From Acidobacteriota bacterium (GTDB lineage Bacteria > Acidobacteriota > Vicinamibacteria > Vicinamibacterales > UBA2999): a DNA stretch of 64,000 nt. Both the position numbers and the translations under genes were made by a program. Under the pieces are notes generated by a model, which was given only the letters and a program-made list of their open reading frames with translations, had not been told where the DNA came from and ran no database searches. The stretch is from the NCBI GenBank assembly GCA_030650395.1, contig JAUSDY010000121.1, positions 1 to 64,000 of the forward strand, read 5' to 3'. Shown here piece after piece: positions 1 through 64,000 of the stretch (its first letter is position 1; each line of letters opens with the position of its first letter).

Positions 1-140
1 CCGCCGTTCACGATCACCGGAATCCGTGTTCACCATGGCCAGAATCGGTGTTCACGATGGCCGGAATCGCTGTTCAGCATCAGCGGAATGGGTGTTCACG
101 TTGAAACGGAATGAGTGTTCACGATGGACCGGAATACGCA
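1..140. mobile_element. Terminus of an IS21-like insertion sequence (rest off window)
   Basis: Six degenerate tandem units of about 22-23 bp lie here, each built around TGTTCACgatggccGGAAT with variations. The last unit ends in GGAATACGCA at 140. Multiple subterminal repeats reading TGCG-ATTCCGG inward are typical of the ends of IS21-family (istA/istB) elements. The tip would be at 140 and the element would extend left beyond base 1. No transposase gene is visible, so the family assignment rests on the repeat pattern alone. Confidence 0.6.
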
Positions 141-159
141 CCATTCCGTGATCCTTGTA

Positions 160-266
160 GTGCGTACGGTGCGTACCGTTCCAAGGGTGCCAACGGGCAC
201 GAGGCACGAGGCACCCGGCACCAGCGCACCGTACGCACCCTGGGAACCGTACGCACTGTACGCACC
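160..266. repeat. Nonamer repeat array with inverted copies (GTGCGTACG family)
   Basis: Tandem 9-nt units GTGCGTACG, GTGCGTACC and variants start at 160. Inverted units GTACGCACC and GTACGCACT run to about 266, so the array can fold into a long hairpin. The same 9-nt unit recurs at 31768-31803 between rpsN and rpsH. The array separates the IS end from the truncated permease remnant. Its function is unknown. Confidence 0.7.
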
Positions 267-385
267 TTATGTAGTTTGGGTCGCGGTCCTGAGCGCCCGC
301 TCCTGCGCCGCGGTGCGCAGCATGCTGACGGCGGTGTAGATAAACACCACCACCGCGTGCTGGTAGTGTTTCTCAGCTACGGGAT
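267..385 (-). pseudogene. C-terminal remnant of a second TauE/SafE permease
   Basis: Read on the minus strand, about 35 codons ending at TAA (267-269) translate to ...VVVFIYTAVSMLRTAAQERALRTA. This closely matches the last residues of the intact permease at 2724-3662 (VVVVIYTAIGILRTASKERAMK). Upstream of about 385 the similarity stops, and the remnant overlaps the 3' end of the WG-repeat gene in another frame. It is a fragment left by duplication or rearrangement and is not expressed as a protein. The junction lies near the WG gene stop codon. Confidence 0.6.
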
Positions 386-1966
386 TGTGATGTTCGCCCC
401 GGAGTCTGAAACCGCCCTGAAGATAGTAATGCAGGCGCCCGACGAATCAGCCACTAGCCAGGGATGAGTGGAGTATGTCTCGCCCTGTGAGCGCGTTTGG
501 CCGGGAGGGACGTCGAACCAGCGTTTTCGCTGGCCGTCGAAGTCCAGCCAATAGACCGTGATTGAGTCCGTTCTCTGATTGACGATACTGAAAGCAGTTT
601 TCCGTTCAGATCCGATTGATCTGGCACTTCCTTCGGTACTACAGGACAAATCACGATTGGCCGATTGGCCACGCGTCTGTGTAACTTGTGCCGCAGCCTG
701 CGCGTCGAGTTCGACTTGACGGGCTTCGGTCGCAATACGCTCCCTCTCTTGTTTGATCGTGGTCCCTGGAAATGGATCGACCACGAAGGTTCCGGATGCC
801 GTTATGTACGCTTCTTTGCCAACCACGTCAACGAGCGCTAACCCGTTGTGGAACCAGCCGGCAGAGTCGAACTGCGGGCTGATCACCATCTTGGCCGTTG
901 AGTCGATGAAGCCCCAGCCATCTTCAGTCTTTACGGCTGCGAGCCCTTGCCTGAAAGAGCCAACGGACTGGAACTTCCCCAATTCGACTACCACTCGCCC
1001 TTCCAAGTCGATTAGGCCAATTCCAGTGCCTTCGTTTTTGACGACCGCATGACCCTCATTGAACATCAAGCCAGCCTGGTACTGAGGGTTGATGACGAAT
1101 CGACCCTGCTTGTTGATGTAGCCTGTGCGTCCGCCGACGACAACCGGCGCCAGGCCGTCCGCGAACCCACTTGCGCTCTCGAATTGCGGGTTGATGACCC
1201 ATTCTCCAGCGACGTCGATGTACCCCCACTTGCCGCCTGTAGCCACTGGCGCAAGCCCCTCGCTGAATCCGGATGCCGATTCGAATTTTCCGGCCATCAC
1301 CACTTTCCCGGACTTATTCAAGAAGGCAATACTCCCCTCCGAGGTCTTGACCGGTGCCAGGTTTCCGGTGAAGGCCCCAACCCAGAGAAAATCCGGGCTG
1401 TGAATGTACTTGCCGTCCTCGTCAATGAAGCCGAATCGGTCATTCTCGGTCTCCGAGAACCATGCGCCGCAGCACAGCTTCACGGCCGCGCGGCCATTCC
1501 GAAACGGCTGGGCGGCGTCGAACTGTGGTGTGATCGCTATGGCGCCCGTGGGGTTAATGTAGCCCCATTTGGTCCCCACCCGGACGGCGGACAATCGTTC
1601 GGAAAACTCGTCAACCTCATCGAATTGCGGCGTGATCACTGTCGTGCCAGAGCGCTCCATGAAACCGTACTTGTCGCCGACCTTGATGGGGTATAAACCG
1701 CCGTTGTCTGATTCGTACCGGCCCGGCGGCTGATTCATCCACCAGTACCCTGCCGCTGTGATGGCGACAACCAGGGCGACAAGCGCCATTCGCGCGGGAA
1801 AGGAACGTCGCGGATGAGCGTTTCCGGCTCTGCTTAATACCGGCGTTGCGGCTGGCGCGCCGGGCGAATTGGGAATGGCGCTAGCGGTTTCGTCCCCAAG
1901 AGCGAACCCGCAGCTGCCGCAGAACTTGGCGCCTGCGACGTTTTCGAATCCGCATCTGCATTGCAT
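377..1966 (-). CDS. Membrane-anchored WG-repeat protein with N-terminal zinc knuckle and C-terminal VHL-beta-like domain
   Basis: 529 aa. Residues 3-20 form a zinc knuckle with Cys at 3, 5, 17 and 20 (CxC-x11-CxxC). A Pro/Ser/Ala linker and one membrane helix (about 59-76, ending GYWW) follow. About nine WG (KWG) repeats then run to about residue 400 (units like KWGYIN...ITPQFD), predicting a beta-propeller-like outer domain with a conserved LCCG insertion. A short Ala/Gln-rich helix leads to residues about 447-520, which resemble the VHL beta domain (WLDFDG, VPPGQT, THPWLV). The start is supported by AAGGA 9 nt upstream. Paralogues at 5769 and 8548 share the first part but lack the VHL-like end. 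The role is unknown; a surface-sensing or binding function is inference. Confidence 0.8.
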   Translation of the reverse strand: MQCRCGFENVAGAKFCGSCGFALGDETASAIPNSPGAPAATPVLSRAGNAHPRRSFPARMALVALVVAITAAGYWWMNQPPGRYESDNGGLYPIKVGDKYGFMERSGTTVITPQFDEVDEFSERLSAVRVGTKWGYINPTGAIAITPQFDAAQPFRNGRAAVKLCCGAWFSETENDRFGFIDEDGKYIHSPDFLWVGAFTGNLAPVKTSEGSIAFLNKSGKVVMAGKFESASGFSEGLAPVATGGKWGYIDVAGEWVINPQFESASGFADGLAPVVVGGRTGYINKQGRFVINPQYQAGLMFNEGHAVVKNEGTGIGLIDLEGRVVVELGKFQSVGSFRQGLAAVKTEDGWGFIDSTAKMVISPQFDSAGWFHNGLALVDVVGKEAYITASGTFVVDPFPGTTIKQERERIATEARQVELDAQAAAQVTQTRGQSANRDLSCSTEGSARSIGSERKTAFSIVNQRTDSITVYWLDFDGQRKRWFDVPPGQTRSQGETYSTHPWLVADSSGACITIFRAVSDSGANITIP

Positions 1967-2055
1967 AGGTCGTCATCCTTCTCACGAAGTCGCCTTGCCG
2001 CGCGCGCCAACGACATTCCTGGCCATCAATTCCAGCCGTTTAGCAGCCCCGATCA

Positions 2056-2637
2056 TCACTGCAAGAGAATCGCAGGTCGCTCCGTTCGGTCGAGAGTGAC
2101 CTGCCATTGGTAGGATCCGATAAGGCCGCCGAACCACGGAAGGGACGTGGCATTCTGCTCCACGACTGTGAGATCGGTAGTCACTTTTATTATTCCGTTG
2201 AGCTTTAGAGCCAGTGCCCGTAGTTGCTGCCTACCTTCGGCCGGAATCTCAGGTCCGAGGATGCGAATGAGTCCGCCTGGGTCGACGCGGAATTCCACCA
2301 AGTCGAGGAAGGCTTTCTTTCCAGAATGAATCGGGCCTGCCTCCCGGTACTGGACCCGAAATCGACCGCGACCGATGTAGTCGGCCTTTGCGAAGCCCGA
2401 TGTCCTGCGGAGGTCAGCTTCCCCCTTCTTCATCTCGGCTTCGTCCGCAGGTGATAGCGGCCCGCGCCCCTCAATCTGGGCGAGAGCCAAGCCAAACGCG
2501 ACGGTCCCATCGTAGGTGAACTGAAAGTTCTTATTTTGGTCGACATTGAGTGTCGCGGTGAATTCCTCGGGGGCCCAGCATGACGTTAAGCAAAAACAGC
2601 AGAGGACTACTGCAATGATCCTCGGGGTATCCCTCAT
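2056..2637 (-). CDS. Predicted lipoprotein of unknown function
   Basis: 193 aa from the ATG at 2637, chosen over an upstream in-frame start because GGAGGA lies 7 nt before it and it places a clean lipoprotein signal peptide at the N-terminus: hydrophobic core then LTSC with Cys20. The mature part is soluble (about 170 aa) with no domain that I recognise. It lies between the WG protein and the TauE-like permease on the same strand, with short gaps, and may share their transcript. An outer or inner membrane-anchored periplasmic location is expected from the lipobox. Confidence 0.75.
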   Translation of the reverse strand: MRDTPRIIAVVLCCFCLTSCWAPEEFTATLNVDQNKNFQFTYDGTVAFGLALAQIEGRGPLSPADEAEMKKGEADLRRTSGFAKADYIGRGRFRVQYREAGPIHSGKKAFLDLVEFRVDPGGLIRILGPEIPAEGRQQLRALALKLNGIIKVTTDLTVVEQNATSLPWFGGLIGSYQWQVTLDRTERPAILLQ

Positions 2638-2723
2638 CTGACTTCCTCCGCACAGAATGGTCGGGAAGGCCTCCATCGTCGCAACGGGGGAGGCTGTCTG
2701 CGCATCTCAGGACGCTATTGATA

Positions 2724-3662
2724 TCAACCGCGTTGCTCATTCAGGCTGCCGCCTTTCATGGCGCGTTCTTTCGAGGCGGTGCGCAATATTCCGATGGCCG
2801 TGTAAATCACCACGACGACGACACCCCAGCGGACGTAATTGATCGGCAGCTTCTCGACCAGAGGGGCCGCGATCAGTACCGCGACGGGTCCACCGATCAG
2901 CAGACCGATGGCGGCCCGCACGTCGTACTTCTCTTTGCGAATGAACTGAAGACTGCCCGTCGGCATCAGAAACGCGCAGGCGCCCATCATGATCGGAAAC
3001 GCCGCCTTGGGGTTCATGCCGATCATGCTGATCAGGATGAGGCACGGCGCGTAGTAGCCGATCCCGAGCATCATCAGCGCGCCGAGAATCGCCGAGATGA
3101 CGATCGCCACGCCCAGCAGCGCGCCGCTGACGCCAAGCGCAACACCCGGTTCCGTGGGCGGGGCGAGCCTGCCGAGATACGGCGCCATTTCCGGTATCGA
3201 TCGCAGCATCAACATTGCAGCGGCGAGCAGTGCTATCCCCATTCCGATCTGAATCTTGCGCCGGGGAAGCCCGGACACGACGCCGGCGCCGAGCCACGCG
3301 CCGACGACGGCCGCGCCGATGATCGAGATCAGCGTGACAAACTCGACCTCGACGATCGTGATGAAAATTATCGCCTGGATGATGGTCGGCAGGGTGTGGC
3401 CGACGTTGAGCGTGCCGGGAATCTTCTCATCGCGCACTACATTCCAGGCCCGGTACATGGCAGTGGTCGTGGCGTAGGAGCCGATTCCGAGGGTGTCGAA
3501 AAAATTCGTGACGAAGCCGATGGCGATCTGCAGAGGCGATGGGGTGAGCGGGGACTTGTCCTTGCGATCCGCCCGCTGCCGCATCAGGGTCGTAAACCAG
3601 AACGTAAAGTAGAACAGGCCGATGATGATCAGCCCGGCCAGCAGCAGCGTCTTGGGATCCAT
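2724..3662 (-). CDS. TauE/SafE-family membrane permease
   Basis: 312 aa, very hydrophobic, with about eight predicted helices in two halves. The N-terminal part contains a GIGSYATTTA segment like the glycine-rich motif of TauE/SafE (DUF81) transporters, and the second half repeats the fold (GALMMLGIGYYAP). Family members export sulfite, sulfoacetate or other small organosulfur anions, or are of unknown substrate. Nothing nearby identifies the substrate. A C-terminal fragment of a paralogue lies at 267-385, so the gene has been duplicated at least once here. Start ATG at 3662; no strong Shine-Dalgarno sequence. Confidence 0.8.
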   Translation of the reverse strand: MDPKTLLLAGLIIIGLFYFTFWFTTLMRQRADRKDKSPLTPSPLQIAIGFVTNFFDTLGIGSYATTTAMYRAWNVVRDEKIPGTLNVGHTLPTIIQAIIFITIVEVEFVTLISIIGAAVVGAWLGAGVVSGLPRRKIQIGMGIALLAAAMLMLRSIPEMAPYLGRLAPPTEPGVALGVSGALLGVAIVISAILGALMMLGIGYYAPCLILISMIGMNPKAAFPIMMGACAFLMPTGSLQFIRKEKYDVRAAIGLLIGGPVAVLIAAPLVEKLPINYVRWGVVVVVIYTAIGILRTASKERAMKGGSLNEQRG

Positions 3663-3819
3663 TGCCGGGAATTCTACTGTAGGGCGTCCTAATTACTATG
3701 GTCTAGGCCGAGACACACGATTTCACGAGTGCGTAACCACCGGCCTGACGTTCTCAGCGGCAGCTCGTCAGTAATTGTATTTCTTCGGGATCTGGTATAC
3801 CGTGCGCCCACGCGCGAAC

Positions 3820-3840
3820 GGCCCAGGTTCGGTCTGGGCC
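3820..3840 (+). promoter_or_regulatory. Hairpin in the 248-bp leader region before the Yip1-like gene
   Basis: GGCCCAG and CTGGGCC form a perfect 7-bp stem with a 7-nt loop, 70 bp upstream of the ATG at 3911. The rest of the 3663-3910 spacer between the divergent permease and zinc-ribbon genes shows only a weak promoter candidate (TATACC near 3796-3801). Function is not established. Confidence 0.3.
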
Positions 3841-3910
3841 GACGCTTGTACCTTCGCTTCAAGATCATCCAAGTCCAGGTTCGCGGCAAATTCAGCGCGG
3901 GGAGGGTTTT

Positions 3911-4630
3911 ATGTACTGCCAATCATGCGGGACTCAGGTCGCCGATGCGATGACGGTGTGTGGTGGCTGTGGATACGTGCCCCCGGTCGCGGGCTCGGCC
4001 GCCGCGAGAGATCTAGGTGACCAAGTCAAGACCTCGTCACGCGATGCGCTCGATGTGTTGAAGCAGCTGGCTACGAACCCTGTGGGTGGCCTATCCGCAG
4101 CGTACGCGGGCCTTGGCTCCGATCGCGCGTTGAGCGCGGGCATCGCCTTGTGCGTCGTATTCGCGCTGGCGTCGAGTGCTGGTCTGGTCATGGGCGCGAA
4201 TCAGTTGCAGCGGGTTGTCTCCGGATGGCTTGGCCAACTCAGCGGCTTGATCGATGGCCCGCAAGGGTTTACAGCCTTCATCAAGACCGCGTTTCAACTG
4301 CTCGTTGTCCCTGCGGCCATCGCAGCGTCCAGCCTTGCCCTACGCAAGATGGCCGGCGCTCGCCCTCCGATCTCCGCGGACATATTTACGGCGGGGGCCG
4401 CATTGGCGCCCTTGGGGGCCGCGACCCTGCTCGCGGGACTTATCGGAGTGGGGAACATCGAGATCGTCGTCCTCCTGTTCTTTTTCGCGCTCGCCTACCT
4501 AGTGCTGATGCTGTACGCGGGTTTCACGACGATCGGCGCCATGACCGAGCGTGCGGGGGCTCCAGCGGTTCCAGCGACAATTCTGCTCTCCGCCTGGTTG
4601 TGCAAGGTCGTGTTCGCGGCGTTGGTCTAA
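3911..4630 (+). CDS. Zinc-ribbon Yip1-like integral membrane protein
   Basis: 239 aa. Residues 3-21 are a small zinc ribbon (CxxC ... CGGCG) of the classic CxxC/CxxC type, unlike the CxC form of its neighbours. A hydrophilic linker is followed by about five membrane helices (roughly 71-95, 120-143, 155-178, 180-207 and 217-239), an arrangement seen in Yip1-domain proteins. GGGAGG precedes the ATG. It heads a run of co-directional genes to 10867 with short gaps, so co-transcription is likely. A truncated copy of its last 80 residues lies at 12243-12477. The biochemical role is unknown. Confidence 0.7.
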   Translation: MYCQSCGTQVADAMTVCGGCGYVPPVAGSAAARDLGDQVKTSSRDALDVLKQLATNPVGGLSAAYAGLGSDRALSAGIALCVVFALASSAGLVMGANQLQRVVSGWLGQLSGLIDGPQGFTAFIKTAFQLLVVPAAIAASSLALRKMAGARPPISADIFTAGAALAPLGAATLLAGLIGVGNIEIVVLLFFFALAYLVLMLYAGFTTIGAMTERAGAPAVPATILLSAWLCKVVFAALV

Positions 4631-4666
4631 CTGACCTTCGGCCTGGCGACTGAGAGGCGGCGACCC

Positions 4667-5695
4667 ATGCACTGCACGTGCGGATTCAAGAATAATCCTG
4701 GTGCGAAGTTCTGCGGCCAATGCGGGCTTCCGCTTGCCGGGGCTGTCGCTGCCGCGCCCATCATCGCGCCAACGCCCGCAACATCCTCTCGGCGCGCGAG
4801 TCTGCGTTTGGTCATTGCATTACTGGCTCTAGGAGCTGTCGGTGCCGGTGCCTGGGGCGTGTATTGGTACGTCACCAGGCCTGACCCCGCTCATGACGGT
4901 AAGGTGGCAGCCGAGGCATTTTGCGGTTGTGCGAACGCTGACAGCGCGAAACAGGCTGCGGCGCACTCGGAGTATCTCTCCGGCTTCGATGGCCGGAAGT
5001 TCACCCGCAGAGACACGGCAACGGAGGCGCTGACGGCTATTCTCGCCCCGGCCACTCTCGAAGCCGATCAATGTCGTTTGCAAGCGAACGCTAGGCACGA
5101 AGAATTCCGCAAGCGGTATATCAACAATCGCGAGGCATCCGACACGTTCGAGAATTCCGTGGCCGCTCATCGCAGCACTTGCGTGGATGTGCGGCGCGAC
5201 GAGCTCGCACAACTGCAGGCTCAAGTGGCTGCGAAGTACCGGGCCATTCCCGATCTCGCCGCCGATGTCCTGACGGCCCTTGCCGGCGCTTCACAGGGAA
5301 GGTATCGGCTGGCGACCGACCAGGATCGCAAGTGGGACCAGTATTCCTTTGACAACTTCGTCAAGCCGAATCGCGCGAAGGTCGAACACTATCCATTTAT
5401 TGCGAGGGGCGACTTCGACGGCGACAACCTTCCCGACCTCGCCGCGGAGGTGCTCAGCCTTGATGACACCCGCACGCGAATGGCGCTGGTATGGGGCAAT
5501 GGCACGGTGTCGTTCTACGACGGCCAAATGTGCTCGGCCATCGCCTCTGTCCCTCCACAGGAGTGGAAGAGTCATTGGGAGAGCGCGCCGCTGACGTTGA
5601 CGACCGACGCGATCTTGGTCGCTTGCTTCGAGAGTAGCGCCTGGTTGCTGTATTGGGATGGACAATCGTTTCGGCAGTATCGAATCAGCGATTGA
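4667..5695 (+). CDS. Zinc-knuckle, single-helix membrane protein with FG-GAP-like segment
   Basis: 342 aa. The N-terminus has the same CxC-x11-CxxC knuckle (Cys 3, 5, 17, 20) as the WG-repeat paralogues, then an Ala/Pro linker and a membrane helix around residues 47-66. The outer region is about 270 aa and Cys-rich. Near residue 246 it contains GDFDGDNLPDL, a calcium-binding-like loop as in FG-GAP/VCBS repeats, but only one copy is visible. It shares the anchor module with its neighbours but not the propeller. Function not recognised. Confidence 0.65.
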   Translation: MHCTCGFKNNPGAKFCGQCGLPLAGAVAAAPIIAPTPATSSRRASLRLVIALLALGAVGAGAWGVYWYVTRPDPAHDGKVAAEAFCGCANADSAKQAAAHSEYLSGFDGRKFTRRDTATEALTAILAPATLEADQCRLQANARHEEFRKRYINNREASDTFENSVAAHRSTCVDVRRDELAQLQAQVAAKYRAIPDLAADVLTALAGASQGRYRLATDQDRKWDQYSFDNFVKPNRAKVEHYPFIARGDFDGDNLPDLAAEVLSLDDTRTRMALVWGNGTVSFYDGQMCSAIASVPPQEWKSHWESAPLTLTTDAILVACFESSAWLLYWDGQSFRQYRISD

Positions 5696-5768
5696 ACCCA
5701 ACCCAGATCGTCTTTCAGTCGATTTTTACGCTCGTGAGGGCGACGTCAGACAGTGAGAGGAGTGGCTG

Positions 5769-7385
5769 ATGCAGTGCAAATGTGGATTCTCCAACAGTGC
5801 CGGCGCCAAGTTTTGTGGTAGCTGTGGGTTACCTCTTGCACAGCCAGCGCCCAGCGATAACCCCGTTCTGAGTGCGGATGCGCCCGCCCTGCCGGTTCCG
5901 CCCCCTGCGGTCAGGCCGCCGCGACGGCCGCTGTCTCCCGCGCGAATTGCTACTCTCGTCGCAGCTGCGGCGATTGTCGCAGCTGGATATTGGTGGTTTA
6001 ACCGGCCGCCAGGACAATACACGCCCGACAACAGCGGCTTGTTCGCTATCAAGGTCGATGACAAGTACGGTTTCATGAACAAGTCCGGCAACACTGTGAT
6101 TGCTCCTCAGTTCGACGAAGTCGGTGGGTTCGCCGAGGGGCTCTCGGCTGTGCGCGTGGGAACCAAATGGGGCTACGTCAACACCAAGGGTGCGATCATG
6201 ATCACGCCTCAATTTGATGCTGCTCGGCCATTTCGGTACGGGCGTGCTGCGGTGAAGCTGTGCTGCGGAAGCTGGTTCTCAAGCACTACAAACGACCGAT
6301 TCGGCTTCATCGACGAAGATGGCAAGTACATCCACAGCCCAGACTTTCTCTGGGTAGGCTATCTGGGATTTGGCGGCGACCTGGCGCCGGTTAAGACCGC
6401 CGAGGGAGCAATAGCATTTGTGAACCGTGCTGGAGAGGTAATGCTTTCAGGCAAGTTCAGTTCAGTGACTGATGGCGGATTCAGCGAAGGGGTCGCTCCT
6501 GTGGAATCCACGGGCAAATGGGGTTACGTCGACACTGCCGGCGAGTGGATCATCAACCCCCAGTTTGAAGGCGCTCAGGGCTTCTCGGGGGGCCTTGCGC
6601 CAGTGGTAGTCGGTGGGAAGACGGGTTATATCAATACGGCGGGTCGCTTCATTATCAATCCACAGTACTCTTGGGGCGGTGAATTTGTGGATGGTAGCGC
6701 CATCATCACACAGCCGGCCGGAATGGGATTGATCGATCGGGAAGGGCGCGCCGTCGTCGAAGTCGGCAAGTTCGAGGTTGTGGGCACTTTCCAGGATGGG
6801 CTGGCGCGCGTCAAGGCTGGAGATGGATGGGGCTTCATTGATTCGAGCGGAGCATTGGCGATCGGCGCTGAGTTCGACTCTGCCGACGAGTTTCAAAATG
6901 GCTTGGCGCGCGTCACGGCCCTTGGCAAGGAGGGCTACATCACGACCGCCGGTATCTTCGTCGTGAATCCGTTCCCGGGCGCCACCGTCAAGCAGGAAAA
7001 GGCGCGCCTGGCGGAGGAAGCGCGACAAGCTCAAGCCGATGCCGATGCGGCACGAGCCGCAACGGAAGCACGCGCCGTTGAAGAACGCACCCGCTTGATT
7101 GCCGAGGCGCCGCAGCAGGTCTTGGGCCAGTGGAGATGGTCGGATCAATCGACCACGCAGTATTTGCCGAATGGAACAGTTCAAGGCCTCTCTAGGGATG
7201 GAGGCACGTTTACAAATAGCTGGGTCATCAACGGGGAGGTCCTGACCGTGGTCCCGATCGATGTGAACGGTCGACCGGCTAATCGTGAGGAAATATCCTT
7301 TAGAATCGTGGAGCTCAATCAATCAAAGTTCACTGTGACTAACATTCGTACTAAGGAGGACTCTTCAGCTACGCGCGTTCCGTAG
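5769..7385 (+). CDS. Membrane-anchored WG-repeat protein with zinc knuckle and lipocalin-like C-terminus
   Basis: 538 aa. It has the knuckle (Cys 3, 5, 17, 20), a Pro-rich linker, a membrane helix ending GYWWFN, then about nine WG repeats (KYGFMN, KWGYVN, KTGYIN and similar, each followed by a PQF-type segment). An Ala/Glu/Arg-rich helix at about residues 405-440 joins the propeller to a C-terminal segment of about 90 aa beginning LGQWRWSD, which resembles a small beta-barrel of lipocalin type. It is a close paralogue of the 377-1966 protein up to the helix; the C-terminal domain is different. GAGAGGAG precedes the start. The ligand is unknown. Confidence 0.8.
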   Translation: MQCKCGFSNSAGAKFCGSCGLPLAQPAPSDNPVLSADAPALPVPPPAVRPPRRPLSPARIATLVAAAAIVAAGYWWFNRPPGQYTPDNSGLFAIKVDDKYGFMNKSGNTVIAPQFDEVGGFAEGLSAVRVGTKWGYVNTKGAIMITPQFDAARPFRYGRAAVKLCCGSWFSSTTNDRFGFIDEDGKYIHSPDFLWVGYLGFGGDLAPVKTAEGAIAFVNRAGEVMLSGKFSSVTDGGFSEGVAPVESTGKWGYVDTAGEWIINPQFEGAQGFSGGLAPVVVGGKTGYINTAGRFIINPQYSWGGEFVDGSAIITQPAGMGLIDREGRAVVEVGKFEVVGTFQDGLARVKAGDGWGFIDSSGALAIGAEFDSADEFQNGLARVTALGKEGYITTAGIFVVNPFPGATVKQEKARLAEEARQAQADADAARAATEARAVEERTRLIAEAPQQVLGQWRWSDQSTTQYLPNGTVQGLSRDGGTFTNSWVINGEVLTVVPIDVNGRPANREEISFRIVELNQSKFTVTNIRTKEDSSATRVP

Positions 7386-7442
7386 AGCGGCGCAGAAAGT
7401 GCGAAATGGTTGCGACAGTCTGATTCTGTGAAGGCTTGGACA

Positions 7443-8513
7443 ATGAGTTCATTCGTAACGCAGTCTCTTCGGAACCGTGCTCTAGTGACCTTTCTCCTCG
7501 CGGTCGCTAGCCTGCGGGTGGCCGGCGCTGACCGGCTGATTACCGGGCAAGTTCAAGGTTCGGCGAAGCCCCCGGCGCGGGCAGTTCCTCGGCTGGATTC
7601 GATCGACGAACAGATCAGTCGGAGTCGGGCGCGCATTCAGGAGCTATTCTCCGGCTCGCACTCGGCGCGTTGCGCATCAGAGCCCCCACGAGGGGAGTTC
7701 GAGAAAACCTCTGCCTACGATGTGCGGGTCGAACGCTGGAAACAGGATTGCCTCGAACGCAAGAAGCGCGCAGAGCGGGAACAACAGTCGGAGGTTCTTA
7801 GTCTGCCGCTGCTCGGAGCGGCTGTGCAATACGACCCGGACGCTGAGGAGTTTGTGATGGAGCTAACCCAAGCGGACGGAGGCGTTTACGTTTCTGCGCC
7901 CGCAAAAACGCGCGTCACTGTGTCGCCAGAGCCGGCAGATTGGGTTGTGTGTCGCGCCCGCGTGCCGATTGCAGATGCCCCAGGCATTAAGAGCAGCCTG
8001 CGGCTGCTTTTGAGATTCCGATTCGCTTCGCCATTGCCTCAGCTAGTGGGCGATTCGTGGTCTGCGCAAGAGTTGGTGGTTCTCGGGGTCCAACAGCGGG
8101 GCGGCGCCGATAGCGAAGTTGTCATCGAGGCGCCGTTGTCGACATGCACCAAAAATCGGTCAGAAATGGTTGCACCGGCTGAACAGAAGGCTCGTCAAGA
8201 GAGTGCGGGAAACGCCGGAAATGTGTCAGAAGTATGCCGTGGCGTTAAAGTGACACCACCAAGAAAAATTAAGGACGTTCGGCCGGAATACCCTCAGACC
8301 GCACAGTCAGCACGCATTCAAGGCACTGTGTCTGTCGAGGCCACGGTTGATACATCCGGGAACGTCACTCATGCGAGAGTGGTGCGCTCGATTCCACTAC
8401 TCGACCAGGCGGCCCTGGACGCCGTCAGGCAGTGGTTGTTTACTCCCACATACTGCGGCAGTGTTGCTGTGCCGGTCACAATGACGGTGACCGTAGGCTT
8501 CTCGCTCCAATAG
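7443..8513 (+). CDS. Secreted protein with TonB C-terminal domain
   Basis: 356 aa from the ATG at 7443, preferred to a TTG at 7410 because GAAGG lies 9 nt upstream and the ATG gives a normal signal peptide (LVTFLLAVASLRVAGA). The middle is charged and of unknown fold. The last 85 residues match the TonB_C fold: PEYPQTAQSARIQGTVSVEA, then TSGNVTHARVV and WLFTPTYCG. Stand-alone TonB_C proteins are common in Acidobacteriota and act in envelope energy coupling or periplasmic binding. No ExbB/ExbD genes are nearby. It sits between two zinc-knuckle genes in the same orientation. Confidence 0.75.
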   Translation: MSSFVTQSLRNRALVTFLLAVASLRVAGADRLITGQVQGSAKPPARAVPRLDSIDEQISRSRARIQELFSGSHSARCASEPPRGEFEKTSAYDVRVERWKQDCLERKKRAEREQQSEVLSLPLLGAAVQYDPDAEEFVMELTQADGGVYVSAPAKTRVTVSPEPADWVVCRARVPIADAPGIKSSLRLLLRFRFASPLPQLVGDSWSAQELVVLGVQQRGGADSEVVIEAPLSTCTKNRSEMVAPAEQKARQESAGNAGNVSEVCRGVKVTPPRKIKDVRPEYPQTAQSARIQGTVSVEATVDTSGNVTHARVVRSIPLLDQAALDAVRQWLFTPTYCGSVAVPVTMTVTVGFSLQ

Positions 8514-8547
8514 CCGTCAGATCCGGCTCATCTGGGAATCAAACCCC

Positions 8548-9387
8548 ATGCGATGCAAATGTGAATTCACGAACGTCGAAGGCGCGAGATTCTGTGGCAG
8601 GTGCGGTCGTGACCTGAGCGAACGGGGCAAGCCGGGGAGCGAATCATCGCGAGCCGCGACGATTGCGCCTGCACAATCACCACGAGACTCCTCACGCGGA
8701 CGAACGGCGATCCTTGCAGCCGCAATCGTCGCAGCGGCGGCCGGATACTGGTGGTTCAATCGTCAGCCGGACTCATACAAGCCCGATAACGGTGGTCTGT
8801 ACGCGGTCAACGTCGACGGCAAGCACGGCTTTATGGACGTGACTGGAAAGACGGTCATCACACCTCAGTTTGACGACGTTTACGATTTTTCGGAAGGGTT
8901 GGCGGCGGTACGGATTGGTACCAAATTTGGATTCATCGACACCGAAGGTGCTGTGGTGGTTGCACCGCAGTTTGACGACGTCAGAAACTTTCGCTTCGGC
9001 CGCTCAGCGGTCAAGTTGTGCTGCGGCCCATGGGACCAGCAGGATTCGAGGAACCGGTTTGGCTTTATTGACCGAGACGGCAAGCTTATTCACAATCCGG
9101 ATTTCCGCTGGGTCGCCGCCGTCCGGATCGGAGACCGGGCAGGCTACATCGACAAAAGCGGTCGGATCGTCATCAACCCACAATTTGACTATGCCGAATC
9201 CTTCGTGGAAGGGTTGGCCGTTGTTAGGGTCGGAGATGAACGATCCGGCAAGTACGGCTTCATCGATAAGAGCGGAAAGATAGTCGTTGCGCCGCAATTC
9301 GACTATGCCGATGCATTTTCAGACGGGCTTGCGCGCGTGAGGATTGGCGACGCCGCTACAGGTAAGTGGGGTTATATCTGGCGCTAG
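8548..9387 (+). CDS. Short WG-repeat membrane protein with zinc knuckle (C-terminally truncated paralogue)
   Basis: 279 aa. The N-terminal knuckle is kept (CKCEF, then FCGRCG), followed by a linker, a helix ending GYWWFN, and about six WG repeats with the same LCCG insertion in the third. The protein stops at KWGYIWR in the middle of a repeat unit, so it lacks the remaining repeats and the extra C-terminal domain of its two longer paralogues. The stop codon is clean and the reading frame is open, so it may be functional as a short form, or it may be the product of a 3' deletion. Confidence 0.75.
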   Translation: MRCKCEFTNVEGARFCGRCGRDLSERGKPGSESSRAATIAPAQSPRDSSRGRTAILAAAIVAAAAGYWWFNRQPDSYKPDNGGLYAVNVDGKHGFMDVTGKTVITPQFDDVYDFSEGLAAVRIGTKFGFIDTEGAVVVAPQFDDVRNFRFGRSAVKLCCGPWDQQDSRNRFGFIDRDGKLIHNPDFRWVAAVRIGDRAGYIDKSGRIVINPQFDYAESFVEGLAVVRVGDERSGKYGFIDKSGKIVVAPQFDYADAFSDGLARVRIGDAATGKWGYIWR

Positions 9388-9409
9388 GCGCCAGCGGTGA
9401 GGCGCAAAA

Positions 9410-10867
9410 ATGGGATGCACTTGCGGGTTTGTGAATGCTTCCGGCGCGCGGTTCTGCGGTAGCTGCGGGTTAGCACTCAGCGAAGCGTCTTCTAGGCCAT
9501 CAGTACCGCAACGATGTCCAGAGGAGGGACCTCAGGCCTCGCCGGCACAGCGTGGCAGCAGTGGGCGGCCTCGATCCACAGTGGCAATCTTTGTCATATT
9601 TGCTGTCGTCGCAGGTTTGTGGTGGCTCCTGCGATCTGACGGCGGCTCCTCGAGGGTCGATCGCGCGGTAGAGCGGTACTATTGGGTCGATGGCGCCGTC
9701 GTGGTGGAGCCTGGATCGAAAACAGCTGAAGAACGGTTCACCCTGAGACGTGCGCAGGATGCGGAGCCGCTGGGCACTGGCTGCTACACTCAGCATTTCC
9801 AGCTCAGGGACGGTTCGGTCATCTACTCGCTAATCGACTGTGACTTCAAGAGTCCTGCTGCTGCTGTTTACCATTGGCGTCCAGGTTCGCCCCCGAGAGA
9901 GCTTCACAAGGTCACACCGAAGGCGGAAGGCGAAATCTTGCCGACTGTCACACTCGAGAAACTCGGATCCTCGAACGCCGTCTTGATAAGTGAAGACGGA
10001 AAGGAACCTATTCTCTTCGACGCAACGACAGAGAGAGCTAGCACCTTAACCTTGGCTGGTCCGGAGCTGGTAAAGGCAGCAAATCCTAACGCCACCTATG
10101 AGGGCATAACCTGGGACTGGTTCAAGGATTTTGCCTTCGACTCTGACGAGGACGGGAGCGAGATCATCTATACGCGGTGCTCTGGCGATCGCGATGTTCC
10201 CCAGTGTGCAACGTTCAGGCAGTCGGTCCGGGCGCAGGGTACGCCCGATCTCCTGCGCGGTCCCGCAGGACAGGCGATTGTTCCGTTGCTACGTCGGGGA
10301 TCGTATCTGTTTAGCAGCGTCGGCGGCCCGGAGGTCTCTTCGATTTATCGACATGATCTTCAGAGTCTCTCTTGGCGTCCGGTTGCGTCGAACGTCGTCC
10401 ACCTGGCGTTCTCTCCGGACGGTAATAGGCTCGCCTTCTCAGATCTCCATCCGAATGTGTGGGTTCTGACATACAACGAAGCCAATGGTGCATTCGAGCA
10501 ACCTCGCAGAATAACGAACTTCCCCGCGCAGCAGTCGGACCACAACCTCGATCTGGCGTGGCTCAATAACTCGGCGCTCGTTGTGCGCGTCACAATCGAT
10601 AGCAGTTTCAGCGGTGGATGGAGGGCGGACCTTCAGACGGGGAGTCTCGACCTGCTGTGGCAGCCGAAGGACGCAACTCAGGATGTATTTTTTGAATACG
10701 TTCGGAAACAGAAAGGCACGACGACGTATAACGTCAAGAGCCCGCGCACGACCTTGGTTTCAGAGCAGGCGGCCAATCTGATCGCTAAAGCGTCGCTAAT
10801 CACAATCGGAGTGGTCGCCATCGCCGTTGGTTGGATCGGTCGCACTCGGCGGAGGGTGCTCCGGTGA
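9410..10867 (+). CDS. Zinc-knuckle membrane protein with WD40/PD40-like propeller
   Basis: 485 aa. It has the CxC-x11-CxxC knuckle (Cys 3, 5, 17, 20), a low-complexity linker and a membrane helix at about 58-73. The outer region of about 380 aa contains TolB/PD40-type blades, for example LAFSPDGNRLAFSD. A second hydrophobic helix (LITIGVVAIAVGWIG) and an Arg-rich end follow near the C-terminus. It therefore combines the anchor module of the locus with another propeller type. It is the last gene of the plus-strand run; 225 bp without a recognisable feature follow it. Function unknown. Confidence 0.65.
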   Translation: MGCTCGFVNASGARFCGSCGLALSEASSRPSVPQRCPEEGPQASPAQRGSSGRPRSTVAIFVIFAVVAGLWWLLRSDGGSSRVDRAVERYYWVDGAVVVEPGSKTAEERFTLRRAQDAEPLGTGCYTQHFQLRDGSVIYSLIDCDFKSPAAAVYHWRPGSPPRELHKVTPKAEGEILPTVTLEKLGSSNAVLISEDGKEPILFDATTERASTLTLAGPELVKAANPNATYEGITWDWFKDFAFDSDEDGSEIIYTRCSGDRDVPQCATFRQSVRAQGTPDLLRGPAGQAIVPLLRRGSYLFSSVGGPEVSSIYRHDLQSLSWRPVASNVVHLAFSPDGNRLAFSDLHPNVWVLTYNEANGAFEQPRRITNFPAQQSDHNLDLAWLNNSALVVRVTIDSSFSGGWRADLQTGSLDLLWQPKDATQDVFFEYVRKQKGTTTYNVKSPRTTLVSEQAANLIAKASLITIGVVAIAVGWIGRTRRRVLR

Positions 10868-11092
10868 GACATCGAGTGGCCACTGTCCAACCGAGGCAGA
10901 CCGCACAACGGCTTTCTATTTCAACGGTTCGGTCGTGTGAATCGTCTTCACGAGTCTTGCCCTTGGTTCTGCGGCTTGGCCCAGACTGGCTAGCCTCCCC
11001 CATACGCGTCCGCCTCGTGCTTGTCCTGAAAATATGTCGGTGGTTACTTGCATTTTGCAAATGCCATTGAGCCAAATACGAGAACGCTGCTG

Positions 11093-11503
11093 CTACCTTG
11101 GCGAGCGGAGGTAGGTTAGCGATGCTGCTCGACCCTGAGCGTCAGGTTCGTAGGTAATGGTCATTTGATCGGCTACGAATTTCACCAAACTGCGGGACTT
11201 GTAACCAACGCGCTCTTTGACGCCAGACTCGCTGACTTCCTCGAAGATCGCACCTTCCGTTGCGAAAATCTGGTATGTGCCGGTCTCTTCAATGTTGTCC
11301 TCTGTGAAGTACCACGTTCCATTCGCGCGGTACTCGGCGCGGCACGGAGCAGACCATGTGGTTTGACGGCGACCGCCGTTCTCGCGTGCAAAGCAATCCC
11401 ACTTCCCAACAATTCTTTGCGCGAGACCTTCTCGGCCGCTGCATGAGCTCCCGGCGAGGGTGAGACCAACGAACACTGCTGCTGCGACGGTGCGCTTCAT
11501 CAT
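11093..11503 (-). CDS. Small predicted lipoprotein, lipocalin-like
   Basis: 136 aa. The signal peptide ends in a lipobox-like GSSC (Cys 21). The mature part starts IVGKWDCFAR and continues with YRANGTWYF and GTYQI, a beta-rich pattern seen in small lipocalin-like proteins of this type. It lies alone on the minus strand, facing the zinc-knuckle run. Two adjacent ATG codons are possible starts (11503 or 11500), and the Shine-Dalgarno sequence is weak. Substrate unknown. Confidence 0.6.
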   Translation of the reverse strand: MMKRTVAAAVFVGLTLAGSSCSGREGLAQRIVGKWDCFARENGGRRQTTWSAPCRAEYRANGTWYFTEDNIEETGTYQIFATEGAIFEEVSESGVKERVGYKSRSLVKFVADQMTITYEPDAQGRAASLTYLRSPR

Positions 11504-12025
11504 TATCTGCTCGCGGGAATGGTTGGGATTGAGCCCAACTAATAGTAGAACCGACGTGCCTATCTCCGTCTGGCTTGCACGGCTCGCAGGATAACAGAAG
11601 ACAGGTGGGCGTTAGGGGCTGAACAGATCCTTGGTCCGCCGTCGCTGCACGGCTAGCCAAAACCGGCATGGCCAAGTTAGGCCGCGCTGCTGACACCCTG
11701 CGAGTCTTTAAGGCATATCAGCGGTGGTCAGAGCAGCGGCTACTCAATTCCCGCAGATAATCCCCTGAGGCTGGAACGCTACTGGCCGCACGCTCGCAAC
11801 CAAGGACTCAATGCACTGAGCGCGAGTCGGTTTTGGATCGTGAGGGGTTTCCCTTCGGCCCTCGCGCGGGTGTCCGACGTTTGCCTTTCGAGGGTGGAGT
11901 GACCCAAGTCAGTCTCACATCAGCTTCTAACTGGTCGCCATGCCAGACTGCGACGGCGCCTTCGCCAATTGGATACCTGGTGGCGATCGGCTTCGAAGGA
12001 TGCATGGTTTCATGTGCGCGCGATT
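11504..12025. other. 522-bp stretch with no recognisable gene
   Basis: Only short open frames without family resemblance and without ribosome binding sites occur here (the longest plus-strand one, starting at 11833, runs into the decayed region). I see no tRNA, terminator or repeat family used elsewhere in the window. It probably is decayed island DNA. Confidence 0.4.
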
Positions 12026-12078
12026 CTACCCGACGAACTTATAGCCGGAGCCGTGAATCGTCAGGATGTGCTCCGGGG
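12026..12078 (-). repeat. 53-bp direct repeat, copy A (duplicate of response regulator 3' end)
   Basis: This stretch matches 13533-13585 with one mismatch and in the same orientation. It encodes the last 17 residues (ending HGSGYKFVG) and the stop codon of the OmpR-type regulator at 13533-14213. Immediately upstream on the minus strand it is joined to an IS3 orfA fragment instead of to the regulator. The two copies bracket about 1.45 kb of gene fragments. Confidence 0.85.
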
Positions 12079-12188
12079 GTGACGGCGCCGACCGTCTTGC
12101 CCTCGTCCAAGACCAGCCGGACGGCCCCTTCCTTGAACTCCTCAGAGAACTGTCGCCGGACTCGCCGGCCGCCATGACTTGATCGCAT
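12078..12188 (-). pseudogene. IS3-family OrfA N-terminal fragment
   Basis: The minus-strand translation contains RRQFSEEFKEGAVRLVLDEG then KTVGAV, the typical beginning of IS3-group OrfA (HTH_Tnp_1) proteins. It breaks off after GAV, exactly where the 53-bp regulator duplicate begins. The helix-turn-helix second half and OrfB are absent, so it is a dead scrap of a transposon. Confidence 0.65.
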
Positions 12189-12242
12189 TCTGGACATCGT
12201 ATCCGCCTCTCGGAAGATGTCCACCGAATCGGATCAATGCCA

Positions 12243-12477
12243 AGCAGCATTGGCTCCGCTCAGCGCTGCGACCATGCTTGCCGGACTAATCGGAGTAGGA
12301 AACATCGAGATCGTCGTTCTGATGTTCTTCTTTGCCCTCGCCTACTTGGTGCTCATGCTCTATGCCGGACTCACCTCGATCGGCGCCATGACAGAGCGCG
12401 CGGGAGCACCCGCTGTACCCGCAGCGATTCTCTTGTCTGCGTGGCTGTGCAAGGTCGTGTTCGCCGCGCTCGTTTGA
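12243..12477 (+). pseudogene. C-terminal fragment of the Yip1-like membrane protein
   Basis: From AALAPLSAATMLAGLIG to AWLCKVVFAALV the translation is nearly identical to the last 80 residues of the protein at 3911-4630. The zinc ribbon and first two helices are missing. An in-frame ATG exists at 12217, but its first residues are unrelated and no ribosome binding site is visible, so I regard it as a duplicated remnant. Confidence 0.75.
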
Positions 12478-12489
12478 TGCGAACACGGA

Positions 12490-12827
12490 TTGGGCAGTGA
12501 AGTGAGAACCGATCGTTGTGTTCTAATCGTGGTCGCGGCGGTGGCCGGCAGCTACTGGTGGTTCAGTCTGCGCCTTCAGGACTATTCGACAGATAACGCC
12601 GGCTTATACGCAACAAGAGTCGGCAACAAATATGGCTTTGCGAACAGATCAGGCGCAGTGGTCATTCCGCCACAGTTTGATTCTCTCTTTGGAGGATTCT
12701 CGGAAAGGTGGCGGCGGTTCGAATTGGCCCCAAGATAGGCTACATTGATACAAGCGGTCGTGTGATGATCACTCCGCAATTCGACGACGCAGAGCCTTTT
12801 CGTTACGGACGAGTCGCGGTTACCTAA
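12490..12827 (+). pseudogene. Frameshifted WG-repeat gene fragment
   Basis: The reading frame begins in the membrane helix of the family (GSYWWF) without the zinc knuckle. It runs through one WG unit (KYGFANRSG ... PQFDSL), shifts frame near 12710, and continues as AAVRIGPKIGYIDTSG and MITPQFDDAEPFRYGR to TAA at 12825-12827. It has lost both the 5' anchor and the 3' repeats of the intact paralogues at 377, 5769 and 8548. Confidence 0.7.
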
Positions 12828-13034
12828 CGCCCAGTGGCTCGTTAGTGAATAGTCCGTCTCGTCCAGAACCGTCCCCGTCTCCCGTGACTTCAGCCGAACA
12901 ACCGACCGACACCGAACCAATGCGAATAGAGAGGTACCAACTGGTATCGCGCGGACTAGAGTTTGGCGACGAGTCCTTGACGATGTGCTCCATCCAGGGG
13001 GCTGAAGGTGCGTGTCGGGTCGAGGCCTTTGTCC

Positions 13035-13359
13035 AAACCTCCCACCAATATGGACGACCGCAAGTCCTTCTCGAAACGCCTCTCGAATCCACGTCACGCT
13101 ACCATTGAAAAACGATGCTCGTGGTCAAACTGGGGTGTGATGACGTACTTCCCAGCGTTGTCCATGTATCCGACCTTGTCGCCGCTCGTAACCGGCGCCA
13201 GTCCATCCTCGAAAAGACGACGGCGAATCGAACTGGGGGGTGATACGAGCTTTCCCGTTTGAGGGCCTTGTCCTGGTACCTGGTCTTGCTGCTGGCCACA
13301 TGCCAACCTAGCCCGACACTGACAAACGCGTAGACTAGAACGACTAGTGACTTCGACAT
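13035..13359 (-). pseudogene. Degenerate WG-repeat gene with signal peptide
   Basis: An ATG at 13359 (minus) begins a hydrophobic leader (MSKSLVVLVYAFVSVGLGW). WG-type pieces follow in shifting frames: ITPQFDSPSSF, then EDGLAPVTSGDKVGYMDNAG, then REGLAVVHIGGRFG. At least two frameshifts separate them. It is a decayed secreted WG protein that differs from the zinc-knuckle type by having a signal peptide. The 12828-13034 stretch next to it shows no recognisable gene. Confidence 0.55.
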
Positions 13360-13532
13360 GGCAATCCTCATATGAACGCCACAATCATCGGGAGTGGAAT
13401 CCCGCGCGTATGACTCCACCGCCTGCATCGACGGCCAGTTGCCCTGCCGCCAGCATGCTCTTGTCGGGCGGCGCAGCACCACGTCGACGTCGCTCGCGCC
13501 GACGCTCCCGTATTATTAGTCTAGGGACGTAG

Positions 13533-13585
13533 CTACCCGACAAACTTATAGCCGGAGCCGTGAATCGTCAGGATGTGCTCCGGGG
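13533..13585 (-). repeat. 53-bp direct repeat, copy B (3' end of the response regulator gene)
   Basis: This is the native copy of the repeat also found at 12026-12078. It is the end of the intact regulator reading frame, including its stop codon. Confidence 0.85.
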
Positions 13586-14213
13586 CGTGGGGCGCGCGCT
13601 CGATCTTCTGCCGCAGCTTGGCCACGAAATTGTCGATGGTCCGGGTGGTGGGGAACTCTTCGTAGCCCCACACCTCGTTGAGGATCTGCTCGCGCGTCAC
13701 CACCTGGCCGGTGTGCTGGACGAAGTAGCGCAGCAGATCGAACTCGCGGGCGGTGAATTCGATCCGGCCCTTGCCGCGGCGCGCCTGGTGCAGCTTGAAA
13801 TCGATCTCGATGTCGCCGATCCGCATCACGTCGGCCTGTGGCTGCTGCACGCCGCTGCGGCGCAGCACGGCGCGCACCCGCGCCAGCAGCTCCGTGATCG
13901 AGAACGGCTTGGTGACGTAGTCGTCCGCGCCTAACTCGAGGCCGAGCACCTTGTCGGTTTCCGCCGAGCGCGCCGTGAGCATCACGATCGGCGTGGCGAT
14001 GGCGCGTGCCCGCAGGTCTCGGCAGACGTCGAAGCCATTCTTCTTCGGCAGCATGACGTCGAGAATCACCAGGTCGGGCGTGAACGACGCCGCCTTCAAC
14101 AAGCCCTCGTCGCCGTCGGCCGCGGTTTCGACGTCGTAGCCTTCGAGCTCGAGATTGTCGCGGAGCCCGAGCCGCATCTGCGGCTCGTCTTCGATCACCA
14201 GGATTCGCTTCAT
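13533..14213 (-). CDS. OmpR/PhoB-family response regulator
   Basis: 226 aa from the ATG at 14213 (MKRILVIEDEP), which is the normal start of a receiver domain; the upstream in-frame extension is rejected. The receiver has the acidic pair (EDE), the phospho-Asp in VILDVMLP, Thr in MLTARS and Lys in VTKPF. The C-terminal winged helix (about residues 130-226) ends in the usual ILTIHGSGYKFVG. It is the partner of the histidine kinase encoded 60 nt upstream. The target genes are not evident. Confidence 0.9.
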   Translation of the reverse strand: MKRILVIEDEPQMRLGLRDNLELEGYDVETAADGDEGLLKAASFTPDLVILDVMLPKKNGFDVCRDLRARAIATPIVMLTARSAETDKVLGLELGADDYVTKPFSITELLARVRAVLRRSGVQQPQADVMRIGDIEIDFKLHQARRGKGRIEFTAREFDLLRYFVQHTGQVVTREQILNEVWGYEEFPTTRTIDNFVAKLRQKIERAPHAPEHILTIHGSGYKFVG

Positions 14214-14273
14214 TTGGTCGACTCGCCTAGTGGAGCGTCTGAGCAAAAACCTGTCGTCAGGGCCATTTGCGCT

Positions 14274-16055
14274 CTACGAAGTATGCCGGGCCGTTCCTAC
14301 GGAACGGCCCGCAGGGTCATCGAGCACATTACCAATGAACGTCGGTTCGAACGCGTTGTCGTGCGGGATCGGGAAGTGCAGCGTGAACGTGCTGCCCTGG
14401 TTGGGCTCGCTCGTGACGCCGGCGAAGCCGCCGTGCCCGCGCATGGTGTGTTCCACGATCGCCAGGCCGAGGCCGGTGCCCTGCGGCCCGCCGCCAAGCT
14501 CGCGCTGCACGCGGTAAAACTTGCGGAAGATCCGGCTCTGCTCGCGCCGCGCGATCCCGATGCCGTGGTCTGTCACCGCGACCACGATGTGGCCGTCCGC
14601 CCGGCGCGCCTCGACCGTGATCTCGCGATTGTCGCCCGAGTACTTCATGGCGTTGGCCAGCAGGTTTTCGATCGCCTGTTCGGCGGCGCCTTCATCGGCC
14701 AGCACGTGCGGCAAGCCGGGCTCGATCAACGTGGCGACGGTGAAATGGCCCTGCTCGAACTGCGTGCTCATCCGCGACAGCACCTTGGTCACCGACTCGG
14801 CGAGGTCGGCGGGCTCCATGCGGTATGGGCGCAGGCCGGCCTCCATGCGGGAGAAGTCGAGGATGTTCTCGATCAACCGCGTCAGCTTTTTCGACTCGCC
14901 GTTGATGATGCGGTAGTACTCCTGCGCGCGGTCCGGGGTGCGGACGCGGCCGAGCTCGAGCGTTTCGGCGAACAGTTGAATCAGCGCCAGCGGGGTCTTG
15001 AGGTCGTGCGACACCGACGCGACGAAATTCGACTTCAGCTCCGCGACGCGCACTTCGCGCGCGGCGGCGCCCGCCACGAGGAAGACGCCCAGGCCCATCG
15101 CCACCGCCAGCACGATCATCAACGCCATCTGCGGGCGCGTGCTCGCGCTCACGATTTCCGGAATCGTCTGCGGGCCGTAACCGGTCCGCAAGCCCCAGAT
15201 CTCGCGCTGCTGCTCGTACGGCGCCGCGAACTCCAGCAGCTCCTTGTCGAAGAAGATGATCGCAAAGCTCCGCTCGTCCACCGGCACATCGTCTGAGCGC
15301 AGCTCGTCCGATTCGAAAATGCGCGAGCCGTCTTCCGCCAGCACCGCCACTTCGAGCGGCGGAAAGCCGACCGGCTGCTGCACGTTGGCGAGCCGGTCGC
15401 GCAGCAGCGCGGGCACGAACTGCGCGCGCAGCTTTTCGGCGTCCACCGCCAGCGCCACGACGCTCGTCATCCGCTCGCGCGCGAACGTCTCGAAGCGCAG
15501 CTGCGCCTGCACGTAGTACTTCCGGCCGCCAATCTCTTCGGTGAAGGCGACGATCGCCATCCGCATCTTCACCAGCTCCTGCAAGCGGGGCAGCAGCTTG
15601 GCGCCGAGCACTCTGTCTTCCTGGAACCGCTCGAGCGACTCGGCCGGCAGCGATTCGGTGGTGTGGTCGTACTTGATCCACTGATGGGCCAGCGGTCCGC
15701 GCTCGGTCCACACGAAGAACGCATCGACGAACGGGCTTTCTTTCAGGCCGTCACGGAAGATCGGGTTGATCCAGGCGAGGTCGAGCGGCTCCGTCCTCGC
15801 CTGCGGCACGCGCAGCAGCACGCTGATGTGCGGCCGCTTCAGGTAATCCTCGAGCGAACGGGTCAGCGACTCGGCCGTATCGCTGCTCAATTGCCGCAAG
15901 ACGACCGCGGATGTTTTCTCGATGTCGTTGAGCGATCGGAACTGGAAGTAGAACAGCACGGCCATCGGGATGGCGACGACCACCGCCAGGCCCGCCGCCA
16001 GCCGCACGCCGCGGTCGGACACGAACTGGCGAAATGGGTTGCGTGTGCTGCTCAT
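14274..16055 (-). CDS. Membrane sensor histidine kinase
   Basis: 593 aa. A first membrane helix is at about 19-37, an extracytoplasmic sensor region extends to about 305, and a second helix lies at about 310-330. The HisKA domain follows, with phospho-acceptor His350 in SHDLKTPL. The ATPase domain shows the N box (ENLLANAMKYS), G1 (DHGIGI) and G2 (GTGLGLAI). It is co-oriented with the response regulator downstream and the TPR gene upstream, forming a TPR-kinase-regulator set. The sensor domain is unlike any that I can name, so the signal is unknown. Confidence 0.9.
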   Translation of the reverse strand: MSSTRNPFRQFVSDRGVRLAAGLAVVVAIPMAVLFYFQFRSLNDIEKTSAVVLRQLSSDTAESLTRSLEDYLKRPHISVLLRVPQARTEPLDLAWINPIFRDGLKESPFVDAFFVWTERGPLAHQWIKYDHTTESLPAESLERFQEDRVLGAKLLPRLQELVKMRMAIVAFTEEIGGRKYYVQAQLRFETFARERMTSVVALAVDAEKLRAQFVPALLRDRLANVQQPVGFPPLEVAVLAEDGSRIFESDELRSDDVPVDERSFAIIFFDKELLEFAAPYEQQREIWGLRTGYGPQTIPEIVSASTRPQMALMIVLAVAMGLGVFLVAGAAAREVRVAELKSNFVASVSHDLKTPLALIQLFAETLELGRVRTPDRAQEYYRIINGESKKLTRLIENILDFSRMEAGLRPYRMEPADLAESVTKVLSRMSTQFEQGHFTVATLIEPGLPHVLADEGAAEQAIENLLANAMKYSGDNREITVEARRADGHIVVAVTDHGIGIARREQSRIFRKFYRVQRELGGGPQGTGLGLAIVEHTMRGHGGFAGVTSEPNQGSTFTLHFPIPHDNAFEPTFIGNVLDDPAGRSVGTARHTS

Positions 16056-16070
16056 GATGCGCTTTTTCTT

Positions 16071-16126
16071 AACTCTTAACTCTTAACTCTTAACTCTTAA
16101 CTCTTAACTCTTAACTCTTAACTCTT
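16071..16126. repeat. Heptamer array (AACTCTT) x8
   Basis: Eight exact tandem copies of AACTCTT fill 16071-16126 between the TPR gene and the histidine kinase. The last codons and stop of the TPR gene (LRVKS, TAA at 16104-16106) are read out of the array. The same unit, with small changes, occurs at 22362, 26564, 48771 and 53917. Confidence 0.95.
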
Positions 16127-17309
16127 CGCTCAACCACGCGTGCACTGGCTGCCACTCGGTCAGCTCGGGATGCTGCGTCACCAGGGCCCACAGAATCGCG
16201 CTCGTGTCGGCCAGCAGCTGCTGACGATACTCTCGGGGCAGCGCGCTCACCGCGCGTTGCAATTCACGCAACGCTCCGGCGCCGTCGCCCGTCGCCACTT
16301 TGCAGAGCGCCAGCCGCGACGCCTGCACCGGATTCTTCCCGGCGTCCCGGGCCTGGCCTTCAGCATACGCCGACAGCGCCGCCTGGAACCGGCCCTGTAA
16401 GAACAGTGTATGCCCCAGATTGTAATGGCCAAAGGCCAGGTCGGGCAGGCGCCGAATCACTTCGCGAAACGCGGCTTCCGACTCGTTGAGACGGCCCAGC
16501 TCGCGCCGAACGACCCCGACGTTGTTGAGTGCCTGCGGGTTGTCGGGCTCCTCGGCGAGCGCGTGCTCGAACGCCGCCAGCGCCTCGGCCGGCCGATCGA
16601 GCTCGCCGAGTGTCGCGCCGAGATTGGCCCACGCCGGCGCGAAGCGCGGCAGGAGGTCCGCCGCCATCTGGAACGCTTCGCTCGCCTTCACCATGTCGTC
16701 GACGCGCAGCCACAACTTGCCGCGCTCGAAATGGGCCGCGGGCCAATCGGGTGCAGTTCCGATCGCTTCATCGAGATCGCGCTCGGCCGCATCGAAGTCG
16801 TTGACTTCCATGCATGCGCTCGCAGTGGCGACGAGCGCCGCTGCGGTACGGCCCGCCCGCAGCGCCTCGACGCACTGCTTTAGCCGCTCGGCCGGGTCTG
16901 AGAGGCGGAACGCGCGAGGCAGGGCACCTAAGACGCCGGGTTCGCTCTTACTGTTCGGAGAGAGCGAACCCGGCGTCATACTCGCAGAGAGCGAACCCGG
17001 CGTCATCAGCAGCCACGCCTGTCCATGTTTCTCGAGAGCCGCCGACCACTCGGCTTGGAGATACGCGCGCTGCGTTGTCACCAGCCTCGTGCTGTTGGTC
17101 TGATGATCGGGGAACGCGTCATTGATGCCATCAACTCGCAGCACGACGGGTCCGGATGGGAGCTCCGGAATCAGCGGATAACGAAACGGCCATTCAATCG
17201 CCGCAGGCGCCCGCATGACTGTCCCTCCCGGGTGCTCGGCCTTCCACTCCTTGAGCCAGGCTTCTGCTGCGGCGAGATCCACCGCGTCGACCAGGAAACT
17301 CGACCCCAC
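16104..17309 (-). CDS. TPR-repeat protein
   Basis: 401 aa. The C-terminal two thirds contain at least five tetratricopeptide repeats (for example WANLGATLGELDRPAEALAA, then ALNNVGVVRRELGRLNESEA and GHYNLGHTLFLQGRFQAALS). TPR scaffolds mediate protein contacts. The N-terminal 130 residues are of unknown type and include a repeat-derived insertion (residues about 103-124, PGSLSAS...). The GTG start at 17309 sits inside a sequence that looks like another dispersed repeat (GGTCAGAATGAGC), and there is no good Shine-Dalgarno sequence, so the gene may be 5'-truncated. It lies just upstream of the kinase gene on the same strand. Confidence 0.7.
   Translation of the reverse strand: MGSSFLVDAVDLAAAEAWLKEWKAEHPGGTVMRAPAAIEWPFRYPLIPELPSGPVVLRVDGINDAFPDHQTNSTRLVTTQRAYLQAEWSAALEKHGQAWLLMTPGSLSASMTPGSLSPNSKSEPGVLGALPRAFRLSDPAERLKQCVEALRAGRTAAALVATASACMEVNDFDAAERDLDEAIGTAPDWPAAHFERGKLWLRVDDMVKASEAFQMAADLLPRFAPAWANLGATLGELDRPAEALAAFEHALAEEPDNPQALNNVGVVRRELGRLNESEAAFREVIRRLPDLAFGHYNLGHTLFLQGRFQAALSAYAEGQARDAGKNPVQASRLALCKVATGDGAGALRELQRAVSALPREYRQQLLADTSAILWALVTQHPELTEWQPVHAWLSEELRVKS
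16932..17004. repeat. Palindromic repeat inserted in the TPR gene
   Basis: AGAGCGAACCCGGCGTC occurs at 16961-16977 and 16988-17004, and in inverted form at 16932-16948. The first two copies make a perfect 17-bp stem with a 12-nt loop. The insertion keeps the TPR reading frame open and encodes the repeated peptide MTPGSLS. Confidence 0.85.
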
Positions 17310-17341
17310 GAGCTCATTCTGACCCCTTCGCAGCGTAAGGT

Positions 17342-17866
17342 CTACGATCGCGCGAGCGTCTTCTGCAACGAGCGGCGGAACGACTCGGGATTGAGCGCCG
17401 GATATCGATGCAGTTCGGGAGCGATGGACTCGAACAGGGCCAGCAGGGGCTCAGGTTCGACCGCGCCTGACTTCAGCATGTCGGCCACATCGCGCTGATC
17501 CTGGGCGTGCCCGCGCTCGATCTTGGCCAGAGCCTGCGAATAGAAATCGTAGTGATAGTACGAAACGAGCCCTTCCTGCCTGATGAAGCCGCTCCTCGCT
17601 TCCCACCCGGGCAGCGCCGGAATGAAATGAGACGGCGCGACCAACTCGACATTGATGGCCAGTTCATCCTTGAGCCGGGCGATGGCGTGAAAGACTTCGT
17701 CCGCCTCCGGCACGAATGTGAGGTCGACGTCGATGGTCGTCTCGCGCCATCCGAGCAAGACCGCGCTGGCACCCCCCGTCAGAAACACGCGCGTCGGCTG
17801 GCGCACCGCCAGCCCCAGCGCTCGCATGAAGCGCTCGATCTGTTCGCGGCCGCTCAGCCCGCGCAT
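17342..17866 (-). CDS. Nucleotidyltransferase-fold protein (DUF6036-like)
   Basis: 174 aa. The N-terminal half has the minimal nucleotidyltransferase signature: Gly31-Gly32 in LTGGASAVLLGW, followed by Asp46 and Asp48 in TIDVDLTF. The rest is helical. Such proteins occur in nucleotidyltransferase-type toxin/antitoxin modules (AbiEii-like, MNT, DUF6036). Its start overlaps the end of the small upstream gene by 13 nt, so the two are translationally coupled. Toxin activity is only inference. Confidence 0.65.
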   Translation of the reverse strand: MRGLSGREQIERFMRALGLAVRQPTRVFLTGGASAVLLGWRETTIDVDLTFVPEADEVFHAIARLKDELAINVELVAPSHFIPALPGWEARSGFIRQEGLVSYYHYDFYSQALAKIERGHAQDQRDVADMLKSGAVEPEPLLALFESIAPELHRYPALNPESFRRSLQKTLARS

Positions 17867-18129
17867 TCGGCAGCCCGTTCGAAGCTGACGAGCCGGCGGA
17901 TCAACGCGTTGTAGCGGGAATGGGCGCTCGCGACATCCTCGGCCGCCAGCCGGAGGTAGAGCCGATGTTCGGCGCCCGCCGAGCGATCGAGCGGTACGTC
18001 CAGCCCGAGGCGCCGCAGGCGCGGGGCGCCAATCAGCACGAGGTCCGCGGCTTCACTGTCGCGCGATTCGGCGAGGTCGCGAAGACCCCGTTGCACGAGG
18101 TCGCCGCCGGGCAGTCGCGAGAAGTCCAC
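17854..18129 (-). CDS. Small partner protein of the nucleotidyltransferase-fold gene
   Basis: 91 aa, GTG start at 18129, no membrane segment or metal motif. The sequence is charged and probably helical. The 13-nt overlap with the nucleotidyltransferase-fold gene and the shared orientation indicate a two-gene module. By position it could be the antitoxin or substrate-recruiting partner, but I recognise no domain that would prove it. Confidence 0.5.
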   Translation of the reverse strand: MDFSRLPGGDLVQRGLRDLAESRDSEAADLVLIGAPRLRRLGLDVPLDRSAGAEHRLYLRLAAEDVASAHSRYNALIRRLVSFERAAECAG

Positions 18130-18248
18130 GAACCGATTCTACCGGGATACCGAATCTGATTCCTGTGCAGCGGCAGAAACAGCCCTTCGGCACCTCCCGT
18201 CTCGGGGTCAGTCCCGTGAGAATCGCGAAGCACCACCAACTGGCAACG

Positions 18249-20620
18249 CTAAAAGCGCGCGCGAAGCGCAAGAGACACCGTTCGCGGCGCGCCGAAGTGC
18301 GTGCCGCTGAATGGGTTGCCAAAGTTGTAGGCGTATTTGGCGTTCAGTAGATTCAGGATCGCGGTTCGAACAGTCACGCTGCGCTTACCCGAGCGCCAGA
18401 GCGGAACGTCGCCGAGCAGCGACACCACCGTTCGGGGCGCGACACGTCCGCGATCGAAATCCACCAGGCCGGCGCCCGGTTGCCGCCTCAGCTCGTCTTC
18501 TTCGTCTCGCTGAATCGGTGTGCCGCTCTCGTACCGGGCGGTGAGCGCGATCGCGATGCCGGTGCGGTCATGCTCCCAATTGCCCCCCCTCCGAGCACGA
18601 GCCGTCGATCGTGGTCCGGCACGAACTCATCGCCGTCACCGAGGTCGCCGATCTCGTCCTCGAGGAAGAGGCCGCCGGTGATCGGTCCCGCCTGAATGAC
18701 GCGGGCTGTCGAGGCGTTGACATAGCCTGACCACCCATCCCGACGCGGCATCTCCAGTCGCAGGTCGAGCCCTCTGGCACGGCCGGTCGCGACGGCATTA
18801 GGAAAAATGATTGTCGTGCCCGCGAAGATATTGGGATCGGCAACTTCACCGATCGCGCGATACCAGATCGCCGCATCAATGCGGAGCCGCCGCCCGAACC
18901 ACTGCTCGACGCCCAACTCCGCCGCCCATTGACGCTCGGGTTCGAGCGCGGCGCCGCCGCCCTCATCGTCATGTGCGAACGGCGAGAGTTGCCGCGCCTG
19001 TTCGGATGACGAGAGCAGCAGGTTCTCGGGCTGCGGTGGCTGGAAGAACCGGCTGAGCGACGCACGCACAACCGTCTTCTCGCCGAGGCGATGGGCGGCG
19101 CCTATGCGGGGGCTCCATTGCTGCCGGTCGAGCAGGAGCTGGCTCGCATCGAAGCGGAGGCCGGCACTGAAGGTCAGGGAGTCGGACGGGTGCCATTCGT
19201 CCTGGAGAAACACCGACCACAAGGTTGGCGTCGCTTTCCCGGCGAATACGAACGGCCGGCCCTGATCGAATTCGAGCGCGGCGCCGCTGAAGCCGGCCTC
19301 GTCAGCCGCGTCCTCGTCGGTCACGGCGAATTGAAAAAATTCGTCGAGCGCGAGCCGCTGGATTTCGACACCGCTCTTCAGCAGATGAGTACGCCGCTGA
19401 TGAGTGAAAGCCGCGATCGCGCCGGCTCGCACCAACGTTCGATCGGCAGACGCGACGAGTGGCGTGTCGTGCGGGCTGCTCCGCAGCTGCGAGCCCGCGC
19501 GCCGCGCGTAGGCCGACACTTGCGAGACGGTGGCCGGCGACCAGGTTCGCTGCCACGACCCCGTCACGTGCCGTTGTGAGATCTCCTGCCGTTGATCCTG
19601 GCCCGCGGCCTCTTGCGTCTCGGTATTGGGCACTTGGTACGACGCGTTTCCAGCGCCCCAGCTTGCATTGACGCGATCGCGCGCTGCCGACGCCCACGCG
19701 ATCTGGCCGGCGGTGCCTGTCGAATGTCCCTCGTTGTGAAGGTTGTCGGGATGCACCGGATCGAGGAAGCGGCTGGAGCGCTGCGCGACGCCGCCGATCT
19801 GCAGCGTGGCGCGGCTGCCAAGGCGCCCGCCCGCAGACGCGCCGCCGCTGGTGCCCTCGTCGATGGCCTGTTCTACCTGCGCTGACGCGATCCAGTCCTC
19901 ATGCGCGGATTTCGATCGCACGTCGATCACCCCGCCCGCCTTGTACCCGAACTCTGCCGGAATGAAACCGGTGATGACGCTCACGCTGTCGACCGACGAC
20001 AGGTCCGGCCCGAGCCCCGACAGCTGATCGAGCCGCTCGTACACCGGAACCCCATCGACGACATAGAGAAAGCCGTCATCGATGCCGCGGACGTGAAGCA
20101 GGCCGTTGTCTTCCGCGGCCCATCCGGGCAGCGTCGCGACCACGTCCTGGATGCCGCGCGCGCCGATCCGCACCGGCACAAGATCCACTGAGGCGCCGGC
20201 GACCGACGCGCGCGAGGTGACCGAGTCGCGCATCAGCGGCGCTTCGACGACGACGGTGCCGGTGATGCGTGGTGGCAACCGCAGCGTGACGTCGATCGGG
20301 AGCGCCGCGTCGATGGTGAGAGGGTAGACGAGCGAGTCTTGTCCGGGCGCTACAGCGCGCAGCGCATAACGGCCTGGCGCAACGCCGGGGAATACGAAGC
20401 GCCCGGCCGTGTTGGAGGTTTGCAGATCGACCGTGCCGCCGAGCGGGTCGGTCAGGTGGATCACGGCCGCCGCGATCGGCTGCCCCTGCACGTCGAGCAG
20501 CACGCCCTGGACTCTTGCGAGTTGCAGCTGCGCCCAGGCCGGCTGCGCATGCAGCGCCAGCGTCAACAGCAGCCATGCCCGCCATGGCCCGCGCGCGCGT
20601 TGTCCGCCTGGAGTCATCAT
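18249..20620 (-). CDS. TonB-dependent receptor, interrupted by a frameshift in a G tract
   Basis: A signal peptide (LLLTLALHAQPAWA) is followed by a carboxypeptidase-like beta-sandwich (GVLLDVQGQPIAAAVIHL), a TonB plug (GLLHVRGIDDGFLYVVDGVP) and a 22-strand-type barrel. The frame is lost at seven G (C7 at 18583-18589 on the plus strand) and the shifted frame ends at 18488. With six G it would continue as NWEHDRTGIAIAL to the usual C-terminus, ending LALRARF at 18249. Start ATG at 20620, three bases after the cytochrome stop, preferred over an in-frame codon at 20677. It is a sequencing error or a genuine phase or inactivation mutation. The substrate is unknown. Confidence 0.85.
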
Positions 20621-20622
20621 GT

Positions 20623-21078
20623 CTACTGCCCTGGTGGCGCCTTTGGCGTGGCCTCGCCTTGATGGCACGTGTAACACGTGACCCGGCCGAGAACCGATTC
20701 ACCAGGCTTTGGCTTGTGATCGGGGAAGAACTGCTTGTTGATGGCCTTGGTCATCTCGAGCATCCGGCGCGCCGTGACTTTTTTGGGATTTTCCTCGCTC
20801 GCAAAATTGCCGCGAACGTGACAGGTGTTACAGCTGCCGCCGACCGCCTGAACCATGTGGTTCATTTCCTCCTGGAAGTCAGGTGCGAGCAGGCCCGTCA
20901 GGACCTTCACGGCCAGGCTGTCCACCACGGTCGGGGTCGGCGCCTGGGCGTGTAGGGCCGACAAACCTGAAGGTTTGTCGCCACGAAACGACGGTGTAGC
21001 GCGGAACTTCAGTTCCGCGATGAAGGGTGACAGCCAGAACACCAGTGTAAAAGCGAGGAAGTAGGCGGTTTTGCGCAT
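20623..21078 (-). CDS. RC-type c-type cytochrome (two CxxCH)
   Basis: 151 aa. A signal helix is followed by a region encoded by two palindromic repeats (about residues 20-40), then a domain with haem motifs CNTCH (Cys83, Cys86) and CYTCH (Cys135, Cys138), and NFASEENPKKVTARRMLEMT between them. This matches the photosynthetic-reaction-centre cytochrome c subunit family as found in non-photosynthetic Acidobacteriota, acting as a periplasmic electron carrier. ATG 21078 or GTG 21096 are both possible starts; neither has a clear Shine-Dalgarno sequence. It is co-transcribed with the TonB receptor (3-bp gap). Confidence 0.8.
   Translation of the reverse strand: MRKTAYFLAFTLVFWLSPFIAELKFRATPSFRGDKPSGLSALHAQAPTPTVVDSLAVKVLTGLLAPDFQEEMNHMVQAVGGSCNTCHVRGNFASEENPKKVTARRMLEMTKAINKQFFPDHKPKPGESVLGRVTCYTCHQGEATPKAPPGQ
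20959..20980. repeat. Palindrome F1 (CGACAAACCT-GA-AGGTTTGTCG) inside the cytochrome gene
   Basis: A perfect 10-bp inverted repeat with a 2-nt loop lies in-frame within the cytochrome coding sequence. It recurs exactly at 21364-21385, imperfectly at 21430-21449, and as a half site at 33841-33851. Confidence 0.9.
21000..21019. repeat. Palindrome G1 (CGCGGAACT-TC-AGTTCCGCG) inside the cytochrome gene
   Basis: A perfect 9-bp inverted repeat with a 2-nt loop, 20 bp from palindrome F1 and also within the cytochrome reading frame, encoding AELKFRA. It recurs at 21852-21871 and 50175-50194, each time followed or preceded by TAG or CTA. Confidence 0.9.
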
Positions 21079-21099
21079 GCCCGGGGAAGGTAGCACGCC

Positions 21100-21129
21100 T
21101 TGCGTGATTTTGAAGGAGCGTGCTATATT
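21100..21129 (+). promoter_or_regulatory. Predicted sigma-70 promoter of the str operon
   Basis: TTGCGT (21100-21105) and TATATT (21124-21129) are separated by 18 bp, in a local AT-rich dip. This places a start site near 21136 and gives a leader of about 340 nt before rpsL. It lies divergently from the cytochrome gene. Confidence 0.6.
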
Positions 21130-21476
21130 CGTCAGGTTCTCGTGAGGCTAGGACACCCTATCTAGTCTCAACCGCGTCGTGACGCGTCTGAGCGGAACCC
21201 CTCCGGGGGGGCCGCAAATCGCTGAAAAGCCGAAACGCTTGAAGCGAAATACGCGTCCGCCGATGCCGAAAACACCATTAGTAGGGTTTTTCCGCTCGAA
21301 GTGCCAAGCCACTCTCTTTCTTAGTGAGGTGGCTTTCAGGCTTCAAGCACCATAGCCTGGGATCGACAAACCTGAAGGTTTGTCGCACCAAGGTAGTGGA
21401 GAGTTTTCGTTAGTCGCGCCGTCAGGTGCCGACAAGCCCAGGTTTGTCGATTCTGTTGCGGTGCTTTGGAGTGCTC
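21130..21476 (+). promoter_or_regulatory. Structured leader of the ribosomal operon
   Basis: No open gene is seen. The leader holds a CCCCTCCGGGGGGG stem region near 21197-21212, an AAGCCAC/GTGGCTT hairpin at about 21308-21337, a CAGGCT/AGCCTG hairpin just after it, and the F-type palindromes at 21364-21385 and 21430-21449. A regulatory RNA role such as attenuation or r-protein feedback is plausible but unproven. Confidence 0.4.
21364..21385. repeat. Palindrome F2 (CGACAAACCT-GA-AGGTTTGTCG) in the rpsL leader
   Basis: Identical over 22 bp to the copy inside the cytochrome gene at 20959-20980. A degraded copy follows at 21430-21449. Confidence 0.9.
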
Positions 21477-21851
<375 letters not shown>

Positions 21852-21871
21852 CGCGGAACTTTAGTTCCGCG
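21852..21871. repeat. Palindrome G2 (CGCGGAACT-TT-AGTTCCGCG) between rpsL and rpsG
   Basis: A perfect 9-bp inverted repeat starting at the base after the rpsL stop codon and ending 13 bp before the rpsG ATG. Same element as at 21000 and 50175. Confidence 0.9.
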
Positions 21872-21884
21872 AATTGAGAAACCT

Positions 21885-22358
21885 ATGCCGCGCAGACGAG
21901 TAATCGCGAAACGTGAACTGTTGCCGGACGCCCTGTACGGGAGCCCGCTCGTCACCAAGTTCATCAACACGATCATGAGCGAAGGGAAGCGTTCGACCGC
22001 CGAGCGCATCCTGTATCAAAGCTTCGACCTCATCAAGGAGCGCTCGGGCGACGATCCGCTCAAGGTCTTCAAGAAGGCCGTGGACAACGTCAAGCCTGCG
22101 CTCGAGGTCAAGTCGCGGCGCGTCGGCGGCTCGAACTACCAGGTGCCGATCGAGGTCAACCCGAACCGCCGGCTCTCGCTGAGCATCCGCTGGCTGGTGG
22201 GCTTTGCCCGCTCGCGCGGCGACGGCAAGACCATGCAGGAAAAGCTGGCCAACGAGCTGCTCGACGCGGCCAACCTGCGCGGCGGCGCCGTCAAGAAGCG
22301 CGAAGACACGCACCGCATGGCGGAAGCGAATAAGGCTTTTGCTCACTATCGCTGGTAA
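21885..22358 (+). CDS. rpsG: 30S ribosomal protein S7
   Basis: 157 aa, the normal length. S7 binds the 3' major domain of 16S rRNA, nucleates head assembly and lines the E site. The sequence begins [15 protein letters not shown] and shows the family core [12 protein letters not shown] and the C-terminal [20 protein letters not shown]. It lies 33 bp after rpsL, with the palindrome between them. The ribosome binding site is weak (TTGAGAA). Confidence 0.97.
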
Positions 22359-22361
22359 TTC

Positions 22362-22389
22362 TGAACTCTTAACTCTGCACTCTGAACTG
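22362..22389. repeat. Heptamer array (TKAACTC type) between rpsG and fusA
   Basis: Four 7-nt units in tandem: TGAACTC, TTAACTC, TGCACTC, TGAACTG. Together they occupy most of the 37-bp spacer between the rpsG stop and the fusA ATG. Confidence 0.9.
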
Positions 22390-22395
22390 ATTTAA

Positions 22396-24504
<2,109 letters not shown>

Positions 24505-24506
24505 TC

Positions 24507-24534
24507 AAGGCACAAGGCAGAAGGCAGAAGGCAA
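24507..24534. repeat. Heptamer array (AAGGCAG type) before rpsJ
   Basis: Units AAGGCAC, AAGGCAG, AAGGCAG, AAGGCAA fill the fusA-rpsJ spacer, ending four bases before the rpsJ ATG. The purine-rich unit may act as ribosome binding site. Confidence 0.9.
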
Positions 24535-24538
24535 AATC

Positions 24539-24868
<330 letters not shown>

Positions 24869-24871
24869 GCC

Positions 24872-25558
24872 ATGGTGACCGGAATCATCGGCAAGAAAGT
24901 CGGCATGACGCAGCTGTTCCTCGAGGACGGCACGCTCGAGCCGGCCACCGTCATCCAGGCCGGCCCCTGCATCGTCGTGCAGTCCAAGTCGGGGCAGACC
25001 GACGGTTACGACGCGGTGCAGATCGGGCTGGTCGAAACCAAGCCGTTCCGCAGCGCCAACAAGGCGATCACCGGCCATCACAAGAACGCCAACGTGCCGC
25101 CGACGCGCGTGCAGCGCGAGGTCAAGGTCGCCAAGGGCGCCGAGGCGCCGAAGCCCGGCGACCAGGTGCTGGTCTCGATCTTCAACAAGGGCGAGCGCGT
25201 CGACGTCATCGGCACCAGCAAGGGCCATGGCTTCCAGGGCGTCGTCAAGCGTCACCACTTCAAAGGCGGCCCCGGCGGGCACGGCTCGATGTTTCACCGC
25301 GCGCCTGGCTCGATCGGCGCCTCGTCGTATCCGTCACGCGTCATGCCCGGCATGCGCGCGCACGGGCACATGGGCGTGGACCGTGTGACGGTGCGCAACC
25401 TCCAGGTGTTGCGGATCGACGCCGAGAACCACCTGCTGCTCGTGAAGGGCGCCGTGCCCGGAGCCAACGGCGGATATGTCGTGATTCGCAAGGCGGTGGC
25501 CGCCAAGCCCGAGCCGCGGCCGCAGCTGCAGGAAAAGCCCAAGAAGGGCAAGAAATAA
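24872..25558 (+). CDS. rplC: 50S ribosomal protein L3
   Basis: 228 aa. L3 is an early assembly protein near the peptidyl transferase centre. It begins [16 protein letters not shown] and contains the extended-loop signature [18 protein letters not shown]. The C-terminus carries a short Pro/Lys-rich tail ([11 protein letters not shown]) beyond the usual core. The start is 3 bp after rpsJ. Confidence 0.97.
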
Positions 25559-25560
25559 GA

Positions 25561-25595
25561 ATCTCAGATCTCAGAAGTGAGATTGCAGATTTGTA
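25561..25595. repeat. Heptamer array (ATCTCAG type) between rplC and rplD
   Basis: Units ATCTCAG, ATCTCAG, AAGTGAG, ATTGCAG then ATTTGTAG occupy most of the 47-bp spacer. The same family occurs at 32797 and 42556. Confidence 0.88.
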
Positions 25596-25605
25596 GAGCG
25601 CAGTT

Positions 25606-26253
25606 ATGACGATTGATGTAGTCAACGCGGAAAACAAGAAGGTCGGCGCGGTCGAGTTCAAAGACGATGTCTTTGGCGGGCGCGTCAAGACCGATCTGAT
25701 CCACGAGTCGGTGGTGCGGCTGAATGCGGCCGAGCGCCGCGGCACCCACAAGACGAAGAACCGCGCCAACGTCAGCGGCAGCGGCAAGAAGCCGTGGCGG
25801 CAGAAGGGCACCGGCCGCGCGCGCGTCGGCGAGATCCGCAACCCGTTGTGGCGCGGCGGCGGCACCGTGTTCGGCCCGCAGCCCCGCAGCTACGAGTACC
25901 AGATTCCGAAGAAGGTCGAGAAGGGCGCGCTGCGCGCGGCCCTGATGGAGAAGCTGCAGGCCGGGTTGGTGATCGTCGTCGACGCGCTGACCGCGTCGGC
26001 GGTCAAGACCAAGGCGGCCGCCGGCGTGCTCAAGGCCATCGGCGTGACCGGCAAGGCGCTGCTGATCGACGCGCAGCTCGATGAAAAGTTCGTGCTGTCG
26101 GTCCGCAACCTCGCCGGCGTCACACTGGTGCAGAGCAACCGCGTGACCGCGCGCGACATCGCGAACACGAAGCAGGTGGTGCTCACGACCGCCGCGCTCG
26201 AAAAACTGGAGGCGGCCCTGAGCGAGCGCACGCGTGAGCGTGTGAACGCGTAA
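25606..26253 (+). CDS. rplD: 50S ribosomal protein L4
   Basis: 215 aa, normal length. L4 lines the exit tunnel and in many bacteria feeds back on the S10 operon. The tunnel loop is seen as KPWRQKGTGRARVGEIRNPL, followed by GGGTVFGP. The C-terminal globular part is ordinary. The rplW gene begins 18 bp downstream. Confidence 0.96.
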   Translation: MTIDVVNAENKKVGAVEFKDDVFGGRVKTDLIHESVVRLNAAERRGTHKTKNRANVSGSGKKPWRQKGTGRARVGEIRNPLWRGGGTVFGPQPRSYEYQIPKKVEKGALRAALMEKLQAGLVIVVDALTASAVKTKAAAGVLKAIGVTGKALLIDAQLDEKFVLSVRNLAGVTLVQSNRVTARDIANTKQVVLTTAALEKLEAALSERTRERVNA

Positions 26254-26271
26254 GCGAGTCGAAGGGTAACC

Positions 26272-26562
26272 ATGAAACTGACCGAAGTCATCCGCCGTCC
26301 GCTGATCACCGAAAAGACCACGACGATGCGCGAAGACGGCAAGACCGTGGTGTTCGAAGTGGCCCGCAACGCCAACAAGATCGACATCCGGCGCGCCATC
26401 GAGAAGCTGCTCGGCGCCAAGGTGTCGGAGGTTCGCACCGCCATGACCCGCGGCAAGCTGAAGCGCCAGGGCCGTTTCGTCGGCCGCCGGTCCGACTGGA
26501 AGAAAGCATACGTAACTCTGAAGTCGGGTGAAAAACTCCCGGACTTCCTGGAGGGCGCCTAG
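26272..26562 (+). CDS. rplW: 50S ribosomal protein L23
   Basis: 96 aa. L23 sits at the tunnel exit and docks trigger factor and SRP. The family pattern is clear: IRRPLITEKTT at the start, FEVARNANKIDIRRAIEKL in the middle, and the RNA-binding extension VRTAMTRGKLKRQGRFVGRR. It is followed by an inverted heptamer array before rplB. Confidence 0.96.
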   Translation: MKLTEVIRRPLITEKTTTMREDGKTVVFEVARNANKIDIRRAIEKLLGAKVSEVRTAMTRGKLKRQGRFVGRRSDWKKAYVTLKSGEKLPDFLEGA

Positions 26563-26563
26563 G

Positions 26564-26634
26564 AGTTAAGAGTTCAGAGTTAAGAGTTCAGAGTGGACGG
26601 TCGTTCTGCACTCTGAACTCTGCACTCATAACTT
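26564..26634. repeat. Inverted heptamer array between rplW and rplB
   Basis: Units AGTTAAG, AGTTCAG, AGTTAAG, AGTTCAG run to 26591. After a 14-bp centre the complementary units TGCACTC, TGAACTC, TGCACTC follow, so the transcript can fold into an imperfect hairpin within the ribosomal operon. Confidence 0.88.
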
Positions 26635-26649
26635 CTTCGCAAGGTTTCT

Positions 26650-27474
26650 ATGCCGATCAGAAAATACAAACCCACGACGCCGGGCCGCCGCCAGATGACG
26701 GTGCTGACGTTCGATGAGATCACGACCGACAAGCCGCACGCGCCGCTCACCGAGAAGCTGCAGCAGACCGGCGGGCGCAACAGCACGGGCGAGCAGACGA
26801 TGTGGTGGCGCGGGGGCGGGCACAAGCGCCTCTATCGCATCATCGACTTCAAGCGCGACAAGGCCGGCATTCCCGGCAAGGTGTCGACGATCGAGTACGA
26901 CCCGAATCGCTCGGCGCGCATCGCCTTGATCACGTATGCCGACGGCGAGAAGCGCTACATCCTGCAGCCTGTGGGGCTGAAGGTCGGCGACGCGGTGATT
27001 GCCGGCCCCAACGTCGACATCCTGACGGGCAACTGCCTGCCGCTCAAGAACATCCCGCAGGGCACCATGGTGCACAACGTCGAGCTCAAGCCCGGCAAGG
27101 GCGGCCAGATGGCGCGCAGCGCCGGGGCCAGCGTGCAGGTGGTCGCCAAGGAAGGCGACTACGTCTCGGTGAAGATGCCGTCGGGCGAAATCCGCAGGAT
27201 CTACCAGGACTGCCTCGCGACGATCGGCCAGGTCGGCAACATCGACCACGAGAACGTCTCGATCGGCAAGGCCGGCCGCAGCCGCTGGCTGGGCAAGCGC
27301 CCGCACGTGCGCGGCGTGGCGATGAACCCGGTCGATCACCCGCTCGGTGGCGGTGAAGGCAAGACCTCGGGCGGCCGCCATCCGGTGACGCCGTGGGGCG
27401 TGCCGACCAAGGGTTACAAGACGCGCCGGCCGCAGCCGAGCGACAAGTTCATTGTCCAGCGCCGCAGCAAGTAG
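26650..27474 (+). CDS. rplB: 50S ribosomal protein L2
   Basis: 274 aa, the normal length. L2 is essential for subunit association and peptidyl transferase assembly. It has the N-terminal [14 protein letters not shown], the core [17 protein letters not shown] and the conserved histidine region [23 protein letters not shown] occurs upstream of the ATG after the heptamer array. Confidence 0.97.
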
Positions 27475-27480
27475 GCGCTG

Positions 27481-27508
27481 AAGGCAGAAGGCACAAGGCA
27501 GAAGGCAA
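27481..27508. repeat. Heptamer array (AAGGCAG type) before rpsS
   Basis: Four units in tandem, AAGGCAG, AAGGCAC, AAGGCAG and AAGGCAA, end three bases before the rpsS ATG. Confidence 0.92.
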
Positions 27509-27511
27509 AAC

Positions 27512-27835
27512 ATGAGCCGCTCAATCAAAAAAGGTCCGTTCGTCGACACCCATCTGCTCGAAAAGGTCGAGGCGATGAACCGCGCGAACGAGAAGAAGGT
27601 CGTCAAGACCTGGTCGCGCCGCTCGACGGTGATCCCCGAAATGGTAGGGCACACGCTCGCCGTGCACAACGGCAAGAAGTTCGTGCCGGTGTATCTCACC
27701 GAGAACATGGTGGGGCACAAGCTGGGCGAATTTTCTCCGACGCGCATTTTCAAGGGCCACTCGGCCCGGTCGGACAAGACGGCGGCGACCGCGGGCGCGC
27801 CGGGCGCTCCGGCGGCGCCGGCAGGAAAGGCGTAG
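27512..27835 (+). CDS. rpsS: 30S ribosomal protein S19
   Basis: 107 aa against the usual 90-95. S19 is in the 30S head and contacts S13 and the A-site finger. The core from [11 protein letters not shown] to [14 protein letters not shown] is standard. An extra Ala/Pro/Gly tail ([15 protein letters not shown]) ends the protein. The rplV gene follows after 3 bp. Confidence 0.96.
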
Positions 27836-27838
27836 GCC

Positions 27839-28312
27839 ATGGTCCGCGCAGAGGCAACAGCGAAATACATCCGCACCTCGGCCCAGAAGGCCGGGCTGGT
27901 GCTGGATCTGATCCGCAACAAGGACGTCAACCAGGCGTTGTCGGCGCTGCAGTTCAGCCGCAAGTCGGTGGCGCGCGACGTCGCGAAGGTGCTGCGCTCG
28001 GCGGTGGCCAACGCGCAGCAGCAGGAAGCGTTCGGCGGCGATGTCGCCCGCCTGTTCGTGTCGGCGTGCCACGCCAACAACGGGCCGTCGCAAAAGCGCG
28101 TGCGCCCCGCCCCGATGGGCCGGGCGTTCCGGATCGTGAAGCGGACCACGCACCTCACTGTGCAAGTGACGGAGCGGGCCCAGGTCATCAAGGCGGTGGG
28201 GGCCGGGGGTTCGTCGGAGACGAACAAGGGAAATAGCTCGGCCAAGCCGGCGAAGACTTCGAAAGCGGCGCAGTCCAAGCGCGGCCGGGCCACGGCGCCC
28301 GCGTCGGCGTAA
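27839..28312 (+). CDS. rplV: 50S ribosomal protein L22 with Lys/Ala/Ser-rich tail
   Basis: 157 aa against about 110-115 in most bacteria. L22 lines the exit tunnel through its beta-hairpin (RVRPAPMGRAFRIVKRTTH). The core begins VRAEATAKYIRTSAQKAGLV. After about residue 120 comes a low-complexity tail of about 37 residues (SSAKPAKTSKAAQSKRGRAT). The tail is part of a pattern seen in several r-proteins of this window. Confidence 0.96.
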   Translation: MVRAEATAKYIRTSAQKAGLVLDLIRNKDVNQALSALQFSRKSVARDVAKVLRSAVANAQQQEAFGGDVARLFVSACHANNGPSQKRVRPAPMGRAFRIVKRTTHLTVQVTERAQVIKAVGAGGSSETNKGNSSAKPAKTSKAAQSKRGRATAPASA

Positions 28313-28369
28313 CGTCGGAAACGTTAGTCAGAAACTGCTTAGTAAGAAACATAGTTAGAGGGGATCGCA

Positions 28370-29107
28370 GTGGGCCAGAAAGTTCACCCGTACGGGTTTC
28401 GCCTCGGGTTCAACAAGACCTGGAAGTCGCGCTGGTTTGCGGGGAAAGACTACGCCAACCTCCTGCACGAGGACCTCGATCTGAAGAAGGACCTGAAGAA
28501 GCGCTTCCAGCATGCCGGCGTCGCGAAGATCGAGATCGAGCGCGCCGCCAACAAGCTGAAGATCGACATCCACACCTCGCGCCCCGGCATCATCATCGGG
28601 CGCAAGGGCCAGGAAGTCGACAAGCTGAAGCAGGAAATCCAGAAGCGCACCAACCGCGAGGTCTTCATCAACATCCAGGAGATCCAGAAGCCGGAGCTGG
28701 ACGCGCAGCTGGTGGGCGAATCGGTGGCGATGCAGCTCGAAAAGCGCGTGGCGTTCCGCCGCGCGATGCGCAAGGCGGTGGAGTCGGCGCTGCGCTTCGG
28801 CGCGCGCGGCATCAAGGTGCGGGTCTCGGGCCGCTTGAACGGCGCGGAAATCGCGCGCTCGGAATGGTACCTGCACGGCCAGCTGCCGCTGCAGACGCTG
28901 CGCGCCGACATTGATTACGGCTTCGCCGAAGCCAACACGACCTACGGGAAGATCGGCGTCAAGGTGTGGCTCTACAAGGGCGAGCGGCTGACGCCGCGCA
29001 CCGGCCGTGAAGAGGAGTTTGGCGGTGGCGGACGGGACCGGGACAGGGATCGCGACCGCGGTCCACGTCGCCCTGGACCCGGGTCGCGGCCCGAGGCAAG
29101 GGGTTAG
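28370..29107 (+). CDS. rpsC: 30S ribosomal protein S3 with Arg/Asp-rich tail
   Basis: 245 aa, GTG start at 28370 ([12 protein letters not shown]) with GAGGGG upstream. S3 forms part of the mRNA entry and helicase site. The KH domain is visible ([20 protein letters not shown]), as is the C-terminal [16 protein letters not shown]. The protein ends in a tail of alternating Arg and Asp followed by Pro/Gly/Arg. A structured 88-bp inverted repeat separates it from rplP. Confidence 0.96.
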
Positions 29108-29116
29108 AGACATGCA

Positions 29117-29204
29117 CATCTGTTGGTCTGATGAGCTCGTGATCGGTCGATCTGAAGCAAATGCTTCAGATCAAATGTTCACCAGCTCACGAGATCAACA
29201 GATG
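29117..29204. repeat. Nested inverted-repeat element between rpsC and rplP
   Basis: Three co-axial pairs of arms are visible: CATCTGTTG (29117-29125) with CAACAGATG (29196-29204), CTCGTGA (29136-29142) with TCACGAG (29187-29193), and GATCTGAAGC (29149-29158) with GCTTCAGATC (29163-29172), with a 4-nt loop AAAT. It can form one long hairpin in the operon mRNA, ending 14 bases before the rplP ATG. It could be a MITE-like or REP-like element or a structured RNA. Confidence 0.85.
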
Positions 29205-29218
29205 CAAGGATCATCAAT

Positions 29219-29644
29219 ATGTTGATGCCGAAGAAGGTCAAGTACCGGAAGCAGCAGCGCGGCCGCATGCGCGGCAAGGCGTGGCGCGGCTCCGACGTGT
29301 CGTTTGGCGATTACGGACTGAAGGCGCTCGAGCCATGCTGGCTGACCGATCGCCAGATCGAGGCGGCGCGCGTCGCCATGACACGGTTCGTCAAGCGCGG
29401 CGGCAAGGTCTGGGTGCGCGTGTTCCCCGACAAGCCGATCACCAAGAAGCCGCAGGAAACGCGTATGGGCAAGGGCAAGGGCGCGCCCGAAGGCTGGGTC
29501 TGCGTGATCAAGCCGGGCCGCATCCTGTTCGAGATGAACGGCGTGCCGGAAGCCGAAGCGCGGCGGGCGTTCGAGCTGGCCGGCGCCAAGCTGCCGATCC
29601 ACGTGCGGTTTGCCAAGCGGTTTGCCGAGGAGAAGGCGTCATGA
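29219..29644 (+). CDS. rplP: 50S ribosomal protein L16
   Basis: 141 aa. L16 helps position tRNA in the A and P sites. It begins [17 protein letters not shown] and contains [25 protein letters not shown] lies 9 nt before the ATG, just outside the inverted repeat. The stop codon overlaps the rpmC start (ATGA). Confidence 0.97.
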
Positions 29645-29829
29645 AGGCCCCCGAGCTGAGAGATTTGGATGTCGACACGCTGCGCGCGCGGACGCAGGAG
29701 ATCGACGACCAGTTGTTCCGCATGCGGATCCGGAAGTCGATGGGCCAGCTGGAGGCCCCCGGGAAGATGAAGACGGTGCGCCGCGAGCGCGCCCGCATCC
29801 TCACGATTTTGAAAGAGAAGGCGAAGTAG
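29641..29829 (+). CDS. rpmC: 50S ribosomal protein L29
   Basis: 62 aa from the ATG at 29641, which overlaps the rplP stop by four bases (ATGA). The frame is open upstream, but only this start fits the family ([20 protein letters not shown]). The [28 protein letters not shown] pattern, quoted here only in outline, is typical of L29, which lies by the tunnel exit. The rpsQ gene follows after 2 bp. Confidence 0.95.
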
Positions 29830-29831
29830 CC

Positions 29832-30086
29832 ATGGCAGGGAAAGCCGAAGTCCAGGGCGTGGTCGTGAGCGACAAGATGCAGAAGAGCGTCGTCGTCTCG
29901 ACGGAGCGCCGCGTGCAGCACGGCGTCTACGGCAAGATCCAGAAGCGCACCTCCACCTTCGTCGCGCACGACGAGAACAACGACGCGAAGATCGGCGACA
30001 CCGTGTTGATCGCCGAGTCGCGGCCGCTCAGCAAGCGCAAGCGATGGGCGCTGGTGCGCATCGTCGAGCGCGCGTCCCAGGTATAG
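29832..30086 (+). CDS. rpsQ: 30S ribosomal protein S17
   Basis: 84 aa from the ATG at 29832; the longer open frame upstream overlaps rplP and rpmC and is rejected. S17 is a primary 16S rRNA-binding OB-fold protein. It contains [18 protein letters not shown] and the pair [18 protein letters not shown]. The rplN gene begins 12 bp downstream. Confidence 0.96.
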
Positions 30087-30098
30087 GAGACCGACGCC

Positions 30099-30467
30099 AT
30101 GATCCAGATGCGATCGATCCTCGACGTCGCCGACAACTCGGGCGCGCGAAAGATTTCCGTGATTAACCCGCTCGGCGGCGCCACCGGGCGCTACGCCTAC
30201 CTCGGCGACATCATCACGGCCAACGTCAAGGAAGCGACCCCGGAGGGCCAGATCAAGAAGGGCCAGGTCGTGAAGGCCGTCGTCGTCCGGGTGCGCAAGG
30301 AACAGCGCCGCAAAGACGGCAGCTACATCCGGTTCGACCGCAATGCGGCCGTGCTCATCAACGATCAGGGCGAGCCGATCGGGACCCGCGTGTTCGGGCC
30401 CGTGGCCCGCGAACTGCGCGAGCGGCGCTTCATGAAGATCATCTCGCTCGCGCCAGAGGTGCTGTAA
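30099..30467 (+). CDS. rplN: 50S ribosomal protein L14
   Basis: 122 aa, the normal length. L14 is at the subunit interface next to L19. It starts [18 protein letters not shown] and has [19 protein letters not shown] and the C-terminal [20 protein letters not shown]. It has an AGGAG motif a few bases upstream and a 4-bp gap to rplX. Confidence 0.97.
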
Positions 30468-30471
30468 GGCC

Positions 30472-30795
30472 ATGGCATTTTCGATTCGCAAGAACGACCA
30501 GGTGGTCGTCCGCGCCGGCAAGGACCGCGGCAAGCGCGGCCGCGTGCTCTCCGTGCTGCCCGAGAAGAACCGGGTCATCGTCGAGGGCGTGAACTTGATC
30601 AAGCGCCACACCCGCCCCAACCCGCAGAAGAACATCAAGGGCGGGATCGTGGAGCGCGAGGCGGCCATCCACGCGAGCAACGTGATGCTGCTGGATCCGG
30701 AGAGCAACGAGCCGACGCGCATCGGCAGCAAGACGCTGCCTGACGGCACGCGCGTGCGCATCGGCCGCAAGAGCGGAGCGGTGGTGGACAAATGA
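30472..30795 (+). CDS. rplX: 50S ribosomal protein L24
   Basis: 107 aa. L24 initiates 50S assembly and contains a KOW motif, here [19 protein letters not shown]. The family segment [20 protein letters not shown] follows. Its stop overlaps the rplE start by four bases (ATGA). Confidence 0.96.
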
Positions 30796-31517
30796 GCAAG
30801 GCGAAGCCTTCCGACGGGAAGAAAGAAAAGCACGAAAAGCACGAAAAGAACGACGCGCAAATCGCGGAGGCCAAGGCGGCCGGCAAGGAAGCGAAGGCGG
30901 CCAAAGAGGCCAAGGCCGCCGAAGCCGCCAGGAGCAAAGAGGCGAAGAGCACCGGCAAGGAAGTCAAGCCGGCGGTGATTCGCCTGCGCGACAAGTACCG
31001 CGCCGACGTGATTCCGGCGCTGAAGAAAGCGTTCGGCTACAAGAACATCATGGCCGTGCCCAAGGTCACCAAGGTGGTGGTCAACATGGGCCTCGGCGAG
31101 GCGACCCAGAACGCGAAGGTCGTCGACACCGGCGCCGACGAGCTCGGCAAGATCACCGGCCAGAAGGCGGCCGTGCGCAAGGCGAAGAAGTCGATTGCGC
31201 AGTTCAAGGTGCGCCAGGGCCAGCCGATCGGCGCCATGGTGACGCTGCGCGGCGATCGCATGTATGAGTTTCTCGACCGGTTGATGAGCATCGCGCTGCC
31301 GCGCGTCCGCGACTTCCGCGGCGTGTCGCCGAAGGGCTTCGACGGCCGCGGCAACTACACGCTCGGCCTGAAGGACCAGTTGATCTTCGTCGAGATCGAT
31401 TACCTCAAGGCCGACAAAGGGCGCGGCATGAACGTGAGCGTCGTGACCACGGCGAAGACCGACGAAGAGGCCCGCAAGCTGCTGCAGCTGATGGGCATGC
31501 CTTTCAGAACCACTTAG
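30792..31517 (+). CDS. rplE: 50S ribosomal protein L5 with charged N-terminal extension
   Basis: 241 aa against about 180 in most bacteria. The L5 core, which binds 5S rRNA, starts near residue 62 ([20 protein letters not shown]) and includes [11 protein letters not shown] and [20 protein letters not shown]. Before it stand about 60 residues rich in Lys, Ala and Glu, including [10 protein letters not shown]. No internal Met fits the usual start, so the extension appears to be translated. Confidence 0.95.
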
Positions 31518-31552
31518 AAGGCAGAAGGCAAAAGGCAGAAGGCAAAAGAAAA
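31518..31552. repeat. Heptamer array (AAGGCAG/AAGGCAA) filling the rplE-rpsN spacer
   Basis: Exactly five heptamers (AAGGCAG, AAGGCAA, AAGGCAG, AAGGCAA, AAGAAAA) lie between the rplE stop codon and the rpsN ATG, leaving no other base in the spacer. Confidence 0.95.
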
Positions 31553-31738
31553 ATGGCGACTAGCGCGAAGAAAGCACGCGAGAGAAAGACCCTGAAGTTC
31601 AAGGTGCGGCATCGCAACCGCTGCCGTCGCTGCGGCCGGTCGCGCGCGTATATGCGCAAGTTCGCGCTGTGCCGCCTCTGTTTCCGCGAGCTGGCCCTGA
31701 CCGGCGACGTCGCGGGGGTTACGAAGAGTAGTTGGTAA
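31553..31738 (+). CDS. rpsN: 30S ribosomal protein S14, zinc-binding type
   Basis: 61 aa, the short C+ form (also called rpsZ). The zinc ligands are the Cys pairs CRRC and CRLC (in [20 protein letters not shown], then LC). S14 is in the 30S head. The upstream heptamers supply the only purine-rich sequence for ribosome binding. A 97-bp spacer with nonamer repeats follows. Confidence 0.96.
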
Positions 31739-31767
31739 GAACTCATCGGCCGCCGGCGCCGACCAGG

Positions 31768-31803
31768 GTGCGTACAGTGCGTACGGTGCCTGGGGTGCCT
31801 CAG
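31768..31803. repeat. Nonamer array (GTGCGTACA family) between rpsN and rpsH
   Basis: Four 9-nt units: GTGCGTACA, GTGCGTACG, GTGCCTGGG, GTGCCTCAG. They belong to the same family as the array at 160-266. A degenerate TTAAGAG-type stretch follows up to the rpsH start. Confidence 0.85.
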
Positions 31804-31835
31804 GGCTGGTGCTTAAGAGCTGAGAGCAAAGAGTT

Positions 31836-32249
31836 ATGACAGATCCGATTGCCGACATGCTGACTCGGATTCGCAACGCCGTCACGGCGCGCCATGCGCG
31901 CGTCGAGATGCCGGCGTCGAAGCTGAAGTCCGAGATCGCGAAGATCCTGCAGGACGAGGGCTACATCGCGGGTTTCAAGATGGTCGAGACGCCTGCCGAA
32001 CGCCCCGGGAAGGCCGCGCGCCAGCAGATGCGGATGTTCTTGAAGTACGGCCCTGGCGGCGAGAAAGCCATTTCGGGGATCGAGCGCGTCAGCCGTCCCG
32101 GCCGGCGGATCTACGTCAACCGCGAGACCGTGCCGCCCGTGCTGGGCGGGCTCGGCGTCTGCATCCTGACGACGTCGCGCGGGGTGATGACGGGCCGGGC
32201 CGCGCAGCAGGCCGGCGTCGGCGGCGAAATTCTCTGCAACGTGTGGTGA
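31836..32249 (+). CDS. rpsH: 30S ribosomal protein S8
   Basis: 137 aa. S8 is a central-domain primary binder and in many bacteria represses the spc operon. It begins MTDPIADMLTRIRNAVTARH and ends with GLGVCILTTSRGVMTGRAAQ and GGEILCNVW, the classic C-terminal signature. The rplF gene follows after 4 bp. Confidence 0.97.
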   Translation: MTDPIADMLTRIRNAVTARHARVEMPASKLKSEIAKILQDEGYIAGFKMVETPAERPGKAARQQMRMFLKYGPGGEKAISGIERVSRPGRRIYVNRETVPPVLGGLGVCILTTSRGVMTGRAAQQAGVGGEILCNVW

Positions 32250-32253
32250 GGCC

Positions 32254-32790
32254 ATGTCGAGAATTGGAAAGAAACCAATCGTGATTCCCAAGGGCGTGAC
32301 CATCAAGGTCGACGGCTCGAACGTCGACGTCAAGGGCCCCAAGGGACAGATGACGCAGGCGCTGCCGCCGGGCGTGAGCGCCGCGGTCGAGGACGGCTCG
32401 CTGGTCACGAAGAAGATCAAGGACGACCGCGAGCTCGACAAGTTTCACGGCCTCGCGCGCAGCCTGGTGAACAACGCCGTGCTCGGCGTGACCGAAGGCT
32501 GGAAGCGCGAGCTCGACATCGTCGGCGTCGGCTACCGCGCCGAGATGAAGGGCAAGCAGGTCGTACTCGCCCTCGGCTACTCGCACCCCGTGGTGTTCGA
32601 CATCCCGAACGGAATCGACATCGCGATCGAGAAGCAGACGCACCTCACCGTGACGGGCGTCGATCGACAACTGGTCGGCCAGGTGGCCGCCAACCTGCGC
32701 CGCTTGCGCAAGCCCGACCCGTACCAGCAGAAGGGCGTGCGCTACACCGGTGAAGTGTTGAAGAAGAAAGCGGGCAAGACGGGGGCCTGA
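32254..32790 (+). CDS. rplF: 50S ribosomal protein L6
   Basis: 178 aa, standard length. L6 lies near the factor-binding site. It begins MSRIGKKPIVIPKGVTIKVD and the second domain ends with RKPDPYQQKGVRYTGEVLKK. A GAGG motif precedes the ATG. A heptamer array separates it from rplR. Confidence 0.97.
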   Translation: MSRIGKKPIVIPKGVTIKVDGSNVDVKGPKGQMTQALPPGVSAAVEDGSLVTKKIKDDRELDKFHGLARSLVNNAVLGVTEGWKRELDIVGVGYRAEMKGKQVVLALGYSHPVVFDIPNGIDIAIEKQTHLTVTGVDRQLVGQVAANLRRLRKPDPYQQKGVRYTGEVLKKKAGKTGA

Positions 32791-32796
32791 CAATCT

Positions 32797-32838
32797 CAGA
32801 TCTCAGATTTCAGATTTCAGATCAATTGCAGATTGCAG
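32797..32838. repeat. Heptamer array (CAGATTT / ATTGCAG) between rplF and rplR
   Basis: Units CAGATCT, CAGATTT, CAGATTT, CAGATCA, ATTGCAG, ATTGCAG in tandem, ending 13 bases before the rplR ATG. Confidence 0.92.
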
Positions 32839-32851
32839 ATTTGGTGTTGGC

Positions 32852-33226
32852 ATGAGGATTAAGACAAAAGAAGACCGCCGCGATCGGATCAAGTTCCGGA
32901 TCCGCAAGCGCATGACGGGCACGACCGAGAAGCCGCGGCTGACCGTGTTTCGCAGCGGCGCGCACATCTACGTGCAGGTGATCGACGACCGCGCCGGCAC
33001 GACGGTGGCGTCGGCCTCGAGCGTCGAGGCGGCCGTGAAGGGCGCGATGGCCAAGGGCACGCGCGGCGGCAACATCAAGGGCGCCGAGAGGGTCGGCACG
33101 ACCATCGCGGAGCGGCTCAAGGAAAAAGGCATCACCAAGGTGGTGTTCGACCGCAACGGGTTTCTGTACCACGGCCGCGTGCGCGCCGTGGCCGAGGCCG
33201 CGCGGTCCGCGGGCCTGGAATTTTAG
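32852..33226 (+). CDS. rplR: 50S ribosomal protein L18
   Basis: 124 aa. L18 binds 5S rRNA with L5. The typical sequence FRIRKRMTGTTEKPRLTVFR is followed by ASSVEAAVK and the C-terminal VFDRNGFLYHGRVRAVAEAA. The start ATG has no strong Shine-Dalgarno motif. The rpsE gene follows after 13 bp. Confidence 0.96.
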   Translation: MRIKTKEDRRDRIKFRIRKRMTGTTEKPRLTVFRSGAHIYVQVIDDRAGTTVASASSVEAAVKGAMAKGTRGGNIKGAERVGTTIAERLKEKGITKVVFDRNGFLYHGRVRAVAEAARSAGLEF

Positions 33227-33239
33227 GCGGGTGGAATAA

Positions 33240-33767
33240 ATGATCCGGACACGCGAAAAGATTGACGCGGCGCAGCTCGACATCAAGGACACGGTGGTCT
33301 CGATCAACCGTGTGACGAAGGTGGTCAAGGGCGGCAAGAACCTGAGCTTCAGCGCACTGGTCGTGGTCGGCGACGGCCATGGCGTGGTGGGCTACGGCGT
33401 CGGCAAGGCCAAGGAAGTGCCGTCGGCGATCAAGAAGGGCATCGAGGCGGCCAAGAAGCGGCTGATTCGCGTCCCGGTCCAGGGCACGACGGTGCCGCAT
33501 CCGGTGGTCGGCCGCTACGGCGCCGGGCGCGTGCTGCTGAAGCCCGCGCCGGACGGCACGGGCGTGATTGCCGGCGCGGCGGTGCGCGCGGTGGTGGAAG
33601 CGGCCGGCGTAACCAACGTGCTGACCAAGTCGCTGGGCTCGGCCAACCCGCACAACGTGGTGCGCGCGGCGTTCACGGCACTGCAGGATTTGAAGGACCC
33701 GGGCAAGCTGATGCGGCTGCGCGGCAAAGACACCCTCGCGGATCTCGCCGGCGGACGCACGGCCTAA
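33240..33767 (+). CDS. rpsE: 30S ribosomal protein S5
   Basis: 175 aa. S5 helps control decoding accuracy and mRNA unwinding. It contains the S5 signature [20 protein letters not shown] and the second domain [19 protein letters not shown] with [10 protein letters not shown]. The following 100-bp spacer contains a short palindrome-rich repeat. Confidence 0.97.
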
Positions 33768-33779
33768 GCAACGGCCGAC

Positions 33780-33852
33780 AGCCTACCCACCTCCGCCAAG
33801 GCTACGGTGGGTCCACCGAAGCGCTTCGCGCGAAGGTGGAAAGGTTTGTCGC
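33780..33852. repeat. Dispersed-repeat-like spacer between rpsE and rpmD
   Basis: The spacer reads CCACCTCCGCCAAGGCTACG then GTGGGTCCACCGAAGC, containing the inverted CCCACC/GGTGGG pair, followed by a GCGCTTCGCGCG palindrome and a half site of the F palindrome (AGGTTTGTCG, 33842-33851). It resembles intergenic repeat debris; only one copy is in this window apart from the F half. Confidence 0.5.
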
Positions 33853-33869
33853 CACAGGGACAAAGAACA

Positions 33870-34100
33870 ATGGCGAAAGCGAAGCAGGCAAAGGCTAAGG
33901 CGGCGAAGCCGAAGAAAACTGAGGCGAAGACCGTCACGATCAAGCTCACGAAGAGCCCGATCGGCTTCAACAGGAACCAGGCCACGGTGGTGCAGAGCAT
34001 CGGCCTGCGGAAGATCAATCACGCGGTCACGCTGGCGGACACGCCCGAGACGCGCGGCATGATCTTCAAGGTGCGTCACCTCGTGACGGTGAGCGAATAA
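33870..34100 (+). CDS. rpmD: 50S ribosomal protein L30 with Lys/Ala N-terminal extension
   Basis: 76 aa from the ATG at 33870, chosen over an in-frame upstream codon at 33807 that lies in repeat sequence; AGGGA is about 10 nt upstream. The L30 core is [19 protein letters not shown] then [13 protein letters not shown]. It is preceded by about 19 residues rich in Lys and Ala ([18 protein letters not shown]). The rplO gene follows after 3 bp. Confidence 0.94.
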
Positions 34101-34103
34101 GTT

Positions 34104-34577
34104 ATGGGTCTCAATAATCTGAAGCCGGCCGACCGGTCGAAGTTCAAGAAGAAGCGCGTCGGGCGCGGTCCGGGATCGGGCCTCGGCAAGACGTCGGGCC
34201 GCGGCCACAAGGGCGCGCAGTCGCGCTCGGGCTACTCGTTCAAGCGCGGCTTCGAGGGCGGCCAGATGCCGCTCCATCGCCGCGTGCCGAAGCGCGGCTT
34301 TACGAACATCTTCCGCACCGAGTACGACGTCGTCAATCTCGACCAGCTCGAGTCGGTGTTCGACACCGGCGCGACGGTGACCGTCGAGTCGCTGCGCGAG
34401 CACGGGCTCGTCAGCAGCCGCACGTCGCTCGTGAAGATTCTCGGGCGCGGCGAGCTGACCAAGGCGCTGACCGTGCACGCGCACAAGTTCAGCGGCAAGG
34501 CCGCCGAGAAGGTGGCCGCCGCGGGTGGCAGAGCCGAATCCATTCCGGATGGCAAGACCGAAGCCGTCAGCAGCTAA
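34104..34577 (+). CDS. rplO: 50S ribosomal protein L15
   Basis: 157 aa. L15 is a late 50S assembly protein. The basic N-terminal arm with [20 protein letters not shown] and the [20 protein letters not shown] segment are typical. The C-terminal globular part ends in a short acidic/Ser stretch. The secY gene begins 13 bp later. Confidence 0.96.
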
Positions 34578-34590
34578 CTGAGGCGCTTTT

Positions 34591-35979
34591 GTGCTGGATA
34601 CGCTGAAGAATCTGTTCGCCGTCGCGGATCTGCGGAACCGGGTGCTCTTTACACTCGGCATGCTGGCCGTGTATCGCGTCGGCAACCACATCCCGACGCC
34701 TGGCGTAAACTCGGAGGCGCTTCGCATTCTCGCCGAGCAGGCGCAGAACACGATGTTCGGCCTCTACGACATGTTCACGGGCGGCAGCCTGTCGCGCATC
34801 ACGATCTTCGCGCTGGGCGTGATGCCGTACATCAGCTCGTCGATCATCCTCCAGCTGCTGACGGTGGTGTGGCCGTACCTCGAGCGGCTGTCGAAGGAAG
34901 GCGAGCTGGGCCGGCGCAAGATCACCCAGTACACGCGCTACCTGACGCTGGTGCTCGCGATCGTCCAGTCGATGGGCATCGCGATTTATCTCGAGCGGCA
35001 GACCCAGATTGCCGGCGGCTTGCCGCTGGTCTACGAACCGGGCTGGAGCTTCCGCCTGATGTGCATGCTGACGCTCACGACCGGCACCATGTTCATCATG
35101 TGGCTCGGCGAGCAGATCACCGAGCGTGGCATCGGCAACGGCATGTCGCTCATCATCTTCGCGGGCATTGTCGTGAACCTGCCGCGTGCCGCCATTGCGA
35201 CGGTCGACCAGATGCGGACCGGCCAGATCGGGCTGCTGACCATGGCCCTCCTCGTGGTGATGATGGTGGGGGTGATCGCCGCGATTATCTACGTCGAGCG
35301 GGCGCACCGGCGCATCACCGTGCAGTATGCCAAGCGCGTGGTCGGGCGCCGTCAGTACGGCGGCTCGAGCACCCACATCCCGCTCAAGGTCAACACCGGC
35401 GGCGTGATCCCGGTGATCTTCGCGAGCTCAATCCTGACGTTCCCGACAACGCTGTCGGGCATGTTCACGCCAGGCGGGTGGGCGGACGCGGCGATCCGGC
35501 AGATCTCCTACGGCATGCCGCTCTACAACCTGCTGTACATGACGGGCATCGTGTTCTTCGCGTACTTCTACACCGCCATCATCTTCAATCCGGATGATGT
35601 GTCCGAGAACATGCGGAAGTACGGCGGCTTCATCCCCGGGATCCGCCCCGGCAAACGCACGGCGGAATACATCGACACCATCCTGGCCCGCATCACGCTG
35701 GTCGGCGCGCTCTACCTGGCGCTGGTGGCGATTCTGCCGGAGTTCCTGCTGACCGGTTTCAAGGTGGCGCCGATCCCGTTCATCGGCGAGCAACTCGACG
35801 CGCTGCTGCCGCGCTTCGTCACGCAGGGCTTGAACGTGCAGTTCTTCTTCGGCGGCACGTCGCTGCTGATCGTCGTGGGCGTCGCCATGGACACCGTGAA
35901 CCAGGTCGAGTCGCAGCTCATCATGCGCCATTACGATGGCTTCATGAAGAAGACGCGGATTCGCGGACGGCGCGGCTGA
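34591..35979 (+). CDS. secY: Protein translocase channel subunit SecY
   Basis: 462 aa, GTG start at 34591. SecY is the ten-helix pore of the Sec translocon. Helix patterns and loops match the family (GVMPYISSSIILQLLTVVWP, YTRYLTLVLAIVQSMGIAIY, and the cytosolic loop with RRQYGGSSTHIPLKVNTGG). It lies at the usual place between rplO and adk. The adk start is 1 bp after the stop. Confidence 0.97.
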   Translation: MLDTLKNLFAVADLRNRVLFTLGMLAVYRVGNHIPTPGVNSEALRILAEQAQNTMFGLYDMFTGGSLSRITIFALGVMPYISSSIILQLLTVVWPYLERLSKEGELGRRKITQYTRYLTLVLAIVQSMGIAIYLERQTQIAGGLPLVYEPGWSFRLMCMLTLTTGTMFIMWLGEQITERGIGNGMSLIIFAGIVVNLPRAAIATVDQMRTGQIGLLTMALLVVMMVGVIAAIIYVERAHRRITVQYAKRVVGRRQYGGSSTHIPLKVNTGGVIPVIFASSILTFPTTLSGMFTPGGWADAAIRQISYGMPLYNLLYMTGIVFFAYFYTAIIFNPDDVSENMRKYGGFIPGIRPGKRTAEYIDTILARITLVGALYLALVAILPEFLLTGFKVAPIPFIGEQLDALLPRFVTQGLNVQFFFGGTSLLIVVGVAMDTVNQVESQLIMRHYDGFMKKTRIRGRRG

Positions 35980-35980
35980 C

Positions 35981-36706
35981 GTGGCGTTGAACCTGGTGAT
36001 GCTTGGCCCGCCGGGGGCGGGCAAGGGCACGCAGGCGGAACGGTTTGCGAGCGAGCATGGCATTCCGAAGGTGTCGACCGGCGACATCCTCAGGGAAGCG
36101 GTGCACGACACCACGCCGCTCGGCGAGAAGGTCAAGGCCGTGATGGAACGCGGCGAGCTGGTCGGCGACGACCTGATGATCGGGATCGTCCGCGAGCGGC
36201 TGACGCGTCCGGACGCTCTGGGCGGGTTCGTGCTCGACGGCTTCCCGCGCACGGCGGCGCAGGCCACCGCGCTCGACGAGATTACGGCGTCGCGCGGTCC
36301 GGTGATCTGCATCGAGATCCAGGTGCCGGACGAAGAGTTGGTGCGGCGGGTGCGGGGACGGAGGGTGTGCGACGACTGCGGGGCGAACGCCGATGCGTTC
36401 GAGCACCTGCCGGGTGCGCTGCCGCCGCTCTGCCAGAACACGGACCGCTGCCGGTCGGTGGGGCCGAAGTGGGTGGCGCGGTCGGACGATTCGGAGCTGG
36501 TGGTGCGCGAGCGGCTGAAGGTCTACTGGCGCGACACGCGCCCGATGATCGAGTACTACAGCGCGCGGCCGACCTTCCGGGCGATCGACGGCAAGCAGCC
36601 GCCCGAGCAGGTTCGCGAGGCGCTCGTCGCCGCGGTGGCGTCGGCGCTCGGCAAGCCCGCGAGCCAGTTGCGCTCGCTGGCGAAGAATGTGGGGTTGCAG
36701 GCGTGA
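35981..36706 (+). CDS. adk: Adenylate kinase with Cys-containing LID
   Basis: 241 aa, GTG start. It makes ADP from ATP and AMP. The P-loop is GPPGAGKGTQAE, the AMP site includes STGDILREAV and DGFPRTAAQA. The LID region carries four Cys (VCDDCG ... LCQNTDRC), a zinc-type LID with unusual spacing in the second half and a long insertion. The C-terminal region is slightly longer than in E. coli. The stop overlaps the map start (GTGA). Confidence 0.95.
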   Translation: MALNLVMLGPPGAGKGTQAERFASEHGIPKVSTGDILREAVHDTTPLGEKVKAVMERGELVGDDLMIGIVRERLTRPDALGGFVLDGFPRTAAQATALDEITASRGPVICIEIQVPDEELVRRVRGRRVCDDCGANADAFEHLPGALPPLCQNTDRCRSVGPKWVARSDDSELVVRERLKVYWRDTRPMIEYYSARPTFRAIDGKQPPEQVREALVAAVASALGKPASQLRSLAKNVGLQA

Positions 36707-37539
36707 TCGTCTGCCGGTCGGCGTCGGAGATTGAAAAGCTCGCCCGCGTCAACGCGCTCGTCGCGCGCGTGTTGAAAGAGCTGGCGGCGGCGGTCAAGCC
36801 CGGCGTCACCACGGCGCAGCTCGACGAGCTCGCCGAGCAGCGATTGCGGAAAGCCGGCGCGGAGCCGGCCTTCAAGGGGTATCACGGCTACCCCGCCACG
36901 ATTTGCGCGTCGGTGAACGAGCAGGTCGTGCACGGTATTCCGTCGGGCCGCGCGCTGGTCGAAGGCGACATCGTGTCGATCGACATGGGCGCGAAGCTCG
37001 GAGGGTTTTACGGCGATTCGGCGGTCACGGTGCCGGTGGGCCGCGTGACGCCGGAAGCCGAGCGGCTGCTGAAGGTCACCAAGGAAGCCCTCGATCGGGC
37101 GGTGGCCACGGTGCGAGCCGGGGCGAGGGTGTCGGACATCGGCGCCGCGGTGCAGTCGTTTGTCGAGGCGCAGGGGTTTTCGGTGGTCCGCGAGTTCGTG
37201 GGCCACGGCATCGGGACGGCGCTTCACGAGGAGCCGCAGATTCCGAATTACGGCACGGCCGGGCGCGGCCCGCGGCTGGCGGAGGGCATGACCCTCGCGA
37301 TCGAGCCGATGGTGAACGCGGGCAAGCCGGCGGTGAAAGTGCTCGGCGACGGGTGGACGGCGGTCACGAAAGACAAGGGCCTGTCCGCGCACTTCGAGCA
37401 CACGGTGGTGGTGACCGAAGACGGCTGCCGCGTGTTGACGCTGCCCGATGTGGCCGCCGAAGTCGATGGCCCTTCGACAAGCTCAGGGCCATCCCGAGCG
37501 GAGTCGAGGGATGGACGAACCGCAAGCGCCGCCGGGTAA
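36703..37539 (+). CDS. map: Methionine aminopeptidase, type I
   Basis: 278 aa from the GTG at 36703, which overlaps the adk stop; the same frame is open upstream within adk but has no homology there. It removes N-terminal Met using two divalent metals. Ligand regions are visible: VSIDMGAKLGGFYGDSAVT, FVGHGIGTALHEEPQIPNY, TLAIEPM and HFEHTVVV. The last 25 residues (beginning DGPSTSSGPSRAESRDG) are encoded by a dispersed repeat and exceed the family length. Confidence 0.95.
   Translation: MIVCRSASEIEKLARVNALVARVLKELAAAVKPGVTTAQLDELAEQRLRKAGAEPAFKGYHGYPATICASVNEQVVHGIPSGRALVEGDIVSIDMGAKLGGFYGDSAVTVPVGRVTPEAERLLKVTKEALDRAVATVRAGARVSDIGAAVQSFVEAQGFSVVREFVGHGIGTALHEEPQIPNYGTAGRGPRLAEGMTLAIEPMVNAGKPAVKVLGDGWTAVTKDKGLSAHFEHTVVVTEDGCRVLTLPDVAAEVDGPSTSSGPSRAESRDGRTASAAG
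37469..37510. repeat. Dispersed repeat at the map 3' end / infA start
   Basis: The stretch contains CCTTCGACAAGCTCAGGGCC followed by ATCCCGAGCGGAGTCGAGGG. Sequences of this type, with partly inverted halves (CCCTTCGAC and GTCGAGGG), are met as intergenic repeats in many genomes. Here it supplies the C-terminal codons of map and the GGAG ribosome binding site of infA. Confidence 0.7.
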
Positions 37540-37777
37540 CACCCTTCGACCTGTGTCAAAGGACGAAGAGGCTCAGGGCAGGGCGGCGGAGGGCGTGGTT
37601 CGAGAGCTCTTGCCGAGCCAACTGGTACGGGTCGAGCTCGAAGGCCGGCATTACGTCACGGCGCATCTGGCGAGTCCAGTGGGTCGCAACTATGTCCGGA
37701 TCGTCGTCGGAGATCGGGTGCGAGTCGCACTGATGGCGAACGACCCTTCACGGGGCCGCGTCGTCGAGAAGCTGTAG
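37511..37777 (+). CDS. infA: Translation initiation factor IF-1
   Basis: 88 aa from the ATG at 37511, with GGAG eight bases upstream; a GTG at 37553 is an alternative that would give the usual 74-residue size. The S1-like OB fold is seen as EGVVRELLPSQLVRVELEG, then YVRIVVGDRVRVAL and DPSRGRV. IF-1 blocks the A site during initiation. The N-terminal 20 residues are not part of the family core. It overlaps the map 3' end by 29 bp. Confidence 0.9.
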   Translation: MDEPQAPPGNTLRPVSKDEEAQGRAAEGVVRELLPSQLVRVELEGRHYVTAHLASPVGRNYVRIVVGDRVRVALMANDPSRGRVVEKL

Positions 37778-37814
37778 GGCACCCCTTTATGGGGTGCCGT
37801 AAGTGGAGTACGAA

Positions 37815-37928
37815 ATGAAAGTCAGAGCGTCGGTGAAGAAAATTTGCGACAAGTGCAAGGTTGTCCGCCGCCGTGGGGTGGTCCGGGTGATTTGCACGAA
37901 CCAGAAGCACAAGCAGCGGCAAGGATAA
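37815..37928 (+). CDS. rpmJ: 50S ribosomal protein L36
   Basis: 37 aa. It begins [17 protein letters not shown] and continues with [13 protein letters not shown]. The zinc ligands of the C+ form are present: Cys in CDKC, Cys in ICTN, and His in QKHK. It lies between infA and rpsM, the usual place. Confidence 0.96.
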
Positions 37929-37931
37929 GAC

Positions 37932-38306
37932 ATGGCGCGTATTTCAGGTGTCGATCTCCCGCGCACGAAGCGCATCGAGATTGGTCTCACGTATATCTTC
38001 GGCATCGGGCGTCACCGCTCGAACGTCGTGCTGGCAGCCGCCGGGGTCGACCCCAGCGTGCGGGTGAAGGACCTCACCGAAGACGACGTCCGCAAGATCA
38101 CGCGCGTCCTGGAAGAGCAGGGCGGCATCGAGGGCGATCTCCGCAAGGAAATCTCCTTGAACATCAAGCGGCTGATCGAGATCGGCAGCTACCGCGGCGG
38201 CCGGCATCGCCGCAACCTGCCGCTGCGCGGGCAGCGTACCAAGACCAACGCGCGCACGCGGAAGGGCCCGCGCAAGGGCGCCGTGGCCAAGAAGAAGACG
38301 GTATAA
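37932..38306 (+). CDS. rpsM: 30S ribosomal protein S13
   Basis: 124 aa. S13 contacts P-site tRNA and the 50S subunit through its tail. It begins [20 protein letters not shown] and has the [20 protein letters not shown] and TNARTRKGP motifs. The gene starts 3 bp after rpmJ and ends 3 bp before rpsK. Confidence 0.97.
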
Positions 38307-38309
38307 CTC

Positions 38310-38747
38310 ATGGCAAAAGCAGAGACTCCCGGCGGCGCGGAAGCGCCGGCCAAGCCGACCAAGAAAAAGAAAGCGTTCAAGAAGCGCGGCGAAAAGCGCA
38401 TCGTCCACCACGGCTTCGTTCACGTGCAGGCGTCGTTCAACAACACGTTGATCACGATCACCGATGCCGAGGGCGCGGTGGTGTCGTGGTCGAGCGCGGG
38501 CGCGATCGGCTTCAAGGGCTCGCGTAAGGGCACGCCGTTTGCGGCGACCCAGGCCGCGCTGAACGCGACCAACGCCGCCAAGGCGTTTGGCATGCGCTCG
38601 TGCGACGTGCTGGTCAAGGGCCCCGGCTCCGGCCGCGAGTCGGCGATCCGCGCGCTGCAGACCGCGGGGCTCGAGGTGCGCTCGATCCGCGATGTCACGC
38701 CGATCCCGCACAACGGTTGCAGACCACCGAAGCGTAGGAGAGTGTGA
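38310..38747 (+). CDS. rpsK: 30S ribosomal protein S11
   Basis: 145 aa. S11 sits in the platform near the E site. The core starts at about residue 28 ([20 protein letters not shown]) and ends with [16 protein letters not shown]. The N-terminal 27 residues are Ala/Pro/Lys-rich and longer than usual. It is followed after 3 bp by rpsD. Confidence 0.97.
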
Positions 38748-38750
38748 TTC

Positions 38751-39380
38751 ATGGCACGTTATAACGGACCTGTTTGTCGTCTCTGCCGCCGTGAGGGCAT
38801 GAAGCTGTTCCTCAAGGGCGAGCGCTGCTACACCGAGAAGTGCGCGATCGAAAAGCGCAACATGCCGCCAGGTCAGCATGGCCGCCTGCGGAAGGCCAAG
38901 ATGGTCGGCTATGCCGTGCAGTTGCGCGAGAAGCAGAAGGTCAAGCGCATCTACGGCGTGCTGGAGGATCAGTTCCGCGGCTACTTCGAGCAGGCCGAGC
39001 GCACGCGCGGCGGCATCACCGGCGAAACGCTGCTGCAGCTGCTGGAGCGCCGTCTCGACAACGTGGTCTATCGCATGGGCCTCGGCACGTCACGGGCCCA
39101 GGCGCGCCAGCTGGTGCGCCACGGCCACTTCCTGGTCAACGGCAAGAAGGTCGACGTGCCGTCGTACTCGCTCAAGTCTGGCGACACGGTGGCGGTGCGC
39201 GAGACCAGCCGGCAGAACTCGACCATCATCCACGCCACCGAAGAAGTGAAGGGCCGCGGCATTCCCGAATGGCTCTCGCTCGAGGGCGAGCTGGGCGGCA
39301 AGGTCGTCAGCATGCCGACGCGCGAGCAGATCAACCTGCCGGTGCAGGAACAGCTCATTGTGGAGCTTTACAGCAAATAA
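38751..39380 (+). CDS. rpsD: 30S ribosomal protein S4, zinc-binding form
   Basis: 209 aa. S4 nucleates 30S assembly and in many bacteria represses the alpha operon. Four Cys near the N-terminus (CRLC at 9-12, then CYTEKC) define the C+ form, followed by MPPGQHG. The S4 RNA-binding motif [20 protein letters not shown] is intact. The downstream spacer has repeat and hairpin structure before rpoA. Confidence 0.97.
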
Positions 39381-39452
39381 CGAATAACCAATTACGAATA
39401 ACGAAAAAACCAGAATCGTTGGTTATTCGAACTTCGTTATTGGTTATTCGTT
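39376..39452. repeat. Inverted heptamer array (AATAACG family) after rpsD
   Basis: Units AATAACG, AATAACC, AATTACG, AATAACG begin in the last codons of rpsD. Inverted copies (TTGGTTATTCG, CGTTATT, GGTTATT) follow after about 20 bp. The transcript can fold into a large AU-rich hairpin. Confidence 0.9.
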
Positions 39453-39478
39453 TCGCACGCCGCGCTCCAGCAGCTTTT

Positions 39479-39564
39479 CAGGCCTGCAGCGAGCGAGCGC
39501 GGTCATTACCCGCAGGCCTGGAGGCTGGATCTCCACCCCACCACGCACAAAACGCGTGGCGGGG
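39479..39564 (+). promoter_or_regulatory. Two GC-rich hairpins upstream of rpoA
   Basis: CAGGCCTGC (39479-39487) pairs with GCAGGCCTG (39512-39520). CCCC-A-CCACGC (39536-39546) pairs with GCGTGG-C-GGGG (39554-39564) around a 7-nt ACAAAAC loop. They lie 40-125 bp before the rpoA ATG. S4-type feedback, processing or attenuation are possible roles; none is proven. Confidence 0.45.
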
Positions 39565-39603
39565 GCCCCGGAGAGAACGCCCGTAAGCGAAAGGTAGAAA
39601 GCA

Positions 39604-40584
39604 ATGTTGTGGAAAGGTTTTCAGCGCCCCAAGCGCCTCGAGTTCGAACGTGAGACCCTGACGAACCGGTTCGGCCGGTTCTACGCGCAGCCGTTCGAGC
39701 GCGGGTTCGGCACCACCGTCGGCAACGCCTTGCGGCGCGTGCTGCTGTCGTCGATCGAGGGCGCCGCGATCACCGCGGTGCAGATCGACGGTGTATTGCA
39801 CGAGTTCTCGCCGATCAAGGGCGTGGTCGAGGATGCGACCGACATCATCCTCAACCTCAAGCAGCTGCCGCTCACCTGTCACGTCGATCACGTCAAGACG
39901 CTGACGCTGCGCAAGGACAAGGCGGGCCCGGTGCGCGCCTCCGACATCGAAGCCGACGCGGACGTCGAGATCCTCGAGCCGGATGCCGTGATTGCGACCA
40001 TCGCCGAGGGCGGCAAGCTCCACATGCAGCTGCGCGTCAAGCGCGGCCGCGGCTACGTCGCCGCCGACCGCAATTTCGACGAAGACCTCGGCATCGGCTG
40101 GATCCCGATCGACTCGGTCCACTCGCCGGTGAAGAAGGTCAACTACCTGGTCGAAGGCGCGCGCATCGGCCAGACCACCGACTACGACAAGCTCACCATC
40201 GAGGTGTGGACCAACGGCTCGGTGACCCCGCGCGACGCGGTGTCGCTGTCGGCCAAGCTGATCAAGGATCACCTCAACATCTTCGTCAGCCTCGACGAGG
40301 CCGACGATGAAGGGTCCGAGGCGGGGGCGGAAGCGCCGCGCGTCGGCGTGACCAACGAACACCTCGACAAGAGCGTCGAAGAGCTCGAGCTGTCGGTGCG
40401 CTCGTACAACTGCCTCAAGAACGCGAACATCCGGACGATTCGCGAGCTGGTCGGCAAGACCGAGACCGAGATGCTCAAGACCAAGAACTTCGGGCGCAAG
40501 TCGCTCAACGAGATCAAGGAGATTCTCACGTCGATGGGGCTGAGCCTCGGCATGAAGCTCGACCAGCCCGCGATTGCGGAATAA
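39604..40584 (+). CDS. rpoA: DNA-directed RNA polymerase alpha subunit
   Basis: 326 aa. Alpha forms the assembly platform of RNA polymerase and its C-terminal domain contacts UP elements and activators. The N-terminal domain shows [20 protein letters not shown] and the C-terminal domain shows [19 protein letters not shown] then [14 protein letters not shown]. The linker (about residues 237-250) is acidic. GAAAGGTAGAAAG precedes the ATG. Confidence 0.98.
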
Positions 40585-40590
40585 CAAGCC

Positions 40591-41205
40591 ATGCGTCACC
40601 GAAATGCACATCGAAAACTCGGCCGCGATACGTCGCATCGCACGGCGTTGCTGCGCAACCAGGCCGAGGCGCTGCTGCGTCACGAGAAGATCGAGACCAC
40701 CGTCCCGAAGGCGAAGGAGCTGCGGCCCTACGTCGAGCGGCTGATCACGATCGCCAAGCGCGGCGTCAAGGCCAACGACCCGAAGGGCGCATCCCTCTCG
40801 GCCCGCCGGCTGGTGATGCGCGACGTCCTCAACGAGACCGTCGTGACCAAGCTGTTCGACGAGCTGGCGCCGCGCTTTGCGGACCGGCCGGGCGGTTACA
40901 CGCGGATCCTCAAGCTCGGTCATCGCCGCGGCGACGCGGCGGAGATCGCGCAGATCGAGCTCATCGGCAGCGAATTCGACCCGAAGAAAGCCGAAGCCGA
41001 CAAGAAGGCAGCCGAAGAGGCCGCCGGCGGCGATCAGCCCAAGTCGCAGAAGAGCGTCGGCGAGCGCCTCAAGGCGGCCGCCAAGAGCATCCGTGGCGGC
41101 GGCCAGAAGAACAAGGGCGACGCCGGCAGCCGCACCAAGCCGGGCAAGCCCGCGCGCGGCGCGTCGAAGCAGACCTCGACGCCGCGCAAGGCCGGCGGCA
41201 GCTGA
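40591..41205 (+). CDS. rplQ: 50S ribosomal protein L17 with long basic tail
   Basis: 204 aa against about 120 in most bacteria. The core ([59 protein letters not shown]) ends near residue 130. About 75 residues rich in Lys, Ala, Gly and Ser follow. L17 lies near the tunnel exit. It is the last gene of the ribosomal run. Confidence 0.96.
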
Positions 41206-41216
41206 AAAGAGAGAGC

Positions 41217-41245
41217 AACAGGAGATCAGGAGACCATCCTGTTTT
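41217..41245 (+). terminator. Possible terminator after rplQ
   Basis: AACAGGA (41217-41223) and TCCTGTT (41237-41243) can pair around a 13-nt loop, with four T in 41242-41245. The stem is short and the U-run is poor, so this is weak. Confidence 0.3.
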
Positions 41246-41300
41246 GTCCTCAGTCGTTGCGGGTCGTTCCCCTGGCTCACGCTGAAATCTAACGGCTGAC

Positions 41301-41981
41301 ATGGATCTCCAAGCCGAGTTCGGCGACATCGACATCTACCTGTTCGATCAGCTGCTGCGCGGCCGCATCGCGCCGGGGATGCGCGTGTTCGACGCCGGCT
41401 GCGGCGGCGGCCGCAATCTCGTCTACCTGCTCCGTAACGGTTACGACGTCTGCGGCAACGACGCCGAGCCCGCCGCGATCGCGCAGGTCACGGCGCTGGC
41501 CGCGCGCACGGCGCCCGGCCGCCGCCACGACTTTCGTGTCGAGCCGATCGAACAGACGTCATTTCCCGACGGCCACGCCGACGTCGTGCTGATGAGCGCG
41601 GTGCTCCACTTCGCCCGCGACGCGGCGCATTTCGAGGCGATGCTGCGCGCGGCGTGGCGGGTGCTGCGCCCGGGCGGCGTGTTCTTCGCGCGGCTGGCAT
41701 CCACGATCGGTATCGAACAACAGGTTCGGCCGATCAGCAGTGGGCCCGCCTTCGCGGCCAAAGGCCGCTACGACGAGGTCTCGCCGAAGCTCGCGCCTGT
41801 TGCCCGCGCGAGCGAAGGCGGACGCTTCGGCTTGCCGGACGGCTCCGATCGCTACCTCGTCGACGCGCCCGCCCTGCTGGACTGGACGGCACGGCTCGGC
41901 GGCGACCTCATCGATCCGCTGAAAACCACGCTGGTGCACGAGCAGCGATCGATGACGACCTGGGTGATGCGCCGCCGTTAG
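41301..41981 (+). CDS. Class I SAM-dependent methyltransferase
   Basis: 226 aa. The Rossmann core shows motif I VFDAGCGGGRN at about residues 29-39, the acidic end of strand 2 in CGNDAEP, and the later strands FPDGHADVVLMSAVLHF and RPGGVFFARL. The substrate cannot be read from the sequence. It begins 95 bp after rplQ and is followed by the carbonic anhydrase gene with a 10-bp gap, so those two may be co-transcribed. Confidence 0.8.
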   Translation: MDLQAEFGDIDIYLFDQLLRGRIAPGMRVFDAGCGGGRNLVYLLRNGYDVCGNDAEPAAIAQVTALAARTAPGRRHDFRVEPIEQTSFPDGHADVVLMSAVLHFARDAAHFEAMLRAAWRVLRPGGVFFARLASTIGIEQQVRPISSGPAFAAKGRYDEVSPKLAPVARASEGGRFGLPDGSDRYLVDAPALLDWTARLGGDLIDPLKTTLVHEQRSMTTWVMRRR

Positions 41982-41991
41982 ACTACTGCCG

Positions 41992-42594
41992 ATGCATCAG
42001 CTGCCGAAGCTCCTGGACAACAATCGCCGCTGGGCCGCCGAACGGGTCACGGGCGATCCCACCTTCTTCACGCGTCTCACCAACCAGCAGGCGCCCGGAT
42101 TTCTCTGGATCGGCTGTTCCGACAGCCGCGTCCCGGCCAACGAGATCGTCGGCCTCGATCCCGGCGAGCTCTTCGTCCACCGCAACGTCGCCAACCTCGT
42201 CGTCCATACCGACGTCAATTGCCTGTCGGCGCTGCAGTATGCGGTGGACGTGTTGAAGGTCGGACACGTCATCGTGTGCGGCCACTACGGGTGCGGCGGC
42301 ATCCGCGCGGCGATGGACGGCACGGCGCACGGGTTGATCGACAACTGGCTGCGCCACGTGCAGGACGTGCAGCGCTCGCACCGCGCGGAGTTGTCGGGGC
42401 TGGCCGGCGATCAGGCCCGGATCGATCGGCTGTGCGAGCTGAACGTGATCGAGCAGGTGCGCAACGTCGGCCGCAGCACGATCGTGCAGGACGCTTGGAA
42501 GCGCGGCCACCCGCTCGAGCTGCACGGGTGGATCTATGGGTTGAAGGATGGGCTGATTTCAGATCTCAGAATTCAGATGTCAGACTTGAAGTGA
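41992..42594 (+). CDS. Beta-class carbonic anhydrase
   Basis: 200 aa. It interconverts CO2 and bicarbonate. Zinc ligands Cys42 (in CSDSR), His98 and Cys101 (in GHYGCGG) and the Asp44-Arg46 dyad are present, together with HRNVANLV and the C-terminal HGWIYGLKDG. The last 12 residues (ISDLRIQMSDLK) are encoded by the CAGATYT heptamer repeat and are not part of the fold. It is probably cytoplasmic. Confidence 0.92.
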   Translation: MHQLPKLLDNNRRWAAERVTGDPTFFTRLTNQQAPGFLWIGCSDSRVPANEIVGLDPGELFVHRNVANLVVHTDVNCLSALQYAVDVLKVGHVIVCGHYGCGGIRAAMDGTAHGLIDNWLRHVQDVQRSHRAELSGLAGDQARIDRLCELNVIEQVRNVGRSTIVQDAWKRGHPLELHGWIYGLKDGLISDLRIQMSDLK

Positions 42595-42631
42595 TCAAAA
42601 TCAATCTGAAATCTGCAATCTGAGATCTGAG
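42556..42631. repeat. Inverted heptamer array between convergent genes
   Basis: ATTTCAG, ATCTCAG, AATTCAG, ATGTCAG on the left face CTGAAAT, CTGCAAT, CTGAGAT, CTGAGAT on the right. The array straddles the carbonic anhydrase stop and ends just before the EF-G-like gene end. The fold could act as a bidirectional transcription end, though there is no U-tract. Confidence 0.9.
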
Positions 42632-42636
42632 ATCTA

Positions 42637-44730
42637 TCAAGCAGGCTCCTCCGCCGCGTGGCCGCGCTCGGCCCTCGCGGTGGCGACGATCTTCTGCTGC
42701 AGGTGGTTCGGCACCTCGTCGTAATGCGAGTACTCCATCTGATACGAGCCGCGCCCGCCGGTCACCGACGTGAGGTGCTGCTCGTAGGTCAGCATCTCCG
42801 ACATCGGCACCTGCGCCTTGATCACCGTCAGCAGGCCGCGCGCTTCCATTCCTGAAATGCGGCCGCGCCGGCTGTTGAGGTCGCCCATCAGGTCGCCGGC
42901 GTGATCGCCGGGCGCGTAGACCTCGACGTTCATGATCGGCTCGAGCAGCGTCGGGTGCGCCTTCGACATGCCGTCCTTGAAGGCCAGCCACCCCGCGGTC
43001 TTGAACGAGAGCTCGTTCGAATCGACGTCGTGGTACGAGCCATCGTAGAGCACGACGCGGAAGTCGACGACCGGGTAGCCGGCGAGGTAGCCGCGCAGCC
43101 GCGACTCCTGGATGCCTTTTTCCACCGCTGGAATGAACTGGCGGGGAATCGAGCCGCCGAAGATATCGATCACGAATTCGAAGTCGCTGCCGCGCGGCAG
43201 CGGCTCCATCCGGATCTTGCAGTCGCCGAACTGGCCGTGCCCGCCGGTCTGCTTTTTGTGGCGGCCGTGCGCCTCGACCTTCGACGTGATGGTCTCGCGG
43301 TAGGGGATGCGCGGCGGCTTGAGCAGCACCTCGACGCCGAAGCGGCGCTTGAGCTTGGCCACCGTGACCTCGATGTGCAGCTGTCCCTGGCCCGCGAGCA
43401 GCAGCTCGTGCGTCTGCGGGTCGCGCTGGTAGCGGATACTGCCGTCTTCCTCCTCGAGCCGGTGCATCGCGGTGCTGATCTTGTCTTCGTCGCCGCGGCT
43501 CTTCGGCTCGATCGCGTACGACAGCACGGGGTCGGGGAAGGCGATTGGCGCGAACGTAAACCCGGCGGCTCTCTCCGCGATCGTGTCGTTGGTCCGCGTA
43601 TCCTTGAGCTTGGCGACCGCGCCCAGGTCTCCGGCTTTGAGCTCCGGTACCGTGGTCGCGGTCTTGCCCTGCAACACGATGAGGTGGCCGAGGCGCTCGG
43701 GCGTGTTCTGCGTGGTGTTGGTGACCGTGGAGTCGGCCTTCAACGTGCCCTGGTAGACGCGGAACATCGTGATGCGGCCGGCGAACTGATCCGCCACCGT
43801 TTTCCAGACGAACGCGGCGTGCGGTGCGTTCTCGTCCGCAGTGCGGGTCACCGTCTCCTTGTGGGCCTGCGCCGTGAACGGGCGATCGGCGGGGGAGGGC
43901 GCGTAGGCCAGCAGGGCGTCCATCAGCGTCTGCACGCCGATGTTCTGCAGCCCGGACGTGCACAGCAGCGGGAAGATCTTGGCCGCGCGCGTGGCGGTCG
44001 CCAGGCCCTTCACGAGCTCGTCTTGCGTGAGCGTGCCCGCTTCGAAGAATTTCTCCATCAGCGGCTCGTCGGCCTCGGCGACCATCTCGATCAGCGCGTC
44101 CCGCGCCGCGTTGGCGGCGTCGGTCATGTTCGAGGGCACCGCGCCTTCCGTCATCTTTCCTGAACCGTCGGTGGCGAACGTGTAGGCCTTCATCGCGACG
44201 AGGTCGACGACGCCGCTGAAGTTTCTCTCGTCGCCAATCGGCAGCTGGATCGGGATCACCGAGCGTCCGCACGCCTGGCGCACCGATTCGAGCGTGCGCT
44301 CGAGCGACGAGCGGTCGCGGTCGAGGCGATTGACCACCACCAGGCGGGGCAGTGCGAGCTCGTCGGCGGCGGCCCACGCCTTCTCGGTCTGCACCTCGAC
44401 GCCGGCCACGCCGTCGACGACGACCAGCGCGCACTCGACGACGCGCAGCGCGGCGCGCGCGTCGGCGAAGAAGTTGCCGAAGCCGGGCGTGTCGATCAGG
44501 TTGATTTTGGTCTTGTTCCACTCGGCGTAGGCGAGGCTGGCCGAGAGCGTATGTTTGCGGGCGATTTCTTCTTCGTCGTAGTCGGTGACGGTGTTGCCTT
44601 CGTCCACCTTACCGAGCCGGTTGACCATGCCGGCGTCGAACAGCAGGGCGGACAGTAACTGGGTCTTGCCAGAACCGCCGTGCCCCACTACAGCCACGTT
44701 GCGGATGCCGGCAGCGTCGTAGACCTTCAT
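42637..44730 (-). CDS. EF-G2-type elongation factor G-like GTPase
   Basis: 697 aa with all five EF-G domains. The P-loop is GHGGSGKT (16-23) rather than the AHIDAGKT of fusA, switch II is DTPGFGNF with Phe84 where EF-G has the catalytic His, and G4 is NRLD (134-137). These differences fit the EF-G2/EF-G-like family found beside a canonical EF-G. Its function is not settled; slow GTP hydrolysis and a specialised ribosome role are inferred. It faces the carbonic anhydrase gene. Confidence 0.88.
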   Translation of the reverse strand: MKVYDAAGIRNVAVVGHGGSGKTQLLSALLFDAGMVNRLGKVDEGNTVTDYDEEEIARKHTLSASLAYAEWNKTKINLIDTPGFGNFFADARAALRVVECALVVVDGVAGVEVQTEKAWAAADELALPRLVVVNRLDRDRSSLERTLESVRQACGRSVIPIQLPIGDERNFSGVVDLVAMKAYTFATDGSGKMTEGAVPSNMTDAANAARDALIEMVAEADEPLMEKFFEAGTLTQDELVKGLATATRAAKIFPLLCTSGLQNIGVQTLMDALLAYAPSPADRPFTAQAHKETVTRTADENAPHAAFVWKTVADQFAGRITMFRVYQGTLKADSTVTNTTQNTPERLGHLIVLQGKTATTVPELKAGDLGAVAKLKDTRTNDTIAERAAGFTFAPIAFPDPVLSYAIEPKSRGDEDKISTAMHRLEEEDGSIRYQRDPQTHELLLAGQGQLHIEVTVAKLKRRFGVEVLLKPPRIPYRETITSKVEAHGRHKKQTGGHGQFGDCKIRMEPLPRGSDFEFVIDIFGGSIPRQFIPAVEKGIQESRLRGYLAGYPVVDFRVVLYDGSYHDVDSNELSFKTAGWLAFKDGMSKAHPTLLEPIMNVEVYAPGDHAGDLMGDLNSRRGRISGMEARGLLTVIKAQVPMSEMLTYEQHLTSVTGGRGSYQMEYSHYDEVPNHLQQKIVATARAERGHAAEEPA

Positions 44731-44896
44731 AGGCGGGAACCTCCCGGGCGCTCACACGCCCGATAGGCGCATCATATGCTGCTTGCCGGGAGCCGGATCA
44801 AGCTCTGTCGGGAGGAATGAAAAACCAAGTCGGGACGGCACGAGTGCCGCGACGGGAGGGTGTAATTGCTCAGTCGGAAAAAATGCGTGAGACGTC

Positions 44897-46201
44897 CTAC
44901 TCGTAACGCAGGGCCTCGATCGGATCCAGGCGCGACGCGCGCCAGGCGGGCAGCATCCCGAAAAAGATGCCGATTGAGGCCGAAAAACCCAGGCCGAGCG
45001 CGAACGACCACCACGGCAGCGACACCGGGAAGCCCGAGATGAGGTTGACCGCCAGGCCAATAGCGCTGCCCATCAGCACGCCCAGAATTCCTCCAACGCT
45101 GGTCAGCACCGCCGCTTCGATCAGGAATTGCACCAGGATTTCGCGGCGCCGCGCCCCGATCGCCAGCCGCACGCCGATCTCGCGCGTCCGTTCCGTCACC
45201 GAGATGGTCATGATCGCCATCACGCCGATGCCGCCGACCATCAGCGCGATTGACGAAATCACGACCAGTGCCAGCAGGATCGCCGCGGAAATCTGATCCC
45301 ACACCGCGAGAATCGCGTCCGAGGTGACGAGGTCGAAGTCGTTGGGCTGATCGAGTGTCAAGCCGTGCCGGATCCGCATGATGGTCTCGACCTCGCGGAT
45401 CGCCTCCGCCCGTGGCACGTCCTCGCGTGGCACCACCACGATCAGCGCCGGCATTCCGCCGAACGGCCCGCGCCGCACCCGCTCGTTACCGAACTGCTTG
45501 CGATACGCGCCATAGGGAATGATCGCGAAGTCGTCCTGCCCGAGGCTGAAGCCGCCCGGCGAGGGGCGCGGTCCGACCACGCCCAGCACCGTGTACTCGA
45601 TCGCGCCGATCCGGACCGGTTTGCCGATTGGATCGATGCCGCGCTTCTCGAACAGCGCCTGATAGACGCCAAACCCGATCACCGCGACCGCACGGTTGCG
45701 CAGGACTTCCTGCGCTGTGAAGGAGCGACCGGCAAACATCTTCGCGAAGTTCACCTCGACGTACTTCTCGGTGGTCCCCATGATGGCCACCGGCCGCGTC
45801 CGCTCACCGCGATAGAAGACCCGCTCCGTTAACGGCCCCGGCGGCCCGGCGCCGAGCCAGATGTCGACGATGGCCGCGGTGCCCGCCAGCTTTTCAACCG
45901 CCCGCATGTCGGCCACGGTCAGCGAGGGCCGGCGCATCACCGATTGAAACGACGCGCCCGCCGACAGGCTCACCGCGCTGAACCGCGCGACCATGATCGT
46001 ATTCGGCCCGAGCGTGTTAATCGAGTCGCGTAGCGAGGTGTCGAAGCCGCGAATCAGCGAGGTCATTCCGACGATCGACGTCACGCCGATCACGACGCCG
46101 AGCACCGTCAGCGCCGAGCGCATCTTGTTGCCGCGCAGCGTGCTCAACGCCATCTCGGCGGTTTCTTTCAGGAGCGCGAACTGTTTGGTGAAGGCAGACA
46201 T
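44897..46201 (-). CDS. MacB/FtsX-type ABC transporter permease (copy 1)
   Basis: 434 aa. Helix 1 (ALTVLGVVIGVTSIVGM) is followed by a periplasmic MacB-type core domain of about 220 aa and three C-terminal helices with the FtsX segment (RTREIGVRLAIGARRREILV). It is a close tandem paralogue of the next gene; the C-terminal 200 residues are almost identical. These permeases act with an ATPase and HlyD-type adaptor in mechanotransmission or export. No ATPase gene is in the cluster. Confidence 0.9.
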   Translation of the reverse strand: MSAFTKQFALLKETAEMALSTLRGNKMRSALTVLGVVIGVTSIVGMTSLIRGFDTSLRDSINTLGPNTIMVARFSAVSLSAGASFQSVMRRPSLTVADMRAVEKLAGTAAIVDIWLGAGPPGPLTERVFYRGERTRPVAIMGTTEKYVEVNFAKMFAGRSFTAQEVLRNRAVAVIGFGVYQALFEKRGIDPIGKPVRIGAIEYTVLGVVGPRPSPGGFSLGQDDFAIIPYGAYRKQFGNERVRRGPFGGMPALIVVVPREDVPRAEAIREVETIMRIRHGLTLDQPNDFDLVTSDAILAVWDQISAAILLALVVISSIALMVGGIGVMAIMTISVTERTREIGVRLAIGARRREILVQFLIEAAVLTSVGGILGVLMGSAIGLAVNLISGFPVSLPWWSFALGLGFSASIGIFFGMLPAWRASRLDPIEALRYE

Positions 46202-46235
46202 GTCCTAAGCGCCGTGCCGCAACTCGATGGCCCCG

Positions 46236-47540
46236 TTACTCGTATCGGAGCGCTTCGATGGGGTCCAGGCGCGAGGCGCGCCAGGCGGGCAGCATCCCGA
46301 AAAAGATGCCGATCGAGGCCGAGAACCCCAGGCCGAGCGCGAACGACCACCACGGCAGCGAGACGGGGAAGCCCGAAATCAGATTGACGCTCAGGCCGAT
46401 CGCGCTGCCCATCAACACGCCGAGCACGCCGCCGACGCTGGTCAGCACGGCGGCTTCGATTAGGAACTGAACCAGGATTTCGCGGCGCCGCGCGCCGATG
46501 GCCTTGCGCACGCCGATTTCGCGCGTCCGTTCCGTGACCGAGATGGTCATGATCGCCATCACGCCGATGCCGCCCACCATCAGCGCGATCGACGAGATGA
46601 CCACTAAAGACAGGAGGATCGCGGCCGAAATCTGGTCCCACACCGCCAGGATCGCATCGGAGGTGACCAGGTCGAAGTCGTTCGGTTGGTCGAGCGTCAG
46701 GCCGTGCCGGATGCGCATAATCGTTTCGACCTCGCGCATCGCGTCGGCGCGAGGCGCGCCCTCGCGCGGCACCACCACGATCATCGCGGGTATGCCGCCG
46801 AACGGCCCGCTCCGCACCCGCTCGTTGCCGAACTGCTTGCGGAACGTGGTGTAGGGGATGATCGCGAAATCATCCTGTCCGAGGCTGAAGCCGCCCGGCG
46901 ATGGGCGCGGGCCGATCACGCCCAGTATCGTGTATTCGACGGCACCGATCCGCACCTGCTTGCCGATGGCATCGATGCCGCGCTTCTCGAACAGCCCTTG
47001 GTACGCGCCGAACCCGATGACCGCGACCGCGCGGCTCCGCATCAATTCCTGTTCCGTGAACGATCGGCCGGCGAACATCTTGGCGAAGTTGATCTCGACG
47101 TACTTCTCGGTCGTGCCCATGATCGGGGACGGCCGGGTGCGCTCGCCGCGGTAGAAGATGCGTTCCACGGGTGTCGGCCCTGGTCCGGCACCGAGCCAGA
47201 TGTCCACCATTTTCGCGGTCTGGGATAACCGTTCGATGGCCTGTGCGTCGGCCACCGTCAAGTTCGGCCTGCGCAGCAGGGTCTGAAACGACGCCCCCGA
47301 CGACATGCTGAGCCCGCCGAAGCGCTCGATGTAAATCGTGTTCGGACCGAGGGTGTTAATCGAGTCGCGCAGCGACGTGTCGAAGCCGCGAATCAGCGAG
47401 GTCATGCCGACGATCGACGTCACGCCGATCACGACGCCGAGCACCGTCAGCGCCGAGCGCATCTTGTTGCCGCGCAGCGTGCTCAACGCCATCTCGGCGG
47501 TTTCTTTCAGCAGCGCGAACTGTATATTGACGGCAGTCAT
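46236..47540 (-). CDS. MacB/FtsX-type ABC transporter permease (copy 2)
   Basis: 434 aa, same length and layout as copy 1, with the same FtsX segment (GVRKAIGARRREILVQFLIE). The N-terminal 50 residues (NKMRSALTVLGVVIGVTSIV) and C-terminal part are nearly identical to copy 1, while the periplasmic domain differs more. It lies directly downstream of the third permease gene (3-bp gap), so the cluster is one transcript. Confidence 0.9.
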   Translation of the reverse strand: MTAVNIQFALLKETAEMALSTLRGNKMRSALTVLGVVIGVTSIVGMTSLIRGFDTSLRDSINTLGPNTIYIERFGGLSMSSGASFQTLLRRPNLTVADAQAIERLSQTAKMVDIWLGAGPGPTPVERIFYRGERTRPSPIMGTTEKYVEINFAKMFAGRSFTEQELMRSRAVAVIGFGAYQGLFEKRGIDAIGKQVRIGAVEYTILGVIGPRPSPGGFSLGQDDFAIIPYTTFRKQFGNERVRSGPFGGIPAMIVVVPREGAPRADAMREVETIMRIRHGLTLDQPNDFDLVTSDAILAVWDQISAAILLSLVVISSIALMVGGIGVMAIMTISVTERTREIGVRKAIGARRREILVQFLIEAAVLTSVGGVLGVLMGSAIGLSVNLISGFPVSLPWWSFALGLGFSASIGIFFGMLPAWRASRLDPIEALRYE

Positions 47541-47543
47541 GCG

Positions 47544-48767
47544 CTATTCCCTGCGCAGCGCTTCGATCGGATCCAGCATGGCGGCCCGACGGGCGGGATA
47601 GTAGCCGAACACCAGGCCGACCAGCGCCGTGATGGTCACGCCAAGCACGACCGACCACAGCTCCACGGCGGAGGGCACCGGAGTGAACGTCGCAATGATC
47701 GTCGAGAAGATGGCGCCCAGGGAAATGCCCACGATGCCGCCGGTGATCGACAGCGTGATCGACTCGGTGAGCACCTGCGACATGATGTCGCGGCGCTTGG
47801 CGCCGAGCGCCTTGCGCAAGCCGATTTCGCGCGTCCGTTCGCTCACCACCATCAGCATGATGTTCATGATCACGATGCCGCCCACCAGCAGCGACAGCCC
47901 GACGATGCCCACCAGCAGCACCGCGATGCCCGCGGTCGCCTGTTGGAAGATGCCGAGCACCGAATCCGACGCCACGATCCCGAAGTTATCGGGCTCCGCC
48001 GGCTTGAGCCCGCGCTCGACGCGCAACGCGACCCGCGTTTCGTCCTTCGCCAGGTTCACGAGCGTTTCGTTGCGCGGCTTGATCATCAGCGCCAGCGACT
48101 GGCGCGCGCCGAACAGCTTCTGGTACGAGCCGAGCGGAATCACCACGAACTCGTCGAGCGACTGGCCGAACGCCGCGCCTTTTTTCTTGCTGACGCCGAC
48201 CACCGTGAACGGCACGCCGGCGATCCGAATCTTCTTATCGAGGGGGTCGGCCGACCCGAAGAGCCGGTCCGCGATCTGCCAGCCGATCAATGTCACCAAA
48301 CGCTTGCGCGAGATTTCCGTCGGCGTGACCATGCGCCCGCGCTCGGCGTCGAAGGTCGTGAAGTCGAGATATTCCTCGCTCACGCCCTGGACCTGCACGG
48401 TCTCGAGCTCTTCATCGAGATAGGCGACGCGCGTCCGGGTCTGGGCCTGCGCCATCACCGACGCCACGGTCTGGCCGAACCGCTTCACGGCTTCGGCGTC
48501 CTTGAGCGTGACCAGCGGGTTATTGCGCATCCGCTCGAACTCGTCTTCGTTCTGCGTGATGCCCATCCGCTGCACGGTGAAGGAATCGGCGCCCAGGTCC
48601 GACACGATCGCATCGGTGACCGCTTCGTTCACACCGGTGATGAGCGCGACCACGGTGATGATCGACGACACCGCCACGATGTTGCCGAGCAGCGTCAGCA
48701 GCGACCGGAGCTTGTTGGCCCAGATCGACGCCAGCGCCAGCAGGATCGATTCGAAGAGTTGCGACAC
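47544..48767 (-). CDS. MacB/FtsX-type ABC transporter permease (third type)
   Basis: 407 aa. The topology is the same as that of its two neighbours (one helix, periplasmic domain, three helices) but the sequence is more distant. The FtsX segment reads RTREIGLRKALGAKRRDIMS. A heptamer array (TTAACTC family) lies just before its start at 48771-48798. It follows the HlyD-type gene. Confidence 0.9.
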   Translation of the reverse strand: MSQLFESILLALASIWANKLRSLLTLLGNIVAVSSIITVVALITGVNEAVTDAIVSDLGADSFTVQRMGITQNEDEFERMRNNPLVTLKDAEAVKRFGQTVASVMAQAQTRTRVAYLDEELETVQVQGVSEEYLDFTTFDAERGRMVTPTEISRKRLVTLIGWQIADRLFGSADPLDKKIRIAGVPFTVVGVSKKKGAAFGQSLDEFVVIPLGSYQKLFGARQSLALMIKPRNETLVNLAKDETRVALRVERGLKPAEPDNFGIVASDSVLGIFQQATAGIAVLLVGIVGLSLLVGGIVIMNIMLMVVSERTREIGLRKALGAKRRDIMSQVLTESITLSITGGIVGISLGAIFSTIIATFTPVPSAVELWSVVLGVTITALVGLVFGYYPARRAAMLDPIEALRRE

Positions 48768-48770
48768 GTC

Positions 48771-48798
48771 TTAACTCTTAACTCTTGACTCTTAACTC
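48771..48798. repeat. Heptamer array (TTAACTC) between the HlyD and permease genes
   Basis: Units TTAACTC, TTAACTC, TTGACTC, TTAACTC fill the spacer between the HlyD-type stop and the permease start (minus strand). Confidence 0.93.
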
Positions 48799-48800
48799 TG

Positions 48801-50147
48801 TTAAGGCGCGCGCGGCGGCGTCGCGGTCTTCACCAGGTCCCCTTCGTAGAGGCTTCGCACCGAATCAAACGGCCCGGTGATCACCTGGTCGCCCTCCTTC
48901 AGCCCCTCGAGGACCTCGAGGTAGCGCTCGCCCGCAATGCCGAGCTTCACCTTCGTGAAGGTCGCCTTGTTGTCCTTGATCAGGAACACGCCTTCCACCT
49001 CTTCGCGCTTGTGGCCAGGCTTGAGCTCCGCCGTCGACGGCGTCGGCGCCGCTGCCGCCGGACCGAACTGGAATCGCGGCTTTGGCGGTCTCGGCTCGTG
49101 CACCGGGTTGCCTTTCTCGTCGAACACCAGCTCGCGGACCGTGAGCGACTGGATCGGCACCGCCAACGCCTGCTTGCGGGTTGCCGTCGTGATCTCCGCC
49201 GTGCACGTAAAACCGGGACGCACGTCGGCGATCTGGCCGTCGATGGTAATGACGACCTTGAAGTTGGTCGCCGTCCGCGTGGTGCCCGCGCCGGCCGCCT
49301 GGATCGGGCTGTTGCCGATCTCGGTCACCTTGCCGGCGAACTCCTTGTCGGGAATCGCGTCGATGGTGACCTTCGCGATCTGCCCGAGCTGCACGAACGG
49401 GATGTCGGTTTCATCGACCTCGACTTCCGCCTCGATCACCGACATGTCGGCAACCGTCAGCAGCACCGTGCCGGCATTGTTCATGGTGCCGACCATCACG
49501 TTCTCGCCCTCTTCGATGTTGCGGCGCGTGACGATGCCGTCAAACGGCGCCTCGAAGCGGACCTGCGTCAGCGTGTGCCGGCTGCTCTGGAGCCCGGCCT
49601 GCTGTTGATTGAGCTGCGTTTCCCGGCTCTTGATTTCCTGCTCGCGCGCCTTGAGATCGCTCTCGCGCACTTCCACTTCGGTCTGCGCCCGCTCGAGCGA
49701 CTCGCGCGTCGTCAGGCCGGCGGCCGACAACTCCTGCTGGCGCTTCAGCGACTGCCGCGCACTTTCGAGGCTGGCGCGGGCCGCCTGCAACGACGCCCTG
49801 GACTGTTCGAGCCCCGTCCGCGCCCCGGCCACCGATGCTTCGTCGCGCCGCACGGCGGCCTCGGCGTTGACCGGATCGATTTGCAGCAGGAACTGGCCCG
49901 CCTTCACGCGGTCGCCTTCGCGGACGGCCAGCTGAGTGACACGGCCCATCGATTGCGCGCTGATGTTGACGGTCTTCTTCGGATCGATCTTGCCGGAGGC
50001 CGACACGATCGCTTCGAGGTCGCGCTTTTGGATGGTTTCGGCGGTCACGAGGACGCCGGGGTCGCCCTTGCGAGCAAAGAACGCGCTGGCGCCGCCGCCG
50101 ATGAGCAACAGCACGATGACGACGATGATCCACTTCCTGCGAAACAC
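48801..50147 (-). CDS. HlyD/MacA-type membrane fusion protein
   Basis: 448 aa. One N-terminal helix (IIVVIVLLLIGGGASAFFA) precedes a split lipoyl domain (ASGKIDPKKTVNISAQSMGR ... FDGIVTRRNIEEGENV) interrupted by a long alpha-helical hairpin with Gln/Arg/Glu heptads (about residues 85-200). Beta-barrel and membrane-proximal domains follow. It is the periplasmic adaptor of the MacB-like permeases, linking them to an outer membrane channel that is not encoded here. Confidence 0.9.
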   Translation of the reverse strand: MFRRKWIIVVIVLLLIGGGASAFFARKGDPGVLVTAETIQKRDLEAIVSASGKIDPKKTVNISAQSMGRVTQLAVREGDRVKAGQFLLQIDPVNAEAAVRRDEASVAGARTGLEQSRASLQAARASLESARQSLKRQQELSAAGLTTRESLERAQTEVEVRESDLKAREQEIKSRETQLNQQQAGLQSSRHTLTQVRFEAPFDGIVTRRNIEEGENVMVGTMNNAGTVLLTVADMSVIEAEVEVDETDIPFVQLGQIAKVTIDAIPDKEFAGKVTEIGNSPIQAAGAGTTRTATNFKVVITIDGQIADVRPGFTCTAEITTATRKQALAVPIQSLTVRELVFDEKGNPVHEPRPPKPRFQFGPAAAAPTPSTAELKPGHKREEVEGVFLIKDNKATFTKVKLGIAGERYLEVLEGLKEGDQVITGPFDSVRSLYEGDLVKTATPPRAP

Positions 50148-50174
50148 GATCTACCCTCCGATATTGGTGTCCAT

Positions 50175-50194
50175 CGCGGAACTGAAGTTCCGCG
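50175..50194. repeat. Palindrome G3 (CGCGGAACT-GA-AGTTCCGCG)
   Basis: A perfect 9-bp inverted repeat with a 2-nt loop between the Yip1-like and HlyD genes, in the opposite orientation to the copies at 21000 and 21852. The flanking CAT and CTA bases are shared with the 21000 copy. Confidence 0.9.
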
Positions 50195-50206
50195 CTACAC
50201 CGTCCG

Positions 50207-50890
50207 CTACACCGATCCGCCGAGAACTGCGAACACCGTTGCCACGATGGCGGCGATGCCGACGTACACCACTAGCAACTTCCAGAAATATCGACGCGCC
50301 GGCGTTCCCGTTGCGGCCGCGAGGCCCACCGCGAGCACCCACATCCACCACAGCCCGAATACGTCGACCGAGCCGAGTAACCGGGCCGGCCACGAACCCT
50401 CTTCGAGCATCGGCAGCAGCCCCGCGATGTTCGTCGGGCTCGTCAACGACTCGCGCAGGTAATGAAGCGGCGTCGCCACCACCTGCTGCACCGCGAGCAC
50501 CACGGTGGCGTGCACGGCGATCGCGAGCGCGACGATATACCGAACGCGCGCGCCGCTCGATGCCGCCAGCACCACCAGGCCAAGCGCCACCAACAATGTT
50601 ACGGGCGGCGTCAACAGTAGGCGCCCGCCGCTCGTCAAATACACCAGCGTCGGCGGATCCGCCTGCAACGCGGCGTACGCCGCATCGTCCACACGCCCGC
50701 CGAGCGCCTCGACCACCCGCACACGCTCGTCGATGAGCGCCTGTCGTCCGACTCGTGTGGAGAGAAGTGCGCCTCCGCAGACCGCGACGACGGAGACGAC
50801 GACGATCCAGGTCGTCACAAACGCCGGGTGGCGCACAATCTCGGCCATCGTGGCCCGAGGCAGCCACAGCACACCCGTGATGTGCCGCAT
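50207..50890 (-). CDS. Yip1-family integral membrane protein
   Basis: 227 aa with about five hydrophobic helices (WIVVVSVVAVCGGALL, TPPVTLLVALGLVVLAA, YIVALAIAVHATVVLAVQQV, FGLWWMWVLAVGLAAATG and VVYVGIAAIVATVFAVL). The LPRATMAEIVRHP start is typical of Yip1 proteins that head HlyD/MacB-like gene clusters. The exact role is unknown. It is the first gene of the minus-strand cluster that runs to 44897. Confidence 0.75.
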   Translation of the reverse strand: MRHITGVLWLPRATMAEIVRHPAFVTTWIVVVSVVAVCGGALLSTRVGRQALIDERVRVVEALGGRVDDAAYAALQADPPTLVYLTSGGRLLLTPPVTLLVALGLVVLAASSGARVRYIVALAIAVHATVVLAVQQVVATPLHYLRESLTSPTNIAGLLPMLEEGSWPARLLGSVDVFGLWWMWVLAVGLAAATGTPARRYFWKLLVVYVGIAAIVATVFAVLGGSV

Positions 50891-50941
50891 GCTACAGATT
50901 CCTTTGCAGATTCATACGAGAATAGGCGCGCATTCGTTTCC

Positions 50942-50971
50942 TTGACAGGCTTCCAAACTGCTGAATACCAT
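50942..50971 (+). promoter_or_regulatory. Predicted sigma-70 promoter of the outer membrane protein gene
   Basis: TTGACA (50942-50947), an 18-bp spacer and TACCAT (50966-50971) lie about 63 bp before the ATG at 51034, in the divergent gap. Confidence 0.5.
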
Positions 50972-51033
50972 GGACTTTTGCTCTAATCCCAGCAGGACCC
51001 CGGCGATTTTCGTGTCGTCAAAAATAATATTTC

Positions 51034-52053
51034 ATGTCTTCAAATAAACTCAAGCCCGCAATTCTGACGGCATTCTTATCCGTCGGAGCTGTCCAGTGGG
51101 CCGAAGCGCAGCCTCCAGTGGGGAGTCGCGCATCCGGGATGGCAGGGGCCTTCGTGGGTGTGGCAGACGACGCCTCAGCAGTCTATTGGAACCCGGCCGG
51201 GCTGGCTAGCGGAGCGTATGCCAGTTTCGTCTTCGATTTCGGGCGGCAGGAGCAGGTTCCGGACGGTCGTGCGCGGTCTGGCGCGTGGCGTCAAACCGGC
51301 CGGATACTGGCGCTGTCGGTGCCGCCGGTGGGCCTGGCCTACTACCGGGTGGGTGTCTACGCCAGCGATCCGGCTGAGCCTGCAGTGTTGGGCGTTCCCG
51401 GCCGAGAAGAAGTGCGGAGCAGTGTGCACGCGCTGACCACCTCGACGGTAGGGGTGGCATTGCTGCAGTCGCTCAATGAATACGTGGTCGTTGGGACCAC
51501 CTTGAAGCTGGTTCGGGGACATGCGGCAGCCGGATTCGCGAAGACGGCAGATGCCGCTGACGCGCTAAGCGCGGCGGGAGAGCTGCGATCGGACGCGGAA
51601 ACGAAGGGTGATCTCGACGCGGGTGTGATGATTGCGGTCAACCGGATGCGGTTGGGCCTGGTGGCCCGGAACCTGACGACGCCGTCGTTTAAGCTCGACG
51701 CGGCTGCGGGCGAAGCGGTCGAAGTGGAGCGGCAAGTGCGCGTAGGTGGTGCGTGGGGCTCGGGTTGGCCGGGCATGTCTCGCGTGATCGTGGCCGTCGA
51801 TGCAGACCTGACGGCGCGGGCGGCGCCGAGCGGTGACCGCCGCGACCTGGCCGGCGGCGTGGAAACGTGGTGGAAGACGCGGCGGTTGGGCGTTCGCGCC
51901 GGCGTCCGCAGGAGCATGATTGGTGAGTCACGGTCGGTGGTCGCGGCCGGGGTCTCGGCGGGGGTGACGGCGAGCATCTTTCTCGAGGCGCATGTCGCAC
52001 GCGGCCAGCAAGACGAGCGCGCCTGGAGCGTCGGCGCGCGGTTTGGTTTTTAA
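51034..52053 (+). CDS. PorV/FadL-like outer membrane beta-barrel protein
   Basis: 339 aa. The signal peptide ends near AEAQ. The N-terminal signature GSRASGMAGAFVGVADDASA followed by VYWNPAGLASG is shared by PorV/PorQ and FadL-type barrels. Alternating beta strands run to a C-terminal aromatic residue (GARFGF). It sits just ahead of the pil genes, separated only by a heptamer array that begins in its stop codon. A link to secretion or pili is possible but not shown. Confidence 0.75.
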   Translation: MSSNKLKPAILTAFLSVGAVQWAEAQPPVGSRASGMAGAFVGVADDASAVYWNPAGLASGAYASFVFDFGRQEQVPDGRARSGAWRQTGRILALSVPPVGLAYYRVGVYASDPAEPAVLGVPGREEVRSSVHALTTSTVGVALLQSLNEYVVVGTTLKLVRGHAAAGFAKTADAADALSAAGELRSDAETKGDLDAGVMIAVNRMRLGLVARNLTTPSFKLDAAAGEAVEVERQVRVGGAWGSGWPGMSRVIVAVDADLTARAAPSGDRRDLAGGVETWWKTRRLGVRAGVRRSMIGESRSVVAAGVSAGVTASIFLEAHVARGQQDERAWSVGARFGF

Positions 52054-52086
52054 GGCAAAAGGCAAAAGGCAGAAGGCAAAAGGCAA
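52052..52086. repeat. Heptamer array (AAGGCAA/AAGGCAG) x5 before pilB
   Basis: Five heptamers begin inside the stop codon of the previous gene and end 28 bases before the pilB ATG. Confidence 0.95.
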
Positions 52087-52114
52087 AAGTTTTGGGGGAC
52101 ACGATTAAGTAGCC

Positions 52115-53908
52115 ATGGCGGTTCGAATAGGGGAACTGCTTCTCAAGGAGAAGCGCATTTCGGCGGAACAACTCCAGGAAGCCCTGAACTATCAGCGCAC
52201 GAATGGCGGCAAGCTCGGCGCCAACCTCGTGAAGCTCGGATACGTGAAGGACGAGGAGATCACCGCGCTGCTGTCGAAGCAGTACGGCGTGCCGTCGATT
52301 GCCCTGAGCCAGTTCGAGATCGACCCGGCGGTGATCAAGCTCGTCCCGGCAGAGACGGCGCGCAAGTATCAGATCGTCCCGCTGAGCCGCGCCGGCGCCA
52401 CCCTGACGATCGCGATGACCGACCCCACCAACGTGTTCGCCATGGACGACGTGAAGTTCATGACGGGCTACAACGTCGAACCGGTCGTCGCCTCCGAGAC
52501 GGCGGTGCTCGACTCGATCGACAAGTATTACGGCGCCGGCGGAGCGGCGGTCAACAAGGGCGGCAACCAGGCGAACCAGCCGCAGCAGCGGGAGCAGTCG
52601 GGCGAGAGCGCGCTCGACATGGCGACGCGCTCGCTCACCGAAATGCCGACGATGCTCGCCGATGTCGGCGGCGACGTCGAGGTCATGGAGGACCTCGAAG
52701 AGATCAGCGCCGAGATGCTCACCCGCCAGGGTGAGGAGGCGCCCGTCATCAAGCTGGTGAACGTGATCCTGATGTCGGCGATCTCGAAGGGCGCCAGCGA
52801 CATTCACATCGAGCCCTACGAAAAGGAATACCGCGTCCGCTACCGCATGGACGGCATTCTCTACAACATCATGTCGCCGCCGCTGAAGATGCGCGACGCC
52901 ATCACCTCGCGCGTCAAGATCATGGCGAAGCTCGACATCGCCGAGAAGCGCCTGCCCCAGGACGGCCGCATCAAGATCCGCTTCAGCGACCACGGCGAGG
53001 CCAAGGACATCGACTTCCGGGTGTCGTGCCTGCCGACGTTGTTCGGCGAAAAGATCGTCATGCGCCTGCTCGACAAGGGCAAGCTGATGCTCGACATGAC
53101 CAAGCTCGGCTTCGAGCCCGAGTCGCTCAAGAAGCTCGAGACGCAGATCGCCAAGCCGTGGGGCATGGTCCTCGTGACGGGCCCCACGGGCAGTGGCAAG
53201 ACCAACACGCTGTACTCGGCGATCTCGAAGGTCAACTCGATCGAGACCAACATCATGACCGCCGAGGACCCGGTGGAGTTCAACCTGCTCGGCGTCAACC
53301 AGGTGCAAGTCCGCGAGAACATCGGTCTCAACTTCGCCGCGGCGCTGCGCAGCTTCCTCCGCCAGGACCCCAACATCATCCTGGTCGGCGAAATCCGCGA
53401 CTTCGAAACCGCGGAAATCGCGGTGAAGGCGGCGCTCACCGGCCACCTCGTGCTCTCCACGCTCCACACCAACGACGCGCCGAGCACGATCAACCGCTTG
53501 ATGAACATGGGCATCGAGCCGTTCCTCGTCGCCAGCTCGCTGAACCTGGTGTGCGCCCAGCGCCTGGTGCGCCGCGTCTGCGTCAACTGCAAGGTCGAAG
53601 ACGAGCTGCCGCCGGCCGCCATGGAGCAGGTCGGCTTCTCGGCCGCGGACGCCCAGACGGTGAAGCCGAAGAAGGGCACGGGCTGCGAGAAGTGCCTCAA
53701 GACCGGCTACAAAGGCCGCGTCGGCCTGTACGAGGTGATGGAGATCACCGACGAGCTCCGCGAGCTGATCCTGGTCGGCGCCTCGTCGCTGGAAATTCGC
53801 CGGAAGGCCATCGAAGAGGGCATGATTACGCTGCGCGGCAGCGGGCTCCGGAAAATCAAGGACGGTGTGACGACGATCGAAGAAGTGTTGCGGGAAACAG
53901 TCAAGTAA
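52115..53908 (+). CDS. pilB: Type IV pilus assembly ATPase PilB
   Basis: 597 aa. This GspE/PilB ATPase powers pilus extension. An N-terminal MshEN-type domain (KRISAEQLQEALNYQRTNGG) precedes the ATPase core, with Walker A GPTGSGKT near residue 356, Asp box, Walker B ILVGEIRD, His box and the zinc tetracysteine CVNC ... CEKC near 490-530. It starts the pilB-pilT-pilC-pilS-pilR array. Confidence 0.96.
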   Translation: MAVRIGELLLKEKRISAEQLQEALNYQRTNGGKLGANLVKLGYVKDEEITALLSKQYGVPSIALSQFEIDPAVIKLVPAETARKYQIVPLSRAGATLTIAMTDPTNVFAMDDVKFMTGYNVEPVVASETAVLDSIDKYYGAGGAAVNKGGNQANQPQQREQSGESALDMATRSLTEMPTMLADVGGDVEVMEDLEEISAEMLTRQGEEAPVIKLVNVILMSAISKGASDIHIEPYEKEYRVRYRMDGILYNIMSPPLKMRDAITSRVKIMAKLDIAEKRLPQDGRIKIRFSDHGEAKDIDFRVSCLPTLFGEKIVMRLLDKGKLMLDMTKLGFEPESLKKLETQIAKPWGMVLVTGPTGSGKTNTLYSAISKVNSIETNIMTAEDPVEFNLLGVNQVQVRENIGLNFAAALRSFLRQDPNIILVGEIRDFETAEIAVKAALTGHLVLSTLHTNDAPSTINRLMNMGIEPFLVASSLNLVCAQRLVRRVCVNCKVEDELPPAAMEQVGFSAADAQTVKPKKGTGCEKCLKTGYKGRVGLYEVMEITDELRELILVGASSLEIRRKAIEEGMITLRGSGLRKIKDGVTTIEEVLRETVK

Positions 53909-53916
53909 CCCGACAG

Positions 53917-53958
53917 TTCAGAGTGCAGAGTTAAGAGTTAAGAGTTAAGAGTTAAGAA
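53917..53958. repeat. Heptamer array (TTAAGAG) between pilB and pilT
   Basis: Six units: TTCAGAG, TGCAGAG, TTAAGAG, TTAAGAG, TTAAGAG, TTAAGAA, followed by the pilT ATG at 53966. Confidence 0.95.
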
Positions 53959-53965
53959 AGAAACT

Positions 53966-55111
53966 ATGGCCACTCTCCCAGATCTGCTCAAGCAGACGGT
54001 CGAACTCCAGGGGTCCGACCTGCACCTCTCCATCGGGTCGCCGCCGCAGGTGCGCGTGCACGGCGAGCTGCAGCGTCTCGAGGGCCCGGATCTGACACCG
54101 ACCGACACCAAGGCGCTGTCCTATGCGGTGCTGACCGATGCGCAGAAGAAGCGGTTCGAGGAGACGCTCGAGCTCGATTTCTCGTTCGGCATTCGCGGCG
54201 TGGCGCGCTTCCGCTGCAACATGTTCAACCAACGCGGCGCCGTGGGCGCCGTCTATCGCCAGATCCCCGAGCGCATCCGCCCATTCGAGGAGCTCGGGTT
54301 GCCGCCGGTGCTCGCCAAGATGGCCGAGCGGCCCCGCGGCCTCGTGCTCGTCACCGGCCCAACCGGCAGCGGCAAGTCGACGACGCTGGCCGCGATCATC
54401 GACAAGATCAACGCCGAGCGTCACGGCCACATCCTGACCGTCGAAGACCCGATCGAATATCTGCATCAGCACAAGAAGTGCCTGATCAACCAGCGCGAGC
54501 TGCACAGCGACACCCACAGCTTTACCGCCGCGCTGCGGGCGGCGCTGCGCGAAGACCCCGACGTCGTGCTGATCGGCGAAATGCGCGACCTCGAAACCGT
54601 CGAATCGGCGCTGCGCATCGCCGAGACGGGCCACCTCACGTTCGGCACGCTGCACACCAACTCGGCCTCGTCGACGGTCAACCGCATCATCGACGTGTTT
54701 CCCTCGCACCAGCAGTCGCAGATCCGCACGCAGCTGTCGCTGGTCGTCGAGGGCATCGTCTGTCAGGCGCTGCTGCCGCGCACCGACGGCAAGGGCCGCG
54801 TCGTCGCGCTCGAAATCCTCGTGCCGACGCCCGGCATCCGCAATCTGATCCGCGAAGACAAGGTGCATCAGATCTACTCGGCGATGCAGACCGGGCAGGA
54901 AAAGCTCGGCATGCAGACGATGAATCAGTCGCTGGCGACGCTCCACTTCCGGCGCATGATTACGCTCGAAACGGCGCTGCAGGCGTCGTCGAACCGCGAA
55001 GAGCTGCAGGAGATGATCAACCGCGGCGCCGGCGTTGTGGCCGGGGCCGGCATGGGGGGCCGGCCGGGCGGCCCTCCCGGCGGCCGGCCGCCAATGCGGT
55101 CCGGATCGTAA
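53966..55111 (+). CDS. pilT: Type IV pilus retraction ATPase PilT
   Basis: 381 aa. The hexameric ATPase disassembles pili and drives twitching. Walker A GPTGSGKST lies near residue 132, with VEDPIEYLH, Walker B VLIGEMRD, GHLTFGTLHTNSA and the AIRNLIREDK-like segment GIRNLIREDKVHQI. The C-terminal tail is Gly/Pro/Arg-rich. The upstream sequence that could bind ribosomes is the repeat array. Confidence 0.96.
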   Translation: MATLPDLLKQTVELQGSDLHLSIGSPPQVRVHGELQRLEGPDLTPTDTKALSYAVLTDAQKKRFEETLELDFSFGIRGVARFRCNMFNQRGAVGAVYRQIPERIRPFEELGLPPVLAKMAERPRGLVLVTGPTGSGKSTTLAAIIDKINAERHGHILTVEDPIEYLHQHKKCLINQRELHSDTHSFTAALRAALREDPDVVLIGEMRDLETVESALRIAETGHLTFGTLHTNSASSTVNRIIDVFPSHQQSQIRTQLSLVVEGIVCQALLPRTDGKGRVVALEILVPTPGIRNLIREDKVHQIYSAMQTGQEKLGMQTMNQSLATLHFRRMITLETALQASSNREELQEMINRGAGVVAGAGMGGRPGGPPGGRPPMRSGS

Positions 55112-55171
55112 CGACATGGCGAACGCTCCCCAATCGACGATCGGGTTCACTGACATCGGAGATTGAAAATT

Positions 55172-56389
55172 ATGGCGACTTTTGCTTTTTCAGGACGCAC
55201 GCGATCAGGTGAGAACGTCAGCGGTGAGCGCATGGGCGACACCATGGATGCCGTGGTCGCCGCGCTGCGGCGCGAGCAGATCTCGGTCACGCGCATCCAG
55301 CCGGCGCAGGCCAAGGCCACGGTGGCCGCGGTGGTCAAGAAGCTCAAGGCGCGCAGCGTGCCGGCGAAGAACCTGGCGGTATTCACGCGCCAGTTCTCCG
55401 TGATGATCGACGCCGGCCTGCCGCTGGTCCAGTGCCTCGAGATTCTGGGCAACCAGGAAGAGCACAAGTACTTCCAGCAGGTCATCCTGGCGACGCGGGG
55501 GGACGTCGAAGGCGGCATGTCGCTCGCCGACGCGATGAAGAGGCACCCGAAGTGCTTCGACGCGCTGTTTTGCAACATGATTGCCGCCGGCGAGGCGGGC
55601 GGTATTCTCGACACGATTCTGAAGCGACTGGCGGTCTATATCGAAAAGGCGGTCAAGCTGAACAGCCAGGTCAAGTCGGCGATGATCTATCCGGTCGCCG
55701 TCATCGTGATCGCCGTGGTCGTGATCGGCGTGATCTTGTGGAAGGTCATCCCGACGTTCGCGTCGTTGTTCCTGGGCCTGGGCGCCACGCTGCCGCTGCC
55801 GACGCGCTTCGTGATCGCGCTCAGCGACAACCTGGTGCGGTTCATGCCGTTCCTGTTCGTCGGCTTCTTCGCCGTCGGCTGGGCGTTCCGCACCTACTAC
55901 GCCACCGAGAAGGGCCGCCGCGTGATCGACGCGATCACGCTGAAGGTGCCGATTCTCGGGCCGATTCTCCGCAAGATCGCGGTGGCGCGGTTCTGCCGCA
56001 CGCTGTCGACGCTGATGTCATCGGGCGTGCCGATTCTGGACGGCCTCGACATCACGGCCAAGACCTCGGGCAACGCGATCATCGAAGACGCCATTCAGAA
56101 GACGCGCAAGAGCATCGAGGGCGGCGAGACCATCGCCGCGCCGTTGAAGGAAACCAAGGTGTTCCCCGGCATGGTGGTGCAGATGATCAGCGTCGGCGAG
56201 GCGACCGGCGCGCTCGACACCATGCTCAGCAAGATCGCCGACTTCTACGAGGAAGAAGTCGACGTCGCGGTCGAAGGCTTGCTGACGCTGCTCGAGCCGG
56301 TCATGATCGCGTTTCTGGGCGGCGCCGTCGGCGGTATCGTGATCGCGATGTACCTGCCGATCTTCGATCTGATCAGCAAGCTGACCTGA
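55172..56389 (+). CDS. pilC: Type IV pilus inner membrane platform protein PilC
   Basis: 405 aa from the ATG at 55172; a TTG three codons earlier is not preferred. The GspF/PilC architecture is two repeats, each with RQFSVMIDAGLPLVQCLEIL-like and LMSSGVPILDGLDI-like cytoplasmic helices, and three membrane helices (VAVIVIAVVVIGVILWKVIP among them). It anchors PilB and PilT below the pilus. Its stop overlaps the pilS start (TGATG). Confidence 0.95.
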   Translation: MATFAFSGRTRSGENVSGERMGDTMDAVVAALRREQISVTRIQPAQAKATVAAVVKKLKARSVPAKNLAVFTRQFSVMIDAGLPLVQCLEILGNQEEHKYFQQVILATRGDVEGGMSLADAMKRHPKCFDALFCNMIAAGEAGGILDTILKRLAVYIEKAVKLNSQVKSAMIYPVAVIVIAVVVIGVILWKVIPTFASLFLGLGATLPLPTRFVIALSDNLVRFMPFLFVGFFAVGWAFRTYYATEKGRRVIDAITLKVPILGPILRKIAVARFCRTLSTLMSSGVPILDGLDITAKTSGNAIIEDAIQKTRKSIEGGETIAAPLKETKVFPGMVVQMISVGEATGALDTMLSKIADFYEEEVDVAVEGLLTLLEPVMIAFLGGAVGGIVIAMYLPIFDLISKLT

Positions 56390-58068
56390 TGGCAGCGCGG
56401 ACGCTGCGGCAGCGCCTGGCGGCGCACATCGCGATCCGCCTGGTGGTGGCGACGGTGCTCCTCGGGTCGGCGGTGGTGGTGCAGCTGCGCGAGCCGGGAG
56501 CCTGGCCGTTCAGCCCGTTCTTTTTCCTGATCGGCCTCACCTACGCGGTGAGCCTCGGGTTCATCGGTTCCCTTCGAGTGGTGGACCGGCACCCGTGGCT
56601 CACCGACGTCCACTTTGCGATCGACGCCGGGATTGTGTCGGCGGCGGTGTTTCTGACCGGCGGCGTCGAGAGCTTGTTCACGATTCTCTTCATGCTGCCG
56701 ATCGTCGCGGCGAGCTCCGTGCAGTCGCGCCGCGGCGGCCTCCTGCTCGCGGCGCTGAGCACGATTTTGTTCGTCGGCGTGGTGCTCGCGCAGTACCTGT
56801 ATGCCACCGGCAACCTCAGCGTGCCGTTTTCGCTCGACCTGCCGCTCGACCTGCCGCCCGCCAACGTGGCGCAGTACACCGTGGGCATCAATGTGTTCGG
56901 CTTCTTCGCGGTCGCGATCCTGAGCGGATCGCTCGCCGAGCGCGCGCGAGTCGGCGAAGTCCAGCTCGAACAGGCGACCGAAGAGATCGCCGACCTCCAG
57001 GCGTTCAATCAGTACGTGCTCGACAACCTCACGAGTGGCCTGGTCACGGCCGACGCCGACAACCGCATCGTCACGTTCAACCGCTCCGCGATGCTCATCA
57101 CCGGCCTTGACGGCGCGCTGCCGATCGGACAGCCCGCCACCGAGGTCATGCAGTTGCCGTCGGTGTTTGCCTCGAGCATTCTCGAGGATCTGGCGCAGGT
57201 GCGCAGCAAGCGCGCCGACATCCAGTATCGCCGCCCCGACGGACAGGGGATTGACCTCGGGCTGAGCGTCGCGGCGCTGCCGTTGCCCGACGGCTCGCGC
57301 GGATACCTCTATACCTTTCAGGATGTGACCGACGTCAAGCGCTTCGAGCAGAACGCGCGCCTGCAGCAGCGCCTCGCCGCGGTCGGCGAAATGGCGGCGG
57401 GCATCGCGCACGAAATTCGCAACCCGCTGGCGTCGATGTCGGGCTCGATGCAGATGCTCAAGCAGGATCTGCCGCTCTCGGCCGATCAGGCGCAGCTCAT
57501 GGACATCGTGTTGCGCGAGTCCGAGCGCCTCAACCAGACGATCAAGTCGTTTCTCGCCTACGCGCGGCCGCAGCGCTTCCAGGTGCAGAAGCTCGACCTT
57601 CGGCTGATGGTCCAGGAAACCGCGATGCTGCTGCGCAACAGCACCGAGGTCGAGGAGCGGCACAACATCGAGGTCCGCCAGGCCGACCAGGTCGTGATGG
57701 TCGACGCCGACGAAAGCCAGATTCGTCAGATCATGTGGAACCTTGCCACCAACGGCTTGCGGGCGATGCCCGACGGGGGCACGCTCACCCTCAGCGCCGT
57801 CGAAGAAGAACGCGCGGGCCAGCGGTGGACCGTCCTGCTCGTCGAGGATGAGGGCGTTGGGATTGCTCCCGAAGACTTCGATGCCATCTTCCAGCCGTTC
57901 CGCGGCTCGTTCGGCAAGGGCACCGGCCTCGGCCTCGCGATTGTTCACCGCATCGTCAGCGACTACGGCGGCCAGATCGACGTGCAGCCGCGCGAGACGG
58001 GCGGCACGATTTTCCGGGTCTCGTTCCCCGCGCCGCGCGACATCGCGGCGGCACGGCAGGCGTCATGA
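56389..58068 (+). CDS. pilS: Sensor histidine kinase PilS
   Basis: 559 aa from the ATG at 56389; a much longer open frame upstream lies in pilC and is rejected. Six N-terminal membrane helices, a PAS domain (YVLDNLTSGLVTADADNRIV), HisKA with AGIAHEIRNPLASM, and an ATPase domain with NLATNGLRA, DEGVGI and GTGLGLAI follow. PilS phosphorylates PilR and senses pilin in the membrane in other bacteria. It overlaps pilR by four bases. Confidence 0.93.
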   Translation: MAARTLRQRLAAHIAIRLVVATVLLGSAVVVQLREPGAWPFSPFFFLIGLTYAVSLGFIGSLRVVDRHPWLTDVHFAIDAGIVSAAVFLTGGVESLFTILFMLPIVAASSVQSRRGGLLLAALSTILFVGVVLAQYLYATGNLSVPFSLDLPLDLPPANVAQYTVGINVFGFFAVAILSGSLAERARVGEVQLEQATEEIADLQAFNQYVLDNLTSGLVTADADNRIVTFNRSAMLITGLDGALPIGQPATEVMQLPSVFASSILEDLAQVRSKRADIQYRRPDGQGIDLGLSVAALPLPDGSRGYLYTFQDVTDVKRFEQNARLQQRLAAVGEMAAGIAHEIRNPLASMSGSMQMLKQDLPLSADQAQLMDIVLRESERLNQTIKSFLAYARPQRFQVQKLDLRLMVQETAMLLRNSTEVEERHNIEVRQADQVVMVDADESQIRQIMWNLATNGLRAMPDGGTLTLSAVEEERAGQRWTVLLVEDEGVGIAPEDFDAIFQPFRGSFGKGTGLGLAIVHRIVSDYGGQIDVQPRETGGTIFRVSFPAPRDIAAARQAS

Positions 58069-59540
58069 AGAAGTCTGGCGCGGCAGAGCGGGCTCCGGGC
58101 TCCGGGCTCCGGGCTCCGGGAGCCGAAACTGCGGGCGCCGAGAGGCCGCGCATCCTGATCGCGGACGATGAGCAGTCGATGCGCGAGTGGATGCGCCTCC
58201 TGTTCCAGCGCGACGGCTTCGAAGTGATGACCGCGGCAGACGGCGTGGCGGCCCGCGACCTGGTGACCCGCGAGTACCTCGACGTCGTGCTGACCGACAT
58301 CCGGATGCCGAAACTCGACGGCGTGCAGTTGCTGAAGGCGATCCGTGACCTCGCCCCCGACGCGATCGTGCTGATGATGACGGCGCACTGGACGCGCGAC
58401 TCGGTCGAGTGGCAAGACGCGCGCGAGCTGGGCGCCGAAGCGCTGTTCGAAAAACCGTTTCGCGACGTCAACCTGGTCACCATGCAGGTGCGCCAGCTGC
58501 TCGAAGCGCGACGCCTTCGCCACGAGAACACCGTGCTGCGCCAGACCAGCGCGGGCCAGGGCTTTGCCGGCATCATAGGCCGCAGCCCGGTCATGGTCGA
58601 GATGTTTAGCCTGATCGAGACAGTCTGTCGCACCAATAGCACTGTTCTTATTTCCGGGGACTCGGGCACAGGGAAGGAGCTAGTTGCCAGCGCGATCCAC
58701 AAGCAGTCCTTGCGGAGCCAGAAGCCGTTTGTCGCTGTCAACTGCGGCGCCATGCTCGAAACCTTGCTCGAGTCCGAGCTCTTTGGCCACGTGCGAGGTG
58801 CATTCACCGGTGCCGAGAAGGATAAGAAGGGTCTGCTTGAAGCCGCAGATGGTGGAACGGTCTTTCTTGACGAAATCGGAGAGATGCCGAAGGCCATGCA
58901 AGTGAAATTTCTGCGAGTTCTCCAGGAACGCAAGTACCGCCGGGTAGGCGGCACAGAAGAATCCGCATTCAACGTCCGCGTTATTGCCGCGACCAATCGC
59001 GACTTGCCCAAGCAGGTTAGTGAGGGACGATTTCGCGAGGATCTCTTCTATCGTCTGAACGTCATTCCATTGTACGTGCCTTCATTGAGAGATCGTGCGG
59101 AGGACATTCTGTTGATCGCTGAGCATTTTCTCTCTAAGTACACCCAGGAGATGGGGAAGTCGATCGACGGGTTCTCCGCTGAGGCTGCCGACCTACTGAA
59201 ATCCTATTCTTGGCCCGGGAACGTGCGCGAGCTCGAGAACGTCGTCGAGCGTTGCGTTGCACTCGAACACGAAACGCGAGTCAGACCATCGTCATTGCCT
59301 GAGAACCTACGTGAAGGTCGGCCGGCGACTCTGCGTCCCGCAGCGGGGAGCGCGTCGTTTGACGCGGCTGCAGCCGAAATTGACGGGTTCAGCCTGGAAC
59401 AGCATCTGAGGGACATCGAGCGCTCACATCTTGAGCTTGCGTTGGAACGGGCCGACGGCGTTCAGACGCGTGCAGCTGAGATCCTCGGCCTCAGCTTCCG
59501 CCAGTTCCGTTACCTCGCCAAGAAATACGGCCTCAAGTGA
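58065..59540 (+). CDS. pilR: Sigma-54-dependent response regulator PilR
   Basis: 491 aa. Receiver (ILIADDEQSM, VLTDIRMP, FEKPF), AAA+ domain with Walker A GDSGTGKE and the sigma-54 contact loop GAFTGA, and a Fis-type helix-turn-helix (RAAEILGLSFRQFRYLAKKY). The N-terminal 27 residues are partly encoded by a GGGCTCC heptamer array. Codon use changes near 58600, at the start of the AAA+ domain, to a lower-GC third base. Probably activates pilA. Confidence 0.93.
   Translation: MKKSGAAERAPGSGLRAPGAETAGAERPRILIADDEQSMREWMRLLFQRDGFEVMTAADGVAARDLVTREYLDVVLTDIRMPKLDGVQLLKAIRDLAPDAIVLMMTAHWTRDSVEWQDARELGAEALFEKPFRDVNLVTMQVRQLLEARRLRHENTVLRQTSAGQGFAGIIGRSPVMVEMFSLIETVCRTNSTVLISGDSGTGKELVASAIHKQSLRSQKPFVAVNCGAMLETLLESELFGHVRGAFTGAEKDKKGLLEAADGGTVFLDEIGEMPKAMQVKFLRVLQERKYRRVGGTEESAFNVRVIAATNRDLPKQVSEGRFREDLFYRLNVIPLYVPSLRDRAEDILLIAEHFLSKYTQEMGKSIDGFSAEAADLLKSYSWPGNVRELENVVERCVALEHETRVRPSSLPENLREGRPATLRPAAGSASFDAAAAEIDGFSLEQHLRDIERSHLELALERADGVQTRAAEILGLSFRQFRYLAKKYGLK
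58090..58124. repeat. Heptamer array (GGGCTCC) x4 plus variant inside pilR
   Basis: Four exact GGGCTCC copies (58090-58117) and GGGAGCC (58118-58124) lie in the 5' coding part of pilR. The last unit is the inverted complement, so a hairpin can form. Confidence 0.93.
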
Positions 59541-61132
59541 CGCGTCAGGTTTCGGCGGCGGTCATCGCCGTGGCCGTCACCGCCATCTACGCCTTGCGGA
59601 TCGATCCCGTCGCGGGACTCATAGTCGACGACGCGTGGTACATCGTTCTCGCAAAGGCGATCGCCCAAGGCGACGGGTACCGCCTGATCAGTTCGGCCAC
59701 CGCCCAGATTCTGCCGGCCTTCCCACCGGGCTTCCCCGCCATTCTCTCGGTCGTGTTTCGGGCGAGTCCCGAGTATCCCGGCAACCTGTGGCTCCTGAAG
59801 AGCGTGTCGATCGTGGCCATGCTCGGTGTGGGACTCGTGACCTATCGCTACCTGGTTCGATATCGCAGCGCGCGCCCGCCGCTGGCAGCAGCTGTGGCGA
59901 TATCGACTGTCCTCAGCCCCGCGCTCGTGTTCCTGGCCACCTCAACCGTGATGGCGGAGTGTGTGTTCACACTTGCGCAGCTGGGGGTGGTTCTCGTGAT
60001 CGAGAGAGCCGCAAGGGCCGAATCCGCCCCGCGGATGCAGCGAGACCTGTGCCTTGCCGCCGTCATGGCGGCTGGCGCCGTTCTCCTGCGATCGGCGGGC
60101 ATCGCGGTGGTCCTTGCAGGCGCGGTGTACTTGGTGAAGGCGCGAGGCTGGCGCTGGGCGATGGTCTTTGGTGCCGTTGTCGCAGCGTGCCTCACGCCCT
60201 GGGCCGTCTACGCCAACGTGCACGCGCCGACGCGAGCGGAGCGCGTTGCCCATGGGGGCTCCATTGCGTACACCTACGATGACTTGCTGACGATGAGGAA
60301 AGGAGGGTATCCCACATCGGGTCGCGCGAGTCTGGACGACCTGCCGGCTCGCGTGGGGGTCAACCTGGTCAATGTCTTCGGCCGCAGTGTCGGCGCCATC
60401 ATCTTTCCGGCCGCCTTTCGAGGGTCCGGCGAGAGCGGGCAGGAGGTCGTCGCGCTTGGCGGAGAGACCGGCCTGCAGGCTGCGAGCATGGGAGGCGCAA
60501 CCGCCACCGTGATCGTATCGCTCGTCATCAGCGCGATTACGCTCGCGGGCTTTGTCGGAATCGCACGGCAACACTTCACCCTGGGTGAAGTGTTCGTACC
60601 GCTTTCGATCGGCATGATCGTGCTCGTGCCGGCGCCCTCGTTTCGCTACATGCTGCCGCTGGTACCATTTGTCTTTTTCTATTTTTTTGCCGGTCTGGAA
60701 ACGATCGTGTCCGGTTTCCGTCGCGCTGGTGCGCACGACCCACGACCGGTGATGAGAATCGCCGCTCTCTGCGTGACGCTGTTGTTCGGGCTCGAACACG
60801 CGCAGTACCTCTGGCAGCTGCGCGTTGGGCCACTTCCCAATTGGATCGAGGACCACCGGGAGGTGAGCGAACTGGCCGGCTGGATGGAGCGGAATTTGCC
60901 GGCAACCGCCGCAGTGGCCACGACCAATCCGGGGTTGGTCTACCTTCTGACCAGCCGAACAACCGTCGGATCCGACGACCCTGAAGCCAATTGGGAGCGG
61001 TGGAGGACCAGCGGCATCCGATACGTTGCGGCGCTCAGGCCGGCGGAGTTGCCTCGGGCGGCTCTAGGCTACCGGCTGCTCTACCGATCCCTAGGGCAGG
61101 GCCTGTGGATCCTCGAACTCCGGAGTCCTTGA
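59537..61132 (+). CDS. GT-C-type membrane glycosyltransferase (ArnT/PMT-like)
   Basis: 531 aa, GTG start overlapping the pilR stop (GTGA). About ten to twelve membrane helices are expected. The first outer loop has LIVDDAWYIVLAKAIAQGDG, a paired-acid motif as in GT-C transferases that use polyprenyl-phosphate sugars. A soluble C-terminal part follows (WMERNLPATAAVATTNPGLV). The position after pilR and before pilA suggests pilin or envelope glycosylation, but this is inference. Confidence 0.7.
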   Translation: MTRQVSAAVIAVAVTAIYALRIDPVAGLIVDDAWYIVLAKAIAQGDGYRLISSATAQILPAFPPGFPAILSVVFRASPEYPGNLWLLKSVSIVAMLGVGLVTYRYLVRYRSARPPLAAAVAISTVLSPALVFLATSTVMAECVFTLAQLGVVLVIERAARAESAPRMQRDLCLAAVMAAGAVLLRSAGIAVVLAGAVYLVKARGWRWAMVFGAVVAACLTPWAVYANVHAPTRAERVAHGGSIAYTYDDLLTMRKGGYPTSGRASLDDLPARVGVNLVNVFGRSVGAIIFPAAFRGSGESGQEVVALGGETGLQAASMGGATATVIVSLVISAITLAGFVGIARQHFTLGEVFVPLSIGMIVLVPAPSFRYMLPLVPFVFFYFFAGLETIVSGFRRAGAHDPRPVMRIAALCVTLLFGLEHAQYLWQLRVGPLPNWIEDHREVSELAGWMERNLPATAAVATTNPGLVYLLTSRTTVGSDDPEANWERWRTSGIRYVAALRPAELPRAALGYRLLYRSLGQGLWILELRSP

Positions 61133-61142
61133 GAGCGTGTCA

Positions 61143-61181
61143 AGCGCCGGCCAGAACGGGCAGACGGCGCTGACTTTTTTT
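61143..61181 (+). terminator. Rho-independent terminator after the glycosyltransferase gene
   Basis: AGCGCCG (61143-61149) pairs with CGGCGCT (61165-61171) around a 15-nt loop, followed by GAC and seven T (61175-61181). Confidence 0.65.
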
Positions 61182-61292
61182 GTCAATCTACGGGACCATT
61201 GTGTGCCGTAGCCTCTTGGCCTACGCGCCTGATCGCCCGACGATCTCTTGAAACACCAACCAATTGACCCTGCCAGCGCCAGTCCTGGCGGT

Positions 61293-61308
61293 CGGTACGG
61301 GTGTTGCT
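61293..61308 (+). promoter_or_regulatory. Sigma-54 (-24/-12) element before the decayed pilA copy
   Basis: CGGTACGGGTGTTGCT has GG and GC separated by exactly 10 bases, as required by RpoN. It is a near copy of the element at 62049-62064 before intact pilA. Confidence 0.65.
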
Positions 61309-61390
61309 ATGGGACGAGCCGGACGCCGCGGCCGTTGTGGCGTCGACCAAACAGAATCAGCAGCAACCCAGTGCACAATGGGGGAGACCC

Positions 61391-61867
61391 TTGAGGCGTA
61401 TTCGCGGCAACACCGGCTTCACTCTGATCGAACTGCTGATCGTCGTGGCGATCATCGGCATCATCGCGGCCATCGCCGTCCCCGGCCTGCTCCGCGCCCG
61501 TATGTCGGGTAACGAAGCGTCGGCGATCGGATCGCTCCGGGTGGTCAACAGCTCGCAGCAGGCACGCCCTTCATCAGCCCCGACCTGAGCGCCTCGAGTG
61601 CCCCCACCAAGAGCGGCTACACTATCGGCATGACTGGCGTTGCTCCGACCGCTGCGGCAACACTTGATGCCTGCAATCTCGCAGCCGCGGCCACGCTTTC
61701 CGGCAGCTACTGGTCCACCGCCACCCCCACGGCCTTTGGATCGACGGGGGACGCGTAATTTCTGGACCAACACGCTGGGAACCATCTACGTGACCTCCGT
61801 CACCGGCGCTATCGTCGACACGGCGAGCACCGCGGCGCCGGCGGCCGGCCCGGTGCCCCTGCAGTAA
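61391..61867 (+). pseudogene. Decayed duplicate of pilA
   Basis: Starting with a TTG at the place of the pilA ATG, the frame encodes the prepilin leader and helix (GFTLIELLIVVAIIGIIAA) and is nearly identical to intact pilA up to SSQQA. A 73-bp deletion (with GGC at both ends) then shifts the frame to a stop at 61586-61588. A one-G insertion near 61750 restores the frame for the last part, ending GPVPLQ. The copy cannot give a normal pilin. Confidence 0.85.
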
Positions 61868-61873
61868 GCGGCT

Positions 61874-61934
61874 TGACACTCAGCGTCGCGCGTACCCCTT
61901 GACAACAACTGACAGCCGACCTGACAGTTCCTGT
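61874..61934 (+). promoter_or_regulatory. Cluster of GACA/TGTC boxes upstream of pilA (possible PilR sites)
   Basis: GACA occurs at 61874, 61900, 61910 and 61922, and TGTC at 61931, some 115-175 bp before the -24/-12 element. PilR of Pseudomonas binds clustered TGTC-type boxes, so these are candidate activator sites. Confidence 0.45.
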
Positions 61935-62048
61935 CACTTTTCAGGCTCTTCCGCAGCTATCTCCACGCTATTCCTGCTCATCTATTTGCCCGATAACCAC
62001 CGCTGTAAGAAGCAATTAGCCCCTGTTTAGACCCTTAGGTTGGCAGCC

Positions 62049-62064
62049 AGGTACGGGGATTGCT
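62049..62064 (+). promoter_or_regulatory. Sigma-54 (-24/-12) promoter of pilA
   Basis: AGGTACGGGGATTGCT has GG and GC with 10 bases between them. The predicted start near 62075 gives an 80-nt leader with the CGACGCCGC/GCGGCGTCG hairpin at 62081-62107. Confidence 0.7.
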
Positions 62065-62080
62065 TTAGGGACGGCTGAGA

Positions 62081-62107
62081 CGACGCCGCTTTTGCGGGGC
62101 GGCGTCG
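62081..62107 (+). promoter_or_regulatory. Hairpin in the pilA 5' leader
   Basis: A perfect 9-bp stem (CGACGCCGC / GCGGCGTCG) with a 9-nt loop starts just after the predicted transcription start. A shorter equivalent (GACGCC/GGCGTC) is kept in front of the decayed copy at 61322-61344. It may stabilise the mRNA. Confidence 0.5.
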
Positions 62108-62155
62108 CCCAAACAGAATCAACGGCAACCTGGTGTAATTAGGGGAGAGACAATC

Positions 62156-62701
62156 ATGCGTATTCGTACCAACAAAGGCTTCACACTCATCGAGCTGCTG
62201 ATCGTCGTGGCGATCATCGGCATCATTGCGGCCATCGCGGTGCCCGGCCTGCTCCGCGCCCGTATGTCGGGTAACGAGGCCTCGGCGATCGGATCGCTCC
62301 GCGTGGTCAACAGCTCGCAGCAGGCGTACTCGTCGAGCTGCGCGAATGGCTTCTATTCCCCGACATTGGTTAATCTTGGAGCTGCGCCGGTTGGCGGCAC
62401 GCCCTTCATCAGCCCCGACCTGAGTGCCGCGGCTCCGGTCACCAAGAGCGGCTATACCATCACCATGACTGGCATCGCTCCGACCGCGGCGGCAACTCTG
62501 GACGCTTGCAATGCCGCCCCCGCGGCTACGCTGTCTGGCAGTTACTGGGCCAACGCCACCCCCACGGCCTTTGGATCAACGGGGACGCGTAATTTCTGGA
62601 CCAACACGCTGGGAACCATCTACGTGACCAGCGTTGCCGGCGCGATCATTGACCCGGCGAGCACCACGGCGCCGGCGCTCGGCCCGGTACCCTTGCAGTA
62701 A
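62156..62701 (+). CDS. pilA: Type IV pilin (major pilin candidate)
   Basis: 181 aa with the leader MRIRTNKG and the cleavage/methylation site before Phe (G/FTLIE, with Glu5). The mature protein is about 173 residues, with an N-terminal hydrophobic helix and a small head domain. Cys54 and Cys110 of the mature chain could form a disulfide. GGGGAGA lies about 8 nt before the ATG. It is preceded by a decayed tandem copy and followed by a VKOR-DsbA gene. A GC-rich hairpin without a T-run lies at 62724-62749. Confidence 0.92.
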   Translation: MRIRTNKGFTLIELLIVVAIIGIIAAIAVPGLLRARMSGNEASAIGSLRVVNSSQQAYSSSCANGFYSPTLVNLGAAPVGGTPFISPDLSAAAPVTKSGYTITMTGIAPTAAATLDACNAAPAATLSGSYWANATPTAFGSTGTRNFWTNTLGTIYVTSVAGAIIDPASTTAPALGPVPLQ

Positions 62702-62777
62702 CTCGATCCAACACGCTGCGCCGGGGGGGTGGGGCCTGTGCCTCACCCCTCCGCGCGTACGGAGTAGAATCCTCACC

Positions 62778-64000
62778 ATGGATCGCCCCTCAGCGGACCC
62801 AACGACTGCGACTTCACCACTCAGGACGGTCTGGTTCGTGGTCTTCAGTCTGACTGGCCTGGCGGCCTCGTCGGCCTCGACGTGGGTGCATCATCGGATT
62901 CTGAACGACCCGACCTACGCGAGTTTTTGCGACGTCAACGCGACGTTCAGCTGCACCGAGGCGTACTCCAGCCGGTTCGGCTCGTTCGGTGGGGTTCCGG
63001 TGGCGCTGTTCGGCGTGCTCTTCTTCGCTTTTGTGCTCGGTGTGATTGCTTTGTGTTCGCGCTCGACCGTGGCTGCATCGAACCTGCCCGGTTATCTATT
63101 TGCCCTGTCGACGGCGGGTCTCGCGGTGGTTTTGTATCTCGCGTATGCCTCGTTTGTGATTCTCAAGGCGGTGTGCGTGCTATGTGTCGGCACTTACGCC
63201 GCCGTCATCGGGCTGTTCCTCGTTTCCGGGGCAGCTACCAGGTATCCCATGACCAGTCTTCCCCGTCGCGCGGCCGTTGATTTTCGCACGTTGCTCCGCA
63301 CGCCGTCGGCCATCACGGCCGCTCTCGTGTTTGTCGTGGCCGCTGGCGCCGCGATCGTGATGTTCCCCGGCACGCGCGTGACCGCGTCGAGCGTATCGCT
63401 TAGCGCCGACGGTACCGCGCCACAGGCGCCGACCGCGGCCGCCATGCCCGCCGCGCAGATCCAGCAGCTCGAACAGTACCTGGCTGCACAGCCGCGCGTG
63501 GTGGTCATGGCGCCGAGCGACGGCGCTGACGTGGTGATCGTGAAATTCAACGACTACCAGTGCCCGCCGTGCCGGCAAACCTTCATGGACTACAAGCCGG
63601 TCCTGGCCAAGTGGATGGCGGCTGCGCCCGGGAAGATCAAGTTCATCACGCGCGACTATCCCATCGAGCGCCAGTGCAATAACACCGTGGGGCAGGATCT
63701 GCATCCCTCGTCGTGCGAAGCGGCCGTGGCCGTACGACTGGCGCGGGAGAAAGGCAAAGCGCAGGCGATGGAGGAGTGGCTGTTCGCCAACCAGCCGGCG
63801 TTGACTCCGGAAGCCGTGAAGAACGCCGCTGCCACCGTGGGCGGCGTGACCGACTTCGACGCCCGGTTCCCCGGCACGGTCGAACTGGTCAAAGGCGACA
63901 TCGTGCAAGCCGCGCAGTTGAAGGTCACCGGCACGCCGACGTTTTTCATGAATGGCATTCGCCTGCCCGGGCTGCGTGCCGAATTCTTCGACGCCGCCAT
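62778..64000 (+). CDS. VKOR-DsbA fusion protein (partial, runs off window)
   Basis: 407 residues are visible; no stop is reached. The N-terminal half is a VKOR domain with about four or five helices, loop cysteines Cys51 and Cys59 (CDVNATFSC) and active-site Cys133/Cys136 (CVLC). After another helix and a linker comes a thioredoxin/DsbA domain with CPPC (262-265) and the cis-Pro loop TGTPTFF near the edge. Such fusions make and transfer disulfides in the periplasm. It follows pilA, whose product has two Cys. Confidence 0.9.
   Translation, partial: MDRPSADPTTATSPLRTVWFVVFSLTGLAASSASTWVHHRILNDPTYASFCDVNATFSCTEAYSSRFGSFGGVPVALFGVLFFAFVLGVIALCSRSTVAASNLPGYLFALSTAGLAVVLYLAYASFVILKAVCVLCVGTYAAVIGLFLVSGAATRYPMTSLPRRAAVDFRTLLRTPSAITAALVFVVAAGAAIVMFPGTRVTASSVSLSADGTAPQAPTAAAMPAAQIQQLEQYLAAQPRVVVMAPSDGADVVIVKFNDYQCPPCRQTFMDYKPVLAKWMAAAPGKIKFITRDYPIERQCNNTVGQDLHPSSCEAAVAVRLAREKGKAQAMEEWLFANQPALTPEAVKNAAATVGGVTDFDARFPGTVELVKGDIVQAAQLKVTGTPTFFMNGIRLPGLRAEFFDAA

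Follow-up and report, generated by a model that had tools for sequence, protein, structure and literature searches.

A four-cysteine ribbon and a single helix precede differing C-terminal domains in a gene cluster of an Acidobacteriota bacterium

Organization of the locus

The window analyzed here is a stretch of 64,000 nucleotides from an Acidobacteriota bacterium (contig JAUSDY010000121.1, assembly GCA_030650395.1), and its left edge coincides with base 1 of the contig, so the gene cluster at its left end may be truncated on that side. The cluster includes five intact genes with a common N-terminal four-cysteine ribbon, linker, and single helix. The leftmost (377–1966, 529 aa) is transcribed leftwards and codes for WG repeats and a C-terminal VHL beta domain. 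The next six genes (3911–10867) are all transcribed rightwards, with gaps of 22–73 nt between the ORF coordinates: a multipass membrane protein with an N-terminal CxxC-x10-CxxC ribbon (3911–4630, 239 aa), a ribbon-helix protein with an FG-GAP-like region (4667–5695, 342 aa), a ribbon-helix-WG protein whose predicted propeller leads into a long helix and then a small beta domain at the C-terminus (5769–7385, 538 aa), a TonB_C domain protein without a ribbon (7410–8513; PF03544, E 4e-20; start uncertain), a shortened ribbon-helix-WG protein with four WG units over the cut-off and five by motif (8548–9387, 279 aa), and a ribbon-helix protein with a weak PD40 region and a C-terminal hydrophobic segment at residues 458–476 (9410–10867, 485 aa). 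The TonB_C gene is absent from the preliminary description of this locus; its product has an exported look by eye, and the hydropathy scan gave no segments at its threshold.

Broken gene copies, proposed earlier, are indeed found within 12217–13262. The rightwards stretch 12217–12477 is the remnant of a second multipass gene (83% identity to the 3911 protein over its final 87 residues), and is followed by a further WG gene (12490–12830, rightwards) whose ribbon is gone and whose frame is broken, with WG units at 12631–12705 and 12738–12821. A WG-like remnant on the opposite strand (13094–13262, the likeness near 13100–13260) was recognized only by eye from the frame translations. An orfA-like transposase remnant, presumably of IS3 type, lies inside the cluster, and a two-component system (13533–16055) adjoins it. 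The G+C content is 0.573–0.618 over 0–14 kb against 0.623–0.676 beyond, which may leave room for recent additions to the cluster. A promoter and terminator scan gave chance-level results, an NCBIfam scan gave only weak matches beyond those of TonB type, and a plasmid DNA search with window positions 5769–6500 gave no matches.

The ribbon head

The ribbon is about 24 residues long and is followed by a flexible linker. All five intact genes credited with it (377, 4667, 5769, 8548, and 9410) do carry it, with a spacing of CxC-x10-CxxC and not the CxC-x11-CxxC first described; each has two cysteine pairs in a short N-terminal head, on which we base the assignment as a putative zinc ribbon. Alignment of the five N-termini gives 14 invariant columns including all four cysteines, and these four are also kept in the heads of the same-genus genome G005 and of locus L113. 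The likeness is not due to chance, since the 4667 protein as sole query matches 5769, 9410, and 8548 at their N-termini (E 5e-9 to 6e-7) and a profile of the five copies matches a same-genus gene at E 1.3e-12. All six window heads nevertheless score below the Pfam cut-offs (PF13240, 13.9–20.4 bits vs 25; PF12773, 14.2–20.0 bits vs 27.3); the ribbon of the G005 multipass protein scores 25.0 bits against the PF13240 cut-off of 25. In the predicted model of the 5769 protein, residues 1–80 have pLDDT values of 27–38 in blocks, and the ribbon structure is unusable.

In a search of the bacterium's own genome the strong matches are these five copies only, the next being L006 (E 0.010, with an internal stop) and L007 (E 0.017, by motif a kinase with a ribbon). 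G046/L041 was considered as a further copy of the module and rejected, as it looks like a double-ribbon cyclase.

WG genes and a predicted propeller

The WG repeats reported in three genes are well founded, with scores of 241, 220.2, and 171.9 bits (E 6e-73, 2e-66, and 2e-51) against the PF14903 cut-off of 25.6. A model of the 5769 WG region built from four sequences has pLDDT values of 73–94 in blocks across residues 91–400, and residues 89–403 align with solved propellers at Z 15.4–15.7, including eIF2A (Z 15.4, rmsd 3.9, 305 residues aligned) and a chain of 6zce (Z 15.7) that we take to be eIF3b, the structure title naming the complex only. The Foldseek and VIA rankings contain translation factors, WD40-like propellers, and BamB, with low whole-model TM-scores in Foldseek (0.14–0.34 by query length, among the matches listed). 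The WG part of the 5769 protein is thus predicted to be a beta-propeller, and we use these matches for fold alone, not function. Searched by sequence with the WG alignment, solved structures yielded nothing convincing (best E 0.11). As modelled, the propeller is too large to be complete in the 8548 gene.

The 377 C-terminus matches the VHL beta domain (PF01847) at 22.3 bits with the whole protein and 26.0 bits with the C-terminus alone (cut-off 21), and PDB VHL chains match it at E about 0.003; this domain does not figure in the preliminary description. The cluster had been called diversifying; as a statement about selection this finds no support, dN/dS for the 377/5769 propeller pair being about 0.09, with dS saturated. 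A tree of the five WG proteins has no supported fork, and we therefore claim no order of duplication.

The FG-GAP-like and PD40 genes

Two further propellers had been proposed, and neither is established. The match of the 4667 protein to FG-GAP (PF01839) is a single 15-residue stretch of 14.4 bits against a cut-off of 22.1, and its G005 orthologue scores 12.2 bits. The 9410 protein scores 14.4 bits against the PD40 cut-off of 20.9, its single-sequence model has a mean pLDDT of 42.5 and is unusable, and no relatives of it were found in the other 296 of the 297 genomes searched.

The G005 orthologue of the 4667 protein is 44% identical to it (133 of 304 alignment columns), with the alignment starting at window residue 40, and has no ribbon. 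Its ATG lies 7 nt past the preceding stop, which excludes room for one, and an alternative TTG start eight codons upstream is possible and brings none. Residues 1–26 form a signal-peptide-like, lipobox-like sequence ending VAGGC, at the position of the window protein's helix. With the orthologue headless in a related genome, the ribbon is apparently a head that can be exchanged; two orthologues fit gain of the ribbon as well as loss. Such a pair, with and without a putative cytoplasmic zinc-ribbon head, makes the role of these widespread and unexplained heads directly testable.

The multipass protein and conserved gene order

The 3911–4630 protein has, besides its ribbon, five hydrophobic segments in the hydropathy scan, and a search for its family found none. 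It had been labelled Yip1-like, a label we drop: Yip1 is not matched by the window, G005, or L113 proteins in Pfam (E up to 8), nor by those of the window and L113 in NCBIfam (E up to 1). The G005 relative is 63% identical, and in both genomes the order is TauE, multipass-ribbon, FG-GAP-like, ribbon-WG. The core locus is therefore inherited and not foreign, and we rejected a foreign island, as the preliminary description's term could be read, on this shared order and the shared neighbors. Multipass-ribbon and ribbon-WG genes occur together in all three genomes found with ribbon-WG; the FG-GAP-like gene separates them in the window and G005, and they are directly adjacent, the multipass gene first, in L113 and in the window's decayed second copy (12217–12830). 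The G005 and L113 contigs are drafts that end within or just past the WG gene. For two multipass-protein relatives from other parts of the phylum, among the matches listed, no WG neighbor was seen in about 9 kb, and the one in G280 has no ribbon.

The ribbon could instead be a mere structural cap or membrane-targeting head without a partner, in a decaying tandem family whose propellers are occasionally useful. The downstream remnants, the shortened 8548 gene, the transposase remnant within the cluster, and the isolation of the 9410 protein would suit such decay, as would the rarity of the multipass gene, found in just two of 43 family genomes. Retention of the four cysteines in the five window copies, G005, and L113 argues the other way, as does the low dN/dS of the 377/5769 propeller (dS saturated), and we regard this explanation as somewhat unlikely.

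Relatives in the phylum

The module is not confined to these copies, as ribbon and helix also head a WG protein in G005 and L113. WG loci were compared, one per genome, in the best 28 of the 63 genomes with matches (G000 and G005 excluded); these searches sample the phylum, and absences from them are not proofs. None of these 28 loci, all outside the genus, has a ribbon, and by our own reading 26 have a signal-like or exported-type start, the exceptions being L055, which lacks one, and L070, which runs off the end of its locus. Three window genes match PF14903 far over the cut-off and differ from these relatives in starting with a ribbon and membrane helix. We consider ribbon-WG a new combination of known parts. 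The literature search found none on ribbon-WG proteins, judged by titles and the starts of abstracts, and PF14903 occurs in only a table row in the available part of PMC8078820.

A ribbon census covered 88 of the 111 matches (a hand count) outside G000 and G005, leaving out the other 23, with categories assigned from hydropathy and simple sequence patterns; the ribbon chosen in L089 lies 204 nt from the match. By sequence patterns, 26 of the 88 are kinase-like and four cyclase-like. PF13240 and PF12773 heads on such proteins resemble the window heads in their N-terminal cysteine pattern; they precede enzymes (by motif), whereas the window heads precede a helix and presumably an outer domain. 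Together with the four conserved cysteines, these proteins would suit a redox or metal sensor, in which zinc binding or cysteine oxidation inside would alter the state of the outer domain. Yet one helix and a low-complexity linker should, on general reasoning, conduct a conformational change poorly, and the Pfam scan found no enzymatic output domain in the ribbon proteins of the cluster; we think a sensor of this kind improbable.

Topology and possible role

In six of the seven proteins compared (window, G005, and L113), the 15 residues leading into the helix carry a net charge of +3 to +4, and the net charge behind it is -1 to +1; in the remaining one, encoded by 8548, the scan finds no helix at its threshold. 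Positive charge ahead of the helix makes an N-in/C-out topology likely, and the signal-like starts of 26 of the 28 WG relatives (best 28 of 63 genomes) point the same way, in keeping with the knuckle inside and propeller outside envisaged earlier. Both observations speak against inverted proteins with the C-terminus inside and the WG propellers as cytoplasmic scaffolds, an arrangement that we judge very improbable even though cytoplasmic propellers are common and translation initiation factors head the structural matches.

A single anchor with varied C-terminal domains remains an apt account of the locus, as common heads stand in front of differing C-termini, and a sensor or binding role is plausible. 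We tentatively propose, at somewhat under an even chance, that the ribbon serves exported proteins as a docking tag in the cytoplasm. The inherited locus would then make inner-membrane proteins with the ribbon in the cytoplasm and a WG propeller or other domain beyond the membrane. The tag would bind other ribbons, the ribbon of the multipass protein (3911–4630), or one cytoplasmic hub, and docking would collect several envelope-facing domains into one membrane complex, in which the propellers may bind envelope proteins or polysaccharide. It could stand ahead of an exported protein, with a former signal peptide or lipoprotein signal as the membrane anchor, and the FG-GAP-like gene, with the tag in one of two related genomes and without it in the other, shows such a difference.

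The proposal draws on the heads common to differing C-termini, the one-strand run, the conserved order, the headless G005 orthologue, the multipass/ribbon-WG linkage, the predicted WG propeller, the signal-like starts of the WG relatives, and the ribbon-helix heads on other proteins. Against docking we count the sub-cut-off ribbons, the unusable ribbon and PD40 models, the short 8548 gene, the multipass relatives without a WG neighbor, the ribbonless G280 relative, the chance-level promoter and terminator scan, and the draft G005 and L113 contigs. A broader version, which we consider unlikely, is a transferable re-topology cassette: ribbon and linker would turn the signals of exported or lipoprotein genes into anchors, and a single zinc-ribbon hub in the cytoplasm would thereby receive a variety of envelope domains. 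The multipass protein would be its core, and the phylum's pseudopilin-like ribbon proteins would be built alike.

Related systems

Myxococcus GltJ/AgmX has a zinc ribbon in the cytoplasm, one helix, and a TonB-like periplasmic end; its ribbon is of another type than those of the window. Among functional precedents for a single-pass protein with a docking ribbon it would rank first, and we offer it as a lead only. The passages available from PMC3169522 and PMC8262864 do not describe the GltJ ribbon.

A predicted propeller fold is now on hand for the WG repeat, and the model resembles envelope propellers of the BamB type in fold (Z 9.2–9.8). To our knowledge BamB is without a ribbon. It is a lipoprotein according to the title of structure 3prw, and its likeness to the window proteins is one of predicted fold, sequence kinship not being shown.

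Ribbon and one helix are also found on other proteins of the phylum, such as L075, which shares with the window proteins a ribbon, a proline-rich linker, one helix, and a normally exported domain. That domain matches T2SSG and is pseudopilin-like, not a propeller. L147 resembles L075 by eye, the T2SSG match being in L075 only.

A shared N-terminal head

Five intact genes lie between 377 and 10867, as the preliminary description proposed, and their products begin with a common zinc-ribbon-like head; a linker of low complexity and a single hydrophobic stretch follow it. The head has the consensus M-x-C-x-C-x-F-x-N-x-x-G-A-[KR]-F-C-G-x-C-G in the five proteins, with its Cys pairs set ten residues apart, not eleven as first counted. 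With the 4667 protein as sole query, three other copies (5769, 9410 and 8548) are matched in their heads at E 5e-9 to 6e-7, and a five-copy head profile matches a gene in a same-genus genome, G005, at 1.3e-12; on these sequence searches, the likeness among the copies is judged not to be due to chance. The layout of the cluster is real. The only strong head-profile matches in the genome are the five copies themselves, and all 21 matches to WG repeats (PF14903) at E up to 0.001 fall inside the cluster.

Gain or loss of the head

The most informative fact is that the head is present on one FG-GAP-like orthologue and missing from the other. The 4667 protein and its G005 counterpart are 44% identical (133/304 alignment columns), starting at residue 40 of the former. 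The G005 gene has an ATG 7 nt past the stop of the multipass gene, with a TTG 8 codons earlier as a possible alternative, and its product carries no ribbon with either start. Read from the ATG, the protein opens with a signal-like stretch of 26 residues that closes with VAGGC and that we take to fit the lipobox pattern. The aligned segment of the 4667 protein is a membrane helix, and since the ribbon and linker stand in front of it only here, the head was gained or lost in one piece, ahead of a hydrophobic segment already in place. Two FG-GAP-like sequences cannot give the direction, but gain would be the more parsimonious reading of the whole cluster, because the other WG proteins fetched are without ribbons. 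None of the 28 best-matching WG loci from other genera of the phylum showed a ribbon, and the products of 26 open like signal-bearing proteins (read by eye); these counts together suggest that export is usual for the WG domain and that the ribbon-helix head replaces the signal in this locus.

The knuckle had been placed inside the cell and the outer domain outside. Net charge is +3 to +4 in the 15 residues before the helix and -1 to +1 after it in six of seven proteins, and this positive charge favours an N-in/C-out orientation for those six; the seventh, the 8548 protein, has no helix at the threshold of the scan.

Domains attached to the head

WG repeats are found far above the Pfam cut-off in the 377, 5769 and 8548 genes, the last being shortened (four units above cut-off, five by motif). 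The 5769 protein was modelled from four aligned sequences. Averaged in ten-residue blocks, pLDDT is 73-94 between residues 91 and 400, and residues 89-403 align structurally with known propellers: a chain of the yeast 43S pre-initiation complex, presumably eIF3b (Z 15.7, rmsd 3.8, 306 residues), eIF2A (Z 15.4, rmsd 3.9 over 305 residues), a designed propeller (Z 12.7) and the BamB propeller (Z 9.2-9.8). When solved structures were searched with a profile of the WG alignment, nothing matched convincingly (best E 0.11). The FG-GAP match of the 4667 gene and the PD40 match of the 9410 gene are both under cut-off, and the 9410 model is too poor for use, which leaves a propeller unsupported in both; of the different propellers proposed for one anchor, structure prediction supports that of the 5769 WG protein. 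The 9410 product also carries a C-terminal hydrophobic segment, its second, with a basic tail behind it.

The C-termini of the 377 and 5769 products are unlike, the former ending in a VHL beta domain and the latter in a small region modelled as strands at middling confidence, with no Pfam match. The VHL beta domain (377-700, minus strand), resembling that of the human tumour suppressor, here ends a bacterial membrane protein. The motif KLCCG (residues 163-167 of the 5769 product) is kept in the three WG proteins of the window and in G005 and is absent from L113, a third genome with a ribbon-WG gene; its two adjacent Cys may form a disulfide or bind metal within the predicted propeller. A TonB_C protein is encoded within the row of ribbon genes (7410-8513), and it weakly matches the model for the C-terminal domain of AgmX/PglI (22.8 bits against 40).

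Gene order in related genomes

In G005 (contig taken as JAIEMQ010000051) the TauE-like, multipass-ribbon, FG-GAP-like and ribbon-WG genes match 2724-7385 in order and orientation, so the locus is inherited. Counting the window's own genome, the multipass gene (3911-4630) was found in 2 of 43 family genomes; of 162 genomes searched in the order, 2 gave the FG-GAP-like gene. Multipass-ribbon and ribbon-WG genes occur together in all three genomes found with ribbon-WG; the FG-GAP-like gene lies between them in the window and G005, and they are adjacent in L113 (JAIMBE010000172), where the WG gene is cut by the contig end and the genome has one head-profile match. Remnants of the two are adjacent once more in a decayed second copy (12217-12830). 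Two other relatives of the multipass protein elsewhere in the phylum (G280 and G419) speak against a fixed pair, with no WG neighbour seen in about 9 kb and, in G280, no ribbon. A transposase-like gene, read by eye, lies upstream of the L113 pair, and near the G280 relative a large protein (L181, 1-3592, minus strand) shows Asp-box-like repeats on inspection by eye and may be a further propeller.

The head elsewhere in the phylum

The head profile is matched at E up to 1e-4 in at least 79 of 396 phylum genomes, and similar heads and the general layout are widespread. We sorted 88 of the 111 matches outside the window's genome and G005 into classes: kinase-like proteins (26), cyclase-like proteins (4), proteins sharing a GRGQGRGY-type motif (10), proteins with two or more hydrophobic segments (16), with a single helix at 25-110 and 100 or more residues beyond it (11), with one helix in another layout (5), and with no helix (16). 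In one locus, L075, ribbon and helix precede a T2SSG domain. The search for the knuckle and helix in other genomes thus finds the head on other domains, and the combination with WG in only three genomes among the matches listed. In L147, as in L075, the ribbon, linker and helix stand before a pseudopilin-like domain, assigned by eye in L147, which gives no T2SSG match.

By inference, the most likely mechanism is that a cytoplasmic docking ribbon would gather envelope-facing domains around the ribbon-bearing multipass protein. Systems of this kind are known; the ribbon-WG combination is apparently new to us, and a literature search by title and abstract start found no paper on ribbon-WG proteins.

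Selection and decay

The preliminary description suggested a diversifying set. The propellers of 377 and 5769 give a dN/dS of 0.09 at a saturated dS of 2.4, which speaks for constraint and lends no support to diversifying selection. The broken copies it reported are present downstream as WG remnants on the two strands, together with what is left of a second multipass gene and an orfA-like transposase start, presumably of IS3 type. The decayed segment is flanked by a 53-nt direct repeat (12026-12078 and 13533-13585, 98% identity), in which the 3' end of the adjacent response-regulator gene is copied about 1.5 kb away; the repeat may mark an old insertion. The cluster has evidently been rearranged and partly lost. 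At the contig edge (1-125), GTTCA recurs roughly every 22 nt (6, 28, 50, 72, 94, 117), a short tandem array that may have broken the assembly.
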